A DNA stretch of 64,000 bases from Prillingera fragicola (taxonomy: Eukaryota > Basidiomycota > Tremellomycetes > Trichosporonales > Trichosporonaceae): the NCBI GenBank assembly GCA_002335605.1, contig BEDY01000013.1, positions 310,001 to 374,000 of the forward strand, read 5' to 3'. Below the pieces are notes generated by a model. The model was not told the DNA's origin, made no database searches, and saw nothing but the letters and a program-made list of their open reading frames with translations. This document shows, piece after piece, positions 1 through 64,000 of the stretch (position 1 is the stretch's first letter; every line of letters starts with the position of its first letter). The translations under genes and the position numbers were made by a program.

Positions 1-1570
1 GCGGGGGGGAGCAAATGGTCCCCTGTCGCAGCAAGAAGAGGACCCAAGGACGGGAAGGGTCTACCCGGCAGTCTCTTTTGCGCGTTTCGACTATGCACAC
101 CGGAGGGTATGTAGGCTGTGCACAAGGGTTCTGCTGCTGCTGTCCAAATCCCGTTTGGTGTAAAATGATAACAAACGTAAAATGGGTCGGTGAATGCTTT
201 ATGCTTTGATAGACTGATTCTGCGTTTTGCAGGAGCGAGATTCAAACAGGAGGCGTCTGTTCGGCACCTTACGGCAGGGAAGAAACCTCGTTTGGGGTGG
301 TGCACGCCGTGTGGCGAGGACAGGCGTACACGGCTGTTGCAGTCCAGGCGGCGGCGATGGCTCGGCAGATACGCAGAGGGCTTGCAAGGGAGATTGGATG
401 AGTAACACGCACGCAAAACAGTCTCAGCTCGGCAGCAGCAGCACCAACAGCGGCAGATCTTTAGGTTTCCTTGCCCAGCAACAGCTCTAGACATTTTTCG
501 GCTTGCGTGCTATCTAGGATATGCATCCTGAACAACCCTTGTGGTCGCCCCGACCCTCTGATTCTTGACGCACGCACGCCTGGTGCGCTATCGGGCCGTG
601 GTTCTTAGGGAGATTGACAGAGATCCTGTGCCTCGCACATCCCATCCTCCTGTCGCTCCCCGTACTCCACCCCGGAAAAATCAACAGACTGTAGCGCAGA
701 GGAGCTTGGAGCTGCAGCAGCACCTGGCAGACATGCAGTAGTGCCGACTTGCAGCTCACAGGCCATGCAGCAAACAACAGTGGTGCATAGGCGCCAGCTC
801 CAAGCGGCCATGAACACAGAGGACCCCGTCTTTCAGACACACTCAGTGAGTAATATGAACCCTGGTTCCTCGTTCCTGTCCCCGCCGTCCAGAGCTTACT
901 AGGCGCAGAAGCGGCGTACCAGAGCAGAGGAGACAGTGTCGGTGGCAGATCCGTAGTGCTAGTGTCCGGGGCAGGCCCAGACTTTGCCTGGGACAGGTTC
1001 GGTGACTCTCGGCGCGGGTTTGGCCTCTTTTGCCATGCATACCCCACGCGAAACCCTGCAGTTTGTCTAAACACCTCGGCAGATGGTGGATGACGACGAG
1101 GTGGCTTCCAGAGGCCAGAGGTGTCTGTCAAGTGGCAGGGAGATGTAGGGTTAATCGGCTGCACAGCTTGGATCACATCCTGCAGATCACTGTCCACGTC
1201 CAGTTGAGGCCAAACAACGCAGGCAAGTGCCTTGGGCGGCACAACATTGCACCCAAAGACATCCATCCGCAGACCAGGATCCTCTGTTCCCTGGCCGGCC
1301 GTGGCTTGGCACGGTCACTGCGGATGAACATATGGTTGAAGGAGAGCGCGACAATCTACACTCACGCACGGGGACGCGTCGCGCCCGGGCTGCGGCTCGA
1401 TGGACGTGCCGGGTGTGCCTCTGATCCACTTTCCTGGCTCTTGTTGTGCGCCCTAGCGCGTCGTGTCCAATGTTAGGGTGTGCATGTGTTGTGGGTGTTT
1501 GTTGATACATACATACAACGGAGGGAGAAGCGATCGCATACCTCGGTAACGCTGTTTGATGACGCAAGGG
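1..1570. other. Left-edge region without a supported gene
   Basis: I see no supported gene here. The longest open frame is on the minus strand (about 514-1266, 250 codons), but it starts without a clear leader, has no recognisable motif or low-complexity pattern, and overlaps other equally long frames on both strands. No tRNA-like or rRNA-like element was seen. The segment follows the 3' end of rrn7, so it contains that gene's 3' UTR and terminator. Confidence 0.4.
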
Positions 1571-3665
1571 CTATCCAAAACTGTGGCTCTCGCGTATTCC
1601 ACCGCGAACGCGATTCATGGCCGGCGAGCTGTTGGACTGGACGCGCCGGGGGCGGGCAGCTTCCATGCGCCGCTCAAAGCGTTCGACTACTTCGGCGACC
1701 TCGGACGCGTCGACGCCAATCACGTCGGCGGCAGCTTGGAGGACAGCCTCGAGTTGTGGCGGGAGCGAGCCCGTGATGTCGTCCGTGTCGTAGCTCTTTA
1801 GGCGCTCGCCGGGCATCAGTGGCAGACTGCGGGTCGGGGTGGACATCTTTGGTGCGGCAGCTTGGGTGACTGGGTTTGTCCACGCCTTGGTGTAGAAGGC
1901 TTCCCACTGAGTGGACGGCGGGGGGTTGGGCTCCCGCTCGAGCTGTGACAATGACGGCCGAGGGATGGGGAATGGTCCGCCACCTGGCGTCAGCGTCGTC
2001 CGGCATACCAGACTCACCATTGCCGTGGTCGCGGTTCTCCAGGAGTACTTGCTCGCACTGGTCCAGGAAACGGTCAATGTCATCGCCGTCCATGACATCG
2101 AAACGTCTGCAATCAGCGTCGAGCCGGCGGGTGGCACTCACTGCTTCTCCATCTCGACTTTTGATCCCTTGAGCACTCCACTCTCCGCATATTTCTGGAG
2201 CTCGGCAACCCACTCATCTCCCGGTATGAGATCGATAAGAGGGTCAATTTTGAGAAGAGGTAACCTGCCGTCAGCTTCGACCCCACGCCAGGACATACCG
2301 CTCCTGGCCATCCAACCCGTAAGCCAGTTTCATGACAACCACCCATCCAGCGGCAATGCTTAGCTCGGGCATCGCAATATCAGAGTACCTGCTCGTCTTG
2401 TCATACGTCCTCTCGTCGGCGCCAGCCGAATTGCGTCGCCGTTGAGTGATCTGGTTCACATGGGCGTCATTCAGCGACATGTTGGCGTCCACGAGCCGGA
2501 GAAAGTTCAACACTTGCGTGGTTGTTATGGCTGTGTGTCAGCGATGTCTAGCCAGGGGCACTTACAAGTACCTCCAAGTTGGGAGACTACGTGCCAGGCC
2601 AGTGGGGTCGTGTTCATCTCTGGGATGGACTGGCCAAAATGTCGCGTAAGGACTCGGGCAAATCGGCGCGTGGACTCGAACAGAAAAGATGGATCCGGCG
2701 AGCGATGAGGCTGCAAGGCTTTGCGAACATGCAAGTTCATCCGGCTCCGCATCTCCAGGGGTACGAGAGTAGACTTGCCAAAGGCGACGTAAGGGATGTG
2801 GTTCGTGTTGATTAGTCTGTGCGGTCAGAGCGAGGTCTCAGGACCAACCCACGATTCAAGTTCCACATGTGTGAACGGTATCCGAAGAATCCAGAGCGAC
2901 AGCATAAGGCACACCAGTGTGTCGTATGCGTTTGGGGCGCGACGGCGCTTCCAAGAGGTCGTGGCTTCGCCATCCTCTATATCGCGGTACAGGTCCAACT
3001 CCTCCTTGACTGGTGGGTCTGCGTCGCTGTCCTCTTCGAGCTCGGCGATCAGGTCAGGATCAATGTCCTCCTTTTCATCTTCACTCTTTATCGGCATTTC
3101 GTTGTCTGACCCTTCGGTGTCGGACCCATAGGTTCCCAAGACCAGTGGCGGAGGCGGGGAAACGGATCGACTTCGTGGTCTGTCGGGCAAGTCAGACACC
3201 ATGAGCTGATACGTCCATAGATCGCGTGTAATAAGCTGCAATCAGCTCGGTACAGCTGCGTGAACCCACCTCAATTTCGCTTGGCAGTTCCCAGAGATTC
3301 TTGAGCGCCCGCACCTGGTGACGCAGCATGAGCTGCAGCGCCTGTAATCGCAGCCACTCTGCGTCTTCCCCGTGAAGGACTGGACAGTCAGCGCCAGCCT
3401 GTACCGCTACGCACAGTTCTTATCTCCTCGTCCCTCCATCTGCCGTTTATTTACTCGTGGACCCTTGGTTAGCCTGCGCTTCATGAGTGCATGGCCTGTC
3501 ATCTCCGCGACGAGGTTCTCAGATCGTACGCCCTGGTCGTCAGCGACATCCCCGACACAGTGAGCGACCTACCTGTAGGACGTGTCCTTCATCGCAGACG
3601 ACGCTGCCAGTGACAGCATCTTTGCGCCACTTGCGTGACCCGCAGACGCGACACTTTTTGGCCAT
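1571..3665 (-). CDS. rrn7: RNA polymerase I core-factor subunit Rrn7 (TAF1B-like), 603 aa
   Basis: TFIIB-like subunit of the Pol I core factor; in the nucleolus it recruits Pol I to the rDNA promoter. Nine exons close in phase: 3573-3665, 3415-3532, 3270-3379, 2853-3235, 2566-2816, 2299-2530, 2142-2264, 2018-2106, 1571-1983. The N-terminus is the family zinc ribbon with C5, C8, C24 and H28. It is followed by a leucine-rich helical block (residues about 75-107) ending in ELPSEIE, then RDLW, an acidic insert (about 135-175), and the cyclin-fold region with the typical LRIPFTHVELES, IPYVAFGK and MPELSIAAGWVVVMKLAYG stretches. The Zn-ribbon start, the cyclin-like block and their order identify the family; the C-terminal quarter is less diagnostic. 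It is divergent from nop7, with 288 bp between the two ATGs. Exon borders use GTAGGT, GTGGGT and GTATGT donors as well as GTGAGT, so individual junctions may be off by a few codons. Confidence 0.85.
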
Positions 3666-3953
3666 GTCAGGTCGTTGGTAGTCGTTGAAGAAGGATGGGA
3701 CAAGAAGTGGAGGTTTGAACTTGTCAATAGCAAGATTCAGGAACGGCACGTGACTGATTAGGGTTGGTGCTGCAGAGTTTGTAGTCCATAATCCTAATGC
3801 CAATTACAAATCTGCCGGTTCAATCTGGTTCCGCTAATCCGGTGGCAAAGTACTCGGGACCAAAAAACTTCGAAGTTGAAGACGTCCACTTGGTCTGCGC
3901 AGAAGCTCATCTTTACTCAAAATCGTCCCAGAGACGACACTTCAACTAGCAAC
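3666..3953. promoter_or_regulatory. Shared divergent promoter of rrn7 and nop7
   Basis: The 288 bp between the two start codons must carry both promoters and both 5' UTRs. No TATA box is obvious. The nop7 ATG sits in a good context (CAACATGG), and the side next to it is rich in CAACT/ACTTC-type leader sequence. One gene serves rRNA transcription and the other 60S assembly, so co-regulation is a reasonable inference; the sequence itself only shows the arrangement. Confidence 0.6.
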
Positions 3954-5958
3954 ATGGCCAAGATCAAGAAGAGGGGAGAGTCCGGTGCCGCCAAGAACTA
4001 CGTTACGCGTAACCAGGCGCTCAAGAAGCTCCAGATTTCGCTTTCCGACTTCCGTCGCCTGTGTATTCTCAAGGGTGAGTCTTGTTGCCATCAAGCAAAG
4101 CAACTTGTCACTGACCATCAGGCATCTACCCCCGTGACCCCGTTCACAAGAAGCGTGCCAACAAGGGCTCGTCGGCTCCCGCCTCGTTCTACTACCACAA
4201 GGACATCCAGTACCTCCTCCACGAGCCTCTGCTTGTCAAGTTCCGCGAGCACAAGGCCTTTGCCAAGAAGCTCGCGCGCGCTGTTGGCCGTGGCGAGTGG
4301 GGTCTTGCCAAGAACCTCGAGGCTAGCAAGCCCGTCGCCCGTCTTGACCACCTTGTCAAGGAGCGCTACCCCACCTTCACTCTCGCTCTCCAGGATCTCC
4401 AGGATCCCCTCAACCTGGTGCACCTGTTCAGCACTCTTCCTACCAACCCCATCCCCGGCAAGACCATTGTCCCCACCGAGGTCATTGCCGAGTGCTCGCG
4501 CCTGAACAACGAGTGGAAGGTCTGGGCTATCCGTACCCACTCGCTCCGCAAGGTGTTCCTTGGCATCAAGGGTGTCTACTACGAGTGTGAGGTTCCCGGC
4601 CACGGTGGCGAGCCCATCAAGGTCCGCTGGCTCGAGGGCTTCGAGTTCCAGCAGCACGTTCCCCACGACGTCGACTTCCGTATCCTCCTCACCTTCCTCG
4701 AGCTCTACCGCACTCTCATCGCATTCACTCTCTACAAGCTCTACAACGACGAGAACCTCGTCTACCCCCCTCCCCTTGACGTTGAGCAGGACGCTGCCGG
4801 AGAGACTGTTGGTGCCTTCCGCCTTGTCGAGAACAAGACTGCCGGCACTGCTGGTACCGCTGGTGTGTCCAAGAAGGCCGTTAAGCGTGCCATCAAGGGC
4901 ATCACCGCCACCGTCGGCGATGACGACGAGGACGTTGACATGGACGACGAGGAGACTGCCGAGGAGGACGAGGACTTTGTTGAGCGCCCCGCCAAGGCGG
5001 ACGCCGAGGTTGAGGACGTGGTCAAGGCTCCTCTCCCGACCTACACCTCGCTTCTGGCCTCGAATGCCCCCTCGAGCTCGCGCAACCTCCTCTTCTCGCC
5101 CTACACCTTCTACCTCTCGCGTGAGACCTCATCGCGCACCTGGGAGTTTGTCATTCGCGCCATGGGTGGCCGCGTTGTCACCTCGCTCACTGCCTCCACC
5201 CCGGACAACGCCCCCAACGCCGACGCCATCACCCACGTTCTCATTGACCGCCCCATGACCGAGGAGAGGAGGCGTGAGCTCCAGGGCGACCGCAAGTGGG
5301 TCTGGGTCCAGCCCCAGTGGGTTGCCGACTGTGTCAACCGCAGCAAGATTCTTGGTGCGGACGAGTACGGACCTGGCAAGCTCCTCCCCCCTCACTTGAG
5401 CCCCTGGGAGACTGAGGGTGAGCTCGAGCGCCCCTGGCTCGAGGCTGACCTCGGTGCTACCGTCGAGGATGCCGAGGACGAGGACGTCGAGGTCGACGCC
5501 GCTGTCGCCAGCGAGGATGAGGAGGAGGAGGAGGAGAGCGAGGAGGCCGACGAGTCCGACTTCCCCCCCGCGCTTCTCGCCGCTGCTCGCGCACCGGGAG
5601 ACGCAACTCTTCTGCACGCTGCCGAGCTCGAGGCCGAGGCCAACAGCACGAGCCACTCTGCGTTCCGCGCCCAGCTCAAGGAGGCGACCAAGCTCTTTGG
5701 TGGTGCTGCCAAGAAGGAGACCAAGAAGGGTGGCGACGGCGACCTGCGCAAGATCATGATGACCAACAAGAAGGCCAAGCTGTACGAGAAGATGAAGTAC
5801 GGAAACGCCGAGCGCCAGGCCGAGGTGAGTGTTTTCATGACAATGCGGCGGACGTGTGCTGACAAGTGTTACAGAAGGCCAAGCTCGAGCAGCGCAGGAA
5901 GGAGATTGAGAAGCGCAACCGCCGCGCACAGCGTGCTGGCAATGTTAGCAAGGCTTAA
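3954..5958 (+). CDS. nop7: Pescadillo homolog Nop7, 60S ribosome assembly factor, 635 aa
   Basis: Pescadillo/Nop7 acts in the nucleolus in the PeBoW complex (with Erb1 and Ytm1), which is needed for 27S pre-rRNA processing and 60S maturation. Exons 3954-4074, 4122-5824 and 5875-5958 close in phase. The N-terminal Pescadillo domain is complete (about residues 1-290, starting [11 protein letters not shown] with the conserved [16 protein letters not shown] block). It is followed by an acidic tract (about 305-327) and one BRCT domain (about 360-445, with [10 protein letters not shown] and the WVADC motif). A second Glu/Asp tract lies at about 487-520, with a basic coiled-coil tail to the stop. 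The length is normal for the family. The second intron falls just before the last 27 codons. Codon choice is strongly biased to C-ending codons, as expected for a well-expressed gene. Confidence 0.97.
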
Positions 5959-7337
5959 GGAGTGGAGGGGGATGAGACTATGGATAGACTTTTGGCACTG
6001 GATTTGATCATGCATGCTGTATACCACTAGCACCAATCATTAGCCAGCCCGAACATGAAACGCACTGCCGGCGGATTTCTCAAGAGTGAACGGGCCAGGG
6101 ATCAACCGCAGCAGCGTTGGCTTCAGCCCTGCCAAGACCTCCACACGACTGTACAGGTTTGTATGAGGCATTTAGAGTTACCCGCCGCACAAGTTGGATG
6201 TGGGCGTGGGATCCTTGAGACCTGTCGCGTCAGTGGCTTCAGGAGAGGACAATGGCGCCAGCGCGCACATCAGTTGTACCCAAGTACCCAAGCCACGGGC
6301 CACGGGGAACAGGGTGGTCAGAGAGCTGCCCAAACGCACTCACCGCGAACGCAGCGCTGGCAACGTTGACCAAATTGGGAGCGCGTGTAAGTGCGGGTCG
6401 CGCCGCTGCGCCTGAGTGCTCCCAGAGACGCCAGGGGGGAGATCCCAAACCTTGCACTACCGGGAGGCCATCCCCTCAATGATGGAACCGGGCTCGGGGG
6501 ATCCAGGCCTGTGGCCTGTGGCTCGTCGGCGTAATGATCGTGGACGACCAAGAAGGTAAGGTTGACCCTCGGGGAATGTGAGATTACTGCGCGGATCGAG
6601 GGCTGGCGCCACGAGGATTCCGCACATCGCGGATATGCCCTAGATTGTAAGAAATGGATCGTCATCGCTCAGCGGGCTCTGACTGTCCACAGTCGTGCGT
6701 GCTTGGGAATGGTGAGTGTGTACTGCCTGTGAATGGGAGTCTCTATGCATGCAGCAGTCTATACAGTGAGTGACAGGTGTGCATGGGAGTGAGCGCGTCG
6801 CGTGCGGTACGGACAAATTACTGGGACGTGGACAAAGTGTGCATGTGGCGGCGATTTTAGCGAGGAATGAGGTCATTGGTGTCGGGAGTGGCACAATGAG
6901 GTCATGTCTTGATACAACGGGTGGTAGAGACTGGATGAGATGTGGGCATCATCCGGTGGTCTGTCGCGCGTGGAGTCTGTGACGACTGGCCGACAGACTA
7001 GGTGGCTACAGGTGGCACAACGCAGGGGACGGGTCGACAGGTGCGGCGGCTCTGCGACAAATGACATCAGGGGTGGTTGCGAGCCGCCGTCACATGCTGC
7101 TGCGGCCGCCGTCGTGAAGCGTTCGAGGCGTGGGTGACCCGCCAAGGGAATGCACTCTGCTGAACAAAGGCCTCGATGTACCCGCGGCAAGGTCGTGGGA
7201 GGCCAGGCTTGGCCTGTCGATGGCACTATGTTGTCGACACATATAAGTGAGCTCGTCAGATCCACCTCTCTGTCTCTTCCAACCTCCCTCAACTTTACCT
7301 ACTACACCCAAACTACCTACCTCACCAACAAACCAAC
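5959..7337. other. Intergenic region, nop7 to metallothionein-like gene
   Basis: About 1.4 kb with no supported gene. Frames on both strands are short and mutually overlapping, with no family signature. The right end carries the TATA-bearing promoter of the Cys-rich gene. I looked for an obvious copper-response element of the kind known in Cryptococcus and did not see a clear copy. Confidence 0.5.
7241..7247 (+). promoter_or_regulatory. TATA box of the metallothionein-like gene
   Basis: ATATAAG lies 97 bp upstream of the ATG at 7338. A CT-rich leader with repeated CTACC and CCAAC units follows and runs into an ACCAACATGG start. This looks like the promoter of a strongly inducible gene. Confidence 0.6.
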
Positions 7338-7911
7338 ATGGACGCTATCAAGAAGGCTATCACGTGAGCACCCCCTGCACGGTCGCACGACCCATGTCTT
7401 CACTTACCAGTGACTGACCTCCCTCCCCAGCGGATGCAAGTGCAAGGCTGAGGAGATCGGCACCACCTGCCGCTGCCGTGGCCAGTGCGAGTGCAAGACC
7501 AACAAGTGCAAGTGCCCCCAGTGCCCCGGCCGTGTCCGCGCCGCTGGCCGCCACACCTCGTCGTCGAGCTCGGACTCTGACGACGACGACAACATGAAGC
7601 GCCGCCGCGCCGTCAAGAAGCAGCAGCGCATGGCCGGCGGCGGTGCCGGTATGGGCGCCGGCGGCATGACTGGCGGCATGGGTGCCGGTGGCATGCACGC
7701 CGGTGGTGCCCACGCTGGTCACCAGCACGGTATGGGTGGCCAGCCCGGCATGGGCGGCGCCATGGGTGGCCAGCAGGCCCTCGGCGGCCAGCCCGGCATG
7801 GGTGGCCAGCACGCCATGGGCGGCCAGCCCGGCATGGGCGGTGCCATGGGTGGCCAGCCCGGCATGGGTGGCCAGCCCGGCATGGGCGGCCAGCCCGGCG
7901 GTCGCTACTAG
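7338..7911 (+). CDS. Metallothionein-like protein with Gly/Met/Gln-repeat tail, 168 aa
   Basis: Two exons (7338-7363 and 7431-7911). Residues 10-41 carry nine cysteines arranged CxC-x8-CxC-x3-CxC-x4-CxC-x2-C. This resembles the seven-Cys fungal copper-metallothionein motif with one extra CxC pair, so Cu(I) or Zn/Cd binding is the likely role. A Ser run followed by an Asp run (about 48-60) and a Lys/Arg cluster (MKRRRAVKK) lead into a low-complexity tail of about 95 residues. The tail is built from GGM, GAGGM and GGQPGMGG units with a few His. Met- and His-rich repeats can also bind Cu(I), but that is inference. The gene is small with a strong promoter. An alternative reading is a Gly-rich structural or prion-like protein with a chance Cys cluster; the regular CxC spacing argues against that. 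No close named family is recognised for the whole protein. Confidence 0.8.
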
Positions 7912-9327
7912 ACGCTTAGGGCTCTCGACCCCCGTCGACGACAAGTTGAGCCCCGGCCCCGCGACTCGAGTGATTAGGGTGTTGTAGTCAGCAGCAGGTA
8001 GTTGAAGAAATGAAAGAAGAAGAAGTACTGCGCCGTATACCAATTGTTGCACTGCGCTCGTGACTAACAGTGAGCTCGACGCCGACAGCGAGCAAGACCG
8101 TAGCGTACTGGTGTGAGCGGTGTGGCCACCGTCGTCTTTGCCACCAAGCCACACAGGTGTGACGTCGACGTGGAAGGCGACACCGCTCACCCCCAGGACG
8201 CTACGGTCAGGCAGCCCTCGACGTCATGGTGCGTGACACTGTGGTCATCGACCAATGCGGTGCAGACCTCTGCATGCAGCTCCAAGCTGCATGCGAGCAT
8301 TGTCACGATGGCAGCAGTGTCGTGTGCAGGCTGTCGTGTGATGACGTCTTGAGCTCCATCGTCACCGACAATGGTCACCGACAATGGGCGTCGGTGGATC
8401 TCGTGGGGCTGCTGAGGCAAGCTAAGCAAGTCTGAAGACGTGCGGGTGGCGATCGTGGCGACTGATGGTCTGGGTGTGTGTTGGCCAGGTCGCACGACCA
8501 TGAGCCTTAGATCGCACGACCAAGAGCGCTGGTGGACTCTGCTGGTCATGAGAGTGGGTGGCAACGTTGACGTCTGGCCTGGTCTTTATGTACACTAGCA
8601 TCGCAACAGCCATGCACTGCCAAAGCACGCCATTACCATGCAATCCACGCTACAAGACCCACAAGGTCGCATGACGATCACTCATGACCGGCACGGTCGT
8701 CACCCGTGCACTGTCGCACGCAATCTCCCACTCCTTCACATCAGCCAACGGCCATGAGGACCCCAGCGGCCACGCCCATGCGACAGATCATGCAGCTACG
8801 ACGCAGCCCTTGGCAGGGGAGACATGCTTATCTAGGGATTGATAACGATGCGTACCACTCTGCTGGGTCAAGTGGGAGTGAGCACGCCATCGTGTCTGCG
8901 GTCAAGTGTCCACGACGCCGTGGTGGAGGTTGTCCAGCCCCAGTCTCCCCACCCTGTGTATGTATCAATGCACTCTCAACGCGTCTCCTGGCATGTTCCC
9001 CGCGCTACTGTGCAGGCTCAACGAGCTGTGAGGTCGCCGTTAACGACCTCGACAGTGAGGACAGGCCGCACAGGTCGTCTGAGAACCATGACCGTGCTGG
9101 TGCTCGTCATGGCACTACTGGTGTGGTCACGACGTCATCGCAGCCTGGGTGGCAAACCGCCACTCTTGCCTACTTCGTGGCTGGCACACCATGCCCCCTC
9201 TTTCGATGCCATGTGCCAGCTGCAGCTGCCAGGTGCTGCAAGTGCATGGACGTCGTTGAGGCAGCTTGCAACCGCTCAGCCAAAGAGCTGCCAATCCTGC
9301 GGGCCAAAAAAGGAATGAATCCCGTTA
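7912..9327. other. Intergenic region with short direct and inverted repeats
   Basis: About 1.4 kb with no supported gene; the plus-strand frame of 225 codons near 8706-9383 runs through the antisense of a tRNA and has no motif. Small repeats are present: GTCACCGACAATGG twice in tandem (8361-8387), and a GGTCG-CA-CGACC inverted repeat at 8488-8499 with a one-base variant at 8510-8521. The same 12-mer occurs in the intron of the preceding gene (7381-7392). Confidence 0.4.
9306..9311 (-). terminator. Pol III terminator of tRNA-Ser
   Basis: A run of six T on the minus strand begins 17 nt past the 3' end of the tRNA, as expected for RNA polymerase III termination. Confidence 0.7.
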
Positions 9328-9409
9328 CGACTGAAGTGAGGTTCGAACTCACGCGTGCAGAGCACACTACCTTAGCAAGGTAGCACCTTAACCACTCGGT
9401 CATCCAGCC
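9328..9409 (-). tRNA. tRNA-Ser (anticodon GCT)
   Basis: The minus strand folds as a class II tRNA. The acceptor is GGCTGGA paired with TTCAGTC (two G-U pairs). The D arm is followed by an anticodon stem CTACC/GGTAG with loop TTGCTAA, giving anticodon GCT for AGC/AGT codons. A long variable arm follows (typical of tRNA-Ser), then T stem GTGAG/CTCAC with loop TTCGAAC, and discriminator G. It has no intron. Length is 82 nt without CCA. Confidence 0.93.
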
Positions 9410-9749
9410 TCGCTCGATTGCCAATTTTTGCATACCTTTAGCCGCGGAACCTAATTTTCTAATGGACGTCTATTGAAATTTCAATGAAAATTCAAATCTC
9501 GTGCGTCTCGCTTGAACAGCTGTTGGGTGCACCATTGAGCATAGAGGAGCCCGCCTGTGCTCTCAGTAGAAGCCGGTTCAGTCCCTACTTCCTTCGCCGG
9601 GCTCTCCTAGCTGTTCAATGCAGGCAGAAACTCATGTCAAAAACGCGGAATCAAATCCACCACCCCCAACCCATCTTCCTTTCCTCCGCCGATTCCCGGT
9701 CACCAGAACACCTCTGGCGACAGCTGTGTGTCGCAGGAGGCCAAAAAAA
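9410..9749. other. Spacer between the two tRNA genes
   Basis: 340 bp with no gene seen. It contains an imperfect inverted repeat (GAGGAGCCCG near 9546 and CGGGCTCTCC near 9597) and a T7 run (9743-9749, minus strand) that terminates the neighbouring tRNA-Asn. Confidence 0.4.
9743..9749 (-). terminator. Pol III terminator of tRNA-Asn
   Basis: Seven consecutive T on the minus strand start directly after the discriminator base of the tRNA. Confidence 0.75.
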
Positions 9750-9844
9750 CTACCCCACACGGGCTCGAACCGTGGACCTCGGAGTTGTTTGTAATCTAGT
9801 GATTTATAACAGCTCCACGCGCTAGCCAACTGAGCCATAGGGTA
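9750..9844 (-). tRNA. tRNA-Asn (anticodon GTT) with an intron
   Basis: The minus strand gives acceptor TACCCTA/TGGGGTA (one G-U pair) with discriminator G, D arm GCTC/GCGC, T stem CACGG/CCGTG and loop TTCGAGC. The anticodon stem TGGAG/CTCCG starts with loop bases CTGTTA, so the anticodon is GTT. About 21 nt then intervene before the 3' half of the stem, placing an intron after position 37 as is normal for eukaryotic tRNAs. The D and anticodon arms (TTGGCTAGCGCGT...GCTGTTA) match eukaryotic tRNA-Asn. Odd points are one mismatched pair in the D stem and a U-A first acceptor pair. tRNA-Ile(TAT) was considered because the letters TTATAA occur, but the stem fixes the loop at GTT. Confidence 0.8.
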
Positions 9845-10094
9845 TTTCATGACATTGTTGTGTCCACGGACACTATAGATGCGCTGGTGCCTCGCTGGTC
9901 ATCGTGGTACTGTAAACGAGTTTGCGAGAGTTGTGCGATTTTGCGTATATCATTATTCATGCAGATCGTGACCATTCGTCGTGTTTACAGGCCCTCTTTA
10001 GCCGCGTCCCTCCTAACTGTTCTGCCCGCTGTTCATGAACCCCACAGGCTCATTGGACGTTGGCGGCGGCAGGGGCGGGCTCTCCCTGTGCGCG

Positions 10095-10393
10095 TCAGCC
10101 GTGCTCTCCCCAATATGCAATGCTGAAAGGCCATAGAGATATTGCGGTGTCAATGTGAGCAAGAAGAGTCACTCACATTGCCTCACCACCCTCTGCGGCG
10201 ATGATAGCGCGGATGAGCGCGTGTGCTTCGGCCCTGGGGTCGAGCGGCGGCGTCTCGGCGGGCACGTCGGTGGGAGGGCAGGCTTCAGAGTTGGCTGATG
10301 GGGCCGAGCTGCGTGTTAGTCTGTTGTTCGGGGGGAGGAGGCTCACAAGGAAGAGGTCATTGCGGCGGGGCGGGGGGTGGGGTTCATTGACAT
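10095..10393 (-). CDS. Small three-exon gene, 68-aa protein of unknown function
   Basis: I do not recognise the family. Exons 10347-10393, 10177-10308 and 10095-10122 (minus) have exact GTGAGC/GTGAGT donors, CTAAC and CTTTCAG acceptor contexts, and close in phase to 207 nt. The N-terminal half is Pro/Ser/Ala-rich and disordered. The C-terminal 30 residues are a compact conserved-looking segment with RAEAHALIRAII followed by an EGGEA turn and IIAYWGEHG at the very end. No signal peptide or Cys is seen. Three well-formed exons with a conserved-looking end favour a real gene over chance. A second in-frame Met at codon 3 is an alternative start. Confidence 0.6.
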
Positions 10394-11424
10394 GGTGATG
10401 TTGGGGCTGGGTATGGCAACGGCACGGGGGACGTCAATGCGCGGACAAGTTGTAGGACAAAGACGAGAACTGTCAAACTGGAAGGTAGACTAGAAAAAGT
10501 TCGAGTGAAGTAGACACCATATTCAACACAACGTGCTCGAGAGTCACCCAACCCGCACCAACGTGTGAGTCACCACTGGCACAGCCCCGCACCACCAACC
10601 TGTACCTCTCTCATTAAACGCCAAGACCAACCCCGAACCCGAAGTTGGACCTGCTGATCGGCCGTGTTGCTATCCGCCCTAACCCTAACTCCACACAACA
10701 GTGGATCAGACACGGGTCACCCGCGGAAAGTTTATGACGTCGTTGTTTGGGCCGATCTGTTGGGCTTGATTGACCATTGCGGGGCCTGGCGGAGCATCCC
10801 GCCGCTTGAATGCAGGCATGACCAAAGTGTGGCTGGTGACTTGCATAAGGGTCATGGAGTGCAGAGCAGCGTTTGGGTGAAGACGTTGTGGCACTGTGTG
10901 TTGGTGTGCCAGTGCCACTGTGTGATCGCCCTCCGTAGCTGTGTGATCGTCGCAACTGAAACACCTCGTAAATCACTCATTACACCACCAAGACATGAGC
11001 TGGACCAAGACATCCAGAGCGTGCCCAGCGTGGAGAAATGAACCCCAACCTTCTCGATGGAATAGCCACCAGTCAACATGAAGGTCTGCGCACTTTGCTG
11101 CTGCTGCTGCTTCTTTCGGTGCACGGTTCGCGTGCTCCAGTCGCAGAATGCTGCAATGATGGGTTTGGGCTCTAACGTCCGTGCAAAGCACACTTCCGGT
11201 GTTGGGCATGCATACTCTGTGTCGTAGCTCGATGCGCAATGGCTCAATTAGGACGTAATATCATGTAGTAGACGCTAGTGCCCTACATATGTCAGAGGCA
11301 CTATGCGCCAAGCCAAGCTAACGCATTACATATCCATGTCAACTATCTAACAACACTATCGACAAGCAGTAGATCATCTTCTTCCGGTTTCCTCTCCCGG
11401 TCTTCCCTCAATCTCATCAACTGC
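10394..11424. other. Intergenic region with no gene seen
   Basis: About 1 kb. Frames on both strands are short, overlapping and without motifs. A CCCTAACCCTAAC stretch near 10676 is only two telomere-like units and is probably chance. The left end serves as promoter of the 68-aa gene; the right end is 3' flank of the PhyH gene. Confidence 0.4.
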
Positions 11425-12465
11425 CTAGTCATCCTGCGAGTACTCGACAGGACGGTCCTTCATCTCGTCCTGGAACGAGTTGAGCTTGTCGAGCAAAGGG
11501 TAGAGCGACGCGGGGACAGTCTTGCGGAACGAAGGGTCGGTAGTGTAGTTGAGCCCGTGCTGGAGCAAGTTGCGGGCACGCGAGTCGTCACCGGGAGGGG
11601 GCGAGCCGTAGCAGCCGTGCAGGGTGCGGCGCTTGACCTTGAGGTTGTACTTGCCGACATGCACTGGCGTCGTCAGTACGTTGACCACTGAGGAACACAG
11701 AATACTCACAAATGTTGTTGTTGTAGAACACCGACTGGCCCTTCTTGAGGTTGAGAACCTGGGCGCCGGGCATGGGTCCGCCCTCGAGGTTGGCCTTGCG
11801 CTCCTCGGGGGTACGGATGCGGTTGTGACTAGCGGGGACAGCCGAGAGGCAGGCGTCGTCGTAGAGAGCAGTGTTCCACTGGATGGTGTAGTGCTTGATG
11901 GCGAGAGCCTCCTTCTCCTCCTCGGGGGTAGCGGTGGCCTTGACGTCGTCGCGGTGCCACGACAGAGCATAGTCCTTCTCGAGGGGGTTGACGAGAATGT
12001 TGAACAGTTCTGCTCAGTGTCAGCTCGGCGCTAGTGCGACCTCAAGTCGCCTGACTCACCAAACTGCATCTCCTCGCGGGTGACACCCATAAGAGCAGCG
12101 CTGACGTCGAGCATGCGCTCACTGCCGTACCACTCGGCAAAGATGGGCTGCTTGAGGTCGGGGTGCATAATGTTCTGGATACCCCAGACATCGTCGCCCT
12201 CGGTCCAGGGAGGGAACTGCTTGCCGACCATGCGGACCTGGTCCCACTCGTGCTTGCGGCCCTGCTCGGTGACAGTGTCGGCAGCGACGCAGAGAGGCTC
12301 GTAGAGAGCGTCGGGAATCAGGCCATCGACAATAACGTAGCCTTCGCGCTTGTACTGATCTCGTCAGTGAAGCTCAACATGAGGCAGGGTAGTACTAACC
12401 GTGGCGACAATGTCATCGAGCTCGGCCTGAGTGAACTTGGGTCCTTGGGAGTAGTCGACAGTCAT
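11425..12465 (-). CDS. Phytanoyl-CoA dioxygenase (PhyH) family protein, 299 aa
   Basis: Predicted Fe(II)/2-oxoglutarate-dependent dioxygenase of the PhyH superfamily. Exons 12400-12465, 12060-12354, 11710-12009 and 11425-11663 close in phase. The protein has the PhyH opening (FTQAELDDIVATYKREGYVIVDGL), the facial-triad HxD as H139-R-D141 (SWHRDD), and a distal His at H222 (NNILHVGKY) or H236 with a following Arg cluster for 2-oxoglutarate binding. There is no N-terminal targeting sequence, and the C-terminus (SQDD) is not a PTS1, so a cytosolic enzyme is likely. The substrate cannot be told; fungal members act on fatty acyl, alkaloid or terpenoid substrates. Codon use is strongly biased, suggesting good expression. 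The start context is GTCATGACTG after a CT-rich leader. Confidence 0.88.
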
Positions 12466-13976
12466 GGTGATGAAGAGTGGTTAGAGGTTGTGAGAGATAA
12501 GAAGTGGCGAGAGTGGATGAACAAGACAGTCCATGTTCTGCCGCTTACTTATAACTAGCTAGATGCAGAGCATATGGTCCCCACACCACCCTCCTAAAAC
12601 TACGGCGACTTGGCCGACGTGCCGATGCTGATAAAAGGCTCGCCACCAGGAAGAGACTTTTCCGGCCCTCGTGGCACGGCGGCGGAGGCAAATTCATCCT
12701 AAAACGGGAGCAAATCGTACTGGAGATGTATATTCCGCGCCAGATTACAGTGAATGGACGGCGCTGGCCGGCCGGGCCGGCAGGTGGTGCGGGAGAACGA
12801 CCGGAAATGGATGTCGACAATTTCCTCGCCGAACCACTGCGTCGCCGTTGCAGGTAGCGACAAGGAATGACGGAAGCCACTGGAATGGGGGCCCAGCTGG
12901 CTGCATGCTGTGGTGCGGAGGCACCAGTTCCGTCACCAGCTAGGGCGAGCGGGGTGGGCTTCGCAGGTCGAGTGCTACGACGGAGCGCATGGCTGAACAA
13001 GTGGTCGGCGCACGGACAGCCGGCAAAACGCCGAAGCCGCGGAACAGCTTGTTAGGAGCTCGGAACTGACAGTCCCAGTCCGACCCAGGCTGAGGATACT
13101 TCGTGTCGCTTTGCCTCGCCACTGGCCAGCTACTGACCCCCACTCACGCGACAGTCACCATGGCGGCTTAAGGAAAACAGCCTGGAAATACGCCAGAACT
13201 ACAACAGCAAGGGAGTCGCCAGGCACGACTCAAAGGCGCCGACGTCGCATGTCCTCCGCCGGGACGCCGCGGTCCGCCGAATTGCTGCACCAGCTCAAGA
13301 GCGAACGCGAAAAGCGCGCCGCGCATTCGCTACGCTAGCGTAGCGGTTATCAGCGCTTCAGTTTCGCATTGCCGCGAAAACAAATGGCGGCCATTTAGCA
13401 TAATGATGAGAACATGCTACAGATATCGGTGACTACACGCAGATCCGTAAATATCAATGGTCTTCTTTCTCCTGAATGCATACAGGCTGACTCTTTTTGA
13501 GGCCGGTGTGCACAGTGTTGTACATGCTGGCCATGTTTGGATATGCTGCAGCTCGCCTCCCATGCAAGAGGTGCGTTAGTAAGGTTGCTCGTTACACGGC
13601 ACCTCGGCCCCCGCGATGATCCTTGTACCCTTCACTTAGATTCAAGTCCACTATGGGATACTACGTATACCTTAGAGAGAAGGGCTTCGTTTGAACTGGA
13701 CAGCAGTGCATAACCAGCTGCTGCGCGCTTGCACTCCACGCTGACGGGGCTGCCCACGGCTTGTAGCCAAGTCCTCTCTCTCCACGTATGTTAGACGGTG
13801 CCAGGGGGTACAGTTGTCCGGTGGCAAGCCCGCAATCCGTAGCACCGATCCACCGAGCACACCTCTTGACAACCTCGTAACCCTCTCAGAGTGCAGAAGC
13901 AACCCCACAGTGACACAAAGACATTATTTCTCTTCATCGTTTCTTCCACTATTAACCCCTCCTCCGACTCGCGGGC
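12466..13976. other. Intergenic region containing an 18-bp palindrome
   Basis: 1.5 kb with no supported gene. The promoter and leader of the PhyH gene lie at the left. A minus frame of 151 codons (12545-13000) has no motif and crosses the promoter. GC falls toward the right end. Confidence 0.4.
13328..13345. repeat. Perfect 18-bp palindrome
   Basis: CGCTACGCTAGCGTAGCG equals its own reverse complement. It could be a protein-binding site or a small cruciform; no gene-linked context shows which. Confidence 0.7.
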
Positions 13977-14249
13977 TTACGACTCTGCAGGGGCGTGCAT
14001 GTAGAATTTGTCTATCTGAGTGCAGTACTTCTTCCTCCCGTGGGCGCCCAGCACGCGGTAGCCAATAATGCCAGCAAATACCGTCAACGCAACAAATCTT
14101 GAAACGCCCACAGAACACCAAAGGTCTCTTGACTGAGCGGTTCTGAATCGCTCCCAATCTTCCAGTGATGAAACCGTTTTGTGTGTGATGTCCTGCAGTT
14201 TCCCCGCCCAGATGCGATCCAAAGCAGAAAGGTCTGGGCGGACAAACAT
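13977..14249 (-). CDS. Possible small membrane protein, 90 aa
   Basis: Not a family I recognise. A single open frame starts at ATG 14249. A hydrophilic N-terminal half (DLSALDRIWAGKL, then EDWERFR) leads into one hydrophobic segment (FVALTVFAGIIGYRVLG, about residues 49-65) that could span a membrane, followed by a basic tail (GRKKYC). A TATA-like AATATATTA lies about 65 bp upstream. A four-codon upstream ORF (ATG at about 14265) ends just before the start, and its end overlaps a possible GTAAAG donor, so the true first exon might be different. The frame's composition is less GC-biased than the neighbours, so the gene remains tentative. Confidence 0.4.
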   Translation of the reverse strand: MFVRPDLSALDRIWAGKLQDITHKTVSSLEDWERFRTAQSRDLWCSVGVSRFVALTVFAGIIGYRVLGAHGRKKYCTQIDKFYMHAPAES

Positions 14250-15171
14250 TTCCACTTTACCTGGCGGGCATGCGCAAAAGTGGTATTCCTGAGGTTGATT
14301 GTATTTTTTAATATATTATTTTCATCCCACTCAATCTGATCTGCTGCTCTGTTCCGTTACAGCAAGGAAGGAGGTTGAGTTCCTCTAGTGATCGCGTAGT
14401 TAAAGGCGCCTTGTCTCCTATGCCTGGCATCCATGCGCTTGACCCATCGCACAGCGGTCCAAGCAGTTATTGTGTCCGATGCGACCTCTAATGACGGCTT
14501 CACTTGTCCCACTTCTGCACCAATTCTACAGGTGCTCATTATACTGGGGATACAAAGCCTTTCTGAACGGAGGACAGCGTTTTGCTGCACCCCATCACTG
14601 GGCCTGGATTAGGACGACGCTGGCCAAGTACCAGCTCCGCATACGGCAACTCAGGGTCGCGTGCGTGGAGACGGTCCTTGGCCAGTCAATCCGCTGCTGG
14701 CTTAAGCCACACGTTCAGCTATCAGTCCAAGTCAATACGACTAGCGATCTGCTACTCGCCGGTCGCCACCGTCAGCCAACAATCCCTCTCTCTCTCACAA
14801 AACCATCCAGTGTCCAACGATGATTTTCATACTCTAGACAAACCTGTACATACCAGTAAAATGAATGAATGATAAGGACGATCTCTGCTGCACGCTTAGC
14901 CACCGCGAGACACACACGAGCAAGGGGGAAGGCTTGCCTTGCTTGTAGTGATGGGATTATACTGCGAACATTGCCCGCGTCGATGCTATGCTGTGTTTGA
15001 TTGGTTTTGGTTGTGGAGGGTGCTGTAGTGCAGAGCAAGTAGCTCGGAGGGGGATACGCTGCGAGAGTGAACGCGGGCTCAGAGGGGTGCGTTCATAGAG
15101 AACGCTGGAACGGTACTCGGCGCATCGCGCATGCCGCGCGACAAGTATCCGAACACAACAGACCCGGGGGT
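14250..15171. other. Intergenic region with no further gene seen
   Basis: About 0.9 kb. Apart from the TATA-like stretch near 14314, I see only short overlapping frames without motifs. The right end is the 3' flank of the SPF30-like gene. Confidence 0.4.
14310..14318 (-). promoter_or_regulatory. TATA-like element before the 90-aa frame
   Basis: AATATATTA followed by an A-run on the minus strand, about 65 bp upstream of the ATG at 14249. The stretch is one of the few AT-rich ones in this part of the window. Confidence 0.35.
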
Positions 15172-15988
15172 TTACTCGTCCAGAGCACGGGCAAACTTGT
15201 GCTTGCCCATGCGCTCGTACTCGGTCACGCCGCGACCCGAATTGACGACACCAACACGGCCTACATGTCAGCACAATTCATAGCGTAACAGAGAAAAAGC
15301 TCACCTGCTGGGCTGTCCGAGGTTCGGAACACCGACTTGCCCTCGAGACCCGAAATGTGGATACCCTTCTTGGCCGCCTTCTTTCCAAACTTCTGCCAGT
15401 CGTTCTGCTTGCCGCGCATCTCCTCGGCCTTGCTCTTTTGCTTCTCCATCCACTTTTCTCCCTTGGCCTTCTTCTTCTCCTTCTCACGCTCCGTCAACTG
15501 GTCGTTGGGGCGTTTCAGCACCGGCTTGGGGATTGGCGCGCTCGGGTCGTGCGGGCGGAGCGACGACAGTGGCACAGTGGTCGACGAGGTGTAACCCTTG
15601 AAGGTAATCGTGTAGAGCGGAGAGTCTTTGGAGCCAGTGACCTGATTGATGCGTGCAGGGTACCTGCTCTGTCAGCAGGTCGTCTCACGCACAGCTCAAC
15701 TCACATCTTGCCATCACGGTGGTACTTTGCCATACAGTCCATGCCTGCGCGGTACTCTCCCTGGTCCTGCCAGTTGGAGTTGGACTCATCCGCTCCCTCG
15801 ACAGTAGCCTTCTTGGGCTTGGGCTTGGACGACTCTGGCTTTTGGGTAGCCGCAAGCGTCTGCTCGGTGAGCTGGATGAGCTCGTCAAACTCCTGCTTGA
15901 GATCGAGCAAGTCCTTGTTCGTCGGGTCGCCCTCCAGCTGGAGGTTGACGAGTGCGAGCTGGTCCTTGAATGTCTGAAGCTCCTCCAT
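15172..15988 (-). CDS. SPF30/SMNDC1-like Tudor-domain splicing factor, 243 aa
   Basis: Nuclear pre-mRNA splicing factor of the SMN/SPF30 family, needed for tri-snRNP entry into the spliceosome. Exons 15705-15988, 15305-15663 and 15172-15260 close in phase. It starts MEELQTFKDQLALV, an N-terminal helix as in SPF30. A Tudor domain covers about residues 77-130 (RAGMDCMAKYHRDGKMYPARI, then LYTITFKGYTSSTTVPL). A Lys/Glu-rich helix (about 150-185) leads to the family C-terminal signature: KFGKKAAKKG, KSVFRTSDSPAGRVGVVNSGRG and TEY. Length matches the family (about 240). The Tudor core aromatic residues are present, so binding of symmetric dimethyl-arginine is expected from the family. Confidence 0.93.
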
Positions 15989-18087
<2,099 letters not shown>

Positions 18088-19021
18088 GCGGCGCATGCAC
18101 GGCGAGATGTAGCAGGATTGGACAAGGGAGGATATCTCTATTGCGACCGGGCTCGGCATTATTGGATCAAGAGCGATCAAAGCCGAGACGCCCATTGCGA
18201 GCGTGTGTGCTGTTGACGAAGAGCGCGCATCGGACATACTGCCCGCTTGCGAGACCGAGGTTTGGGGTGAGGTGGCCTTTAATATGGCTTTGGATTGTCC
18301 TGGAGGCATGGTTGGGGACTAGCTAGACCGTCTGCATTGTGTACTTTCAAGTTGTGGCTAGTTGCGCTCGAACAGACGTACAGAGCAAGTTGGCGGTGGG
18401 CAGTCGGTCGTTGCAGTACACTAGTGGCGGCAGAGGTGATAACGGGGTCACAGGGACCCTGAGTAACACTGCCGAGCGCAGTGTTTTGCAAACGTTCCAC
18501 AGTGCACAAGACTGCTCAACGTTGCCTATGCATGCGATCTTCTGTAGCACCAGGTCTACATGGCCTCTGTCATGACCCGGCAGAGACTAAGCCACGTACC
18601 GGTGCGCGACAATCTCTGCGACACATTCCTCCACCACTGATTCCTGCTGGTACCACCCCTGCCGCCACTGACGCGCCGACGCGACACTTTGACTGCAACC
18701 ACCCTGTTTCGATTCTCCACTTTGACTCTTCTCTCCTTTTCTTCCACTGCTTGCCTCTTGCATGTGTCCGGCCATTAATACCCACGGCCGCTCACTCCCT
18801 CACACCACTGCATAGCCCACATACGCACCACCACCCTTCCACGACCGCACATCTTGCTGTTTGGAGCGAAACCCTCACCACCTCAAACCCCTTCAGGACT
18901 CTGCACCCCTTCCCCGCCTTCCCCACAAGCACCCTATACCAACGTAGTCGATCACCTCTCTCTACTGTCACTACTATCCAAATCCGTCGCGGTGGTCGAC
19001 GAGTAAGATTGATATTCAACA
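18088..19021. promoter_or_regulatory. Promoter region of the sugar-porter gene
   Basis: About 0.9 kb with the Rab6 3' flank at left. From about 18620 on, a long CT/CA-rich leader runs into the ATG at 19022. A CCATTAATACCC stretch near 18772 is a weak TATA candidate. No gene is seen; the 195-codon frame at 18481-19068 reads through the leader in the wrong frame. Confidence 0.45.
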
Positions 19022-21412
19022 ATGCCGTACCAGGCCATCGAAGTGCCCGAGGGCTTCAAGAGCGATAGCCGGTTGCGGGGACATCGACTCTTGTACTCGG
19101 TCTCCGTGTTTCTGAGTATTGGAGTATGGCTGTTTGGGTGAGTTCATGTCGACGTGGTGTCGCTGCTGGGTGCTGGGTGCTGGCGCTCCACTCATGGACG
19201 GGCATGCCGTCGTGGTGGAGTGCCCGCTCATGCCTTCACCCGCCTGTGCTCGACGCTAGTGTCCTCGTTAGCATTGTCACTGACCTTTGCAGATATGATC
19301 AAGGGTACGCCACCCCCCTTTCGCGTCGACGTAGCTAACCACGGCGCTCTACAGTGTCATGTCTGGTAAGTCCCACCGCCCCTTGCTTCGAGCGCTGCTA
19401 ACCTCCCAAAGGCGTCATTACAGGCCCTTACTTCAAGTGAGCAAACCGGTGCCAGAGAAGGAGAAGGATACTGACACGGCTTCTCGCATTCTTTAGAGCA
19501 TACTGTACGTGTTCTCTCTCGCCGCCGCTGGTTGTTGAGAATGACGCTGACGGGTGTGCAGTTGACCAGCCTACTGCAACACAGATCGGCAAGTGCGTAC
19601 GAGTGGTGCTAGCCGACAAGGGCAGGGCTGACGAACGCAGTATGGTCGCTGTTCTCGAGATCGGCGCGTTCAGTGAGTCCTTTCTTGCCATTTGACTTGG
19701 CAGTGCCTTCGTGACCCCAGCTGACAGCCGCAGTAACGTCGCTGGCAGCAGCGCAGATGGCCGACCGGTGGGGACGGCGCTGGACCATGCGTATCGGTGC
19801 GATATTGTTCTCGGTCGGAGGATGCTTCCAGACATTCTGCAACGGATACAATGTCATGGTCTTTGGGCGGTTTGTGAGCGGCTGCGGTGTCGGCATGTTG
19901 AGCATGATCGTGCCCATTTATCAGGCTGAGAGTGAGTTGCTGCTAAGCGTGACAATACTGACCGCAGTCTCGCCTGCTGATCACCGTGGCTTCCTCGGCG
20001 CCCTCGAGTTCACCGGCAACATTGTTGGCTACTCGTCCTCGGTCTGGATCGACTATGCGTGCTCGTTCATTCAGAGCGATATGTCGTGGCGCATCCCCTT
20101 GTCCATTCAGGTCATTGGCGGCCTGATCTTGGCGTTTGGCAGTCTCATCTGCCCCGAGTCACCGCGTTACCTCATCGACACGGACCAGGACGCCGAGGGA
20201 CTCAAGGTCATCTCCGACTTTCAGGGCAAGCCGCTGGACGACTTCAAGGTGCAGGAAGAGTACAAGGAGATTCGCGATGGCGTTCTCGCGGACGTGAGTT
20301 GTGGTGCCGAAGAGTAGCGCTGACTGTTCAGCGCGCCGTTGGCGACCGCTCGTACAAGGCGCTCTGGAACAGGTACCGTGGCCGTGTCTTGATTGCGATG
20401 AGCAGTCAGATGTTCGCGCAGCTAAACGGCATCAATGGTTTGTGCTTGGACCTGGGAGTCGGCTGACAGCGTAGTTATCTCATACTATGCCCCTCTAGTC
20501 TTTGAACGTGAGTGCTGCCCTCCTTGGGTAACTTTGCTGACACCTCGCAGAGGCCGGCTGGATTGGCCGCGACGCAATTCTCATGACTGGTATCAACTCG
20601 CTCTTCTACATTGTCTCGTCCATCCCACCATGGTGGCTTACAGATGCCGCTGGACGCCGGCCTATTCTTCTCTGCGGAGCCATCGCAATGGCCATAGCAC
20701 TCACAGCGACCGGCTGGTGGATCTACATTGACCAGGCGTACACGCCCAACGCCGTCGTCGTCTGCGTCGTCATCTACAACTTTGCATTCGGCATGTCGTG
20801 GGGACCCATCCCGTGGCTGTACCCTCCCGAGATTATGCCTCTGCCTTTCCGTGCCAAGGGTGTATCGCTTTCGACGGCAACCAACTGGCTCTTTGTGAGT
20901 GAGGTTTTTGCGCCGAGCTGACGAAAGAACTACTGGGTCGGTGTCACGACGCCGCTGTTCCAGGAGCTTATCGGATGGCGCCTCTACCCTATGCACGCCT
21001 TCTTCTGTGTCATCTCGTTCATCCTGGGTAAGCCACACTACTCCGACGGCAGCTAACAACAGTCTACTTTCTCTACCCCGAGACCCGTGGCGTACCTCTG
21101 GAGGAGATGGACAAGCTCTTTGGCGACGAAGGCGGGTTTGACGACGAGGACGACGACGACGACATTGACGCGTCCGAGACATCGTCGCTGGTCGGCTCAC
21201 AGCGCTCGCGCTCGCAGTCCACCCGCGCATTGTCAAATAGCTCATCACTCCCCATCTCACGTAACGCGTCCCCCATGCCTGCCCGCGCGGACAACTCGCT
21301 CATGGGCCGCATGCAGCACGCATTCGACGGTGTCCTCGGCCGCCGCCAACGCGCAGAGGACGCAACCGCGCGAGGCCGCTACCGCGCGCTGGACGGGGGT
21401 AACGAGCACTAG
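19022..21412 (+). CDS. MFS sugar-porter family transporter, 563 aa
   Basis: Plasma-membrane sugar/H+ symporter or facilitator of the hexose-transporter type; substrate not determinable. Fourteen exons close in phase: 19022-19137, 19293-19304, 19355-19365, 19412-19436, 19497-19504, 19562-19592, 19641-19672, 19734-19931, 19968-20293, 20332-20437, 20475-20507, 20551-20894, 20928-21027, 21063-21412. Motifs include GYDQGVMSGVITGPYF after TM1, DRWGRR in loop 2-3, GRFVSGCGVGMLS, PESPRYLI after TM6, QLNGIN-VISYYAP in TM7, DAAGRRP in loop 8-9, WGPIPWLYPPEIMPL and the PETRG end of TM12. The C-terminal tail is acidic (a D-rich run near residue 460) and Ser-rich. Between residues 39 and 78 the exons are only 8-32 nt long. 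Confidence 0.92.
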
Positions 21413-23096
21413 GAACTCGCGAGGCTCGACACTAGTATACAACATTCGGCCGAGGTGGACGTCGAGGCCGCGGCACAGTTTGAGCTCGGGGAGGACAGTG
21501 CGAGGCCCTCTCTCGAGTCTCTGCGGTCCGAGGCCTTGTCACAGTCCCTGCCCCCGTCCCGACCTTCAAGGTAGAGCTATGCCGAACGTCGGCCCGGGGT
21601 TGTCGTGCCGAGCCTCACAGATACTGTAGCTTGTAGCATAAGTGTATGGAAACGGTCTGGTGGCGAATGGGTTGATTGGTGGATTGGGACACGCGCGGGT
21701 AGCAATCTCCATGCGCATGGCATTGAAACGCCTATCGGACAGCAGGGGAGCTGCAACCCCGTAAACCCGCTCAACGCGCAACTCCTATCGACGAGCTGGA
21801 GCACAGGTCCACGCCATGCGAGAAGCGCATGCCATCGGCGCCGAGCCATACGCTACCCTCCAAGACCAAGGCATGCCCGAGCATGCAGCACACCGAGCCC
21901 AGACGAGGCACGCGCACGGCCAAGCGGCCGAACAAGCCCTCGGGCCTCTTCGTATCTGGGACCAATCGCGCGTGCTGGCCGCAACCTCTCCGCTTTGCCG
22001 GTCTATCGCAGCTTGGCGGGCGAGTGGGGCCCTGCGTGCCGTGCCGCTGTGCCGTGCCGTGCCGTGCTATCGGCTCGCAGCTGGGACATGTGTGGCAGGG
22101 GCAAGACTGCTATCGGGACGGTGGGCGAGGCGGTTGGTCGGAGATGGGAGGGGGGTGCCGGATCAGAGGACCGGGATGGGTTTGTGTTGGACAAGCGTCG
22201 TGCACGCCTTTTCGAGCTCGGCTCTGCGCTCTCGATGGGCGAGACGTGATGCGCAGCGTTCTTGCTCGGCAGCCTCGCCGCGGTAACCATCTGGGTTGTC
22301 GCAGCCGGAGAATCCCGGCGCCGAACGCATTAGTCGACGACAGTTTGCGTGCTACGCACAAACTATCGCGACGCCTCAAAGTCTATATCTGCAGAGAAGG
22401 CCTAATGTGGGCTAAAGAAGCTGCTAACCACTGGTTTTGGCATAGATAGGTCATCAGAGGGAGATAGAAGTAGCAGAACGACGGCCGAAATGATAAGCTC
22501 CGACTGAATTGTGCGTAGGCCGGCTGCTTGTTCGGCTCGCATCACGCTGGGTGGCAAGTGTTGCTGCAGAGAGTGGATATCGACCAGGCTTCAACCTGTT
22601 TGCATGCAGACCCGGACCAAATGGTAGCTCCTATCAAACCCAGGCTGTTGCGCCGTGGCTTGCTCGCTATCCCAAGCCTGGCCACGACCGGTCGAGCCAG
22701 GGCGAGGTGCCCCGTTGAGGTTGATGTGCCGGGCGGAGTACGGCTGACGGAGTGAGTGAGAGGTATCTCTGCCCAATCAGCATCGACTACATTCTCCACC
22801 ATACAACGACCACACCATGCTCTTATCGCACACCATCCACCCCTCCCACTGCAAGCAACGTCGCTGGCTATGCATTGTTCAACGCCAAGTGTCCCCCTCT
22901 CGGGCTGCGGGTCCGCCATAACCATCCCCCTTCTTATTGTCTCCAGGCCACAGCTCGGCGTCACAGTCCACCGCAACCAGCAGCGTCTCTCATCTCTTCA
23001 TCAACACGACGTCTCAAACCACGCCCGGCAGCGCCCGACATTGTCTTCTCTCATTCTCACCACCTCGCCTACACGATTCACGATAACCGCACCACA
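21413..23096. other. Intergenic region, sugar porter to Zn2Cys6 gene
   Basis: 1.7 kb with no supported gene. Several 150-214-codon frames overlap on both strands between 21605 and 22449 but show no motif or splice-consistent structure. A CCGTG microsatellite lies at 22034-22068. From about 22780 the sequence becomes C/CA-rich leader for the transcription factor. An open GTG frame extends upstream of its ATG but has no ATG. Confidence 0.4.
22034..22068. repeat. CCGTG/GTGCC microsatellite
   Basis: A short tandem array of the pentamer GTGCC with one interruption. Low-complexity DNA, no gene assigned. Confidence 0.7.
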
Positions 23097-26000
23097 ATGG
23101 CCCCTCTAATCGCCATAGCCCCCAGGCCACCAGAGCTACGCCCCCCGCCCAGCGCATCGGCAGGACCCTCGTCTACACCACTCATCACTCCCGGCGCAGC
23201 TGGCGTACCCGGCGCGGCGGGCGCGGCCGGCGCAATGTCGCCTGAACGTAAACGGGGACGGAAGCGGTATAGCTGTGCAGAGTGTCGGAGGTGAGTGTCG
23301 CTTTGTGGTCGCCCGCGGATTGTGTCGATGTTGTTGCTTGACGGCAAGGAAGCACGTGTTGGTGTGGAGCGGCAACGCGGCGTACGGCGTGTTGCGGCTT
23401 GTTCCTCGTTGCCACCCACTGTGCTGTGCTCTGGGGCGTCGTCTTGGGTGATACCTATCATGTCGAGGCCGAGGCGTCGCTATCGCGACCGAAAATGGCG
23501 AGCATGGGGGTCCGAGCACGGACCTCGAGCGCCACAGTCGGCGCCGAGACCCACGTACGCCGCTGCTCCTTCCTTTTCCGTCCGTTCTTGATCTTCCTTC
23601 TTGTCTTTTCTACAGAGTCTAGGACACGTGCGCCAGTCATTCCGAGCATCCCATTTCTTATCGCACACATTGACGCGGCACAGGCTCAAGCTGAAATGCT
23701 CCAAATCGTGGCCTTGCACCATGTGCGAACGGCGCGGGTGTGCGTCTCTGTGTCCCGAGGGCGAGAAGGAGCGCGAGCGGAAGCGGTGAGTCGGCCTTTA
23801 GACTGCTTATCGGCGACGTCGATGCACTGGAGAGGAGCTGACATCCAGACCTGGACCTGTGGGCGAGACAGAAGAAGCAACAAAGGAACAGGTATGACTC
23901 CCCTTTGAGATGTCGCTGACGCCAGCTCCAATACCGCATTGCCGTCCTCGAAGCTGCCCTGCATGAAGGCGGAGAACGCTCCAAGATCCGCCGCCCAAGC
24001 CACTCTCAGCACCCCCAACCCATGCAAGGACGGGATCGCAACGGCTCGCTGTCGCACCCCCTGGCGCACACGCCTCACGCGTCGCACAGGGGGTTTCCAG
24101 AAAAGCTCTTACAGCCGCGCGAACCTCATCGCGAGCACCGGAACGGAGACCACCGAAATACAGATCATCGCAACGGCGGCCACCCCAATGGTGACCGCAG
24201 ACACGAACACCCCGACCCCCGCCACACGTCCGCTGACTCGGCGTCGTCGGAAGAGCGCGTCGTGGACTCGGCCCCGGGCTCCCTTGTCATTGGCAGGGGC
24301 GGCGAGGCGCGATACGTAGGCAGTCTAGCGGGGAGCGCCTACCTGCGCGAGCCCGAGCGGCGCGGATCGACGAGCCCCACGACGACGTCAAACGGCCATG
24401 CTCACCACGCGCCACACGCCGTGCGCACGCAGGGGGCCAACTCGCCAGTCAACCTGGTTATCAACGGCGAGCACTCGCACCCGTTGTCGTCCCCACTTTC
24501 GCCTCTGTTTTCGTCGCCGTCGGCGCATGCTCCCAGTGCTTTGAATGGCAGGCGGGGCACGCCGGGCGCGCCAGGCGATCCGACGATATTGAGGCTGAGA
24601 GCCCGGCTGCCCGACTGGGAGGAGGAAGGGCGGGGCATGGTTGAGAGCTACTGGGATCACGTCAACTGGATGTAAGTGCCCCTGCTGGGGTGAGCGAAGA
24701 GGAGTGCTGACGTTTGAAGCCACCAATTGATTCCCCGCTCAACGTTCGAGACAGAGTACCTCCCGTCCGCATACTCCGACACGCCACACCCACACCGGCT
24801 TGCGTGCGTGTTTCTTGCCATGGCACTTGGTGTGCTCTTTGACATTGCCCGGCCGCCCTGTGAGTACCTTGTTTGCACGCCGTCTTGCTGACTTGCAGTC
24901 CACCCTCGGGGCAAAGAGCTATTCCTCCTCGGCCGCGAGTGCATTGAGGCAACTCGGAGAGAGAAGGCCGGCACGGCTACTGTGCAGGCTCTGACTATGC
25001 TGGGAACCTTTATCCTCAACGACAATGGTGAGTTGCTGGAGACACCGAGTGCTGACGCTGCAGACAGCAACGGCTCCGAGATCTACTGGCCCATCCTCGG
25101 CGACGCCGTCAAGACAGCCCTTAGCGTCGGCCTGCACCGCGATGGCGAGGCCTTTGGCCTCCCACCCCGTGTCGTCGAAGAACGCCGCAAGGCCCACTGG
25201 GAGCTGATGGAGTATGACCGCACCCAGGCGCTGAGCTTTGGCCGTCCATGCGGCCTGAGCAATCGCCACGCCGACACCCAGTTTCCGGCCTCGGACGGGA
25301 CCCTCTTCCAGGACGCGTCAGGGTACCACCACGCCAAGCACCGGCTCGTGCACATGATGGAGCGGGTTGTGGACATCCAAGTCCAGCCGACGCCTGTGCC
25401 GTACTCTGCCGTTGTGCGACTGGACGCCGAGCTGCAAGAGTTCCGCAAGAGTCTCCCAGAGTCGCTCATGTGCAGCGTCGCTATACAGGATCTTCCGCTC
25501 GACACGACGCAGCACCCCCATCTTGTTCTGCAACGCTTTGGCATCCGTCTCTTTGTCGCCGAAGCGCGTCTGCACCTCAACCGTGCGGCGCTCGTGCACG
25601 CCCTCCGATCGCACCCCCACGCGCCATCCCATGGTCCCTTTTCAGCGGCCTTTGTCGCCGCCTACGAGAGTGCCCAGGAGATTGTTCAAGTCGTGAAACA
25701 GCTGGTCCTCTACTCTCCCGCTCTGGCCGAACGCTGGTGGTTTTTCTGGTTCCACGTCTTCTCTGCTGCCGTCTGCCTAGCCGCCATCAGCATCCAGGCC
25801 CCGCGCTGCGGCTTTGCCACGCCCGCACTCAGCGGCCTAGGCATAGTGTGCGACCTGTCGGCGGCGGCGCGCGACGGGTGTCGCGTCAAGGACGGTCTCG
25901 GCACGCTCCTGGCGCTTCGTGCACGTGCTCGTGATCGGCTGGCCGAGGCCGCCCGCGAGCCCAAGGCCGGCAGCGAGGGCAGCGACGACGGCCGCCCCCG

Positions 26001-26319
26001 CAGCAGCAGCGACGGGGACGCCATGCTCCACCGCCTCCTGCTTGCTGAGCGGCCCCGCCGGGCGTCAGGCGAGGAACGGCCCGGGTCCGCTGGGTCTGGC
26101 GCGGGGTCTGGCGCCGGGTCCGCGCCTGCTTCAGCTGGGAGCGCCAGTGCGTCCGGGAGTAATGGTGTCGTTGCGCAGAGTCTTATTGGGAGTCTTGGCC
26201 TCGAGGATATTTGGCCCATGGCTGAGGGGGCTGCCGAGGGTGGCGTCGCCGTACCGCCTATGCCGCTTTGGCCTGATGCGGCGAGTGTGTTGATTGATTA
26301 TGGTGTGCACTTGGGTTAG
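23097..26319 (+). CDS. Zn2Cys6 fungal transcription factor, 869 aa
   Basis: Nuclear DNA-binding regulator; target genes unknown. Exons 23097-23290, 23684-23785, 23849-23891, 23926-24671, 24720-24859, 24899-25027 and 25064-26319 close in phase. The zinc cluster is C60-x2-C63-x6-C70-x5-C76-x2-C79-x8-C88, preceded by a basic RKRGRKR segment. A short linker follows, then a leucine-zipper-like coiled coil (LQYRIAVLEAALHEGG). A long His/Pro/Ser-rich linker (about 140-340) leads to the fungal-specific TF domain (PF04082-like; YWPILGDAVKTALSVGLHRDG, RRKAHWELMEYDRTQALSFGRP). The C-terminal end is Gly/Ser/Ala-rich. The first intron (393 nt) splits the zinc cluster and is unusually long for this window. 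The neighbouring sugar transporter is a conceivable target but nothing in the sequence shows it. Confidence 0.9.
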
Positions 26320-26449
26320 TAGAGTTGGTCAGTGCAGATGCTCCGTAGAGTTGTTTTCATGTACATGTGTTGTGAACCTGCATTGATCGAGCTTGTGAAG
26401 ATGTAGACTGAGAGGGAGGGTACAAATTACAGGTCAAGAGGGAGGCACT

Positions 26450-27951
26450 CTAGCCGACAATGGCCATGGCGACCGGAATCGCAACGCCGACTGCGGCCGA
26501 TGCGACCTGCACGCGCAGAGCACGAGATCCCGAGCCACTAGGCTTGACACTCTGAGCCACGGGCTGCGCACCGCTGATGCCATCAGGCCTCAAGCTCGCG
26601 GTAGGACCGTTCGCTGCCCCCCTCGTCGCAGCGGCGGTAGCTGTGCTCGCGATGGAGGTGCCAGCCGCCCTCGCCGCAGCGACTTTACTGTCCAGATCCG
26701 CGGCAAGGGGGGCAAAAGCGACGGCGCCAGTCTCGTAGTCGTAGGCGACGTAAACGTTGCGCAGCGCGGGAACACCCAGGACAGCCTGGGCGTCGTTTGA
26801 GCAGACAATGCTGGAGCTGCACATTGACGGAGCGTCTTGGATCCCGCGCGCGATAATGTCCTCGGGCTGGAGGGTGATGGGGACGTCGGCCATGGTGAAC
26901 GTGACCGACGTGTTCGTGTCGCATGGCATGCGCCAGTAGGTCGTCCCCGCGGCCTGTTCCGCGCCGGGGATGGCGGCGTGGACCGCCGCGCAGGCTGGCG
27001 CGGGTAGCTCCATGGCAGTGTAGCCAACGTGGAAGGTTGTAAGCATGGAGCCCGAGACCTGGGTGCCGCCTACTTGGATCGAGACGACTGTGGCCCCAAA
27101 GTAGGACGATGAGGTGGGCTGCCACTTGATGTCACCCGTGTACAGGTCGGGGTTTGTGCCGCTGCGCGCGTTAGTTGGTGGGTTTGCGTGACCGGGCAGC
27201 TTACCCGAACGTGAACACGCCGGCGTTGGGCTTGAGCGTGTCGTAGGGAACGACACGGTCAGCCTTTGGCGTCGAGTCCCGGCCCATGTACATGCCGAGG
27301 TATGGCGTTGGCCAGGATGTCTTAAAGGTGTTGTAAATGTTGAGGCCGTAAGGAGGTGCGAACTCGAGATTGATCGCCCCCGAGAGTTCTTCGGGGAGGT
27401 TGGAGCTGTAGTTGCCGCTCTCCTCGATACTGAGGATATAAGGTGCAGAGTAGCCTGCGATGCCGACCACGTCCTGGCCCAGCGTTCCGGTCAACACGCG
27501 TGTGCTGCGGGGGCTGTTGTAGGTGATGGGCTGCATCGGTTTCCAGCTCGAACTCGCCCCGGCGTCAATCTTGTTAGAGCCCATACAGTCTGTACAGGCA
27601 GAGCTCTTGACAAACGTCATGCCCTGCTTCTTGAGCAGCATCGACGCCTTTTGCGCAGGTGTCCTGGTCGCTTTAGCACCGTGCAGTCTGTGGCTGTCCT
27701 CACCCAACGTCCACATCGATCACAAAGCTAACGTCGTAGTCGTCCGCGACGGGTCTGGCGTCAGCGTGTTCAGTAAAAGCTACCTACACAATGTCGCCTG
27801 GGCTGCGCTTTTCAAGCACAGAGTTCGAGCGGCGTGTCGTAAACTGGTGGACCGGTACGTCGATGCCGCGAATCGTGTTGCTGGAGCCACTATCGAGAGG
27901 CGCGGCCGTGGCGCCTGCGGCCAGAAGGAAGAGTGCCGTTTGGACGAGCAT
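26450..27951 (-). CDS. GPI-anchored pepsin-fold pseudoprotease A, 461 aa
   Basis: Secreted protein with the aspartic-protease (family A1) fold but without the catalytic residues. Exons 27788-27951, 27704-27754, 27205-27663 and 26450-27161. It has a signal peptide (about 1-17), a propeptide with the shared RGIDVPV motif, and a Kex2-type LEKR site before the mature part. The opening GTPAQ and the CTDCM cysteine pair follow. Where active enzymes have DTGS there is LKKQG (Asp replaced by Lys). In the second lobe DTG is replaced by HVG. Retained fold landmarks are PTPYLGMYMGR, LYTGDIKW, the PCDT strand and MCSSS before LRNVYVAYDYETGAVAFAPL. A Ser/Ala-rich stalk and hydrophobic C-terminus indicate a GPI signal. 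Exon 3 (459 nt) equals the sum of exons 3 and 4 of paralog C (239+220), so one intron was lost or gained. A proteolytic role is unlikely; binding or cell-wall roles are inference. Confidence 0.85.
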
Positions 27952-28584
27952 GGTGTGAGGAGTTGTTCAGAAAACAGATTGGGGAACAGAATTGCTTTGC
28001 ATGGCCTGTTTGAATATAAGCTCATGTCGCCGCGCGTGTTAGCATAGAAGAATGAGGGGCTCGGAGATGATGCTCAGGCCACCACTCGGCTCCTTCTTTC
28101 TGCCCGACATTGTCTGCGAGCCGCGAGGTCACCGCCACCTGTCACCACAGCCGCGCCGCACTACTGGAAGACATTATCACACACAAGGACGGGACGAAGC
28201 CTGAACGCCAGCAGGAGCAGTTGAAGCTGTGGTTGGAGTAAGGGTGCCACATCCGCCGGATAGTATGTACTCTTGTTCTTTTGTTTCCACCGAAGTCGCC
28301 GAAGTCCCTGGCTGTGTAAGCGCCACCAGTGGCTCTGCTTGCACAGGCGATGCATAGCAGCCCTGATCCTACGTCGATGGCAGCAGCGTGCTCGAGCAGC
28401 AGACATATCCGCGTTGTGACCCTTGCCAGTTTTGCCACTATACCCTGCGTGGTTCATGTTGTGTACGGCACGGTGCCTCGACCCAGAACATTACAGATGT
28501 TCGTCAGATCAATAGCCAGCACTAGCGCTGCCAGCACTAGCGCTGCCCAGTGCACCCCGCACTCTATGCCATACCCCATGTAGT
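27952..28584. other. Promoter of pseudoprotease A and RING-gene 3' flank
   Basis: 633 bp with no gene seen. Nearest the ATG it carries the TATA and leader of pseudoprotease A; the right part is downstream of the RING gene. Confidence 0.4.
28013..28019 (-). promoter_or_regulatory. TATA box of pseudoprotease A
   Basis: CTTATATTC on the minus strand, about 62 bp upstream of the ATG at 27951. Confidence 0.55.
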
Positions 28585-29550
28585 CTATCCCGTATATACC
28601 CTCAACCACCCAGCAACCCCCGCTCGGCACACCAAGCACCTCGCCCCACCCTCGCCGCCCTCGAGCACCACCTTCCCCCCCTCCTCCCTCCGTCGCTTCA
28701 ACCCAGCTCCACTCTCACTCACACCCCCATCACCCACAGGCAGCACATCCCTCCCTCTCAACTCCCCCCCCACGACCCCGAGCTTCGGCGCAACGTATCC
28801 GCCCATACTCAATCTTCGCGCCTTTGCATTCCCGGCCACAGCCCGCGACAGCGCCGCGCCAAAGCCAGCTCGCGGCGACGTGCTAGGCGACACACCCGCT
28901 GCGCGCGGAGGCGCCCACTCGCTGGCAGCTTGCGGCGCGTCGAGGCCCGTCGCCCGTGGAATCTCCATCTCGGCGGAACGGCCGTCGCCCGCTGACGGCC
29001 CGCTGAGTCTCCGAGCGGGCACGGGGAGGGGGTCCGAGTTGGTCTGCGCTTGCTGGTCTTGTTGGAGCTGATCCAAGAGTTGCTGCTGCTGCTGCACCTG
29101 CGCTGCTGCGCCGGCTGGTGCGCCGACGATGGGCGTGCCGGTCGGGCGGGAGCCGTCGCTGCCGCGATGGATGAGGAGGGGTGCACAGAGGTAGCACAGA
29201 TTGAGGTGGCAGCAGGGCAGGAGGACTGCTGATGGTGGGCGGGTGAAGCACAGGAGACAGAGAGGGAGGGGAGTGTCGTAGGCTGCCTTTTCTTGGGGAC
29301 TCTTGACGGCAGCGGTGGCGGTGGCGGGCCCTGGTGCTGGTGCTGGGAGGGCGCGCTGGGCTGGCAAACCGCGGAGTTGGGTCTCTGGTGATGCTGGGGC
29401 CGAGGAGCCTGAGGCCGAGGTGTTGCTGGGTGAGGAGGAGAAGACGGACGACTCGGCGTCAGGACCTGCTGCTGCTGCTGCGGCGGCGCGTGACCTGCGG
29501 ACAGAGTCGAGTTCTAGCCCCAGAGAGGTGAGGGAGAGTGGGCTCGACAT
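28585..29550 (-). CDS. RING-finger protein with a 182-residue insertion, 321 aa
   Basis: Probable E3 ubiquitin ligase, single exon. C98-x2-C101, C113-x-H115, C119 and C122 form the first six ligands of a C3HC4 RING (CLLC..., PCCHLNLCYLC). The final pair C305-x2-C308 sits in CLVCRAGVAGWLRVYTG, which is the usual RING ending of the type CxxCRxxVxxxxRVY. Between C122 and C305 is a 182-residue insertion rich in Gln, Ala, Ser and Pro (a poly-Gln stretch near 160, LSMGGYVAPKLG near 245). No stop or frameshift breaks it, and no clear intron could remove all of it. The upstream frame stays open to 29844, with further in-frame Met codons including one at 29661; MSSPLSL at 29550 was chosen for its context. 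Partner proteins are unknown. Confidence 0.7.
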   Translation of the reverse strand: MSSPLSLTSLGLELDSVRRSRAAAAAAAGPDAESSVFSSSPSNTSASGSSAPASPETQLRGLPAQRALPAPAPGPATATAAVKSPQEKAAYDTPLPLCLLCFTRPPSAVLLPCCHLNLCYLCAPLLIHRGSDGSRPTGTPIVGAPAGAAAQVQQQQQLLDQLQQDQQAQTNSDPLPVPARRLSGPSAGDGRSAEMEIPRATGLDAPQAASEWAPPRAAGVSPSTSPRAGFGAALSRAVAGNAKARRLSMGGYVAPKLGVVGGELRGRDVLPVGDGGVSESGAGLKRRREEGGKVVLEGGEGGARCLVCRAGVAGWLRVYTG

Positions 29551-31103
29551 GATGCGGGATGCAGGAGTGGGAGCTTTGTTTGGAATCAACGTTAAAGCGA
29601 GCTTGACAGATGAAATCAAGCCGACAATGAAGCTTGTTGACGCTGAATGGCCATCCATGGATCCATGGGATTGGGTCAGACGACCCGGTGACTTGCTACT
29701 GCCGATCGGATGCCAATCCGGGGCCAATTGCCGATCTGGAGCCCCGGACCTTCGGAGGCATTTGGCTCCGTGTTTGAGACATGCTGGTGGTGGCGCCGAG
29801 ATGAGCAGTGGTGGCGAACAACAGTAGGGGATCTGTCGCGCCAATGGCCCAGAACCAGAACAGAAAGATCTGAATTCTCGGACCTACTGACTGCCCACGC
29901 TGCAAAATTGTGGGCCGAAGCTCCTTGCTCCTTGTGTCCGGGTGTGTCTCCTTCACATGTGTACGTAACCAACACCACTGTTTTGTACAGCGTACTCTAC
30001 CAAGCCCAGTCACGCACACTGCGTGTGCCACACATTGATAACGACTGTGACCCACTAGTTACCGAGAAGAGAGCACGACGTTGGGGTTGGGGATGCTCAC
30101 GTTTGGGAAGGGGAACGTGCTACAGGACAGGCCCCGGGCTGTGAAACCCTTCGAAGCCAAAGGAACTGGTGGGCGGTGGAAGACACTTGAAAGATGGGGG
30201 TCAGAAGGTACAAGGACAGGTTCAGAGTAGTCTAATGGGCCCCACAGTGTTCTGGCCGTTGAGGCGGTCCTGCGGCGCATACCATGTGGTCAGTGGCCAT
30301 TCATTAGTTTGTTTCTGATCTCTGATCTCTGATCTGTAGACATGAGACATGAGACTGGCCACAGCATCCCACCGGCCTCCGGCATTGGCTCGGGGCAGTG
30401 CTGTTGGCGCCCAGTTGCAGAGGTATGTAAAGTCAAACTCAAAGACACAAGTTACGAGCTTCGAGGTTGCGCGGGGAGGCGACACAAGGTCCCTAGGGTC
30501 GTCATATTCGGGTGCCTAGAAGGCTTCGCAATGTCGAGCAGCGTCGGATGTTGCGTGCCGCATCTTGGGCACCGACATACCGTGACCACCTAGGCAACCC
30601 AACCGATCCAGCCCCCGGGATCCCAGGAACGTGCAGCGTGGACGTCATAATCCAATGTCCTCGTGAGTGTTGAGAAGGACTCTCGCCAGCTGAGCCAAGC
30701 GCGGGCAGTGTCTCGTAGTGCTGTGTCAGTACCGACCCGGCAAGAGCCATGTCCTGCCAGCAAATGAGCAACGTCGCTGCTGTTTGAGGCTGAATATCCG
30801 CGGCCTTGGCATGCATGACCGCAATTACTTGGGCCAGCCAGTGAGTAGCTGCATGGACCTCGTGCCGGTGGTCATCGCTTCGCATCGACACGAACACTGC
30901 CGCTTGAGCGTCGGCACAGCCACAACATTGATCTTGTCTTTGTCCAGAGTCTTTTATATCGTGTTCAGCAACCAAGGACACACGGCGTGCGTTGGCTTCA
31001 GCAAGCACACGGCCCCACTCTCTTTGCCTTTATCCACTCTCTCAAGCGTTTCTTGACCGTCAAACATCTCACCACAGCTCAGCACAGCCTGCCTGCGCAC
31101 GCA
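29551..31103. promoter_or_regulatory. Divergent intergenic region, RING gene and pseudoprotease B
   Basis: 1.55 kb holding both promoters, with no gene supported. A TCTGATC heptamer repeats three times at 30314-30334. A TATA element (TTTATATC, 30953-30960) lies about 145 bp before the pseudoprotease B start. Frames such as 30502-31008 (minus) lack motifs and splice structure. Confidence 0.45.
30314..30334. repeat. Three tandem TCTGATC heptamers
   Basis: Exact 7-bp unit repeated three times. The complementary GATCAGA unit occurs twice in the Rab6/SPF30 promoter region (16161-16174). Confidence 0.6.
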
Positions 31104-32981
31104 ATGACGGGCCTCACTGCCCTCCTGCTGGCGCTCCTGCCCTCAGCGGTATTCGCTGCCCCCGCCCCCAACCCGGTGCCAGAGCCCGGCACCGGTGTGG
31201 CGCACATGGTGCTCCCTCGCGGCAACATGGATGTGTCGCTCACCAGTGTACACACTTGGCGTGATGGCAGCCATCTGGGCAAGCGTGCCGCTGGTGATGG
31301 CCAGTGAGTTACGTTGTTGAATGTTGAGGCTGACCCATCAAGGCTGGATTCGGTATTCTGGGACATGCACTATGCCTTGACATTGAGCATGGGGTGAGTT
31401 CTGCCTGTGGTCTAGGGATGCTGGTGTGGTCCTTGCACTGTAAATGCAGCGCTGCACCCGAGGTAGCTAGCACCGCTGGCCATCGAACGTCGTTCACGAG
31501 TCGAGTTGCCTCGAGTGCCCATGGGCCGCTTGCGTCTCACCCTCGACGAGGACGAGACTCCGGCCTGCACCTTCAGCTTGCACCTCGCATCCCTAGACAC
31601 ACACACGGTCGCATCCTGCAACGCAGCCGAGCTGACCTTTAGCACGCCTGCCCAAGACATTCCTCTGCGCATCGTAACAAGTGGAGGGTCTGTCATAGTT
31701 GCGACGTCCAACTGCTCAGATTGCACCGAGGTGCGAAGCACGGAAAGATTCAGCGTCAATAGCTCGTCTTCTTGGGCACCCACCATGTCCCTCGACGCCG
31801 TGCTTGGTACTGCGTCGGTCAAAGGTGTCTATGGCAAGGAACAGTTGTCCCTGGGGGGATATCCCCTCAACTACGAGATTTGTGAGTTTGAACAACCGGC
31901 AAGACAAAAGGCCCAATGTCGTTGTTTTGGACACCCCACCTGACATTGCTTCCAGTCGCACTTGATGGTGGTAACATGAGTCAGCAATTCTTCCCCGGCA
32001 CTGGTGGTGAGCTTGGCCTGGGCTTGGCAAAGACTGGCGATGGTCTCTCGCAAGCTTATGGCATCGGTGGTCCATGGCCTGCTCCGTACTTTGGTGTCTA
32101 CCTAGGTCGCCATGACACGACCCCCGCGTCCAACAATGCCGACACTATCATGACTCCCAACACTGGCAAGATTACGCTTGGGTGAGTATCGCTTGCATAT
32201 CACGCCAACCTGACACTTGCGCAGCGGAACCGACCCGGGCCTATACACTGGCAGCATTAACTTCGTACCTTCGCAACCGAACACTTTTGCCATTACGCTT
32301 GACCAGCTCAAGATTGGCAGCCAGGTTATTGTTGGTCGCACGGAGAATGTCACAGTCAACACTGGTTCAGGATACATGGGTGCGCCGCCAGGTATTCTGA
32401 GCCGCATCATGGGTAACATCCCGGGCTCGAGCCAGATGACTACCGGCGCAACGGCCGGGCAGTATCGCATCCCTTGTGACGTCTCGGTCGAGCTCGTCTT
32501 TACCATTGGCGGCCAGGATATTAAAATAATGCCCGCCGACCTCCGGACGTGGTTTGACCCAGCAGAGCCCAACATGTGCTTTGCCAACTTTTACACCACC
32601 CCTAACATTGTTCTCGGCGTTCCCTTCTTGCACAACGTCTACACAGTCTTCCAGGTGTCCCCGGCCCAGGTCGGCTTTGCTCCCCTCGCCGCCAACCTGC
32701 AGTTCACCAACGGCAGCGCGACCGCCACGGTAACCACGGGCCCCCCTGTCGGCACCGGTGGAGCCTCGGGCGGAAACGCCAATACGGGCGACACCGGCGG
32801 CGTCGGAGGCGGAGGCGGTGGTAGCGTGAGTGGCGGCGGCGGTATCTCGGGGGGTGACGGCGGCCTGAACCCTGGCACCACGCCTTCGCCTTCGCCGACT
32901 CCAAGCGGCGCCAGGCGTGTGGGTGCATCGACTGTGCTCGCCGCTGTCTTTGGCGTTGTGGCCGTCGTGATCCTGCTCTAG
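31104..32981 (+). CDS. GPI-anchored pepsin-fold pseudoprotease B, 490 aa
   Basis: Exons 31104-31303, 31343-31393, 31643-31881, 31956-32181 and 32225-32981 close in phase. It has a signal peptide (about 1-18) ending AVFAAP, a propeptide with LPRGNMDVSL, and a Kex2-type GKR before the mature part. After GTPAQ the first catalytic box reads IVTSGGSVIV: the Asp of DTGS is replaced. In the second lobe DTG has become NTG (TVNTGSGYMGAP), a D-to-N change known to abolish activity in pepsin-like enzymes. The fold markers NCSDC, PAPYFGVYLGR, LYTGSINF, IPCDVS and MCFANF followed by LGVPFLHNVYTVF and VGFAPL are kept. A Gly-rich stalk of about 50 residues (GG-repeats) and a hydrophobic end (VLAAVFGVVAVVILL) indicate a GPI-anchored wall protein. 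The second intron (249 nt) is long; a reading frame runs through it, but the acceptor CTGACCTTTAG before the GTPAQ codons matches the paralogs. Confidence 0.85.
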
Positions 32982-33451
32982 ACGAGGAGTGTCTTCCCTA
33001 TAGTGTTTTGCTCCAGAGAAATATTAGTCGTATCTATGTTCAGACGCAGGTTTATCGATGTTTATGCAGTCTTAAAAGCAGCAAAGAAGTGTCCCAGTAC
33101 TGTACAGTACTGCAGATCACAGTTGCAATAGTATCACTGGAGACTTCCATTCCGTGTCCATATGAAGCCCAGCCCAGCAGCTTCCCCTGTACTTGGACGC
33201 ATGCAAGAGAACCGAAATCGCCTAATGCACCTCCCAGTATCTTCGCTGAACACCGGTTGATCTCATGCAAGCAAGCATCAAGGAGTTGAGGTGAAGATGA
33301 AATAAACAGGGATGCCAAGACTAACCATAACAGCGGGATCTGCATCCGTTTCATTGACGTACCTGATGTCGAGATCCATCAACATGCTCACATCATCCTC
33401 AGTCCTCCTCATTACCTGTAGTCTACTTCTGAAGGCTCACACAGGGCAGTC
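32982..33451. other. Spacer between pseudoproteases B and C
   Basis: 470 bp. No gene is seen. It holds the 3' flank of B and the promoter of C, without a clear TATA box. A GTACTGTACAGTAC palindromic stretch lies near 33097-33112. Confidence 0.45.
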
Positions 33452-34882
33452 ATGAACACACTCCGGGTCCTGGTCATTGCGCTGAGTGCGAGCATAGCTC
33501 TCGCGGAGTACTCCAACAGCGCGCCAGAACGCATACTGCCCCGGGGCTTTGACGTCCCGATGAGCAGCAAGTGGGGACATAGAGGTCTGCATAAACGAGC
33601 AACGGGGGATCAGTCGTGAGTCGAGTCAGTCGGGAGACGACGCAGGTGAGGTGGGAGTGGGAGCTAATGGCCAGGATCATCGGACGTGGGTACAGCATGT
33701 ACTACGTCCTCAACATTGACATTGGGTGAGCACCCCAGGTTTTCCCAGTACTGACCGCGAACAGCACCCCGCCGCAAAACGTGCCCGTCGTAGTGTCGAC
33801 GACAGGCAAGAGCCTCTGGGTCCAGGGCCCGCCGTGCAATCCTGCCGACGCAGAGTGCTCTGGTAACCGGCGGTTTGACATGAATGCCAGCTCGACGTGG
33901 GTCGCCGGCACCCACGACGTTGATGCGGATGGCACCGTCGACATGGGGACCACGGGACGAGACAACGTGACGATGGGCGGGTACACGCTCCAGCTTGATG
34001 TTGGTGAGTGTGTTGTGCTTCAAGTTCTGACCGGCATAGGAGTAGTCGAGCCCGTGGGGTTCCCGGACAATGACGCTGGTGGCATCAATCTTGGGCTCGC
34101 AACAGACTACACCACCACGGGCCAGGAGTTTGCCAAAACTTTGTGGCCCTCACCATACATGGGCGTGTGGGCGCCACCCAGTGAGGTATCGCCCGCAGCC
34201 CGAAATGAGACTTATTCCAACCCGAAGATCATGGGTGGCAACGGCAAGATTACATTCGGGTGAGTGTGGGGTACAACGCTTTGGACTGACCGCGCGCAGC
34301 GGAGTAGATGCCAGTCTATTCAGCGGCGACATCAGGTGGATGAAATCCTCGCCTGCGAGCTTCACAGGCTCCATTGACGGCCTCAAAGTCAGTGCTGAAT
34401 CAATCAGTGGACGCGTCGACGGCGTGGTCTTTGACATTGGGAACCCCAGCATCCTGCTGCCCCAAGCCACCGTCGACCAGCTGCACACAGCCGTCAGTGG
34501 CGCGCAGAAACAGACAGACGGAACGTGGCACGTCCCCTGCAACACATCCTTCCAGCTCGTCGTGTCTGTAACAGGCTTTGACGTGACGCTAAACCCCACC
34601 GATCTGCTGTACAGGTATGATCCTCAGCAGCCCACAATGTGCCTCTCCCAGATCTTTGCTGCCACGGACGGTATAGCCAGATTTGGCACGTCGTTTATGC
34701 ACAACGTCTACACCGCGTTCGACTTTCTCACGCCAGCCGTGGGCTTTGCGCCGCTCGTGGCCGGGATTGTAAATGGGACCGCTCCAAGCACGACAGATAA
34801 TAACGGCGGCGGAGTGGTAACGCGTGCCTCCATGTCTGGCTTGCTTCTTGTCACTGCGGCCGTTGCTGCTGTCATTCTGTAG
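33452..34882 (+). CDS. GPI-anchored pepsin-fold pseudoprotease C, 418 aa
   Basis: Exons 33452-33615, 33675-33725, 33765-34003, 34040-34259 and 34300-34882 close in phase. It has a signal peptide (about 1-18), propeptide LPRGFDVPM and a Kex2-type HKR site. The first box is VVVSTTGKSLWV: it keeps the LWV strand of true aspartic proteases, but the Asp is Ser. The second box reads VVFDIGNPSILLP, so this is the one member that keeps the second-lobe aspartate (DIG for DTG). PPC is followed by a second Cys. The other landmarks are PSPYMGVWAPP, LFSGDIRW, VPCNTSF, MCLSQIF and FMHNVYTAFDFLTPAVGFAPL. The stalk is short and the end hydrophobic (LLLVTAAVAAVIL). With only one of two catalytic Asp residues, peptidase activity is not expected. 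It is the least diverged member and the best reference for the family. Confidence 0.86.
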
Positions 34883-35730
34883 GCGAAAGGGTTGACACAT
34901 GTACTACTTGCTACAACCCACGTCCGGCGCAGTGTAGGGTTCCCGGCTCTGCGTTTCATGAGGATTTCAGGTTGGCTGCCCACAGCGATTAGCACTGCAT
35001 GGTGGCGTCTGATAACATGACAAACCCACCAGACGGCAGTGCCCGGTATGCAAATGCTTGTGAACCCACGATATGCTCGTCGTATATCGAACCAAGGCCA
35101 TATACCAAGGACACCTGTGCAGCGTCCCTACGCGTGCTCGGGCACTCGGGCAATGTCATGTCCCACCACCACTTGTGGCCATGACATGCTGTGATACATG
35201 GGAGGCACGGCGTTCCTCGCCCTGACCGCATGCCGAGTACCCAATCTCGGAACGAGCACATGACATGACTGCTGTTGCTCATTGAACCGCAGCTGATATC
35301 ACAAAGTCAAGCCCCGGCATGCGCAGCTTCTATGTCAGTCTCGCTGTTCCCAGACTGTGCGGCGATCGGTGGCCGTTCCGCCCGACACAAGCCGAGCGAG
35401 CGGTCTCGTCGCCATCGCCGCGCTGATGTCAAGCGGGGTTTCATGTTCATGACAAGAACAAAGTCTGACTGCGCCATAAGGCTGTACCTGGGCAGTGTCT
35501 CGCTCCACGGTGGCAGTGGGGATGAGCAGGTGATCATCCGATCTTCGGTGCCAAGACCTTGACTGGCATGGTGCTTGATTTTGTCAGTGCAGTGCGGCCT
35601 GTTGAGTGACACACTTTTCAGTGCACATAAAGAGCATAGAGCGGGATGCTTGGAAGCGATATCAAACTGCCAGAGTAACCTGTCGTAACGTATCCTCCAA
35701 TCATACACACCTCCAAGGCCGCAACCAACA
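34883..35730. other. Spacer between pseudoproteases C and D
   Basis: 848 bp. No gene is supported; the minus-strand frame at 35307-35948 overlaps the D start and lacks motifs. A CACATAAAG element near 35624 may serve as a TATA box for D, about 105 bp upstream of its ATG. Confidence 0.4.
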
Positions 35731-37377
35731 ATGCTCGCACTGCAACTGCTCCTCGCAGCCATTGCAGCTACGGCTGTCGCTGCCCCGCCCGGGCTGAGTG
35801 ACGTCAAGTCCGAAATGATGCCCAGGGGAGTAGATGTGCCGCTCACCCGCCGGCTGGTGCCGCACGCACCAGCTGGAAGAGCAATCCAGAAGCGTGCAGC
35901 TGGGGACAGCGAGTAAGTGCTGGGGGACTTGTTTGCGAAAGCTGACACTCAGACTCCTGGGGTCCATGTACAATCACCAGTATTCTGTAGCCATGTCGGT
36001 TGGGCAAGTATCGCGTTCGTCTTGGATTCTCCAAAGCTGACAGTCGGGGCAGGACACCACCGCAGATGGTGGGGATGCAGCTGCGCAAGTCGTTTTCGGG
36101 CGAGACGGCCATGCAGGCCTACAACTGCACAGAGTGCATGGGCAGTGCAGCGCCGTTCTACACCAACGCCAGCAGTAGCTGGTCGTTTATCGCGCCGGTG
36201 ATCCCGCAAGCTGGGGACGCTGGGGACCCTGAGGGGTTCAGCGGCATCTATGGGTCCGACACGGTTACCCTCGCCGGCTACACGTCGCGTAATGACATTT
36301 GGTATGCAGCTGGCTATGTGCGGTGGGGCTGACCTGCGCCAGTGCTCGAGGACAAGAACGACCTCAACGTCGACGTAGGCATGTCGGGTGGCATATTCCT
36401 CGGGCTCACGAACACGAGCAAGCTGTTTCCGGCCTACGAGTCGAGTGGGAACAGCCTATCAAAGTCGTGGCCGCAACCGTACATGGGCATGTGGCTGGGG
36501 CGACCTACAAGCATGACCCACCCAAGTGAGACAAACCCGTTTATCATGGATATGGAGGGCTATGAGAGAAACGCTGGCAAGATTACCTTTGGGTATGTGT
36601 CGTCTCCGTCGACATCAAACTGACACTCGAAGTGGCACCGACGCAACCCTATACACTGGCGACATTGCGTGGTCCCCGTCTGCGCCAGACGACTTTAGAA
36701 CCACTGTAAACGAAATCAAGGTCAACGGCAAGGTTGTCAGCGGCCAGCTCGATGGTGTCCAGTTTAACCCTGGATGCCTCAACACGGATCTGCGACCCGA
36801 GGCACTCCGGGCCATCAACTCTGCCATCGAGGGGGCATGGGAGGACACTGATCCGCTGTCGGAAACGTATCAGTACTGGCTGATTCCCTGCAACACCACC
36901 GCCCAGGTCGTCGTGTCGGTCGCAGGCATTGACGTCGTGATGAAGGGTGTAGATCTGCTCCTTCCTGGCGCAGCCGGCATGATGAACGGCAGCTACATGT
37001 GCTACTCGTCCATCATCCCAACATTGTCCGACGACGTCAGCTGCTTTGGAACCAATTTCTTACACAACGTCTACACCGTCTACGACTATGCGACCCCGGC
37101 TGTAGGGTTTGCAAAGATCATCGACTATCTGGCCAACAACAACCAGCCCACGGCGCCACCGCCCCCGCCGCCCGAGACCTCGACCAGCCGCACAATTCAG
37201 ACAACTGCGCGGCCGACGGCTAGTTTTGCAGCTATCTCAGCCTCGGCGACGGCAAATCCCTCTACCTCGACAGTGTCCAATGCTAGCAGCAACATGGGCA
37301 GCCACGCAGCGATTTCTGTACCGTTCAAGTTTGGGCTTCTGGTTGGCGGATTGGTTGTGGCCGTGGGTGTGGTTTGA
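35731..37377 (+). CDS. GPI-anchored pepsin-fold pseudoprotease D, 487 aa
   Basis: Exons 35731-35912, 35953-36003, 36053-36288, 36343-36592 and 36633-37377 close in phase. It has a signal peptide (about 1-18), propeptide MPRGVDVPL and a Kex2-type QKR. The intron after exon 2 uses a GC donor (GCAAGT). The first box is MQLRKSFSGETA (Asp replaced by Arg) and the second FNPGCLNTD (Asp replaced by Asn). NCTECM, QPYMGMWLGR, LYTGDIAW, IPCNTTAQVVVSVAG and MCYSSI followed by FLHNVYTVYDYATPAVGFA are retained. A Pro run (PPPPPP) and a Ser/Thr-rich stalk precede the hydrophobic GPI-type end. The exon 3 donor is the least certain: GTAATG keeps phase, while the better-looking GGTATG 13 nt downstream would not. 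Confidence 0.83.
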
Positions 37378-38083
37378 GCGACGAGACATTAATCAATAAA
37401 ACTATTATCGGCCAGGAGAGGCAACTAGTAGATAGGACATAGGAATGTAATACACTTTTCGAGCCAAGGATGCAGTCCTCATGACATGGCACAGCCCGTA
37501 CTTCTGTATCACAGTCGAAACCATCGAAGGGCCAGAGGGACACGCTCCAGATATGACGCGGAACTATCGGCGGCAGTGGTACATTTCCGCACAACATGCG
37601 CTACAATACTCTGCTGAATTGCCAGTTGCCGTGTCCCGAGCATCTCAGCGGTGAAGCCGAGCGGCAGCAGCACTCACATGTGCCGTTGATCGTTGAAGCA
37701 ACAACATAGCATGAACTGTCGTTTCCGAGAAATGAAGATACCGGCGGCATCTATCCTTACCGAAAGCCGGTGAGAGAGACCCCATACTGTAGCCGTCTGC
37801 CAAGCCATATCTCATCCATGCATGTGCATCGAGGTGTCGGAGCAGAGACGGGGGATGGAGCAACAGTAAATGCAGTCCATATCGTATGCATATGACATGA
37901 TTCTGACACAGCAGAGGACCGCCGGGGTGCCGCACTCGCCCGCGCTGTTCTTCCGGTACTGTGCCGCCGGTCGATGCCGAGCGACTAGATTGCCGACTGC
38001 CCACTTGTTCCCATCCATACCGATTTACATAACGCCGTACTCATCCTCTCTCTTTCTCTCTCTCAAACACACCAACACACACA
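37378..38083. other. Intergenic region before the aldehyde dehydrogenase gene
   Basis: 706 bp. No gene is seen. The last 50 bp are a (CT)n/CA-rich leader with TCTCTCTTTCTCTCTCTC running into the ACACAATGG start. Confidence 0.45.
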
Positions 38084-39635
38084 ATGGTGCACCCCAACTT
38101 CAAGCTCGCCGACCCCGCGCTCCTCATCTCCAAGGGCTGGATCAACGACGTCGAGGTGGCCGGTCTGGCCGGCCGGGCGCCGACAGAGGTCCACGACCCG
38201 GCGACGGGCGAGGTCTGGCACAAGATTGAGACCATGGACGAGACCGACGCCGATGCGGCCATCAAGGCCGCGTACGAGGCTTTCCCCAAGTTTAGCGCCG
38301 CGAGCGCGCGGCAGCGTGCGCGCTGGATTCTCAAGCTCGACGAGCTGGTGCGCGAGGCAAAGGAGGACTTTGCCCAGTTGCTCGTCATGGAGAGTGGAAA
38401 GGCGCTCGTCGAGGCGCGCGCCGAGGTTGACTATGCTAGTGAGTGCGAGTGGCGGGTGCCGCGCTGACATGCAGCGACATACTCGTGGCTCATGGCTGGT
38501 GAGGCGGAGCGCATCCAGGGCGACACGATCAAGGCCAACGACAACCCGTCGCTTCGCTTCTTCACCCAGCGCGTCGCTGTCGGTCCCGTCGCGCTTCTCT
38601 GCCCGTGAGTGATTGATGTCTGCTGAGCTGACGACAAGGTGGAACTTTCCTCTGGTGATTGCGCTGCGCAAGATTGTCTCGGCGCTGGCTGCTGGCTGCA
38701 CAATGGTCATCAAGCCGTCGCCCGAGACGCCCACGACGACACTTGCTCTCGCTGTTCTGTGCCAGCGCGCCGGCATTCCCGCTGGTGTCGTCAATGTGAT
38801 CACCGCAAGCAACGAGACCACACCCGCGGTCGGCAAAAAGCTGTGCGAGGACAAGCGTATCAAGAAGATTTCATTCACCGGCTCGACCGCCGTCGGCAAG
38901 CTCCTCTACTCGCAGTGTGCCGGCACTCTGAAAAAGATGACGCTTGAGCTCGGCGGCAACGGCGGCTGGGTGGTGTTTGACGATGCCGACCTGGAGCAGG
39001 CTGCCGACGCCCTCATGGCCAACAAGCTCCGCCACGCAGGCCAGGTGTGCGTGTGCGCCAACCGCGTGTTTGTGCAAAAGAACATCATGGACAAGTTTAC
39101 CACGATTGTGCAGGGCCGCATGCAAAAGCTCAAATTCGGCCACGGCCTCGACGACGGCATCACCAACGGACCCCTCACGACGCCGCGGGGCGCGACGCAC
39201 GCCGCCGAGGTCGTCGACGACGCAAAGTCCAAGGGCGCAAAGATCCACATGGGCGGCAAGCCGTGGGGCACCGGGTACGGATTCGAGCCTACGCTCATTA
39301 CGGACGCGCCGCGCGACTCGCTCGCGTACACTGGTGAAATGTTTGCGCCAATCTGCTCGCTTTATTCGTTCGAGACCGAGGACGAGGTCGTGGCGCTGTG
39401 CAACGACACCGACATGGGACTGACAAACTATGTCTGGACAAGGGACATTGCGCGCGCGTGGAGGTGCTATGAGCGTCTCGAGAGTGGCACCGTCGCGCTC
39501 AACACGGCAAACGCCAACACTGCCGAGAGTCCGTTTGGCGGGATCAAGGAGAGTGGCCTCGGCAAGGAGGGAGGTCTTGGTTACGGTGTGCACGAGTTTA
39601 CCGTCATTAAGACGGCGGCTCTGACTGTGGCCTAG
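38084..39635 (+). CDS. Succinate-semialdehyde dehydrogenase-type aldehyde dehydrogenase, 493 aa
   Basis: NAD(P)-dependent oxidation of an aldehyde, probably succinate semialdehyde to succinate in the GABA shunt. Exons 38084-38438, 38475-38604 and 38639-39635. Motifs: PWNFPL substrate and cofactor start, KPSPETP, GIPAGVVNVIT, FTGSTAVGK Rossmann loop, base E265 in LELGGN, nucleophile C299 in AGQVC, and EMFAPICSLYSF, NTANANTAESPFGGIKESGLGKEGG near the end. The pattern SPFGGIKESGLGKEGG and the overall order are typical of SSADH. Odd: the stretch after LELGGN reads GGWVVFDDADL where most SSADHs have APFIVF. There is no clear mitochondrial presequence, so a cytosolic enzyme is likely. The neighbour downstream is a cyclase-family hydrolase, with no evident pathway link. 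Confidence 0.9.
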
Positions 39636-39893
39636 GGGGTCGGCACGGCGTTCTGAGACGCGGTCTACTGCAGGAGTGATATGCACCAATGGAACATCTC
39701 TACAGTATCTAGCCTGCAGCCGGGTAGCCACCAAGACACGACTAGTTGGCTACCGAGGGCGATGTGGGCCGGCAACTAACGGCCATCTCCGCCCGGACAG
39801 CCTCCGAGATGCCGAACAGCGTCATGTACAAATGCAGTCAGCCCATATGAATCCTCCCACCGTCTCTCTCACCCACTCACCAACAGCGACGCA

Positions 39894-41052
39894 ATGAATC
39901 CCTGCACGTTCGACGAGCTCAAGACCCGCCCCGGCCCCCCGCTAAACGCCTGGGGGCTGTACGCGGACCCCGAGCTGGGGCGGCTGCACATGATCACCCC
40001 CGAGAGCGTCAAGCGTGGCCGCGACGCGATCAAGCACGGCATCAGTGTCAGCCTCAAGTGGGTTTAGAAATACAGGGAGGGGCTGATGGTAGTTTGCCGC
40101 TGATGACGTTTCCGTCGCTGTCCGAGGCGCGGCCACCGCTTAAGCGTGAGATGTGAGTCGCGGGCATGCACTTGTGGCACGCTGACCCGCAGCATCCATC
40201 GCGTCTTCTGCCTGGACGACACGGTGACGTTCAACACCCAAGTGTCGACGCAGTGGGACGGCCTCCGCCATTTCCCATACAAGGACTATCCTGAAAAGGG
40301 CCAGTATCTGTACTACGACGGGCAGACTACCGAGGAGGCCATGGATGAGAGCAACATCAAGTATGGTGTTCAGAGTGAGTCCCCGAGCGCGGGGTCGTCG
40401 CTGTCGTCGTGTGCAGCTTGGGCCGCACTCTTCTGCCGTGCGTGTGCACTAACGCAGCAGACTTCAACCGGCACCCGATCACCTCTCGCGCACACCTCCT
40501 CGACATCCCAGCCTACCTCTCCTCGCACTCCCTCCCCCCGCTCTCAATCTTCGACACCTCCACGCCAATCACCATCGACATCCTCGAGGGGTGCGCATCC
40601 GCGGCCGGCATAACCTTCGCTCCAGGCGACATCGCCATCGTCCGCACGGGGTTCACCGAAGCGTTTGTCGGTCTCTCGGACACGGAGCGCGCGGCGGTCC
40701 TCGCGCAGCAAAAAGTGAAACGAGGCATAACAGGCGTCGACGCCAGCGAGGCCGTGATGCGGTGGCACTGGGACAACGGCCTCGCGGCCGTCGCGACCGA
40801 CACGTGCGTGTTCACTGCTGCGACAGCGCTGACGGCAGGTTTGCGTACGAGGCGTACCCCTCGGCGCACTATCCGTCGATCCACGAGGTCTTCCTCGCCG
40901 GATGGGGGATGCCGCTCGGCGAGCTGTTTGACCTGCGCGAGCTCGCGAGGGTGTGTGCCGAGAAACAGCAGTGGACGTTCTTTTTCACGTCGATGGGGTT
41001 GAACCTCGATGGCGGGATTGGGACGCCGGCTAATGCGCAGGCTATTCTGTAG
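39894..41052 (+). CDS. Cyclase-family metal-dependent hydrolase, 320 aa
   Basis: Member of the cyclase / kynurenine-formamidase-like superfamily (PF04199). Exons 39894-40057, 40093-40152, 40193-40374, 40461-40803 and 40839-41052 close in phase. The N-terminus has the usual fungal form (PPLNAWGLYADPELGRLHMITPESV). The metal-site region is NTQVSTQWDGLRHFPY, the fungal variant of the HxGTHxD box. AHLLDIPAYL, GDIAIVRTGFTEAF, VDASEAVMRWHWDNGLAAVATDT and YPSIHEVFLAGWGMPLGELFDLRELA complete the fold. An ending with FFTSMGLNLDGGIGTPANAQAIL is typical. There is no signal peptide. The substrate is unknown; fungal relatives are annotated only generically. The acceptor of the fourth exon could be three bases upstream, adding one Gln. 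Confidence 0.85.
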
Positions 41053-41479
41053 TGCCGAGGAGAGCACCGGGCGAGGAGGTGAAGGAAGGAGAACCCGGCG
41101 ACGAGGCAAGGAGTGCTGGGAGCAGTTGTTTGTCTATACGGAACCAACGTATGCAGAGTGGCCACTGAATGATTGTCGCTGTCGCCATGCTCATGCCATG
41201 ACACGACGCCAGCACCACTCACATCCACGCGCAGCACCTCTCATGCAGCGACCACCTAGTCTGTCAATCAGCAAACCAACCTGGGGGATAACCCCGACAT
41301 CCACCAGTCTGCAGACTCGACGCACCGCACCGCAGCTTTGCCCGCAACATGCCACATGAACGCGAGCACAGCGCAAACATGCCCATGCGAGACTGACGCG
41401 CGACTCCGTCTGGAGCGTACCATGTGTTGTTTAGTCGTCGACAGCTATATGTAGCACTGTTCGTAGAACACCACGGGGT
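41053..41479. other. Intergenic, 3' of the cyclase gene
   Basis: About 430 bp; no gene or motif is seen. Confidence 0.4.
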
Positions 41480-43079
41480 GTGTCCCGGGACCTCGGCTCG
41501 TATTGGCCTCTCGACGCGTCGTCACAAGCTGTGGTCACGAGCCAAGACCACGAGCAACCACCACTGCACGTCACGGGGAATGCGTCGTCACTCGCCGTGG
41601 GGGACCACGGAGCCCTGCTCTACGACGCCACCAGCGGCACGGCCGCGGCCAAGGACGGCAGAGGCACGCCTCGCGATGAGGAGACATGCGGCTGGGCTTT
41701 ACTAGTGCAGTGTCGCGTGCAGCGTCGGCCCGGCCGCGGCGCGGTAAACCTCTCTGTGACAAAGGACCAAACAAAGGACTCGTACGAAGAGGTTGCCAAA
41801 CACGTTTACACTCGAAAGATGAATGGCGCTACGGCCCGGATGGAGGGTAGGTCGTGGCCACGTCGGAACGCACATGCGTCCACGTCCTCTGTCCGGTATG
41901 CCGGCCCGTCTCAACGACCACGTACCACGTTTACAGCGTGCATAAGCACACCCACACACAACCACGCACAGGCATGCAGTGTCCTTTCATGCAAAGAGTG
42001 TTCCGCGTATTAGGCTTTGAACATCCCTGGACCCTTCCGTGTCCCTGGGTCCTGGCAAGCAGAGGAGCAGGGCAGCAGTGGTCGATCCAGCGCGAGACGG
42101 CGATACGAGGCTGCTCGGCGTGGTCACTAATGCCATGCCGTGGATCTACGAACAGATGCACCTCGTCCGACACCGCCTCGCAGACCAACCACACTGGCTC
42201 TCTGCTCGTCAGCCTCCTCTTGTGCCCCTTCCGCACTCGCGGGCAAGCCGCAATCTGGGACACGAATGCCACGCCAGAGGACCTCGAGGGGTGGGACTCG
42301 CTCCTCAAGGCCACCGTCTTGCGTTTCCCCGCCAAGCGTGCTGGCCAACTTTGATGTCCTCGAGACGCTCTCGGCGCACCTGGGCGTCTGTATCCGCGCC
42401 GATGATGCCGAGGACTGCGAGGCGGCAAATTATTCCAGGCGCTCATCGGCAACAACTCTCCACTGCCTTGCGCGTGCACGAACTGGATCGCCTCAGTCCC
42501 GACCAGACACTACCACGCCACGCGTCCCAGTGCAGCATCAACGAGAACCATGTCCCTGCCGACTTTTTATCCCTGCTTGACGCGGCTCTCGTGGACGCCT
42601 GCGGGAACGCTAACGCTCGCAAGCTGATGCACAACCTCACTACGCTGTTCACCATTTCAACCATTCGATGGCTTAGACGATTCATTGATTCTGACGGTTC
42701 TTTTTCTATTAATTTTACATCAAGTAAATTAACCGGGCAATGCTCCCACCCGACTCTCCTCGACCCGCTCCGCCCCTCCCTCGGCTAGTGGATGAGCGAC
42801 GAGAACAGCCGCGTCTCAAGCAGCCTCGGCGCCGTCGTCGATTCACTGTGCAGTGCGGTCTTGGGTGCGCTCACTCGTGCTATCGATGCGCACGCCATAC
42901 CCGCTTCCGCTGAGACGATGGCCGCGTGCGTTGACATGTACGCTCCCCGCCTGTCTCGCACAGAGCAGGGACGTGACACTGGCTTCGGTGACATCAATGT
43001 GGAAGGGGAACACGATGCATGTCGACGACATGCCAACATGGAGGACACGATGGTGTCGAGGTGCTACATGGGCGTGTGA
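41480..43079 (+). pseudogene. Possible decayed gene, frames broken
   Basis: Protein-like stretches with balanced composition occur one after another on the plus strand in different frames: DHGALLYDATSG and TCGWALLVQC (41480-41840), LGVVTNAMPWIYEQMHLVRHR (about 42117-42180), WDTNATPEDLEGWDSLLKA (about 42258-42320), NFDVLETLSAHLGVCIRADD (about 42346-42410), then FLSLLDAALVDACGNANARKL (about 42562-42630) and VDSLCSAVLGALTRAIDAHA (about 42838-42900). No ATG opens the first piece, and the pieces cannot be joined with normal introns without shifts. The family is not recognised. Alternative explanations are chance frames in GC-rich DNA or a heavily spliced gene whose junctions I missed. Confidence 0.3.
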
Positions 43080-43194
43080 CTCATGTGGCACTAGTCCAAC
43101 AGTATGTGGTCTAAAATAACCCCGTCCAGAGCATGAACGCACATCACCATCATCAACAAACACGACTATACACCCTTCTCATCATCAACGCAAC

Positions 43195-44313
43195 ATGGCC
43201 GTCCTCAAGGACCCGTTCAAGGGTCCTGAAGACCCAGTGAAGCGCTACCTCAAGTCTCACAAGAGTTTCCCCGAGCTGGCGCGATATGCCCAAGGCGATC
43301 AGACGGGCGCTGAGGTCCCGCTTCCTCTGTCTCCACAAGTGCACCTAGAGCTTTTCCAACTGCAGACGCGTTTGGTATCCACAACCTGTGCAGAATCTCT
43401 TGCTATCAGCGGCCAGGAGTTCATCACAAAGCTCCAGTACGCTGATATAAACTGTACGTCTCCTTGAACCTCTGGAGCAGACATTTCGCTGATTCTCAGA
43501 TCACATTGCTGGCGATGGCGCCAAGGGCCCGCGAGGTGATCCCGGACATGCCGGTCCCGACGGCGCCAGGGGACCAATTGGACCAGCTGGACCAGTTGGG
43601 CCTCTCGGGCCAGTGGGACCTCCTGGGCCAGTGGGAGCTCCTGGACCAGTCGCAGCTCCTGGACCAGTCGGACCCGCTGGGCCTGTCGCACGTTTCGGGC
43701 CTGTCGAGTCGGCTGGGCCTATCGCTGCGCCTGGCGTGCATGGGATGCTAGAGCAGCAGGGGGAACAGGGGCCTCGCGGAGACGATGCCAACCTCAATGA
43801 TATGCTCAAGACACTAGCCGACAGCATCGAGGCCAAGATGAAGACACTCTTTGCTGAGGCCGACACCAAGCGAGCTAAAGAGAACGAGGAGGCCGCCACG
43901 AAGCGAGCTCGAGAGAACGAGGAGGCCGCCACGAAACGAGCTCAAGAGGACGCCAAAGAACGGGCAAGGCGAGTCTGACAACGGTCATACTGTACTGACT
44001 CGAAAGGCGCTGGAACCAAGTGACGTACAGCTCAGCAGGCTCGGCCGCCGTCCTGATGCCAATGGGGACTGTCCTTCCCGTGAGTAGAATATCTGTCAGA
44101 GTTGTCGGCCCACATATCTGATGGTAGTACATCCGCAGTGTCGGCGAGGTCAAGCAGCTCACCGCCGAGCAGCTCTGCGAGAGGATCAAGGACCTCGACG
44201 GCGGTGTTTCGCCGCCCGAAAACGTGGACCCGGCACAGCTTAGGGTGTACTTGCTCTCTCTGCTCGGCATTGTCGAGGTGCCCCCACTCACGGCTGACGT
44301 CAAGGCTACGTAG
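43195..44313 (+). CDS. Collagen-like Gly-X-Y protein with coiled coil, 328 aa
   Basis: Exons 43195-43453, 43500-43968, 44007-44079 and 44128-44313 close in phase; the second intron has a GC donor (GCGAGT). Residues 1-90 form a helical, charged N-terminal domain ([19 protein letters not shown]). Residues 93-182 are 30 triplets in Gly-X-Y register, with Gly at 25 of them (uninterrupted from 93 to 137, mostly GPV, GPA, GPI). The five exceptions are Ala or Glu. Then comes a coiled coil (about 185-241) containing an 11-residue unit repeated three times ([33 protein letters not shown]). The C-terminal domain ends with [16 protein letters not shown] and [20 protein letters not shown]. There is no signal peptide, so an intracellular protein is suggested. 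If the GC intron is not used, the protein stops at ARRV (stop at 43976-43978). A triple helix trimerised by the coiled coil is inference. Confidence 0.8.
43865..43963 (+). repeat. Three 33-bp coding repeats (hendecads)
   Basis: Three consecutive 33-bp units encode the 11-residue coiled-coil repeat of the collagen-like protein. The first two are nearly identical in DNA, the third diverged. Confidence 0.8.
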
Positions 44314-44400
44314 ATGACAAGGCGTGCATTATTCTATGGTCAGATGTATACTAGGTACTGTACCTTGCCATGAGCTTTCAGCAGGCTCGCAGATGAAGAG

Positions 44401-44418
44401 CGAGAGAGAGAGAGAGAC
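44401..44418. repeat. (GA)n microsatellite
   Basis: About eight GA units just downstream of the collagen-like gene. Confidence 0.75.
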
Positions 44419-46566
44419 AGCCGCACTTGGAGGTGGAGAGCTGAAGCCGAGCCGATCAAGCCGGTGCAGACTGCAAGTAAACACCTACACACTTGCTCTC
44501 CACCCACCTTCACGTCGTCCTCACAGCCGCATCTCGATTTTAAACTCATCGCGGCCCCTGCGCGGCCGCTGTCCCCAATGGGGCTCCCTGTCGCTGCATC
44601 CGTCCACGGGATCCGAAGCCCACCTCGAGGCCAGCACCCCTCATGTCCGGCAGCCTCTCGGGTTTGTCGGCTGTGCTGCAACCACTCGTCTTGCTCAAGA
44701 ATCGGCTGCAGAGCGATCAAATGGCATGTCTCGCAAGTGCAGCTTTACAGCTGCATATGGAGCTCAAAGTCGACGCTTTGGCACTGTACCGAAAGTGGCG
44801 GCTGCGATTGCCACTGCGGGAGCACCATGGGCTGACGTCCAGACACGGATTGACACACGTAGTCCGACAAGTGGTGCGGGACGATTTCACTCTGGGGAGG
44901 AACAGTGTTGCCAGTAGCACGGAGGACCTCAGCTGCGGCCCGCAGTGCCCATACCTGACGACCAGAATCCCCGGTGTGGCAAAGTTGTACCTGCTCGTGT
45001 TCCGGTCGGAGATGGCGAGGATGCCATGTTTTCCACGACCGCCACGACAACACCAGACGGGAACAGCAGAACAACACTGTCGTCTGGTCGTCTGGTGGAC
45101 ACTTGTTGGGGCCTTTGCCACGAGTGTGGCACCATCACAGTCATCAACGCTCGCTACGGGTGCGTACTTCTGCGAGAAACTCTGACAGCAGTCCAGCTTG
45201 TACGAGTACCACTCATTGGGGCGCCTTGCCTCTGTTCGCGACAGGCGTTCGCGGCCTGTCAAGGCTTCCAGCAGCAGCGTCCGGGATGTACCGTGCCCTG
45301 GCCTCTGTTAGGTAATCTACGACAAGTGGAAGCAGCTGGCAGGACGTGCTCTTGCAATACGCCCAGAGTCCCAGCTTTCTGGCAGCGCCGTCACAGCCGC
45401 CACGCTCGCCACGGTCCTCACCTCGCCCGCTGCGTCAAGACGCGCATGCAGGTCGCTCCAAAGGCGAATCCGACCAGGCCGGCTCTAGGACACATCGTCA
45501 CTGTGGGTGTGAACGCTTTGCGGATGAGGTGACCAGGACTCGGCCGTTCGGGCTTCTGCGCTGGTTCCCTCCGTATCTCGCAAAGCCAGCTCGGCCGGCG
45601 CGCGCGCGTGGCCTGCTGTCTTCCACGCGCGAGTGACGATTGACCTCAGCTTCTGTACCGGCAGCATGAGAAAGCGCGAGGGCATACCGCTCTGAGGCAC
45701 CCACGTGCACCCCGACCCACCACTTAACGCACCGAACCTAGTTGCACCTCGCGGACGAGGTCTTAATTTGTTTGTGGTTGTAAGCATTGGCACAGACAAA
45801 TACCACAGCCGTTGAGGCTGCTCCCCATTGGGGATGGAACATGCATCACATCTCTGAACCACGTCGAGACATACACTTCCTTACATGCGAAGCAAGAGAC
45901 TTGGAACGAAGAGAAACACAAAAACAAACGGTCACTGCCGCCACCGTCGCGTGCGCATGGTCCTCGCTGCGATTTCGGTGACCTGGGCGTCGAATCCCCC
46001 TGCGTCATGCGGCTTGCTACACGGCGCTCGGGACGGGGCCACGAGGAACGGCGTGCGGCGTCAGAGGCGCGTGCGCTGGGACGGGCAAGAGGCCGCGTAG
46101 ATCCAGTGAGTCGTACCTGACCGGGCCGGACGCTGCACTGCAGTGCAGTGGAGCAGCAGCGCGTCGCGTCCCCTCGCTGCTTGGCTGTGCCTCGGACGGA
46201 GAGTGCGTCCCCCTGAAGAGAGCTAGTCTGAGAGGCACCGGCACTGCAGAAGAGAACGGACGTTTCAGTGCTAGCACGTTTGTACACAAACAATGCGACG
46301 AGTGGACGATGGAGAGAGGACGAAAGAGGGTGAGCGTCAGTCAGGCTGCAGAGTGTGCACTGTGCACTGTCTGTTGTGTATGTGCATATCCCGTTCTCTA
46401 GCACCGCCCAGAGTCCATTGAGCACAGCGCTGTCTGTCTCTCTGCGGCGTCTTGGTGGAATGTTTGTTCTTCTATAGAGTTTGTTGTTCCCTGAAGAGTG
46501 ATCCCTGATTGTTGCCTGTCCAAACAGCATCCAGCGGCGGCCATGCGGCCCTGTTCCCGGTGCACT

Positions 46567-46609
46567 TGCTGCTGCTGCTGCTCCTCCTGCTGCTCCTCCT
46601 GCTCCTGTG
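46567..46609. repeat. CTG/CTC trinucleotide tract
   Basis: A run of CTG and CTC triplets in the upstream region of the lectin-domain gene. It also lies inside a spurious minus-strand frame, where it reads as a run of Ser/Arg or Ala. Confidence 0.7.
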
Positions 46610-46746
46610 CATCTCAGCAGCAGTGCAAGAGCAGCACCACATGGAGCACCCCATTCCCCCGCGGCGTACACACTACTCGTGTTGTTGTACCCACTCTTGT
46701 TTTCTGTTTACGGCAATCCACTCCCCCTGACCAACCCTCATTCTCC

Positions 46747-46752
46747 ATATAA
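46747..46752 (+). promoter_or_regulatory. TATA box of the lectin-domain gene
   Basis: CCATATAAC, 92 bp before the ATG at 46839, followed by a C-rich leader with little G, as in other strongly expressed genes of this window. Confidence 0.6.
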
Positions 46753-46838
46753 CACTCCCCCTCTTCACCGCCAACCCTCATCCCCACCACCCCTTCACAA
46801 CTACCAACTACAGTCGCTCACTCAGCACCCTACACACA

Positions 46839-47753
46839 ATGCTCGCCAAGCTCCTCGCCGCCACCCTCCTCGCCACGGCCGTCTTTGCCCAGGACGACTG
46901 CGACCCCATCACCACCGCGCCCCCCGTCGACCCCACCCCGCCCGTCACCAACGGCGCCGCCATCCACCCCAACGGAAACTCGGCAAAGTGCGTCGACGTC
47001 CAGTCGGCGAACTTTAGCAACGGCACCCCCGTTACTGTGTAAGTGTCGAGAGAGCGAGCGAGCGCGCGAGCGAGACGCCAAAGGTGGGCCGGGCACAGCC
47101 GCGTCGGGCACTGCCTGGCGTCAAGTCACTACAGTCCACACTACAGAGTTCATACTGCTCAATGCCCATCCGGGCATTCACAGTGCCGGCGTCGCCGCCG
47201 CTGTTGCGGATTGGCCGACGCCGCTGCAGGTTTGTGGCGCTCGGGCCCTGGTTGTGCCATCTGCGCCCTGCCTTGGCAGTGGCTGGTGGCCTGGGCGAGG
47301 CTTGACATGCTGCGTCCCACCTCACCTCACCTGCCGTCGCACTATTGCGCTCGCTACCGCTCGCCGCTCGCCGCTCGCTGCTTGCCCGTGCTTGGCTAAC
47401 ACCCCAGCTACGACTGCAACAACACGAACGCGCAAAAGTTCGCCGTCGGCCGCGGCAACGGCCAGGTCAAGGTGCAGGGCCAGAACCTCTGCCTCGACGC
47501 GGGCGAGAACCCCGCCAACGGCTCCAAGGTCAAGGTCTGGCAGTGCTACCCGGGCCTCAAGCAGCAGCAGTGGTGGTACACGGACGACGACCGGATCGCC
47601 CTCACCAACCAGGGTCTCTGCCTCGACCTCACCGACGGGTCGCTCCAGAACGGCTCCCAGCTCCAGGTCTGGGAGTGTGCTACTGGCAACACCAACCAGG
47701 TCTGGACTACCGGCAACCTTGCCGCGCGCCGCTTCCGTCGTCGTCGCATCTAA
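46839..47753 (+). CDS. Secreted protein with one ricin-B-type (beta-trefoil) lectin domain, 181 aa
   Basis: Exons 46839-47038 and 47408-47753. It has a signal peptide (1-17, ending AVFAQ) and a short Pro/Thr linker. One R-type beta-trefoil domain (about 38-168) follows, with the three repeats visible: CVDVQSANFSNGTPVTVYDC, LCLDAGENPANGSKVKVWQC and LCLDLTDGSLQNGSQLQVWEC, each followed by a Q-x-W-like end (QKFAV, QQWWY, NQVW). Such domains bind galactose-type or other glycans. No catalytic domain is attached, so this is a lone carbohydrate-binding protein. The tail after the domain is strongly basic (ARRFRRRRI), which is unusual. The intron is 369 nt, seven times the usual length here. Several N-glycosylation sites are present. 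Confidence 0.9.
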
Positions 47754-48240
47754 GCGACGTCGTGCTGCGATGGGATAACCCTACTTTACACCCCCTTATG
47801 GACTATTACGACCCTCTCTCCTTCGTTGCGTTTGGTCTAGTACCCCTTTGCTGTAGCCATGAACAGCTGCGCGTGCGTGCGGGCGTGGGACGCAGGTGTG
47901 GTACTAATAGTTGCACGAACGGGCAACTGACTTGCTGGCGAGTGAAAGTGACGAGCTGCCCAGTATGGAGGAGGATGTTTGCTGCGGATGGCAAGACCGG
48001 AGACATGCCCTGAGGTCGAGATACCTGAATCCGAGACGTCTCTGTGGAGACATACGACCAGACATACGGCCATGCGGCATGCAGAGCCCAGCTGCTGGCC
48101 ACACAAGTGCAGTGCACAGCCGTGCAGGGCAGTGCAGGCAAGCCTAGAGCCATGACATGAGGTCGCCGAGGCCGAGGTGGACCAGTGGCACTGCGACGGA
48201 CACTGATGAGGACGACGCACGTGTTCTCGTCTACCTGTTT

Positions 48241-48352
48241 GGCTGTCTCGCGTCTGGCTGTCTGGCTGGGCTGGGTGGGCTGGCTAGCTGGGCTGGCTAG
48301 CTAGCTACCTGGCCACCTGGTTGGCTGGCTGGCTAGCTATGTGGCTGGGTAG
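48241..48352. repeat. Imperfect GGCT/GGCTAGCT tandem repeat
   Basis: About 110 bp built of TGGCTGG, GGCTAGCT and TGGC units with frequent variation, a decayed tetranucleotide satellite. Confidence 0.8.
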
Positions 48353-49595
48353 CAAGGAAGCGGATGACGAGGCTATGAACCCGCGCAGCGAGTAGCTGGC
48401 TAGAGTGGCTGTGAGTGGTCAGCGCGGCGTTCCGTGGGGTCGAGAATGTGTTTCCTGGACTGACGCGTGCGAGTCATTGACAGGTTCCTTTCGTCTTAGC
48501 CCATGGCGCGAGTCTTGCAGTTCCATGTCAAAACCCTCTGGCCAGTCGGCATCCCGGAGCGAACGCGTCAAGCGTTTCCAGCGGAGGTCGCCTCGGTCCG
48601 TCCCTGTTGTTGTCCGTTCAAGGCTTGAGTCTGCCAGCTGCCAGACCTTGACAAAGCCCCATGCGACTCTAAGGTCTGCCTGCTCGCGACGCCCAGAATA
48701 AGACGCCGAGACTGAAGATGCCACATGAGATTTGACGCGCCTGTCTTTCGGGCTTGAGGCGCAGCTGCCAGCATCCGCTATAGAAGCCAGCATGTACGGT
48801 CGTCTCCTGCCGCAGCATACCGCTACGTTCATGACGCATCAGCCCACGACTCCCAGCTCCAGCTCCAGCCAGGCGCAGTGAAGCCAGTGACCTCACTGTT
48901 CCTCGGAGGTCATTGGGCCGTTCCTCGACGTTTGCCTGGCTACACCCGTCATGGCCGCGAGCTGGGCTGAGCCGTTGGAGTTCTCGGCATGACTTATCAC
49001 TGCATCGACGCTCGAGACGTCCTTGGGCTCCAGGAGTCGTTGCATCCACGCAGCGCGCCTCACCTTGCCCTGCAAGCTTACAGAGCTACCCCAGTGACAT
49101 GTCGCATACCCCAGTGCCAGACCCAGTGCCAACCATCACAGCAGCTGGGCAGCCACCAACCACGTTCCTGCCGCATCCACATCCCAGTTGTCCCAGTAGT
49201 TCCTGCGCGCATCATCATTCCAACCTCAACCACATCCCAGGCCCGGGGCTAGAGTTGCGAGCACGAAACCGCCTGGGCCGTGGGCCGCGTTGGCCCCACG
49301 GCGTTGTCAGATACCCCGACCAGCCATTAATCCGGCGTTCGAACGCGTTTCGAACACTTCCAGCGCCGCTCCTCCTGGTTCCTCCAACACTGGTGGGCTG
49401 CTCTGTTGGGTGCAGGCCGTGCGGGGGAGAGAGAAAGACACCTAGGGGCATGGCTGCTTGTCTAGAAGACCGTTCCACTGTTTCGACCCAGGTACACACT
49501 CGCTGGCTCGATTATTACGACACAAAGTAGATGTACGCACTAACGACAGACGTGCTCAGCGAGGTGGTTGTCATGGAGCTGCCCACTGTGATCAC

Positions 49596-49604
49596 GATAT
49601 AAAG
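49596..49604 (+). promoter_or_regulatory. TATA box of the small secreted protein gene
   Basis: GATATAAAG, about 160 bp before the ATG at 49758. The leader between them contains GCCGCAACTT twice. Confidence 0.55.
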
Positions 49605-49757
49605 CTGGGGGGCTACATGCCATATCCCTCTTCTGCATTCTAGACTCACCGCAGCAACTTTGAAGAAACCACCATCCATCGCCGCAACTTGAACAATCGT
49701 AAGCCGCAACTTGCAAGCCATCGTAAGCGCAATGTGGCACCACAACCTAACACCCAG

Positions 49758-50051
49758 ATGAAGTTCTCCCTCCTACCCCTCCTCGCCCTCGCGGCTCCCA
49801 TCCTCGCCGCGCCCCTCCCCGACGCGGACGCGGACGCCGCCCCCCTCGCCGACGCCGAAGCCGCGCCGTACGCCCCCGAGGCGGCGCGAGACTACGTCCC
49901 CCCGCCGGTATTCTGGAACGCGACCATGTGGTGGATCACCAACACGATCTACTGGGGCCACACCACCGTGTGGGCGAACGAGCCCCGGAACGACCAGGGG
50001 GTCGTCATGCACGTCATTGACGGCAAGGCTGTTACTGTGCGTTTCTTGTGA
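49758..50051 (+). CDS. Small secreted Trp-rich protein, 97 aa
   Basis: Family not recognised. Single exon. It has a clear signal peptide (MKFSLLPLLALAAPILAAP). An Asp/Ala-rich spacer of repeated DADAD/ADAEAAP units follows (about 20-48), which could be a propeptide. The compact C-terminal domain has five Trp within 20 residues (FWNATMWW, IYWGHTTVW) and ends GVVMHVIDGKAVTVRFL. It contains no Cys, unlike many small secreted fungal proteins. TATA promoter and strongly C-biased codons suggest high expression. Function is unknown. Confidence 0.65.
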   Translation: MKFSLLPLLALAAPILAAPLPDADADAAPLADAEAAPYAPEAARDYVPPPVFWNATMWWITNTIYWGHTTVWANEPRNDQGVVMHVIDGKAVTVRFL

Positions 50052-50357
50052 GGCCGCGGGGGGTTGTTGTAGCGCTAGAGTGAATGTATTGTATTGCCTT
50101 GGCTGCGAGGAGGTAGCAGACGCCGTGATTCGCACTTCTTACGTATGGTGCGAAGGGAGGTGGAGAGGTACATGGTGAGCGTTGCCTTGACGATGCCACT
50201 GTCGATCACGCGCACTCGGTATTCATGCCTGGCCACTGGAGCTGCTCTCGCTACTGAACGCCAGCGATAGCCACTGATAGTCATGAACGGAAGTACCTGG
50301 ATATCAGTAACATCGCAGCAGCGGACGTCTTCAGACTATGCATGATTCTACAAACAC
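50052..50357. other. Short intergenic region (convergent)
   Basis: 306 bp between convergent genes; nothing beyond 3' flanks is seen. Confidence 0.4.
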
Positions 50358-50781
50358 CTAAGCAGCAGCTACCCGTCAGCCCACCCCGACACCACGACTC
50401 ACCATCAATCTGGTCCAGGAGGTCCTTTGCCTCGCCCTCGCCAATCTCCTTGAGGATCCGCTTGAGGGCCTGGACGTACTTGTTCTTTGCGTCGTCCTGG
50501 TTCATGCCGTTGTGCTCGTGCCATGCGTTCCACTCCTTGGCCTCTTGCTTGCCGCTCGGCTCCTTGTCCTTGCAGTCGCCGTCGGTCGCCTGCTTGTGCA
50601 GGCCGTTGAGCTGCGGTGTCAGGTACTGTCGCGGCGGCAGGGTGGCTGGGACTCGAGAGTACTAGCCACGCAGGAGGCTCACCTCGAGCTTCTGCTCCTT
50701 GGTGAACTGGACCTTGCCCGAGGGAGGCAGGTTGGTCACGATAGAGGTGGCCTCTTCGAAGATGGCGTTGAGGTTGGTCAT
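50358..50781 (-). CDS. acb1: Acyl-CoA-binding protein, 105 aa
   Basis: Cytosolic carrier of long-chain acyl-CoA esters. Exons 50683-50781, 50403-50610 and 50358-50368 (the last only 11 nt, coding Ala-Ala and stop). The ACBP four-helix fold is complete: FEEATSIVTNLPP, an acyl-CoA contact region with LNGLHKQATDGDC, then KEWNAWHEHNGMNQDDAKNKYVQALKRIL. The usual YxLYKQAT is changed to LNGLHKQAT, so one conserved Tyr is missing. The alternative acceptor 17 nt upstream would add the residues YLTPQ but break phase. The last tiny exon is inferred because it gives a natural stop; reading through the donor instead would add unrelated residues. Confidence 0.87.
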
Positions 50782-53334
50782 TTTGTCAGTGTGGTGGGTA
50801 TGTACAGCAGGAATGGGTAAGAGTATAACGTCAAGGACAGCGTAGCATTACTTCTATACTAGTCAGAGCTGGCGGGGAGCATGGAGGAACAATCTTGATG
50901 GCAGTGGGTGGTGGTGTCAAAAAGAAAATGACGTCAGCCACCACCATGACGTCCCGTTCTACCTCTCCATGCGGGTCGAACTTGTCATTAACTTTGAAGA
51001 AAAAGAGGGATGCACATGTACATAGATGACGACACTGCACGCGAGGAGCATGCCGAACGCGCGTGGGGACGGGTAGGCTCATGGGCTGACGTGAGGAGTG
51101 TCGATCATCGGCGACTCCTAGTGGCTGACGTGAGGAATAGTCGATCATCGGGCGAACAATGAGTAGCCTGACGCATGGTGGTAGTCAAAACTACTGTCAA
51201 AGGACCCGCTGTGTGGGGTAGGAGTCTGAACGCAGCGAGAAGTGGAAAGAGATCACACGCGCGTGGAGCCAACTCATCCTCCTTCGACAACCCCAGCCGA
51301 GGGACACTACTGCGCCTCTCGGGCCCGAAGACGAGGCTTTTCGGTGTTACTGGCAGGACGTGTCACAGCGAGCGTGCCAGGCAAGCCTCTACTTAGGCCT
51401 ACTATACGCATCGGCTGCGGTGGCTTGAAGCAAAGATCTTGTCCGTAGTGGAGATTACAACGATCTCGAACTCTGATTCAGTACGAGTGGCCGAGAATAG
51501 CGACGCATATCGCCGTGTGCTCGCTTGGATCTGTGTAGCTGGATGCAATGAGGTCGATTGACCCGTAGCCTGTAGAACCCAGAGGAGGATGATGGCAGGA
51601 GGGCAGTGGTCGTGCTCGCGGAAGCCCAAGTGATCAGGCAATCATGGCACCAAACAATCATGACACCAAACAAATCGACGCGCGCGGCAAGAAACCTCTC
51701 GTGAGCACTCATCCGAGAGTATTTCGTACACATCACCTACGACCACTCAACACAACCGGGTGGTCCTTACCGGTCTCGGACGCGGTTCTCGGCGTACGAG
51801 TAGGGCCGCTGGAAACAAGCTCTGCTGCCCACCACTGCTGATCACGGGACGATCAACATTGCGTCCGAGAAGCCCGGCGTACCATGAGGGGTGTTAGACG
51901 GTGGCACCGCCGGCCCCCGGCATGCCCGTCCAGCGACCAGCAAGAGTTGGATGGGCGAGCTGCACACGGGCAACACCGACCCGCTCGCGCGGCACGACAG
52001 GCACTCACGTTTGGCAGAGGAACAGTGCCTCTCAATGTCCATATTCTTTGCGTCAACACTGAACTCGACTCCACACTGCTGCCAGCGGCAGCGATCAGCT
52101 GCCCTTGCACTAGCACATGTATTGGGGCATGCAAAGGCTTTCGGTTTGCTGTTTTACGCACAGAGAAACCCATGCAGAAAGCGTCGTGAATGCCGTAGCT
52201 ATAGTCGGCACGCGTGGGCCTTTATAGCTCGTCTCACCTCACGTCCGCAGCCTCGGTTGCGGTAGTCTTTCCGTGCAACAAGTCAGCTGGTGCAGCGTTC
52301 TGCGCTAGGTGTCATCCGATAGAGGTCAGCAGGCGTGTTATCGTCGTGTGCGTCCACTGCCGCAGCGTGTTACTAGATACCGATGATGACACCTCGGGAT
52401 GTCGCAACGCTCAGACGAGCAGAAACAGGCCGCAGGTACAATATACTACCTGATGCTGGCGCATGACCGACCTCGCTGGAGCGCACGCCCTCGCTCTGAA
52501 AGCCGAGCCTCCGTCCTCGAATAGACTCATGCAGAGCACAGCGCGTGGGATGTCGACAGAAACTTCCCCCAGAGTATTCCGGCAATGACATGTCTGACCG
52601 ATGACCGCTACGACGTGAGCAACCCTTGGTCACTGCCCACTCGTGTGCAGATCCGTTCCGCAGTCGTCGCCGGTTTGGGTTCCTGCTTGCCGAGCTGCCG
52701 AGTCGGCACGAGATGAGAAGAGCAGCAGGACCCACATGGCCCCACGGGGTGCAGCCCTGCGGCCCGGCATTGAGCTTGGGAGCTTCGTTAAACCCGCCTC
52801 TTGCGCAGGGACGAAGGACATGCGCAGTACGAGGTCGAGCAGTGACTGGCCAACGTCAACATCCGACCGATAACCCTATACGCCGGCGGGGTGGAAAGGG
52901 TTCACGCACGTATTTTTAGCCCTTCTGGCAGAAACAATGTTAAAGACCTCGAGAGCAGATCGAGCAGTGGCTTGCCGTCGAGGTGGTCCTCGGTGAGCAG
53001 CGGCATGGGCCGCACTGTTACACAACCTCCGAACATGTCTTCTCTCCAGGGACCCCGCAGAACAGCTCCAGTACTCAATTTACCCGTCCACTCCAGCCGG
53101 AATGACGAGCAGCCGATCAACACCTCACGTCCTCAGACGTCGACCCCACACATGCCGGGAGACCCTCGAGGGCGCGCCGCAGCGGCCATTATCATGGGGC
53201 CGGCGATGCCACGGCATCCTCCCAGCTCTGGTATAAGATGTCGAGCGTGGGGCTCTCTGGGGTATCTTTATCCCCGGATCCCCAGACCTAGGCCTCACGC
53301 ACTCTCACCACTCGTACACTACTGAACAACCACA
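50782..53334. other. Long intergenic region with no gene seen
   Basis: 2.55 kb. I find only overlapping short frames on both strands, none with motifs or consistent splice structure. No tRNA-like fold was noticed. The right end carries a TATA element at 53232-53237. Confidence 0.4.
53232..53237 (+). promoter_or_regulatory. TATA box of the aquaglyceroporin gene
   Basis: GGTATAAGATG, 103 bp before the ATG at 53335. A CACTCTCACCACTCG leader follows. Confidence 0.55.
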
Positions 53335-54557
53335 ATGGCTCACCAGCGCGGCCACCGCGAGCCCGGAGACCTTGAGGGTGGGTCCCTGCCAAAGCTGTTG
53401 CTAACGCCCAGTCGGAGCGGCGGACATGTTCATCCCCCACGAAAAGCCCCACACGGCGCCGCGTGCGCCTCCCCCGGCCTTTCTGACCAAGTGGGAGACG
53501 CACCGTCCGAAGTGGGCCATGGAGATGCTGGCCGAGACGCTTGGTGTGTTCCTGTATTGCTGGGCTGGCATGGTGAGTCGTGTTACAGTGGCAGTGCTGA
53601 CCGCAGGGTGCCACTGTTGCGTTTTTCGTCGGTGCTGCTGAAAAGGAAGAGGGCTTTGGGAGTATCCTCACCGTCGCCATGTGCTACGGGGCTGGTATCA
53701 TGCTAGCTATTATTCTCGCTGGTCCTACCTCTGGCTCCCATCTCAACCCATGCTTTACTATCGCCTTTGCCATCTTCAAGGGATTCGTGAGTCACCTTGT
53801 GGCACAACCCACTAACCAGCAGCCGTGGCGCAAGGTCCCGCAGTACATTGCTGCCCAGATCTTTGGCGGTCTCCTCGCCGGTCTCATCGTGTATGCCCAA
53901 AACTACACCGCTCTGCACGCCATCACCGAGAAGATTATCGCGTCAGGCGCACCCCCCTCGGCCATCTTCTCGCCCCAAGGCCCCGCAGGCACTATCGGGC
54001 TGTACCTCCTGCCGACGGCCCAGATTGGCATTGTCTTTGTCAACGAGATTGTCTGCTCAGCCATACTCGCCCTAGCCGTGTTCGTCATTCTCGACCCCTC
54101 GAACGTATTCATCGCACCCACGACAGGCCCAGTCCTCATCGGTCTCGCCTACTTTGTCGCCGTGGCAAACTTTGCCGGCAACGGCATCGCCCTCAACACT
54201 GCCCGCGACGTCGGCGCCCGCTTCGCCAGCGCAATCATCTGGGGACGCAAGGGCGCCTTCCCGGCACAGTACTCTGCCCTCGCGGCCCTCACCAACATTG
54301 CCGGCACGCTCGTAGGCGCGTCCATCCAGACATTCTTCCTCTCCGACACTGTCCGTCCGCCGACCCAGGCCGCGCTCGCCGCACACCACGCGACAGAGCA
54401 CGCCAACGAGGCCCACCTCCAGCGCGTCATCACTGCAAAGGAGAATGGAGGATACACCAGCGGCTCGGGCATGTCGCGCATCTTTAGCTCGCGTACAGAC
54501 CAGAAGCTCTCCCCTCATGTCGAGCACAAGGAGCTCCAGACGCCTAGCCCGGTGTAG
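53335..54557 (+). CDS. MIP-family aquaglyceroporin with altered NPA boxes, 372 aa
   Basis: Six-TM channel of the major intrinsic protein family, probably for glycerol and/or water across the plasma membrane. Exons 53335-53377, 53412-53572, 53607-53786 and 53823-54557. MEMLAETLGVFLYCWAGMGATVAFF is TM1 and SGSHLNPCFTIAFAIFKGF is the first half-helix. The second half-helix is GNGIALNTARDVGAR. Both Asn are kept (N115, N253), but the boxes read NPC and NTA instead of NPA. The D after NTAR (D257), typical of glycerol facilitators, is present. The N-terminal tail is His/Pro-rich; the C-terminal tail of about 90 residues is Ser/Lys/His-rich and may be regulatory. The acceptor of exon 4 could be one codon upstream. 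Neighbours give no functional hint. Confidence 0.9.
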
Positions 54558-55553
54558 GAGTACATTCATACGATTGTCAGACGTAGTGTCCAAGTGCAGC
54601 TTTGAGTTAGGACAACCTTTGTAGTGAGATGCCAGGGATTGCACCGGTCAGCGAGTGGAACGATCCTCACAGCTGCAGACACGTCGATCATCAGCAGGAT
54701 CGCAGGAGCCAAGCCGAACAACCCTGCCCAATGCCGAGACTGATCTACGCAGGGTAAACAAGCTAGCAAGGTCCAGATCACGCGCACTTCTGCGGCCATG
54801 CAAGTGCTACTGCAGCGACGGCAAAGGGTCACCGCCAACTGCGGGTGTGGACGTCATGGCAGGAATCTGTTGGAGCCCTTCTGCATCGGCTTTCGGCGTT
54901 TTAGCTCATTTCTTTGACGTACGTCGAGCGATGTCGAGAGTGCACTCGCGTCATGCTGCGCAGAGACCTAGCTCACATCTCCTCGGCATGACCGGCAAGA
55001 TCACTGCTGCCAAGCTGCCGAATGCGGCGTCTTGGCTAGCCACGGATAGTGTGTCACTGCCACTCTCCTCGCGGGCGGTGGCAGAGACGCATGAGCTGGG
55101 TTTGTTGACCAGCCCCCGGATCCCGATGTCTCTGGACCACGACAATGGCACAGGAATCGACAGCTGAATGCACACAAGTCGGCCTTTGTCGCTCCAAAAT
55201 GACTCCCTGCAGCGTGAGGCTGTAGACGCTAATGCCGGGCCTTGACGAACCTGCTGCTACGTGCAGTGGTCGGGCCGAGGAGCGTCGAGGAGGAACACTC
55301 TCGGTGCTCGAGGACGCGTGACTGTGGGTCGGCGGCTGTGCGTTGTTGTAGGGTTGACTGACCGGCGTGGGTACGGCATCTTCATGTCAGTGGACAGAGT
55401 AGCACGGTGTCAGGGCGACAATGGCCCAGATCTCGGCATCCAGACAGCGACGGAGTGACCATCAGCTGCGAGCCGCACACGAGCAACATGCCATGCAGAC
55501 TGTATGTACAGTATGTAATGTTATGATTCTATAATACAACCCTGCCCAACGCC
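54558..55553. other. Convergent intergenic region with no gene seen
   Basis: About 1 kb between convergent genes. A 170-codon plus frame (54655-55167) lacks motifs. A TATGTACAGTATGTAATGTTATG stretch near 55500 probably belongs to the 3' ends. Confidence 0.4.
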
Positions 55554-57944
55554 CTACTTTACCTCGTCGACCTTTTCCCTTTCCACGGAACACAACGTGC
55601 GCTCACTAACCGGCACGCTGCGCTCCAACGACGGCGTCGGGGTACCAATACTCTTCTCCTCGTCGGCCACCACGACCGCGCCAGCCTTTTTATTCTTCCT
55701 CTCCTCGAGCCAAGCCTTCGCTTCCGCCTTGAGCTGCGCCTCGTCGTCGCGCTTCAGGCTCACACGCTTGATAAAGAACATTGTGATGAAGAAACTGACG
55801 CCTGCCATGGGGATGCAAAACCAGAAACAGCCGCTGATTCCCTTGGCTGTCTCGTCAGCCTACCCCCAATTCCAACACAAGACTCACCATACGCCTCGCG
55901 CACATACAAGATCTGCGCGGCATCAAGCCCCAAAGCGTGCAGCTCTGTCGGCCGAGCGAGAATCTGCCGCACGATCGCAGGCTCGAACGCGGCGTTCAGC
56001 CGTGTCGTCGCCACATTGTTCATGATGGCCGCCGAAATCGCCAGCGCGACAGTGCCGCCCAGCATGCGTAAAAAGTTGCGACATCCCGTCGCGATCGCCA
56101 TGTCGGCGCGCGACACCGAGGCTTGGATCGCAATCAGCGTCGTCTGGAACGTCGGCCCGGCGCCAAGGCCAATCACGACCTGGTACGCGTAGATGTGCGA
56201 CTTTGGCGTCGTGGGCCCCACCATGGAGATGAGGCCGAGGCCGATCGTCCAGATCCCGAATCCGGCCAGGAGCGTCCATTTGTAGTCTCCCGTCTTTGCA
56301 ACCATGAATCCAGAGCTGGCTGGTTAGTGACGGACGCGCAGGCAACTTACAAGAAGACAAAGAAGACTTGGATAAACGTCAGCGGCAGCATGTCTACCGC
56401 TGCCTCTAGCGGGGACTCGCCGCGCACGACCTGGAGGTACTGCGGGAGGTAGTAGAGGGTGACAAAGAAGCCGACGCCGTTCGCGAACGTGGTCGCCATC
56501 GAGGCCGAGACGGTCACGTTGGTGAAAATGTTCATCGGGAGCAGCGGGAGTTGGATCCATTTCGCCTCCATGACGACAAAGAGGGCGCCGAGGAGGATGC
56601 CAATGATGAGCGGTGCGAGGACCGCGGCAGACGTCCACGAGTACGTTGTGCCGGCCCATGACAGCGCGAGAATGACGAGCATGGCCCAGACGAGGGTCAG
56701 GATGGCGCCGAGGTAGTCGACCTTTTTCAGCTTTTCCGTCACCGAGCCATGCACTTTGCGGAGGGGGAGGACAAAGAAAATGACGACAAGCGAGAGGCAG
56801 GTGAATGGCAGCGTAATGTAGAAACAGTAGCGCCACCCAAGCTTTTCTGTAAAGATACCTCCCAGCACCGGCCCCAGCGAGTTGGAGAGCGCGACGACGC
56901 CACCAGAGATGCCTTGGAACTTGCCACGGTCCTTGAGCGACACAATGTCCGCAACTTGCTTGTCAGCTTGCCTCTGGCGGGGCGTGACTCACTGATGATA
57001 AGACTACAGGTCAGGATACCGCCGGCTCCGATACCAGAGATTGCGCGGAAGATGATGAGCTGGATCATGGTCTGCGAGCAGGCCGCGCCAATCGAGCCGA
57101 CGAGAAAGATGAGAATGTTGCCCAGGAGGACGACTTTGCGGCCGAAAATGTCAGAAAGACGGCCATACAAGGGTTGGAAGGCCTGCATGTCAGTGACTGC
57201 ACAGTGGCTAGCGGTGACTCACCGTAGACGTGAGCATGTAGGCTGTTCCGACCCACGACGAGATTTCCGTTGCATGAAAGACCTTTCCCAACGTCGGCAG
57301 CGCAGTGGTAACACTGGACGTCAGCCACAACACATGCCCCCGCCAAAAACTCACATTGTCTGATCGAGCAACGCACAGAACAACGAACAACTCAGGCCTA
57401 CAAACACAATGATTACTTGCTTGAGGGGCAGCAGGTTTGTCTGATCCTGCAGCTCAAACTTGCCCTTGGCCCCGCCAGCAGCGTCCTTGTCACCACCAGC
57501 CGCCTCCTCGACGCGAGCACAGCAGGCCGTGCCGTCCTGGACATTTCGGCCATCGCCGTCGGCTTTGCCCGAATTCCGCACTGGCAGATCACACGACGAG
57601 CTCTTTTCACTTTGCAGGCTGACAACGTCGACCTCGTCCTTGTTGCGGGGGCAGTCCGGGGCGTGCTCGCTGCCCTGCCCGTGCCCGTGCTCGCTGTCGT
57701 GTTCGTGGTCCTCGTGGTGCGTGTCGAGCACGGACGGATCAATGTCGTCGACGGCATACTCACCAGTCTCGTGCGTGGCCATGCGACGGAGCGATTGACC
57801 AGCGTGGGCTGAATGTGTCGAGCCTACTCGTGTCAATGCCGCGCCCATCTCGATGCGCGTGCTGCCTGTGCGGCGCGACGAGGGCCCTGCTTGGGGTATT
57901 TCGGCGCGCTCAATGGCTGCTGCCTGCGATTTCTTTTCGACCAT
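55554..57944 (-). CDS. DHA2-type MFS drug/H+ antiporter, 731 aa, His-rich N-terminus
   Basis: Fourteen-TM-type exporter of toxic compounds; substrate unknown. Exons 57355-57944, 57223-57313, 56993-57182, 56351-56954, 55888-56315 and 55554-55846 close in phase. After a hydrophilic N-terminus of about 175 residues come LLDQTIVTTALPTLG (the DHA signature in TM1), GTAYMLTSTAFQPLYGRLSDIFGRK (motif A), RAISGIGAGGI and LGPVLGGIFTEKLGWRYCFYITLP (motif C region). Later landmarks are YYLPQYLQVVRG, YQVVIGLGAGPTFQ and ATGCRNFLRMLGGTVALAI. The cytosolic N-terminus contains a His/Asp/Glu cluster (H76-H94, DTHHEDHEHDSEHGHG) that could bind metal or act in regulation; this is inference. The C-terminal tail is charged (KAEAKAWLEERKNKK). 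The acceptor before residue 493 must be the second of two tandem CCAG sites to keep the frame. Confidence 0.9.
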
Positions 57945-58713
57945 GGTGTGGAGAGGACCCTGGGGATTTCATCCAGGGCGGCGGGGGTGGTGTGGCCGAG
58001 AAAGTGGTAGGTGTGGGGAGAAGAGACTGAAGAAAGATGCCAGCAGCTTGCTACCTAGCGGTCAGATTGTAGGTAATAAGTAAGAGAATACAACATGTCC
58101 AGTCGCCGGTGCAAGGAGACTGCGGCATTACCAAGCAAGGCCACAAGAGACAGGAGAGATGGAGAGCAACATCGGCCAGGACCGCGGATGACCCGGACAT
58201 GGCCGCCTGGGTGATTTTGATCCCGCTCTCTTGCTGCTCTCCTCACTCTCTCCGGAACAGTGCAGCGACAAGGACCGAGAATGAACAGGGCCATGGGTGT
58301 GGCGTGTAGCTTGAGTAGTGGAGACGATGAAGTGACATGGAGATCACACATGAGAAAGAGTGTGTTCGAGGTTGACTGACTGCATTGCCACTCTGGGTCC
58401 GGAGAGTGAGACGGACATGCCAAGTTGCAACTGGCCAACCCGTGCAGCGCTGGGAACGGAAACCCGACGAGCTATGGAGCATTGCAGGAGCTACAGTCTA
58501 AATAGAGCATGCCAGTCCACCTGGCCTCCAGCCGAGATAACGAAACGGTGATCAAGAGAGACGAGTCAAGGTCGACTGTGGCACCCTTTTCCCTACCATC
58601 TCGGAACAGCAACGGAACAATCTCGGCCCGGACATGGCAGCCCGTCACTCTCCATCTCGTCTCCTTCATTTACACGCCGACCTCGATGCTCTGTTACCCC
58701 ACACGCCAGCCCA
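57945..58713. promoter_or_regulatory. Divergent promoter region, DHA2 exporter and Gfo/Idh/MocA gene
   Basis: 769 bp between divergent starts; no gene and no clear TATA are seen. Both promoters must lie here, so the exporter and the oxidoreductase could be co-regulated (inference). Confidence 0.5.
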
Positions 58714-59781
58714 ATGACACTGACCCAAGATCTAGTCCGCATCGCCGTCGCCGGCGCAGGCCTTATCGGTAAACGCCACATTGAGGAACTCGTCGCCTCG
58801 CCCGCGGCAACGTTCTGCGCCATTGTCGACCCCGCGCCATCAGCCGCCGACCTGGCCGCCCAGCACAATGTCCCGCTCTACCCCACCATCGCGGCGCTCC
58901 TCGCCACCTCCAAGCCCAAAGGAATCATCCTCGCAACCCCCAACACCCTCCACGCCGCGCAAGGTCTGGAATGCATCGCAGCCGGCGTCCCAGTCATCAT
59001 CGAAAAGCCACTCGCCAGCACGGTCGACCAAGCCCGGCGCCTCGTAAAGGCTTGCCACGACACGGGCGTGCCCGTCCTCACAGGGCATCACAGAAACTAC
59101 TCTTCCATTGCCGCGCGATCCCGCGAGATTGTACAATCCGGCATCCTCGGCCGCATCACGGCCATTACTGGCTCGGCACTGTTTTACAAGCCCGACGACT
59201 ACTTTGACGTCAAGGGCGGCTGGCGGCGTCTCCCCGGCGGCGGCCCGATTCTCATCAACATGACCCACGAGGTCAACAATCTCCTCTCCCTCGTGGGGGA
59301 CATTACCCATGTGCAAGCAATGTCGTCCAACGCCGCCCGCAACTTTCAAGTCGAGGACACGACGGCCATAGTGCTGCGTTTCGCCAACGGCGCACTCGGC
59401 ACGTTTCTGCTGTCCGACGCCGCGGCAAGCGCAAAGAGCTGGGAGCAGACCAGCGGCGAAAACAAGGGGTTTGCAGCCTACCCCGACGAAGACTGCTACC
59501 ACCTCGCTGGCACGCAGGGCAGCCTTAGTATTCCCACCATGCGGCTCAAGGTGTACGGCCACGACGAGCAAAAGGGGTGGTGGACGCGCTTTAGCGAGGT
59601 CAGGCAAGAAGAGCTCGAGGTTGTGGATCCCCTTGCGAGGCAGATTTTGCACTTTGCAGACGTTATCCGAGGCAAAGCAGAGCCGGTCTGTAGTGTCACG
59701 GACGGGCTCAAGACCATGTTGGTTGTCGAGGCTGTAGCCGAGGCGGCTAGGACAGGGGGCATAGTGACTATTGAGTATTGA
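58714..59781 (+). CDS. Gfo/Idh/MocA-family NAD(P)-dependent oxidoreductase, 355 aa, intronless
   Basis: Oxidises or reduces a sugar, inositol or related polyol; substrate not determinable. The Rossmann start VAGAGLIGKRHIE has G14-x-G16-x2-G19. ATPNTLHA and the EKP motif (E97-K98-P99 in VIIEKPLAST) follow. HHRNYSSIA, then GGWRRLPGGGPILINMTHEVNNLLSLVGD is the substrate domain with the conserved H of the active site (MTHEVN). The C-terminal half has the family beta-sheet (EDTTAIVLRFANGALGTFLLSD) and the DGLKTMLVVEAVAEAARTGG end. It is the only long gene here with no intron and has bacterial-type length, so an origin by transfer from bacteria is possible; base composition matches the genome. Start choice: the first in-frame ATG, after a C-rich leader. 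Confidence 0.92.
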   Translation: MTLTQDLVRIAVAGAGLIGKRHIEELVASPAATFCAIVDPAPSAADLAAQHNVPLYPTIAALLATSKPKGIILATPNTLHAAQGLECIAAGVPVIIEKPLASTVDQARRLVKACHDTGVPVLTGHHRNYSSIAARSREIVQSGILGRITAITGSALFYKPDDYFDVKGGWRRLPGGGPILINMTHEVNNLLSLVGDITHVQAMSSNAARNFQVEDTTAIVLRFANGALGTFLLSDAAASAKSWEQTSGENKGFAAYPDEDCYHLAGTQGSLSIPTMRLKVYGHDEQKGWWTRFSEVRQEELEVVDPLARQILHFADVIRGKAEPVCSVTDGLKTMLVVEAVAEAARTGGIVTIEY

Positions 59782-60080
59782 GTCGCGTAGTTGCAAAGCA
59801 GATGCTTTCAGTGACACCTCCAGGACAGCGAAGGCCAGATATTGTGACCTTGTATGGCGTCCAATGTAGCTCAATTCATTCCCCCCTAATGTCTGATGAC
59901 ATGGGCCCAGTCGGCCACCATGCAGAGTGTATAAAGACGTCGAGTGTACGGCTTCCCACGTCTGCCGCACGTCTCGTTCAGTATAATCACATGATAAATA
60001 TGCATGAGCTACATGAATCCGACACAAACTACGAACAATGACACTGTTTTATACAAGGGACTCGTCTTGCGTCTTCTATG

Positions 60081-62232
60081 CTACACTTCCATGCGCAGAC
60101 GGATAATCTCGCTCATCGTGTTCGGCAGGACAAAGAGGAGGTGGACGTCCCGCTCCGGACCCGTGGCCGAGGCACTCGCCCACGCCTCCATGTCGCCGCC
60201 CGGTTCCACAGCTTGGCGCCACGCTTCGATGCCACCCGACCAGCCAGCTGATGCGGATGGAGCCATTGCTGCAGTGTTGATTGGTGAGACGGTGGTGCAC
60301 GGACGCGCCGCCAGGGATTCGGGGGTGGGAGGCCATCTGATCGTTGCAAGGCCGTGAGTGGACGGGATTCCGTTGCTGGCAGCATGGCAATCTGCACTAG
60401 TGGGGGTGCAGTAGATGTCTCCTCGAGAAGGGTCGTGGGCTATCGTGTCCGCTCCGTCACCGAGCTGGGACGCCGTGAAAGAAAAGGCACAACGACGACG
60501 TCCACCAGCGCCACCTTCTGGAGCCTTCGGGGGGGTTTTCGGAGATGGTACTGGCGGCGGCGGCATGCTACCGGCCCCACGGCCACCTCCGCTGCCGCGA
60601 CTGCCTCGACTCCCTTTGCGACTGCCACCGTCCCCACTCCCACCGCCACCGTTGTTTCCACCCCCACCACCGCCACCATCACCACCACCGCGGTCACCAC
60701 CGCTACCCCCGCTGGCCACGCTACCCACATCAGGGATAGGTGGGGAGCGAACGTGCCGCTTAACCCTCGCCGCCTCGTAAATTGCATCCATGTCCAACGG
60801 CATGGCACGTGAACCTTTAACGAGTGCCTCTCGAAACTCGAGGAATCGCTCGGTCGGAGGAGGGAGGGGGAGCATCGGCGCGGCGAGTGGCACGCGGGCA
60901 GCAAGGTCGAGAGAGCTCATGATAGTCTGCCACATGATGTCGACAGCGACAGGGTTGAAAACGTAACCATCCCGAGACGCCTTAAGAGCCGGAAGGCCAT
61001 TAGGTTTATACTCGGCAATGAGGTCATGGGCCAGTACCTTGTAAAAATCAAAGGTTGACGCAAGCAGATCATTTAGTTTCCCATTGCGACCCGCAATGCT
61101 AGTGTCGTTGACCTCGAACGCGATCATCAGTGGTGAGAGGGTCGGAGTCGATGAGGACTCAGCGCCCAGCATACAGGTCCGACTGAACTTGCTATTGGTT
61201 GCCAAGTACCCTAGCCAGGTGCCACAGGACTCATGTGACGCCGACAGGTACAGCGTCTGTTGTGCAACGGCTTGTCGAGTCTTAGGCGGGGCTTCGTTCT
61301 TGGCGGTAATGACACGAAACTCCTTGACTTCCGCCACCAGCGTCAACAAGAGGTAGTAGCCCTTATCTCCGAAACCCTCTGACAATATGGTTGAATCGAG
61401 AGGAGCTTGCTGCTGGAGCGCTTGGGGGGCCTCGCCTTCTGGGTCCTCTTCGGTTGCCGGACGAGGCCTCTCGACGGCCAGCTGAACCTTGGTGATAATG
61501 TCCGGAAACCGGGTGCCACCCCGCTTGCTGGAGGACACGTCAGATGCACCGGTGACCAAGCTCAGCGATGCAGCGTCAAGAGAGGGTGTGGCGCCGGGAT
61601 GAGGCGTGGATGCCTGGGCTACTGGTGGGCTGGGTCGTGGACTCGCTGCGGTAGGAGACGGACCTGTAATGTCCCCTGCAGAAGACATGCGCATGCGTTT
61701 CATGACTGGCGGATTGTCCTCATAATGCGTTGGAGGCAAGCGATTAGCCTCCTGGGTTGGTGGTGTCCCAGCGGTGCCTCCCTCACCGGCGGCAGCAGCA
61801 GTAGCAGCAGCCCGCTGGCGCTTCGCCTCCCGACGTTGCTCAACGAGCGTAGTATGGCTCGCCTTCATTTCCAAATCGATCTGCCGGGTCTTTCCATCAG
61901 CGGTGGCCACACCCTTCTCTTACCTTTGTGGCTGCATATGCTGTTCCTCCAAGCACGTTGATTGACCCCAAGTCTTCACCAATACCATGCCAGGCAATAT
62001 GCCCGAGATCATTGAGCTCGTGGGTCTTGTATAGACATGTCCCGAGCCTAGCAAGGCTACCATGTAAAGACGTCTCAGGAACAGACGCGTGCAGGTGGCG
62101 AGCCAGCTGATCGAGAGCCTCGTCCCATACATGTTCAGAGACGAGGATACGCTTGGCGTCTCGCACTGTTGTAGGTGGTTCCCGGTTAATGCGCATGTGC
62201 GACCCGAAGGTTTCGAGTGACATACTGGCCAT
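60081..62232 (-). CDS. 705-aa protein of unknown family, Gly-rich linker
   Basis: I do not recognise the family. Exon 1 61924-62232 and exon 2 60081-61889 join in phase with a 34-nt intron (GTAAGA donor, TGGAAAG acceptor). Residues 1-103 are a helical domain (TTVRDAKRILVSEHVWDEALDQLARHLH). A Gln/Lys/Arg-rich helix (TLVEQRREAKRQRAAA) and a Pro/Ser-rich linker follow. A globular domain (about 235-480) includes FPDIITKVQLAVERP, GFGDKGYYLLLTLVAEVKEF, SCGTWLGYLATNSKFSRTCML and FDFYKVLAHDLIAEY. After that comes a Gly/Ser/Arg tract of about 60 residues, and a C-terminal part ending MSEIIRLRMEV. The start at 62232 is the first ATG of the open frame; an upstream exon is not excluded. I considered fungal FunK1-type kinases, but no kinase motif is visible. 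Confidence 0.6.
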
Positions 62233-62530
62233 CGGGAGAGACGCTGCCACGGTAGTGGACAGGACCTGGTTGCCAGAAGAGACGCAGGTTGGTTGCTGTG
62301 GTTATCGGTGAAGATGAGTTGACAATGTCGGATATGACTGTATGTGGCATGTGTGGTGGCACATTGACGCGGAACCAATTCACAGATTACGTAACGCTGT
62401 AGTCTGTTTATGGTACTGTAATGACTTTCTCTATCCATGCAGTGTACATACTTTTGCTTGCAACGCTTTGTGTCCTCTCTCTCCTGGTCTACGCATATGT
62501 CTACACATCCACCCCCAGTCTCTACTCAGT

Positions 62531-64000
62531 TTACGCCTTGCCAAAGCCGCTCGTCTCGGTGACTGCGAACAGCAGCTTTTCGCGCGTCTGCTCGTAAGAC
62601 GCATACTTTGGCAGCAGCAGCAGGTTGAAACATGTGCTTGCCTGCGGGAGAATGCCTTCCTTGCCGTACAGCTTTTGGATCTGGAAGGGCTGGATACCCG
62701 AAGCACCCTGGAGCTGGGCAAAGCCGCCGAGCGGGACACGCGAAGACGACGTGACAAACATGAGGAAACGCGACCGCTCTTCTTGCGAAAACGAGCGGAG
62801 TGCACGCCAGAACCACGTGATCTCGGGGTCGGTGCTCTTCCAGCCCTGGAGCTGGGTGCTGTTCTTGAGCTCGTCGACGTCAAAGGTGCTGAGACCCGAA
62901 ATGAGGAGCTCGAGCTGGTCGGGCTCAAAGATCTGGATGAGGTGGCGCGGAATCATCTCGTAGAATCCGGTGAGGAAAGCGTTCATCTGCTCCTTGATGG
63001 AGTTCTCAAGACGATACGCGCACACGAGGCGCACATACTCGGCCTTGTTCTCCTCGGTCACGGGGATCTTGGCCCCACCCTCCTTGAGCTCGACAACCTG
63101 AATCGCACCGAAGCGGTCGTCCTCGATTGTGAACTCTTGGTCGATCACGTCTGTAATGTCGTTGTCGAGCATCCACTGTAGCGACTTGTGGAAGTCGGGG
63201 TCAATACTCTCGAGGTCGCGAGTCTCAACAGGACGGCCAAGAATCTGCTTGTAGAATGCGCGGTTGAAGTATGCATCCAGCAGGCGGCCATCGTAAATCG
63301 ACTTGCCAATGACGCGGCCGACAAACTTGAAGAATGACAAGTGGTCGGGGTTGATGGACGACATCTTGTTGGGCTGGTAGGTCTGCTTGTCGGCGGCGCA
63401 GGGCTCGAAGAGCGCGAATCCGGGGTCAAAGATTTGCTGCGAGAGGACATGGTACCACTCGCGCGTCACACCGCCGGCGTCGACTCCCTCCTCGTTCATA
63501 AACTTGACGTTGATCTTGCCATACTTGATCTCATCTCCGGGGCGGTGTAGCAGAGCGCTGTACGAGTCCTGGAACACGTACTGGCGACGAATATTCAGTT
63601 GAAGGGCGCCGTACGACTGCTGTTCACGCTTGCGCTTCAGCTTCTGGAAGAACCAGTTGCGCTTGTTGTCAAACTCGAGCACACGCGGGTTATTGATGAG
63701 CAAGGAGAACGAGCCACTCATGAGAGACGGGTTGTTGCGCACAATGGCGTTCAAAACCTTGCGGTGACGCGTGGTGAACGCAAGGAACAGGTCGGTAGGT
63801 GGTGGAGTTGTGTTGGTCCCTGTGGGCGACAGAGCCGCAACCGCAGATGTCGGGTTGGTTGGAGACAAGACCGGCGACAAAGGCGACAAGGGTGACATGG
63901 GATCGGATCCCGGTGCCGATGAGCGAGTGTACTTGCACACCACCATGAGCGCCTCAACCAGAGGCAAGAGCACGGCCGCAATTTCGTCCGTGCTCTCACG
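62531..64000 (-). CDS. HECT-type E3 ubiquitin ligase, TOM1/HUWE1 class, C-terminal part
   Basis: Partial: the frame is open to the right edge of the window, so only the last 490 residues are seen. HECT ligases take ubiquitin from E2 on a cysteine and pass it to the substrate. The TOM1/HUWE1 pre-HECT landmarks are present: RHRKVLNAIVRNNPSLMSGSFSLL, VLEFDNKRNWFFQKL. The HECT domain follows (YGKINVKFMNEEGVDAGGVTREWY, FFKFVGRVIGKSIYDGRLLDAYF, LYYK-like FYKQILGRPV, GLSTFDVDELKNSTQ). It ends with the catalytic LPQASTCFNLLLLPKY (Cys in TCFN) and a C-terminal FGKA. The N-lobe insert (SPTNPTSAVAALSPTG) is Pro/Ser/Thr-rich. The homolog in other fungi is a giant protein of over 3000 residues; most of the gene must lie to the right. 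Confidence 0.95.
   Translation of the reverse strand, partial: RESTDEIAAVLLPLVEALMVVCKYTRSSAPGSDPMSPLSPLSPVLSPTNPTSAVAALSPTGTNTTPPPTDLFLAFTTRHRKVLNAIVRNNPSLMSGSFSLLINNPRVLEFDNKRNWFFQKLKRKREQQSYGALQLNIRRQYVFQDSYSALLHRPGDEIKYGKINVKFMNEEGVDAGGVTREWYHVLSQQIFDPGFALFEPCAADKQTYQPNKMSSINPDHLSFFKFVGRVIGKSIYDGRLLDAYFNRAFYKQILGRPVETRDLESIDPDFHKSLQWMLDNDITDVIDQEFTIEDDRFGAIQVVELKEGGAKIPVTEENKAEYVRLVCAYRLENSIKEQMNAFLTGFYEMIPRHLIQIFEPDQLELLISGLSTFDVDELKNSTQLQGWKSTDPEITWFWRALRSFSQEERSRFLMFVTSSSRVPLGGFAQLQGASGIQPFQIQKLYGKEGILPQASTCFNLLLLPKYASYEQTREKLLFAVTETSGFGKA

What the first reader, a model, noticed from the sequence alone, without database searches (positions are those of the whole stretch)
26450..37377. 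Cluster of four secreted pepsin-fold pseudoproteases
Seen: four paralogs (one minus, three plus) each have a signal peptide, a propeptide with an RGxDVP-like motif, a Kex2-type KR site, the A1 fold landmarks (LYTGDI-W, PC-x-T, HNVY-x2-F, VGFAPL) and a GPI-type end. The first-lobe catalytic Asp is replaced by a different residue in each (Lys, Val/Thr, Ser, Arg). The second-lobe Asp is His, Asn, Asp, Asn. Known: both Asp are required for catalysis in family A1. Inference: the fold was kept under selection for binding or wall structure after catalysis was lost, as in known pseudoenzymes. I know of no described system of this kind in these yeasts.
Basis: partly seen in the sequence, partly recalled or inferred. 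Interest (0 to 1): 0.85.

Follow-up and report, generated by a model that had tools for sequence, protein, structure and literature searches.

The report
Fungal pepsin-fold surface pseudoproteases
This fungus carries a cluster of four probable cell-surface proteins that keep the shape of the digestive enzyme pepsin but lack its cutting residues, and they belong to a much larger family of such disarmed enzymes in the same genome.

Summary
Four spliced genes with open frames (A minus; B, C, D plus; 26450-37377) encode family-A1 (PF00026) proteins with a Kex2-type KR site and a GPI-like tail. None has Asp at the first catalytic position; at the second stand His, Asn, Asp, Asn. All share a 51-nt second exon with a fifth member on contig C7.

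The new result is scale. My models give 30 A1 genes in this genome: 21 lack one or both catalytic Asp (18 with both lobes modelled, 3 tentative) and 9 keep both. With active-site columns removed, the 18 plus one Asp-intact gene form one side of a branch (88/83); a clade of the 18 alone is not rejected (AU p 0.54). Active-site columns are kept at 19%, other conserved columns at 75%. pN/pS is 0.50-0.77 in 32 pairs. This looks like a maintained pseudoprotease family, not decay.

Its ligand is unknown; I favour binding in a repurposed cleft at the wall. Nearest solved relative: active Cryptococcus May1. Analogues: ruminant PAGs, Bla g 2, TAXI. Ten searches of an open-access library listed no fungal counterpart.

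The parts
26450..27951 (-). Gene A, 461 aa. Exons 27788-27951, 27704-27754, 27205-27663, 26450-27161
   Evidence: PF00026 7.2e-23
27621..27629 (-). Gene A, first-lobe active-site loop: Lys-Gln-Gly where active enzymes have Asp-Thr-Gly
27023..27031 (-). Gene A, second-lobe active-site loop: His-Val-Gly in place of Asp-Thr/Ser-Gly
26681..27160 (-). Gene A, C-terminal lobe: confident pepsin-type fold
   Evidence: pLDDT 93.8, pTM 0.86; closest solved structure C. neoformans May1 by Foldseek
31104..32981 (+). Gene B, 490 aa. Exons 31104-31303, 31343-31393, 31643-31881, 31956-32181, 32225-32981
   Evidence: PF00026 1.1e-28
31677..31685 (+). Gene B, first-lobe loop: Thr-Ser-Gly
32358..32366 (+). Gene B, second-lobe loop: Asn-Thr-Gly
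33452..34882 (+). Gene C, 418 aa. Exons 33452-33615, 33675-33725, 33765-34003, 34040-34259, 34300-34882
   Evidence: PF00026 1.6e-34
33799..33807 (+). Gene C, first-lobe loop: Thr-Thr-Gly
34433..34441 (+). Gene C, second-lobe loop: Asp-Ile-Gly (this Asp is kept)
35731..37377 (+). Gene D, 487 aa. Exons 35731-35912, 35953-36003, 36053-36288, 36343-36592, 36633-37377. Intron 2 has a GC donor and intron 3 a weak donor
   Evidence: PF00026 3.6e-18
36093..36101 (+). Gene D, first-lobe loop: Phe-Ser-Gly
36766..36774 (+). Gene D, second-lobe loop: Asn-Pro-Gly

Best explanation
Genes A-D are maintained, secreted, probably GPI-anchored pepsin-fold pseudoproteases. They descend from a May1-like family A1 peptidase and are one subfamily of a family of pseudoproteases in this genome. 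Shown here: homology to A1, open spliced frames, absence of a full catalytic dyad, selective loss of active-site residues against kept structural residues, and nonsynonymous change below synonymous change. Inferred: they travel to the wall or plasma membrane, Kex2 removes a short pro-region, and the two-lobed cleft, no longer able to hydrolyse, holds a ligand (peptide, wall mannoprotein or glycan) as a binding or recognition protein, with subfamilies reshaping the pocket for different ligands. I put non-catalytic and maintained by selection at about 0.85, and the cleft-binding mechanism itself at 0.45.
For: Dyad lost in 4 of 4 window genes and, genome-wide, in 21 of 30 modelled A1 genes, 3 of them tentative. 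In the 18 well-modelled genes 9 active-site columns are kept at 19% and 31 other conserved columns at 75% (Mann-Whitney p 5.5e-5); for the window four, 10 of 36 against 92 of 124 cells. pN/pS 0.50-0.77 in 32 pairs within subfamilies. A fourfold-larger look-alike subfamily (7 genes) has conserved residues of its own in the pocket: Leu-x-Asp-Pro in the second loop and Ala-Leu-x-Leu before the first are invariant in 7 of 7. Met-to-GTP distance, a proxy for signal plus pro-region: median 62 in 16 pseudoproteases against 113 in 8 Asp-intact paralogues (p 4.3e-4), as expected if no zymogen block is needed. The C-lobe of A models with pLDDT 93.8 and matches May1.
Against: No expression, localisation, activity or binding data. 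No signal-peptide or GPI predictor was run. The N-lobe fragment of A, which holds loop 1, gave only a poor model (pLDDT 55.4), so loop 1 placement rests on sequence alignment. dS is near saturation (infinite in 2 of 32 pairs), so the pN/pS values are crude; they come from NG86-type counts on paralogues. No orthologue was found, so conservation between species is untested. Cleft binding has no direct evidence. The pro-region of Asp-intact L026 (85) is close to that of B (83), and pseudoprotease L011_1 has a long one (118).
Confidence: 0.45

Rival explanations
1. Regulators of active paralogues: the pseudoproteases bind substrates or partners of the Asp-intact May1-like and GPI-type peptidases of the same genome and so shield or present them.
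For: 9 Asp-intact A1 genes coexist in the genome, and the Asp-intact relatives share the fold and landmarks. In C. neoformans May1 acts on wall remodelling through the chitin synthase Chs3 (PMC11237595, abstract and passages).
Against: No co-location: of the 12 loci that hold pseudoproteases none holds an Asp-intact A1 gene in the stretches I modelled. The groove has diverged strongly, so sharing of substrates is not implied.
Confidence: 0.17
2. Structural or adhesive wall proteins: the lobes serve as a stable, glycosylated exterior and the cleft has no role.
For: GPI-like tails with Gly/Ser/Thr-rich linkers; about twice the density of N-glycosylation sequons of Asp-intact relatives (1.89 per 100 aa in 18, against 0.96 in 9 and 0.87 in 9 database proteins).
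Against: Subfamily-specific invariant residues in the loops suggest that the pocket itself is under selection.
Confidence: 0.15
3. Inhibitors or decoys, as plant TAXI proteins are for xylanases: the surface protein captures a hydrolase or inhibitor of a competitor or host.
For: Pepsin-fold proteins with that job exist in plants (recalled). Pfam TAXi_N touches gene C (E 7.2e-6) and fungal A1 enzymes including May1 show that relation (PMC5158083, passages).
Against: The TAXi_N score (26.7 bits) is below the curated cut-off (30). Active A1 enzymes carry the same match, so it says nothing about inhibition.
Confidence: 0.1
4. Atypical but active peptidases working with one Asp or another residue, as the histo-aspartic protease of Plasmodium does.
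For: Across the genome 9 of 21 keep the second-lobe Asp and 3 of 21 the first-lobe Asp. Histo-aspartic protease structures are among the C-lobe matches, as are very many A1 enzymes.
Against: A, B and D keep neither Asp. The DTG motif around the site, the flap Tyr and the flap Gly are mostly gone as well (D 3 of 18, T 5, G 0, S 2; flap Tyr 3 of 18, Gly 2 of 18).
Confidence: 0.07
5. Decaying pseudogenes or neutral drift after loss of function.
For: Fast divergence (31-37% among the four); three further genes (L014, L028a, L028b) have reduced N-lobes and weak models (L028a has no Pfam match at E 0.01).
Against: Open frames with canonical introns in A-D at saturating synonymous divergence, pN/pS below 1 in 32 of 32 pairs, kept disulphide and turn residues.
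Confidence: 0.04

Closest known systems
May1, Cryptococcus neoformans (PDB 6r61, 6r5h, 6r6a)
   Same: Closest solved relative by sequence of the A-D group (7.2e-53) and first by Foldseek for the C-lobe (TM 0.87 by query length); secreted, pro-peptide, A1 fold.
   Different: May1 is an active endopeptidase with both Asp (PMC5158083, passages); A-D lack the dyad, have a shorter N-terminal region and a GPI-like tail.
Ruminant pregnancy-associated glycoproteins (PAGs)
   Same: A large A1 paralogue family in one genome where active and probably inactive members coexist, glycosylated and secreted; at least 22 transcribed genes in cattle, many 'modern' ones with changes in the catalytic centre (PMC2682831, abstract start and passages).
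   Different: Mammalian, placental, not GPI-anchored as far as I know (recalled); an independent lineage of A1.
Bla g 2, German cockroach allergen
TAXI-type xylanase inhibitors of plants
   Same: Pepsin-fold proteins without proteolysis (recalled).
   Different: TAXi_N touched only gene C of 5 scanned and below its cut-off.
Yapsins and other GPI-anchored fungal aspartyl proteases
   Same: GPI-anchored A1 proteins of the fungal wall (PMC4353680 and PMC12387857, search listing).
   Different: Those are active enzymes; A-D lack the dyad.

Membership tests
Family A1 (Pfam PF00026), as homologues | Profile match over the curated cut-off | tested here: met
   4 of 4 window genes, 66.5 to 120.2 bits against 19.9. 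For A and D the best stretch covers mainly the second lobe.
Family A1 (Pfam PF00026), as homologues | Bilobal pepsin fold | tested here: inconclusive
   C-lobe of A: pLDDT 93.8, matches A1 structures. N-lobe fragment of A: pLDDT 55.4, too poor to judge. The whole protein was not folded.
Active A1 peptidase | Asp in the first-lobe DTG loop | tested here: not met
   0 of 4
Active A1 peptidase | Asp in the second-lobe DTG/DSG loop | tested here: not met
   1 of 4: gene C has DIG; A, B and D have His, Asn, Asn
Active A1 peptidase | Flap Tyr with Gly two or three residues on | tested here: not met
   L-INS-i column: Tyr in A only, 1 of 4, without the Gly; the region aligns poorly
Active A1 peptidase | Peptidase activity blocked by pepstatin | not testable with these tools
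   needs purified protein
GPI-anchored surface protein | N-terminal signal peptide and C-terminal GPI signal | tested here: inconclusive
   Both seen by eye in 4 of 4 translations; no predictor was run
TAXI xylanase inhibitors | TAXi_N and TAXi_C profile matches over cut-off | tested here: not met
   TAXi_N 26.7 bits against 30 in gene C, none in the other 4 members of A1; TAXi_C not matched
Pregnancy-associated glycoproteins | Descent within the mammalian A1 lineage | not tested
   No PAG was put into the tree; the nearest solved relatives are fungal

The most novel reading that the evidence does not exclude
About two thirds of the A1 genes of one fungus have become a diversified surface repertoire on a disarmed pepsin scaffold. 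It forms one clade or nearly so, with the catalytic pocket emptied and, in at least one subfamily, rebuilt around new invariant residues (Ala-Leu-x-Leu and Leu-x-Asp-Pro in 7 of 7), so that the cleft now recognises ligands instead of cutting them. It would be a fungal counterpart, evolved independently, of the mammalian PAG family, placed at the cell wall and located preferentially near contig ends.
Probability: 0.35. Interest if true: 0.8.

Novelty: new variant of a known kind. Interest (0 to 1): 0.62.

Why it matters
Pseudoenzymes are usually seen as single outliers beside many active members. Here the inactive members seem to outnumber the active ones within one fungal genome, keep open frames at saturating synonymous divergence and carry subfamily-specific pocket residues. 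If confirmed, automatic counts of aspartic peptidases in such fungi overstate proteolysis, and the wall would hold an unknown class of recognition or structural proteins. It also gives a tractable case for asking how an active site is lost and then rebuilt for binding, since 9 Asp-intact relatives sit in the same genome.

Tried and rejected
Orthologues: three protein searches. With the A-D group, 16 proteins at E 0.001 or better among 7998 scored candidates. I saw the sequences of 15 of these 16 (14, P0014; P0015 not looked at): 14 of 15 keep both Asp, and the exception, P0003, has an extra stretch in loop 1 that looks like a faulty gene model. With the second subfamily, 7 proteins, which I did not inspect for the dyad. 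With gene C alone, region 76-350, none of 1767 candidates. The candidate cap and the word filter favour active enzymes with GTPPQ words, so absence of orthologues is weak evidence; the window's own proteins were not returned either, so this species' proteome seems not to be in the database.

More paralogues: three own-genome protein searches gave no locus beyond those; the tool calls such counts lower bounds.

N-lobe structure: the contiguous exon of A lacks the first strand and modelled poorly. Rejected as evidence either way.

One ancestral loss for all 21: not shown. The fewest changes on the tree are 2 for the full dyad, 4 for the first Asp and 3 for the second (P0003 left out for the first Asp and for the dyad). 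Some members keep only the first Asp and others only the second, so at least two separate losses are needed somewhere in the set even if the 18 are one clade.

Telomeric location: pseudoprotease loci lie nearer to contig ends than Asp-intact ones (11 of 12 loci against 0 of 8 within 250 kb; at most 42% of the genome lies that near). I grouped the genes into loci myself. I did not find telomere repeats in the 70-base tips that I printed, and several contig tips are shared repeats, so I do not call this subtelomeric.

Decaying pseudogenes and single-Asp catalysis: see rivals. Papers: ten searches. No listed title or abstract start describes a fungal A1 pseudoprotease family; most listed papers were not opened, and subscription journals are not held. 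An evolutionary survey of fungal A1 that I recalled is not held. The Aspergillus niger degradome paper reports 91 non-peptidase homologues over all families (PMC7804941, passages), so inactive homologues as such are no news in fungi.
Full report
WHAT IS THERE. The window is a stretch of contig C13 of an unnamed 20.2 Mb, 17-contig genome, fungal by its genes and introns. I built spliced models with a protein-to-genome aligner of my own. Four genes result: A on the minus strand (26450-27951) and B, C, D on the plus strand (31104-32981, 33452-34882, 35731-37377). Each is one open frame from ATG to stop. Exon 2 is 51 nt in all four and in a fifth gene on contig C7, L010_3. All four match PF00026 (1.6e-34 for C; 7.2e-23, 1.1e-28, 3.6e-18 for A, B, D).

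CATALYTIC RESIDUES. Alignments with active relatives put KQG, TSG, TTG and FSG at the first DTG loop and HVG, NTG, DIG and NPG at the second. A, B and D have neither Asp; C has the second only. The exact first-loop replacement depends on the alignment, since D carries two extra residues there, but none of the readings gives Asp or Glu in the four.

SCALE. A search of the whole genome with PF00026 gave 34 exon matches. I fetched the loci and modelled them. They make up 30 genes with the window four. Dyad status by L-INS-i alignment: 9 keep both Asp (L013_1, L013_2, L018, L022 with DVG in the second loop, L023, L024, L025, L026, L027). 21 do not: 9 lack both (A, B, D, L016, L011_1, L017, L014, L028a, L028b), 9 lack the first only (C, L010_3 and seven genes of a second subfamily), 3 lack the second only (L009_1, L020, L011_2). 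Three of the 21 (L014, L028a, L028b) have reduced N-lobes and hand-joined models and count as tentative; L028a has no Pfam match at E 0.01 as a whole. L017 has Glu in one possible register of the first loop (ESG). Some models have weak splice sites away from the loops (L009_2, L020).

HISTORY. A maximum-likelihood tree of 36 rows (27 genes of this genome and 9 of the 23 database proteins), with active-site columns removed, 314 columns kept: A-D and L010_3 form a group with 100/99 support, the seven genes of the second subfamily another with 100/99. The 18 well-modelled pseudoproteases and L022, a long branch, are one side of a branch at 88/83, which is not strong. A tree with the 18 held together is 0.78 log units better than the free one (AU p 0.54). 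So one clade is allowed, not shown. Fewest changes: dyad 2, first Asp 4, second Asp 3, flap Tyr or Phe 6.

SELECTION. Among columns conserved in at least 80% of 18 Asp-intact rows (9 own, 9 database), the 18 pseudoproteases keep 9 active-site columns at 19% and 31 others at 75% (p 5.5e-5; P0003 with its odd loop is among the 18 reference rows). For the window four the counts are 10 of 36 and 92 of 124. Kept in 18 of 18: the GTP-motif Gly and Pro, the Pro and Cys of the C-lobe PC motif, and three further columns (Ser 231 and Gly 419 and 429 of the alignment); lost: G of DTG in 18 of 18 in the first loop. pN/pS is 0.65-0.77 in 10 pairs of the A-D group, 0.50-0.72 in 21 pairs of the second subfamily and 0.66 in the one pair of the third. 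pS is near saturation, so these are rough and on the high side for strong constraint. The distance from Met to the GTP motif is 38-118 (median 62) in 16 pseudoproteases and 85-144 (median 113) in 8 Asp-intact paralogues (p 4.3e-4; L023 and five pseudoproteases not measured). N-glycosylation sequons are about twice as dense (1.89 against 0.96 per 100 aa).

RELATIVES. By sequence profile the A-D group is nearest to May1 of C. neoformans among solved structures (7.2e-53, 168 sequences at E 0.001 or better, 60 shown); for the second subfamily pepsin and May1 tie (5.3e-26 and 6.7e-26). In the large protein database the relatives found were active enzymes: 14 of 15 seen keep both Asp. No relative of gene C's middle part was found among 1767 candidates. 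The best hit is from Vanrija albida (29% identity).

HOW IT MAY WORK. Shown: a kept scaffold without catalysis by the standard mechanism, under constraint. Inferred: surface display through a GPI anchor and ligand binding in the cleft. The second subfamily supports a pocket under new selection, with Leu-x-Asp-Pro and Ala-Leu-x-Leu invariant in 7 of 7. May1 itself acts on wall composition in acid by way of the chitin synthase Chs3 (PMC11237595, abstract and passages), so a wall role for relatives is reasonable, but nothing here tests it.

WHAT IS KNOWN. Pepsin-fold pseudoproteases exist: cattle have at least 22 transcribed PAG genes, many of the modern ones with catalytic-centre changes (PMC2682831, abstract start and passages), and Bla g 2 is an inactive aspartic protease (PMC9541408, search listing). 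A comparison of 33 Trichosporonaceae genomes counts aspartic peptidases by MEROPS class; the passages I saw say nothing of inactive A1 members (PMC7026411, passages). None of my ten paper searches listed a fungal A1 pseudoprotease family. I therefore file this as a new variant of a known kind: the kind is the pepsin-fold pseudoprotease, the variant a GPI-type fungal family that makes up most of a genome's A1 genes.

Noticed in passing
L009-L021, L028 (C15:92-98 kb, C7:43-52 kb and 347 kb, C12:312-320 kb and 401 kb, C9:121 kb and 216-218 kb, C1:197-249 kb, C2:2.56 Mb): 17 further A1 genes without a full catalytic dyad outside the window, three of them tentative, several in clusters of two or three.
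   Followed up: yes
L009 (3 genes), L010 (3 genes): Clusters on C15 and C7 mix members of different subfamilies: C7 holds a sister of the window genes beside two of the second subfamily, C15 two of the second beside one of the third.
   Followed up: partly
C1, C7, C15 starts (L033, L032, L036); C4, C6 starts (L039, L040) and C15 end (L037): Contig tips share the same 70 bases in two sets, so contigs break in repeats; L033 near 2430-2500 reads like a retrotransposon polyprotein by eye.
   Followed up: partly
genome-wide: Pseudoprotease loci lie nearer to contig ends than Asp-intact A1 loci: 11 of 12 against 0 of 8 within 250 kb. Whether these ends are chromosome ends is unknown.
   Followed up: partly
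window 9750-9844 (-) and 9328-9409 (-): ARAGORN reports a tRNA with a four-base anticodon (gtta) near a tRNA-Ser (gct); possibly an intron-containing tRNA read wrongly.
   Followed up: no
window 24892-26319 (+), 28585-29883 (-), 38613-39635 (+): Open frames around the cluster match a fungal transcription factor domain, a RING finger and aldehyde dehydrogenase; the RING-type frame lies between A and B.
   Followed up: no
window 4418-6004 (+), 53679-54554 (+), 58714-59778 (+), 62534-63973 (-): Pescadillo, major intrinsic protein, GFO/IDH/MocA oxidoreductase and HECT ubiquitin ligase matches. Five other long open frames scanned there, or four besides 60084-61910, gave no Pfam match.
   Followed up: no
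P0017 (database protein): A protein with A1 Pfam domains bears the source name 'Tryptophan--tRNA ligase, mitochondrial' from Saitoella coloradoensis: probably a wrong name or a fused gene model.
   Followed up: no
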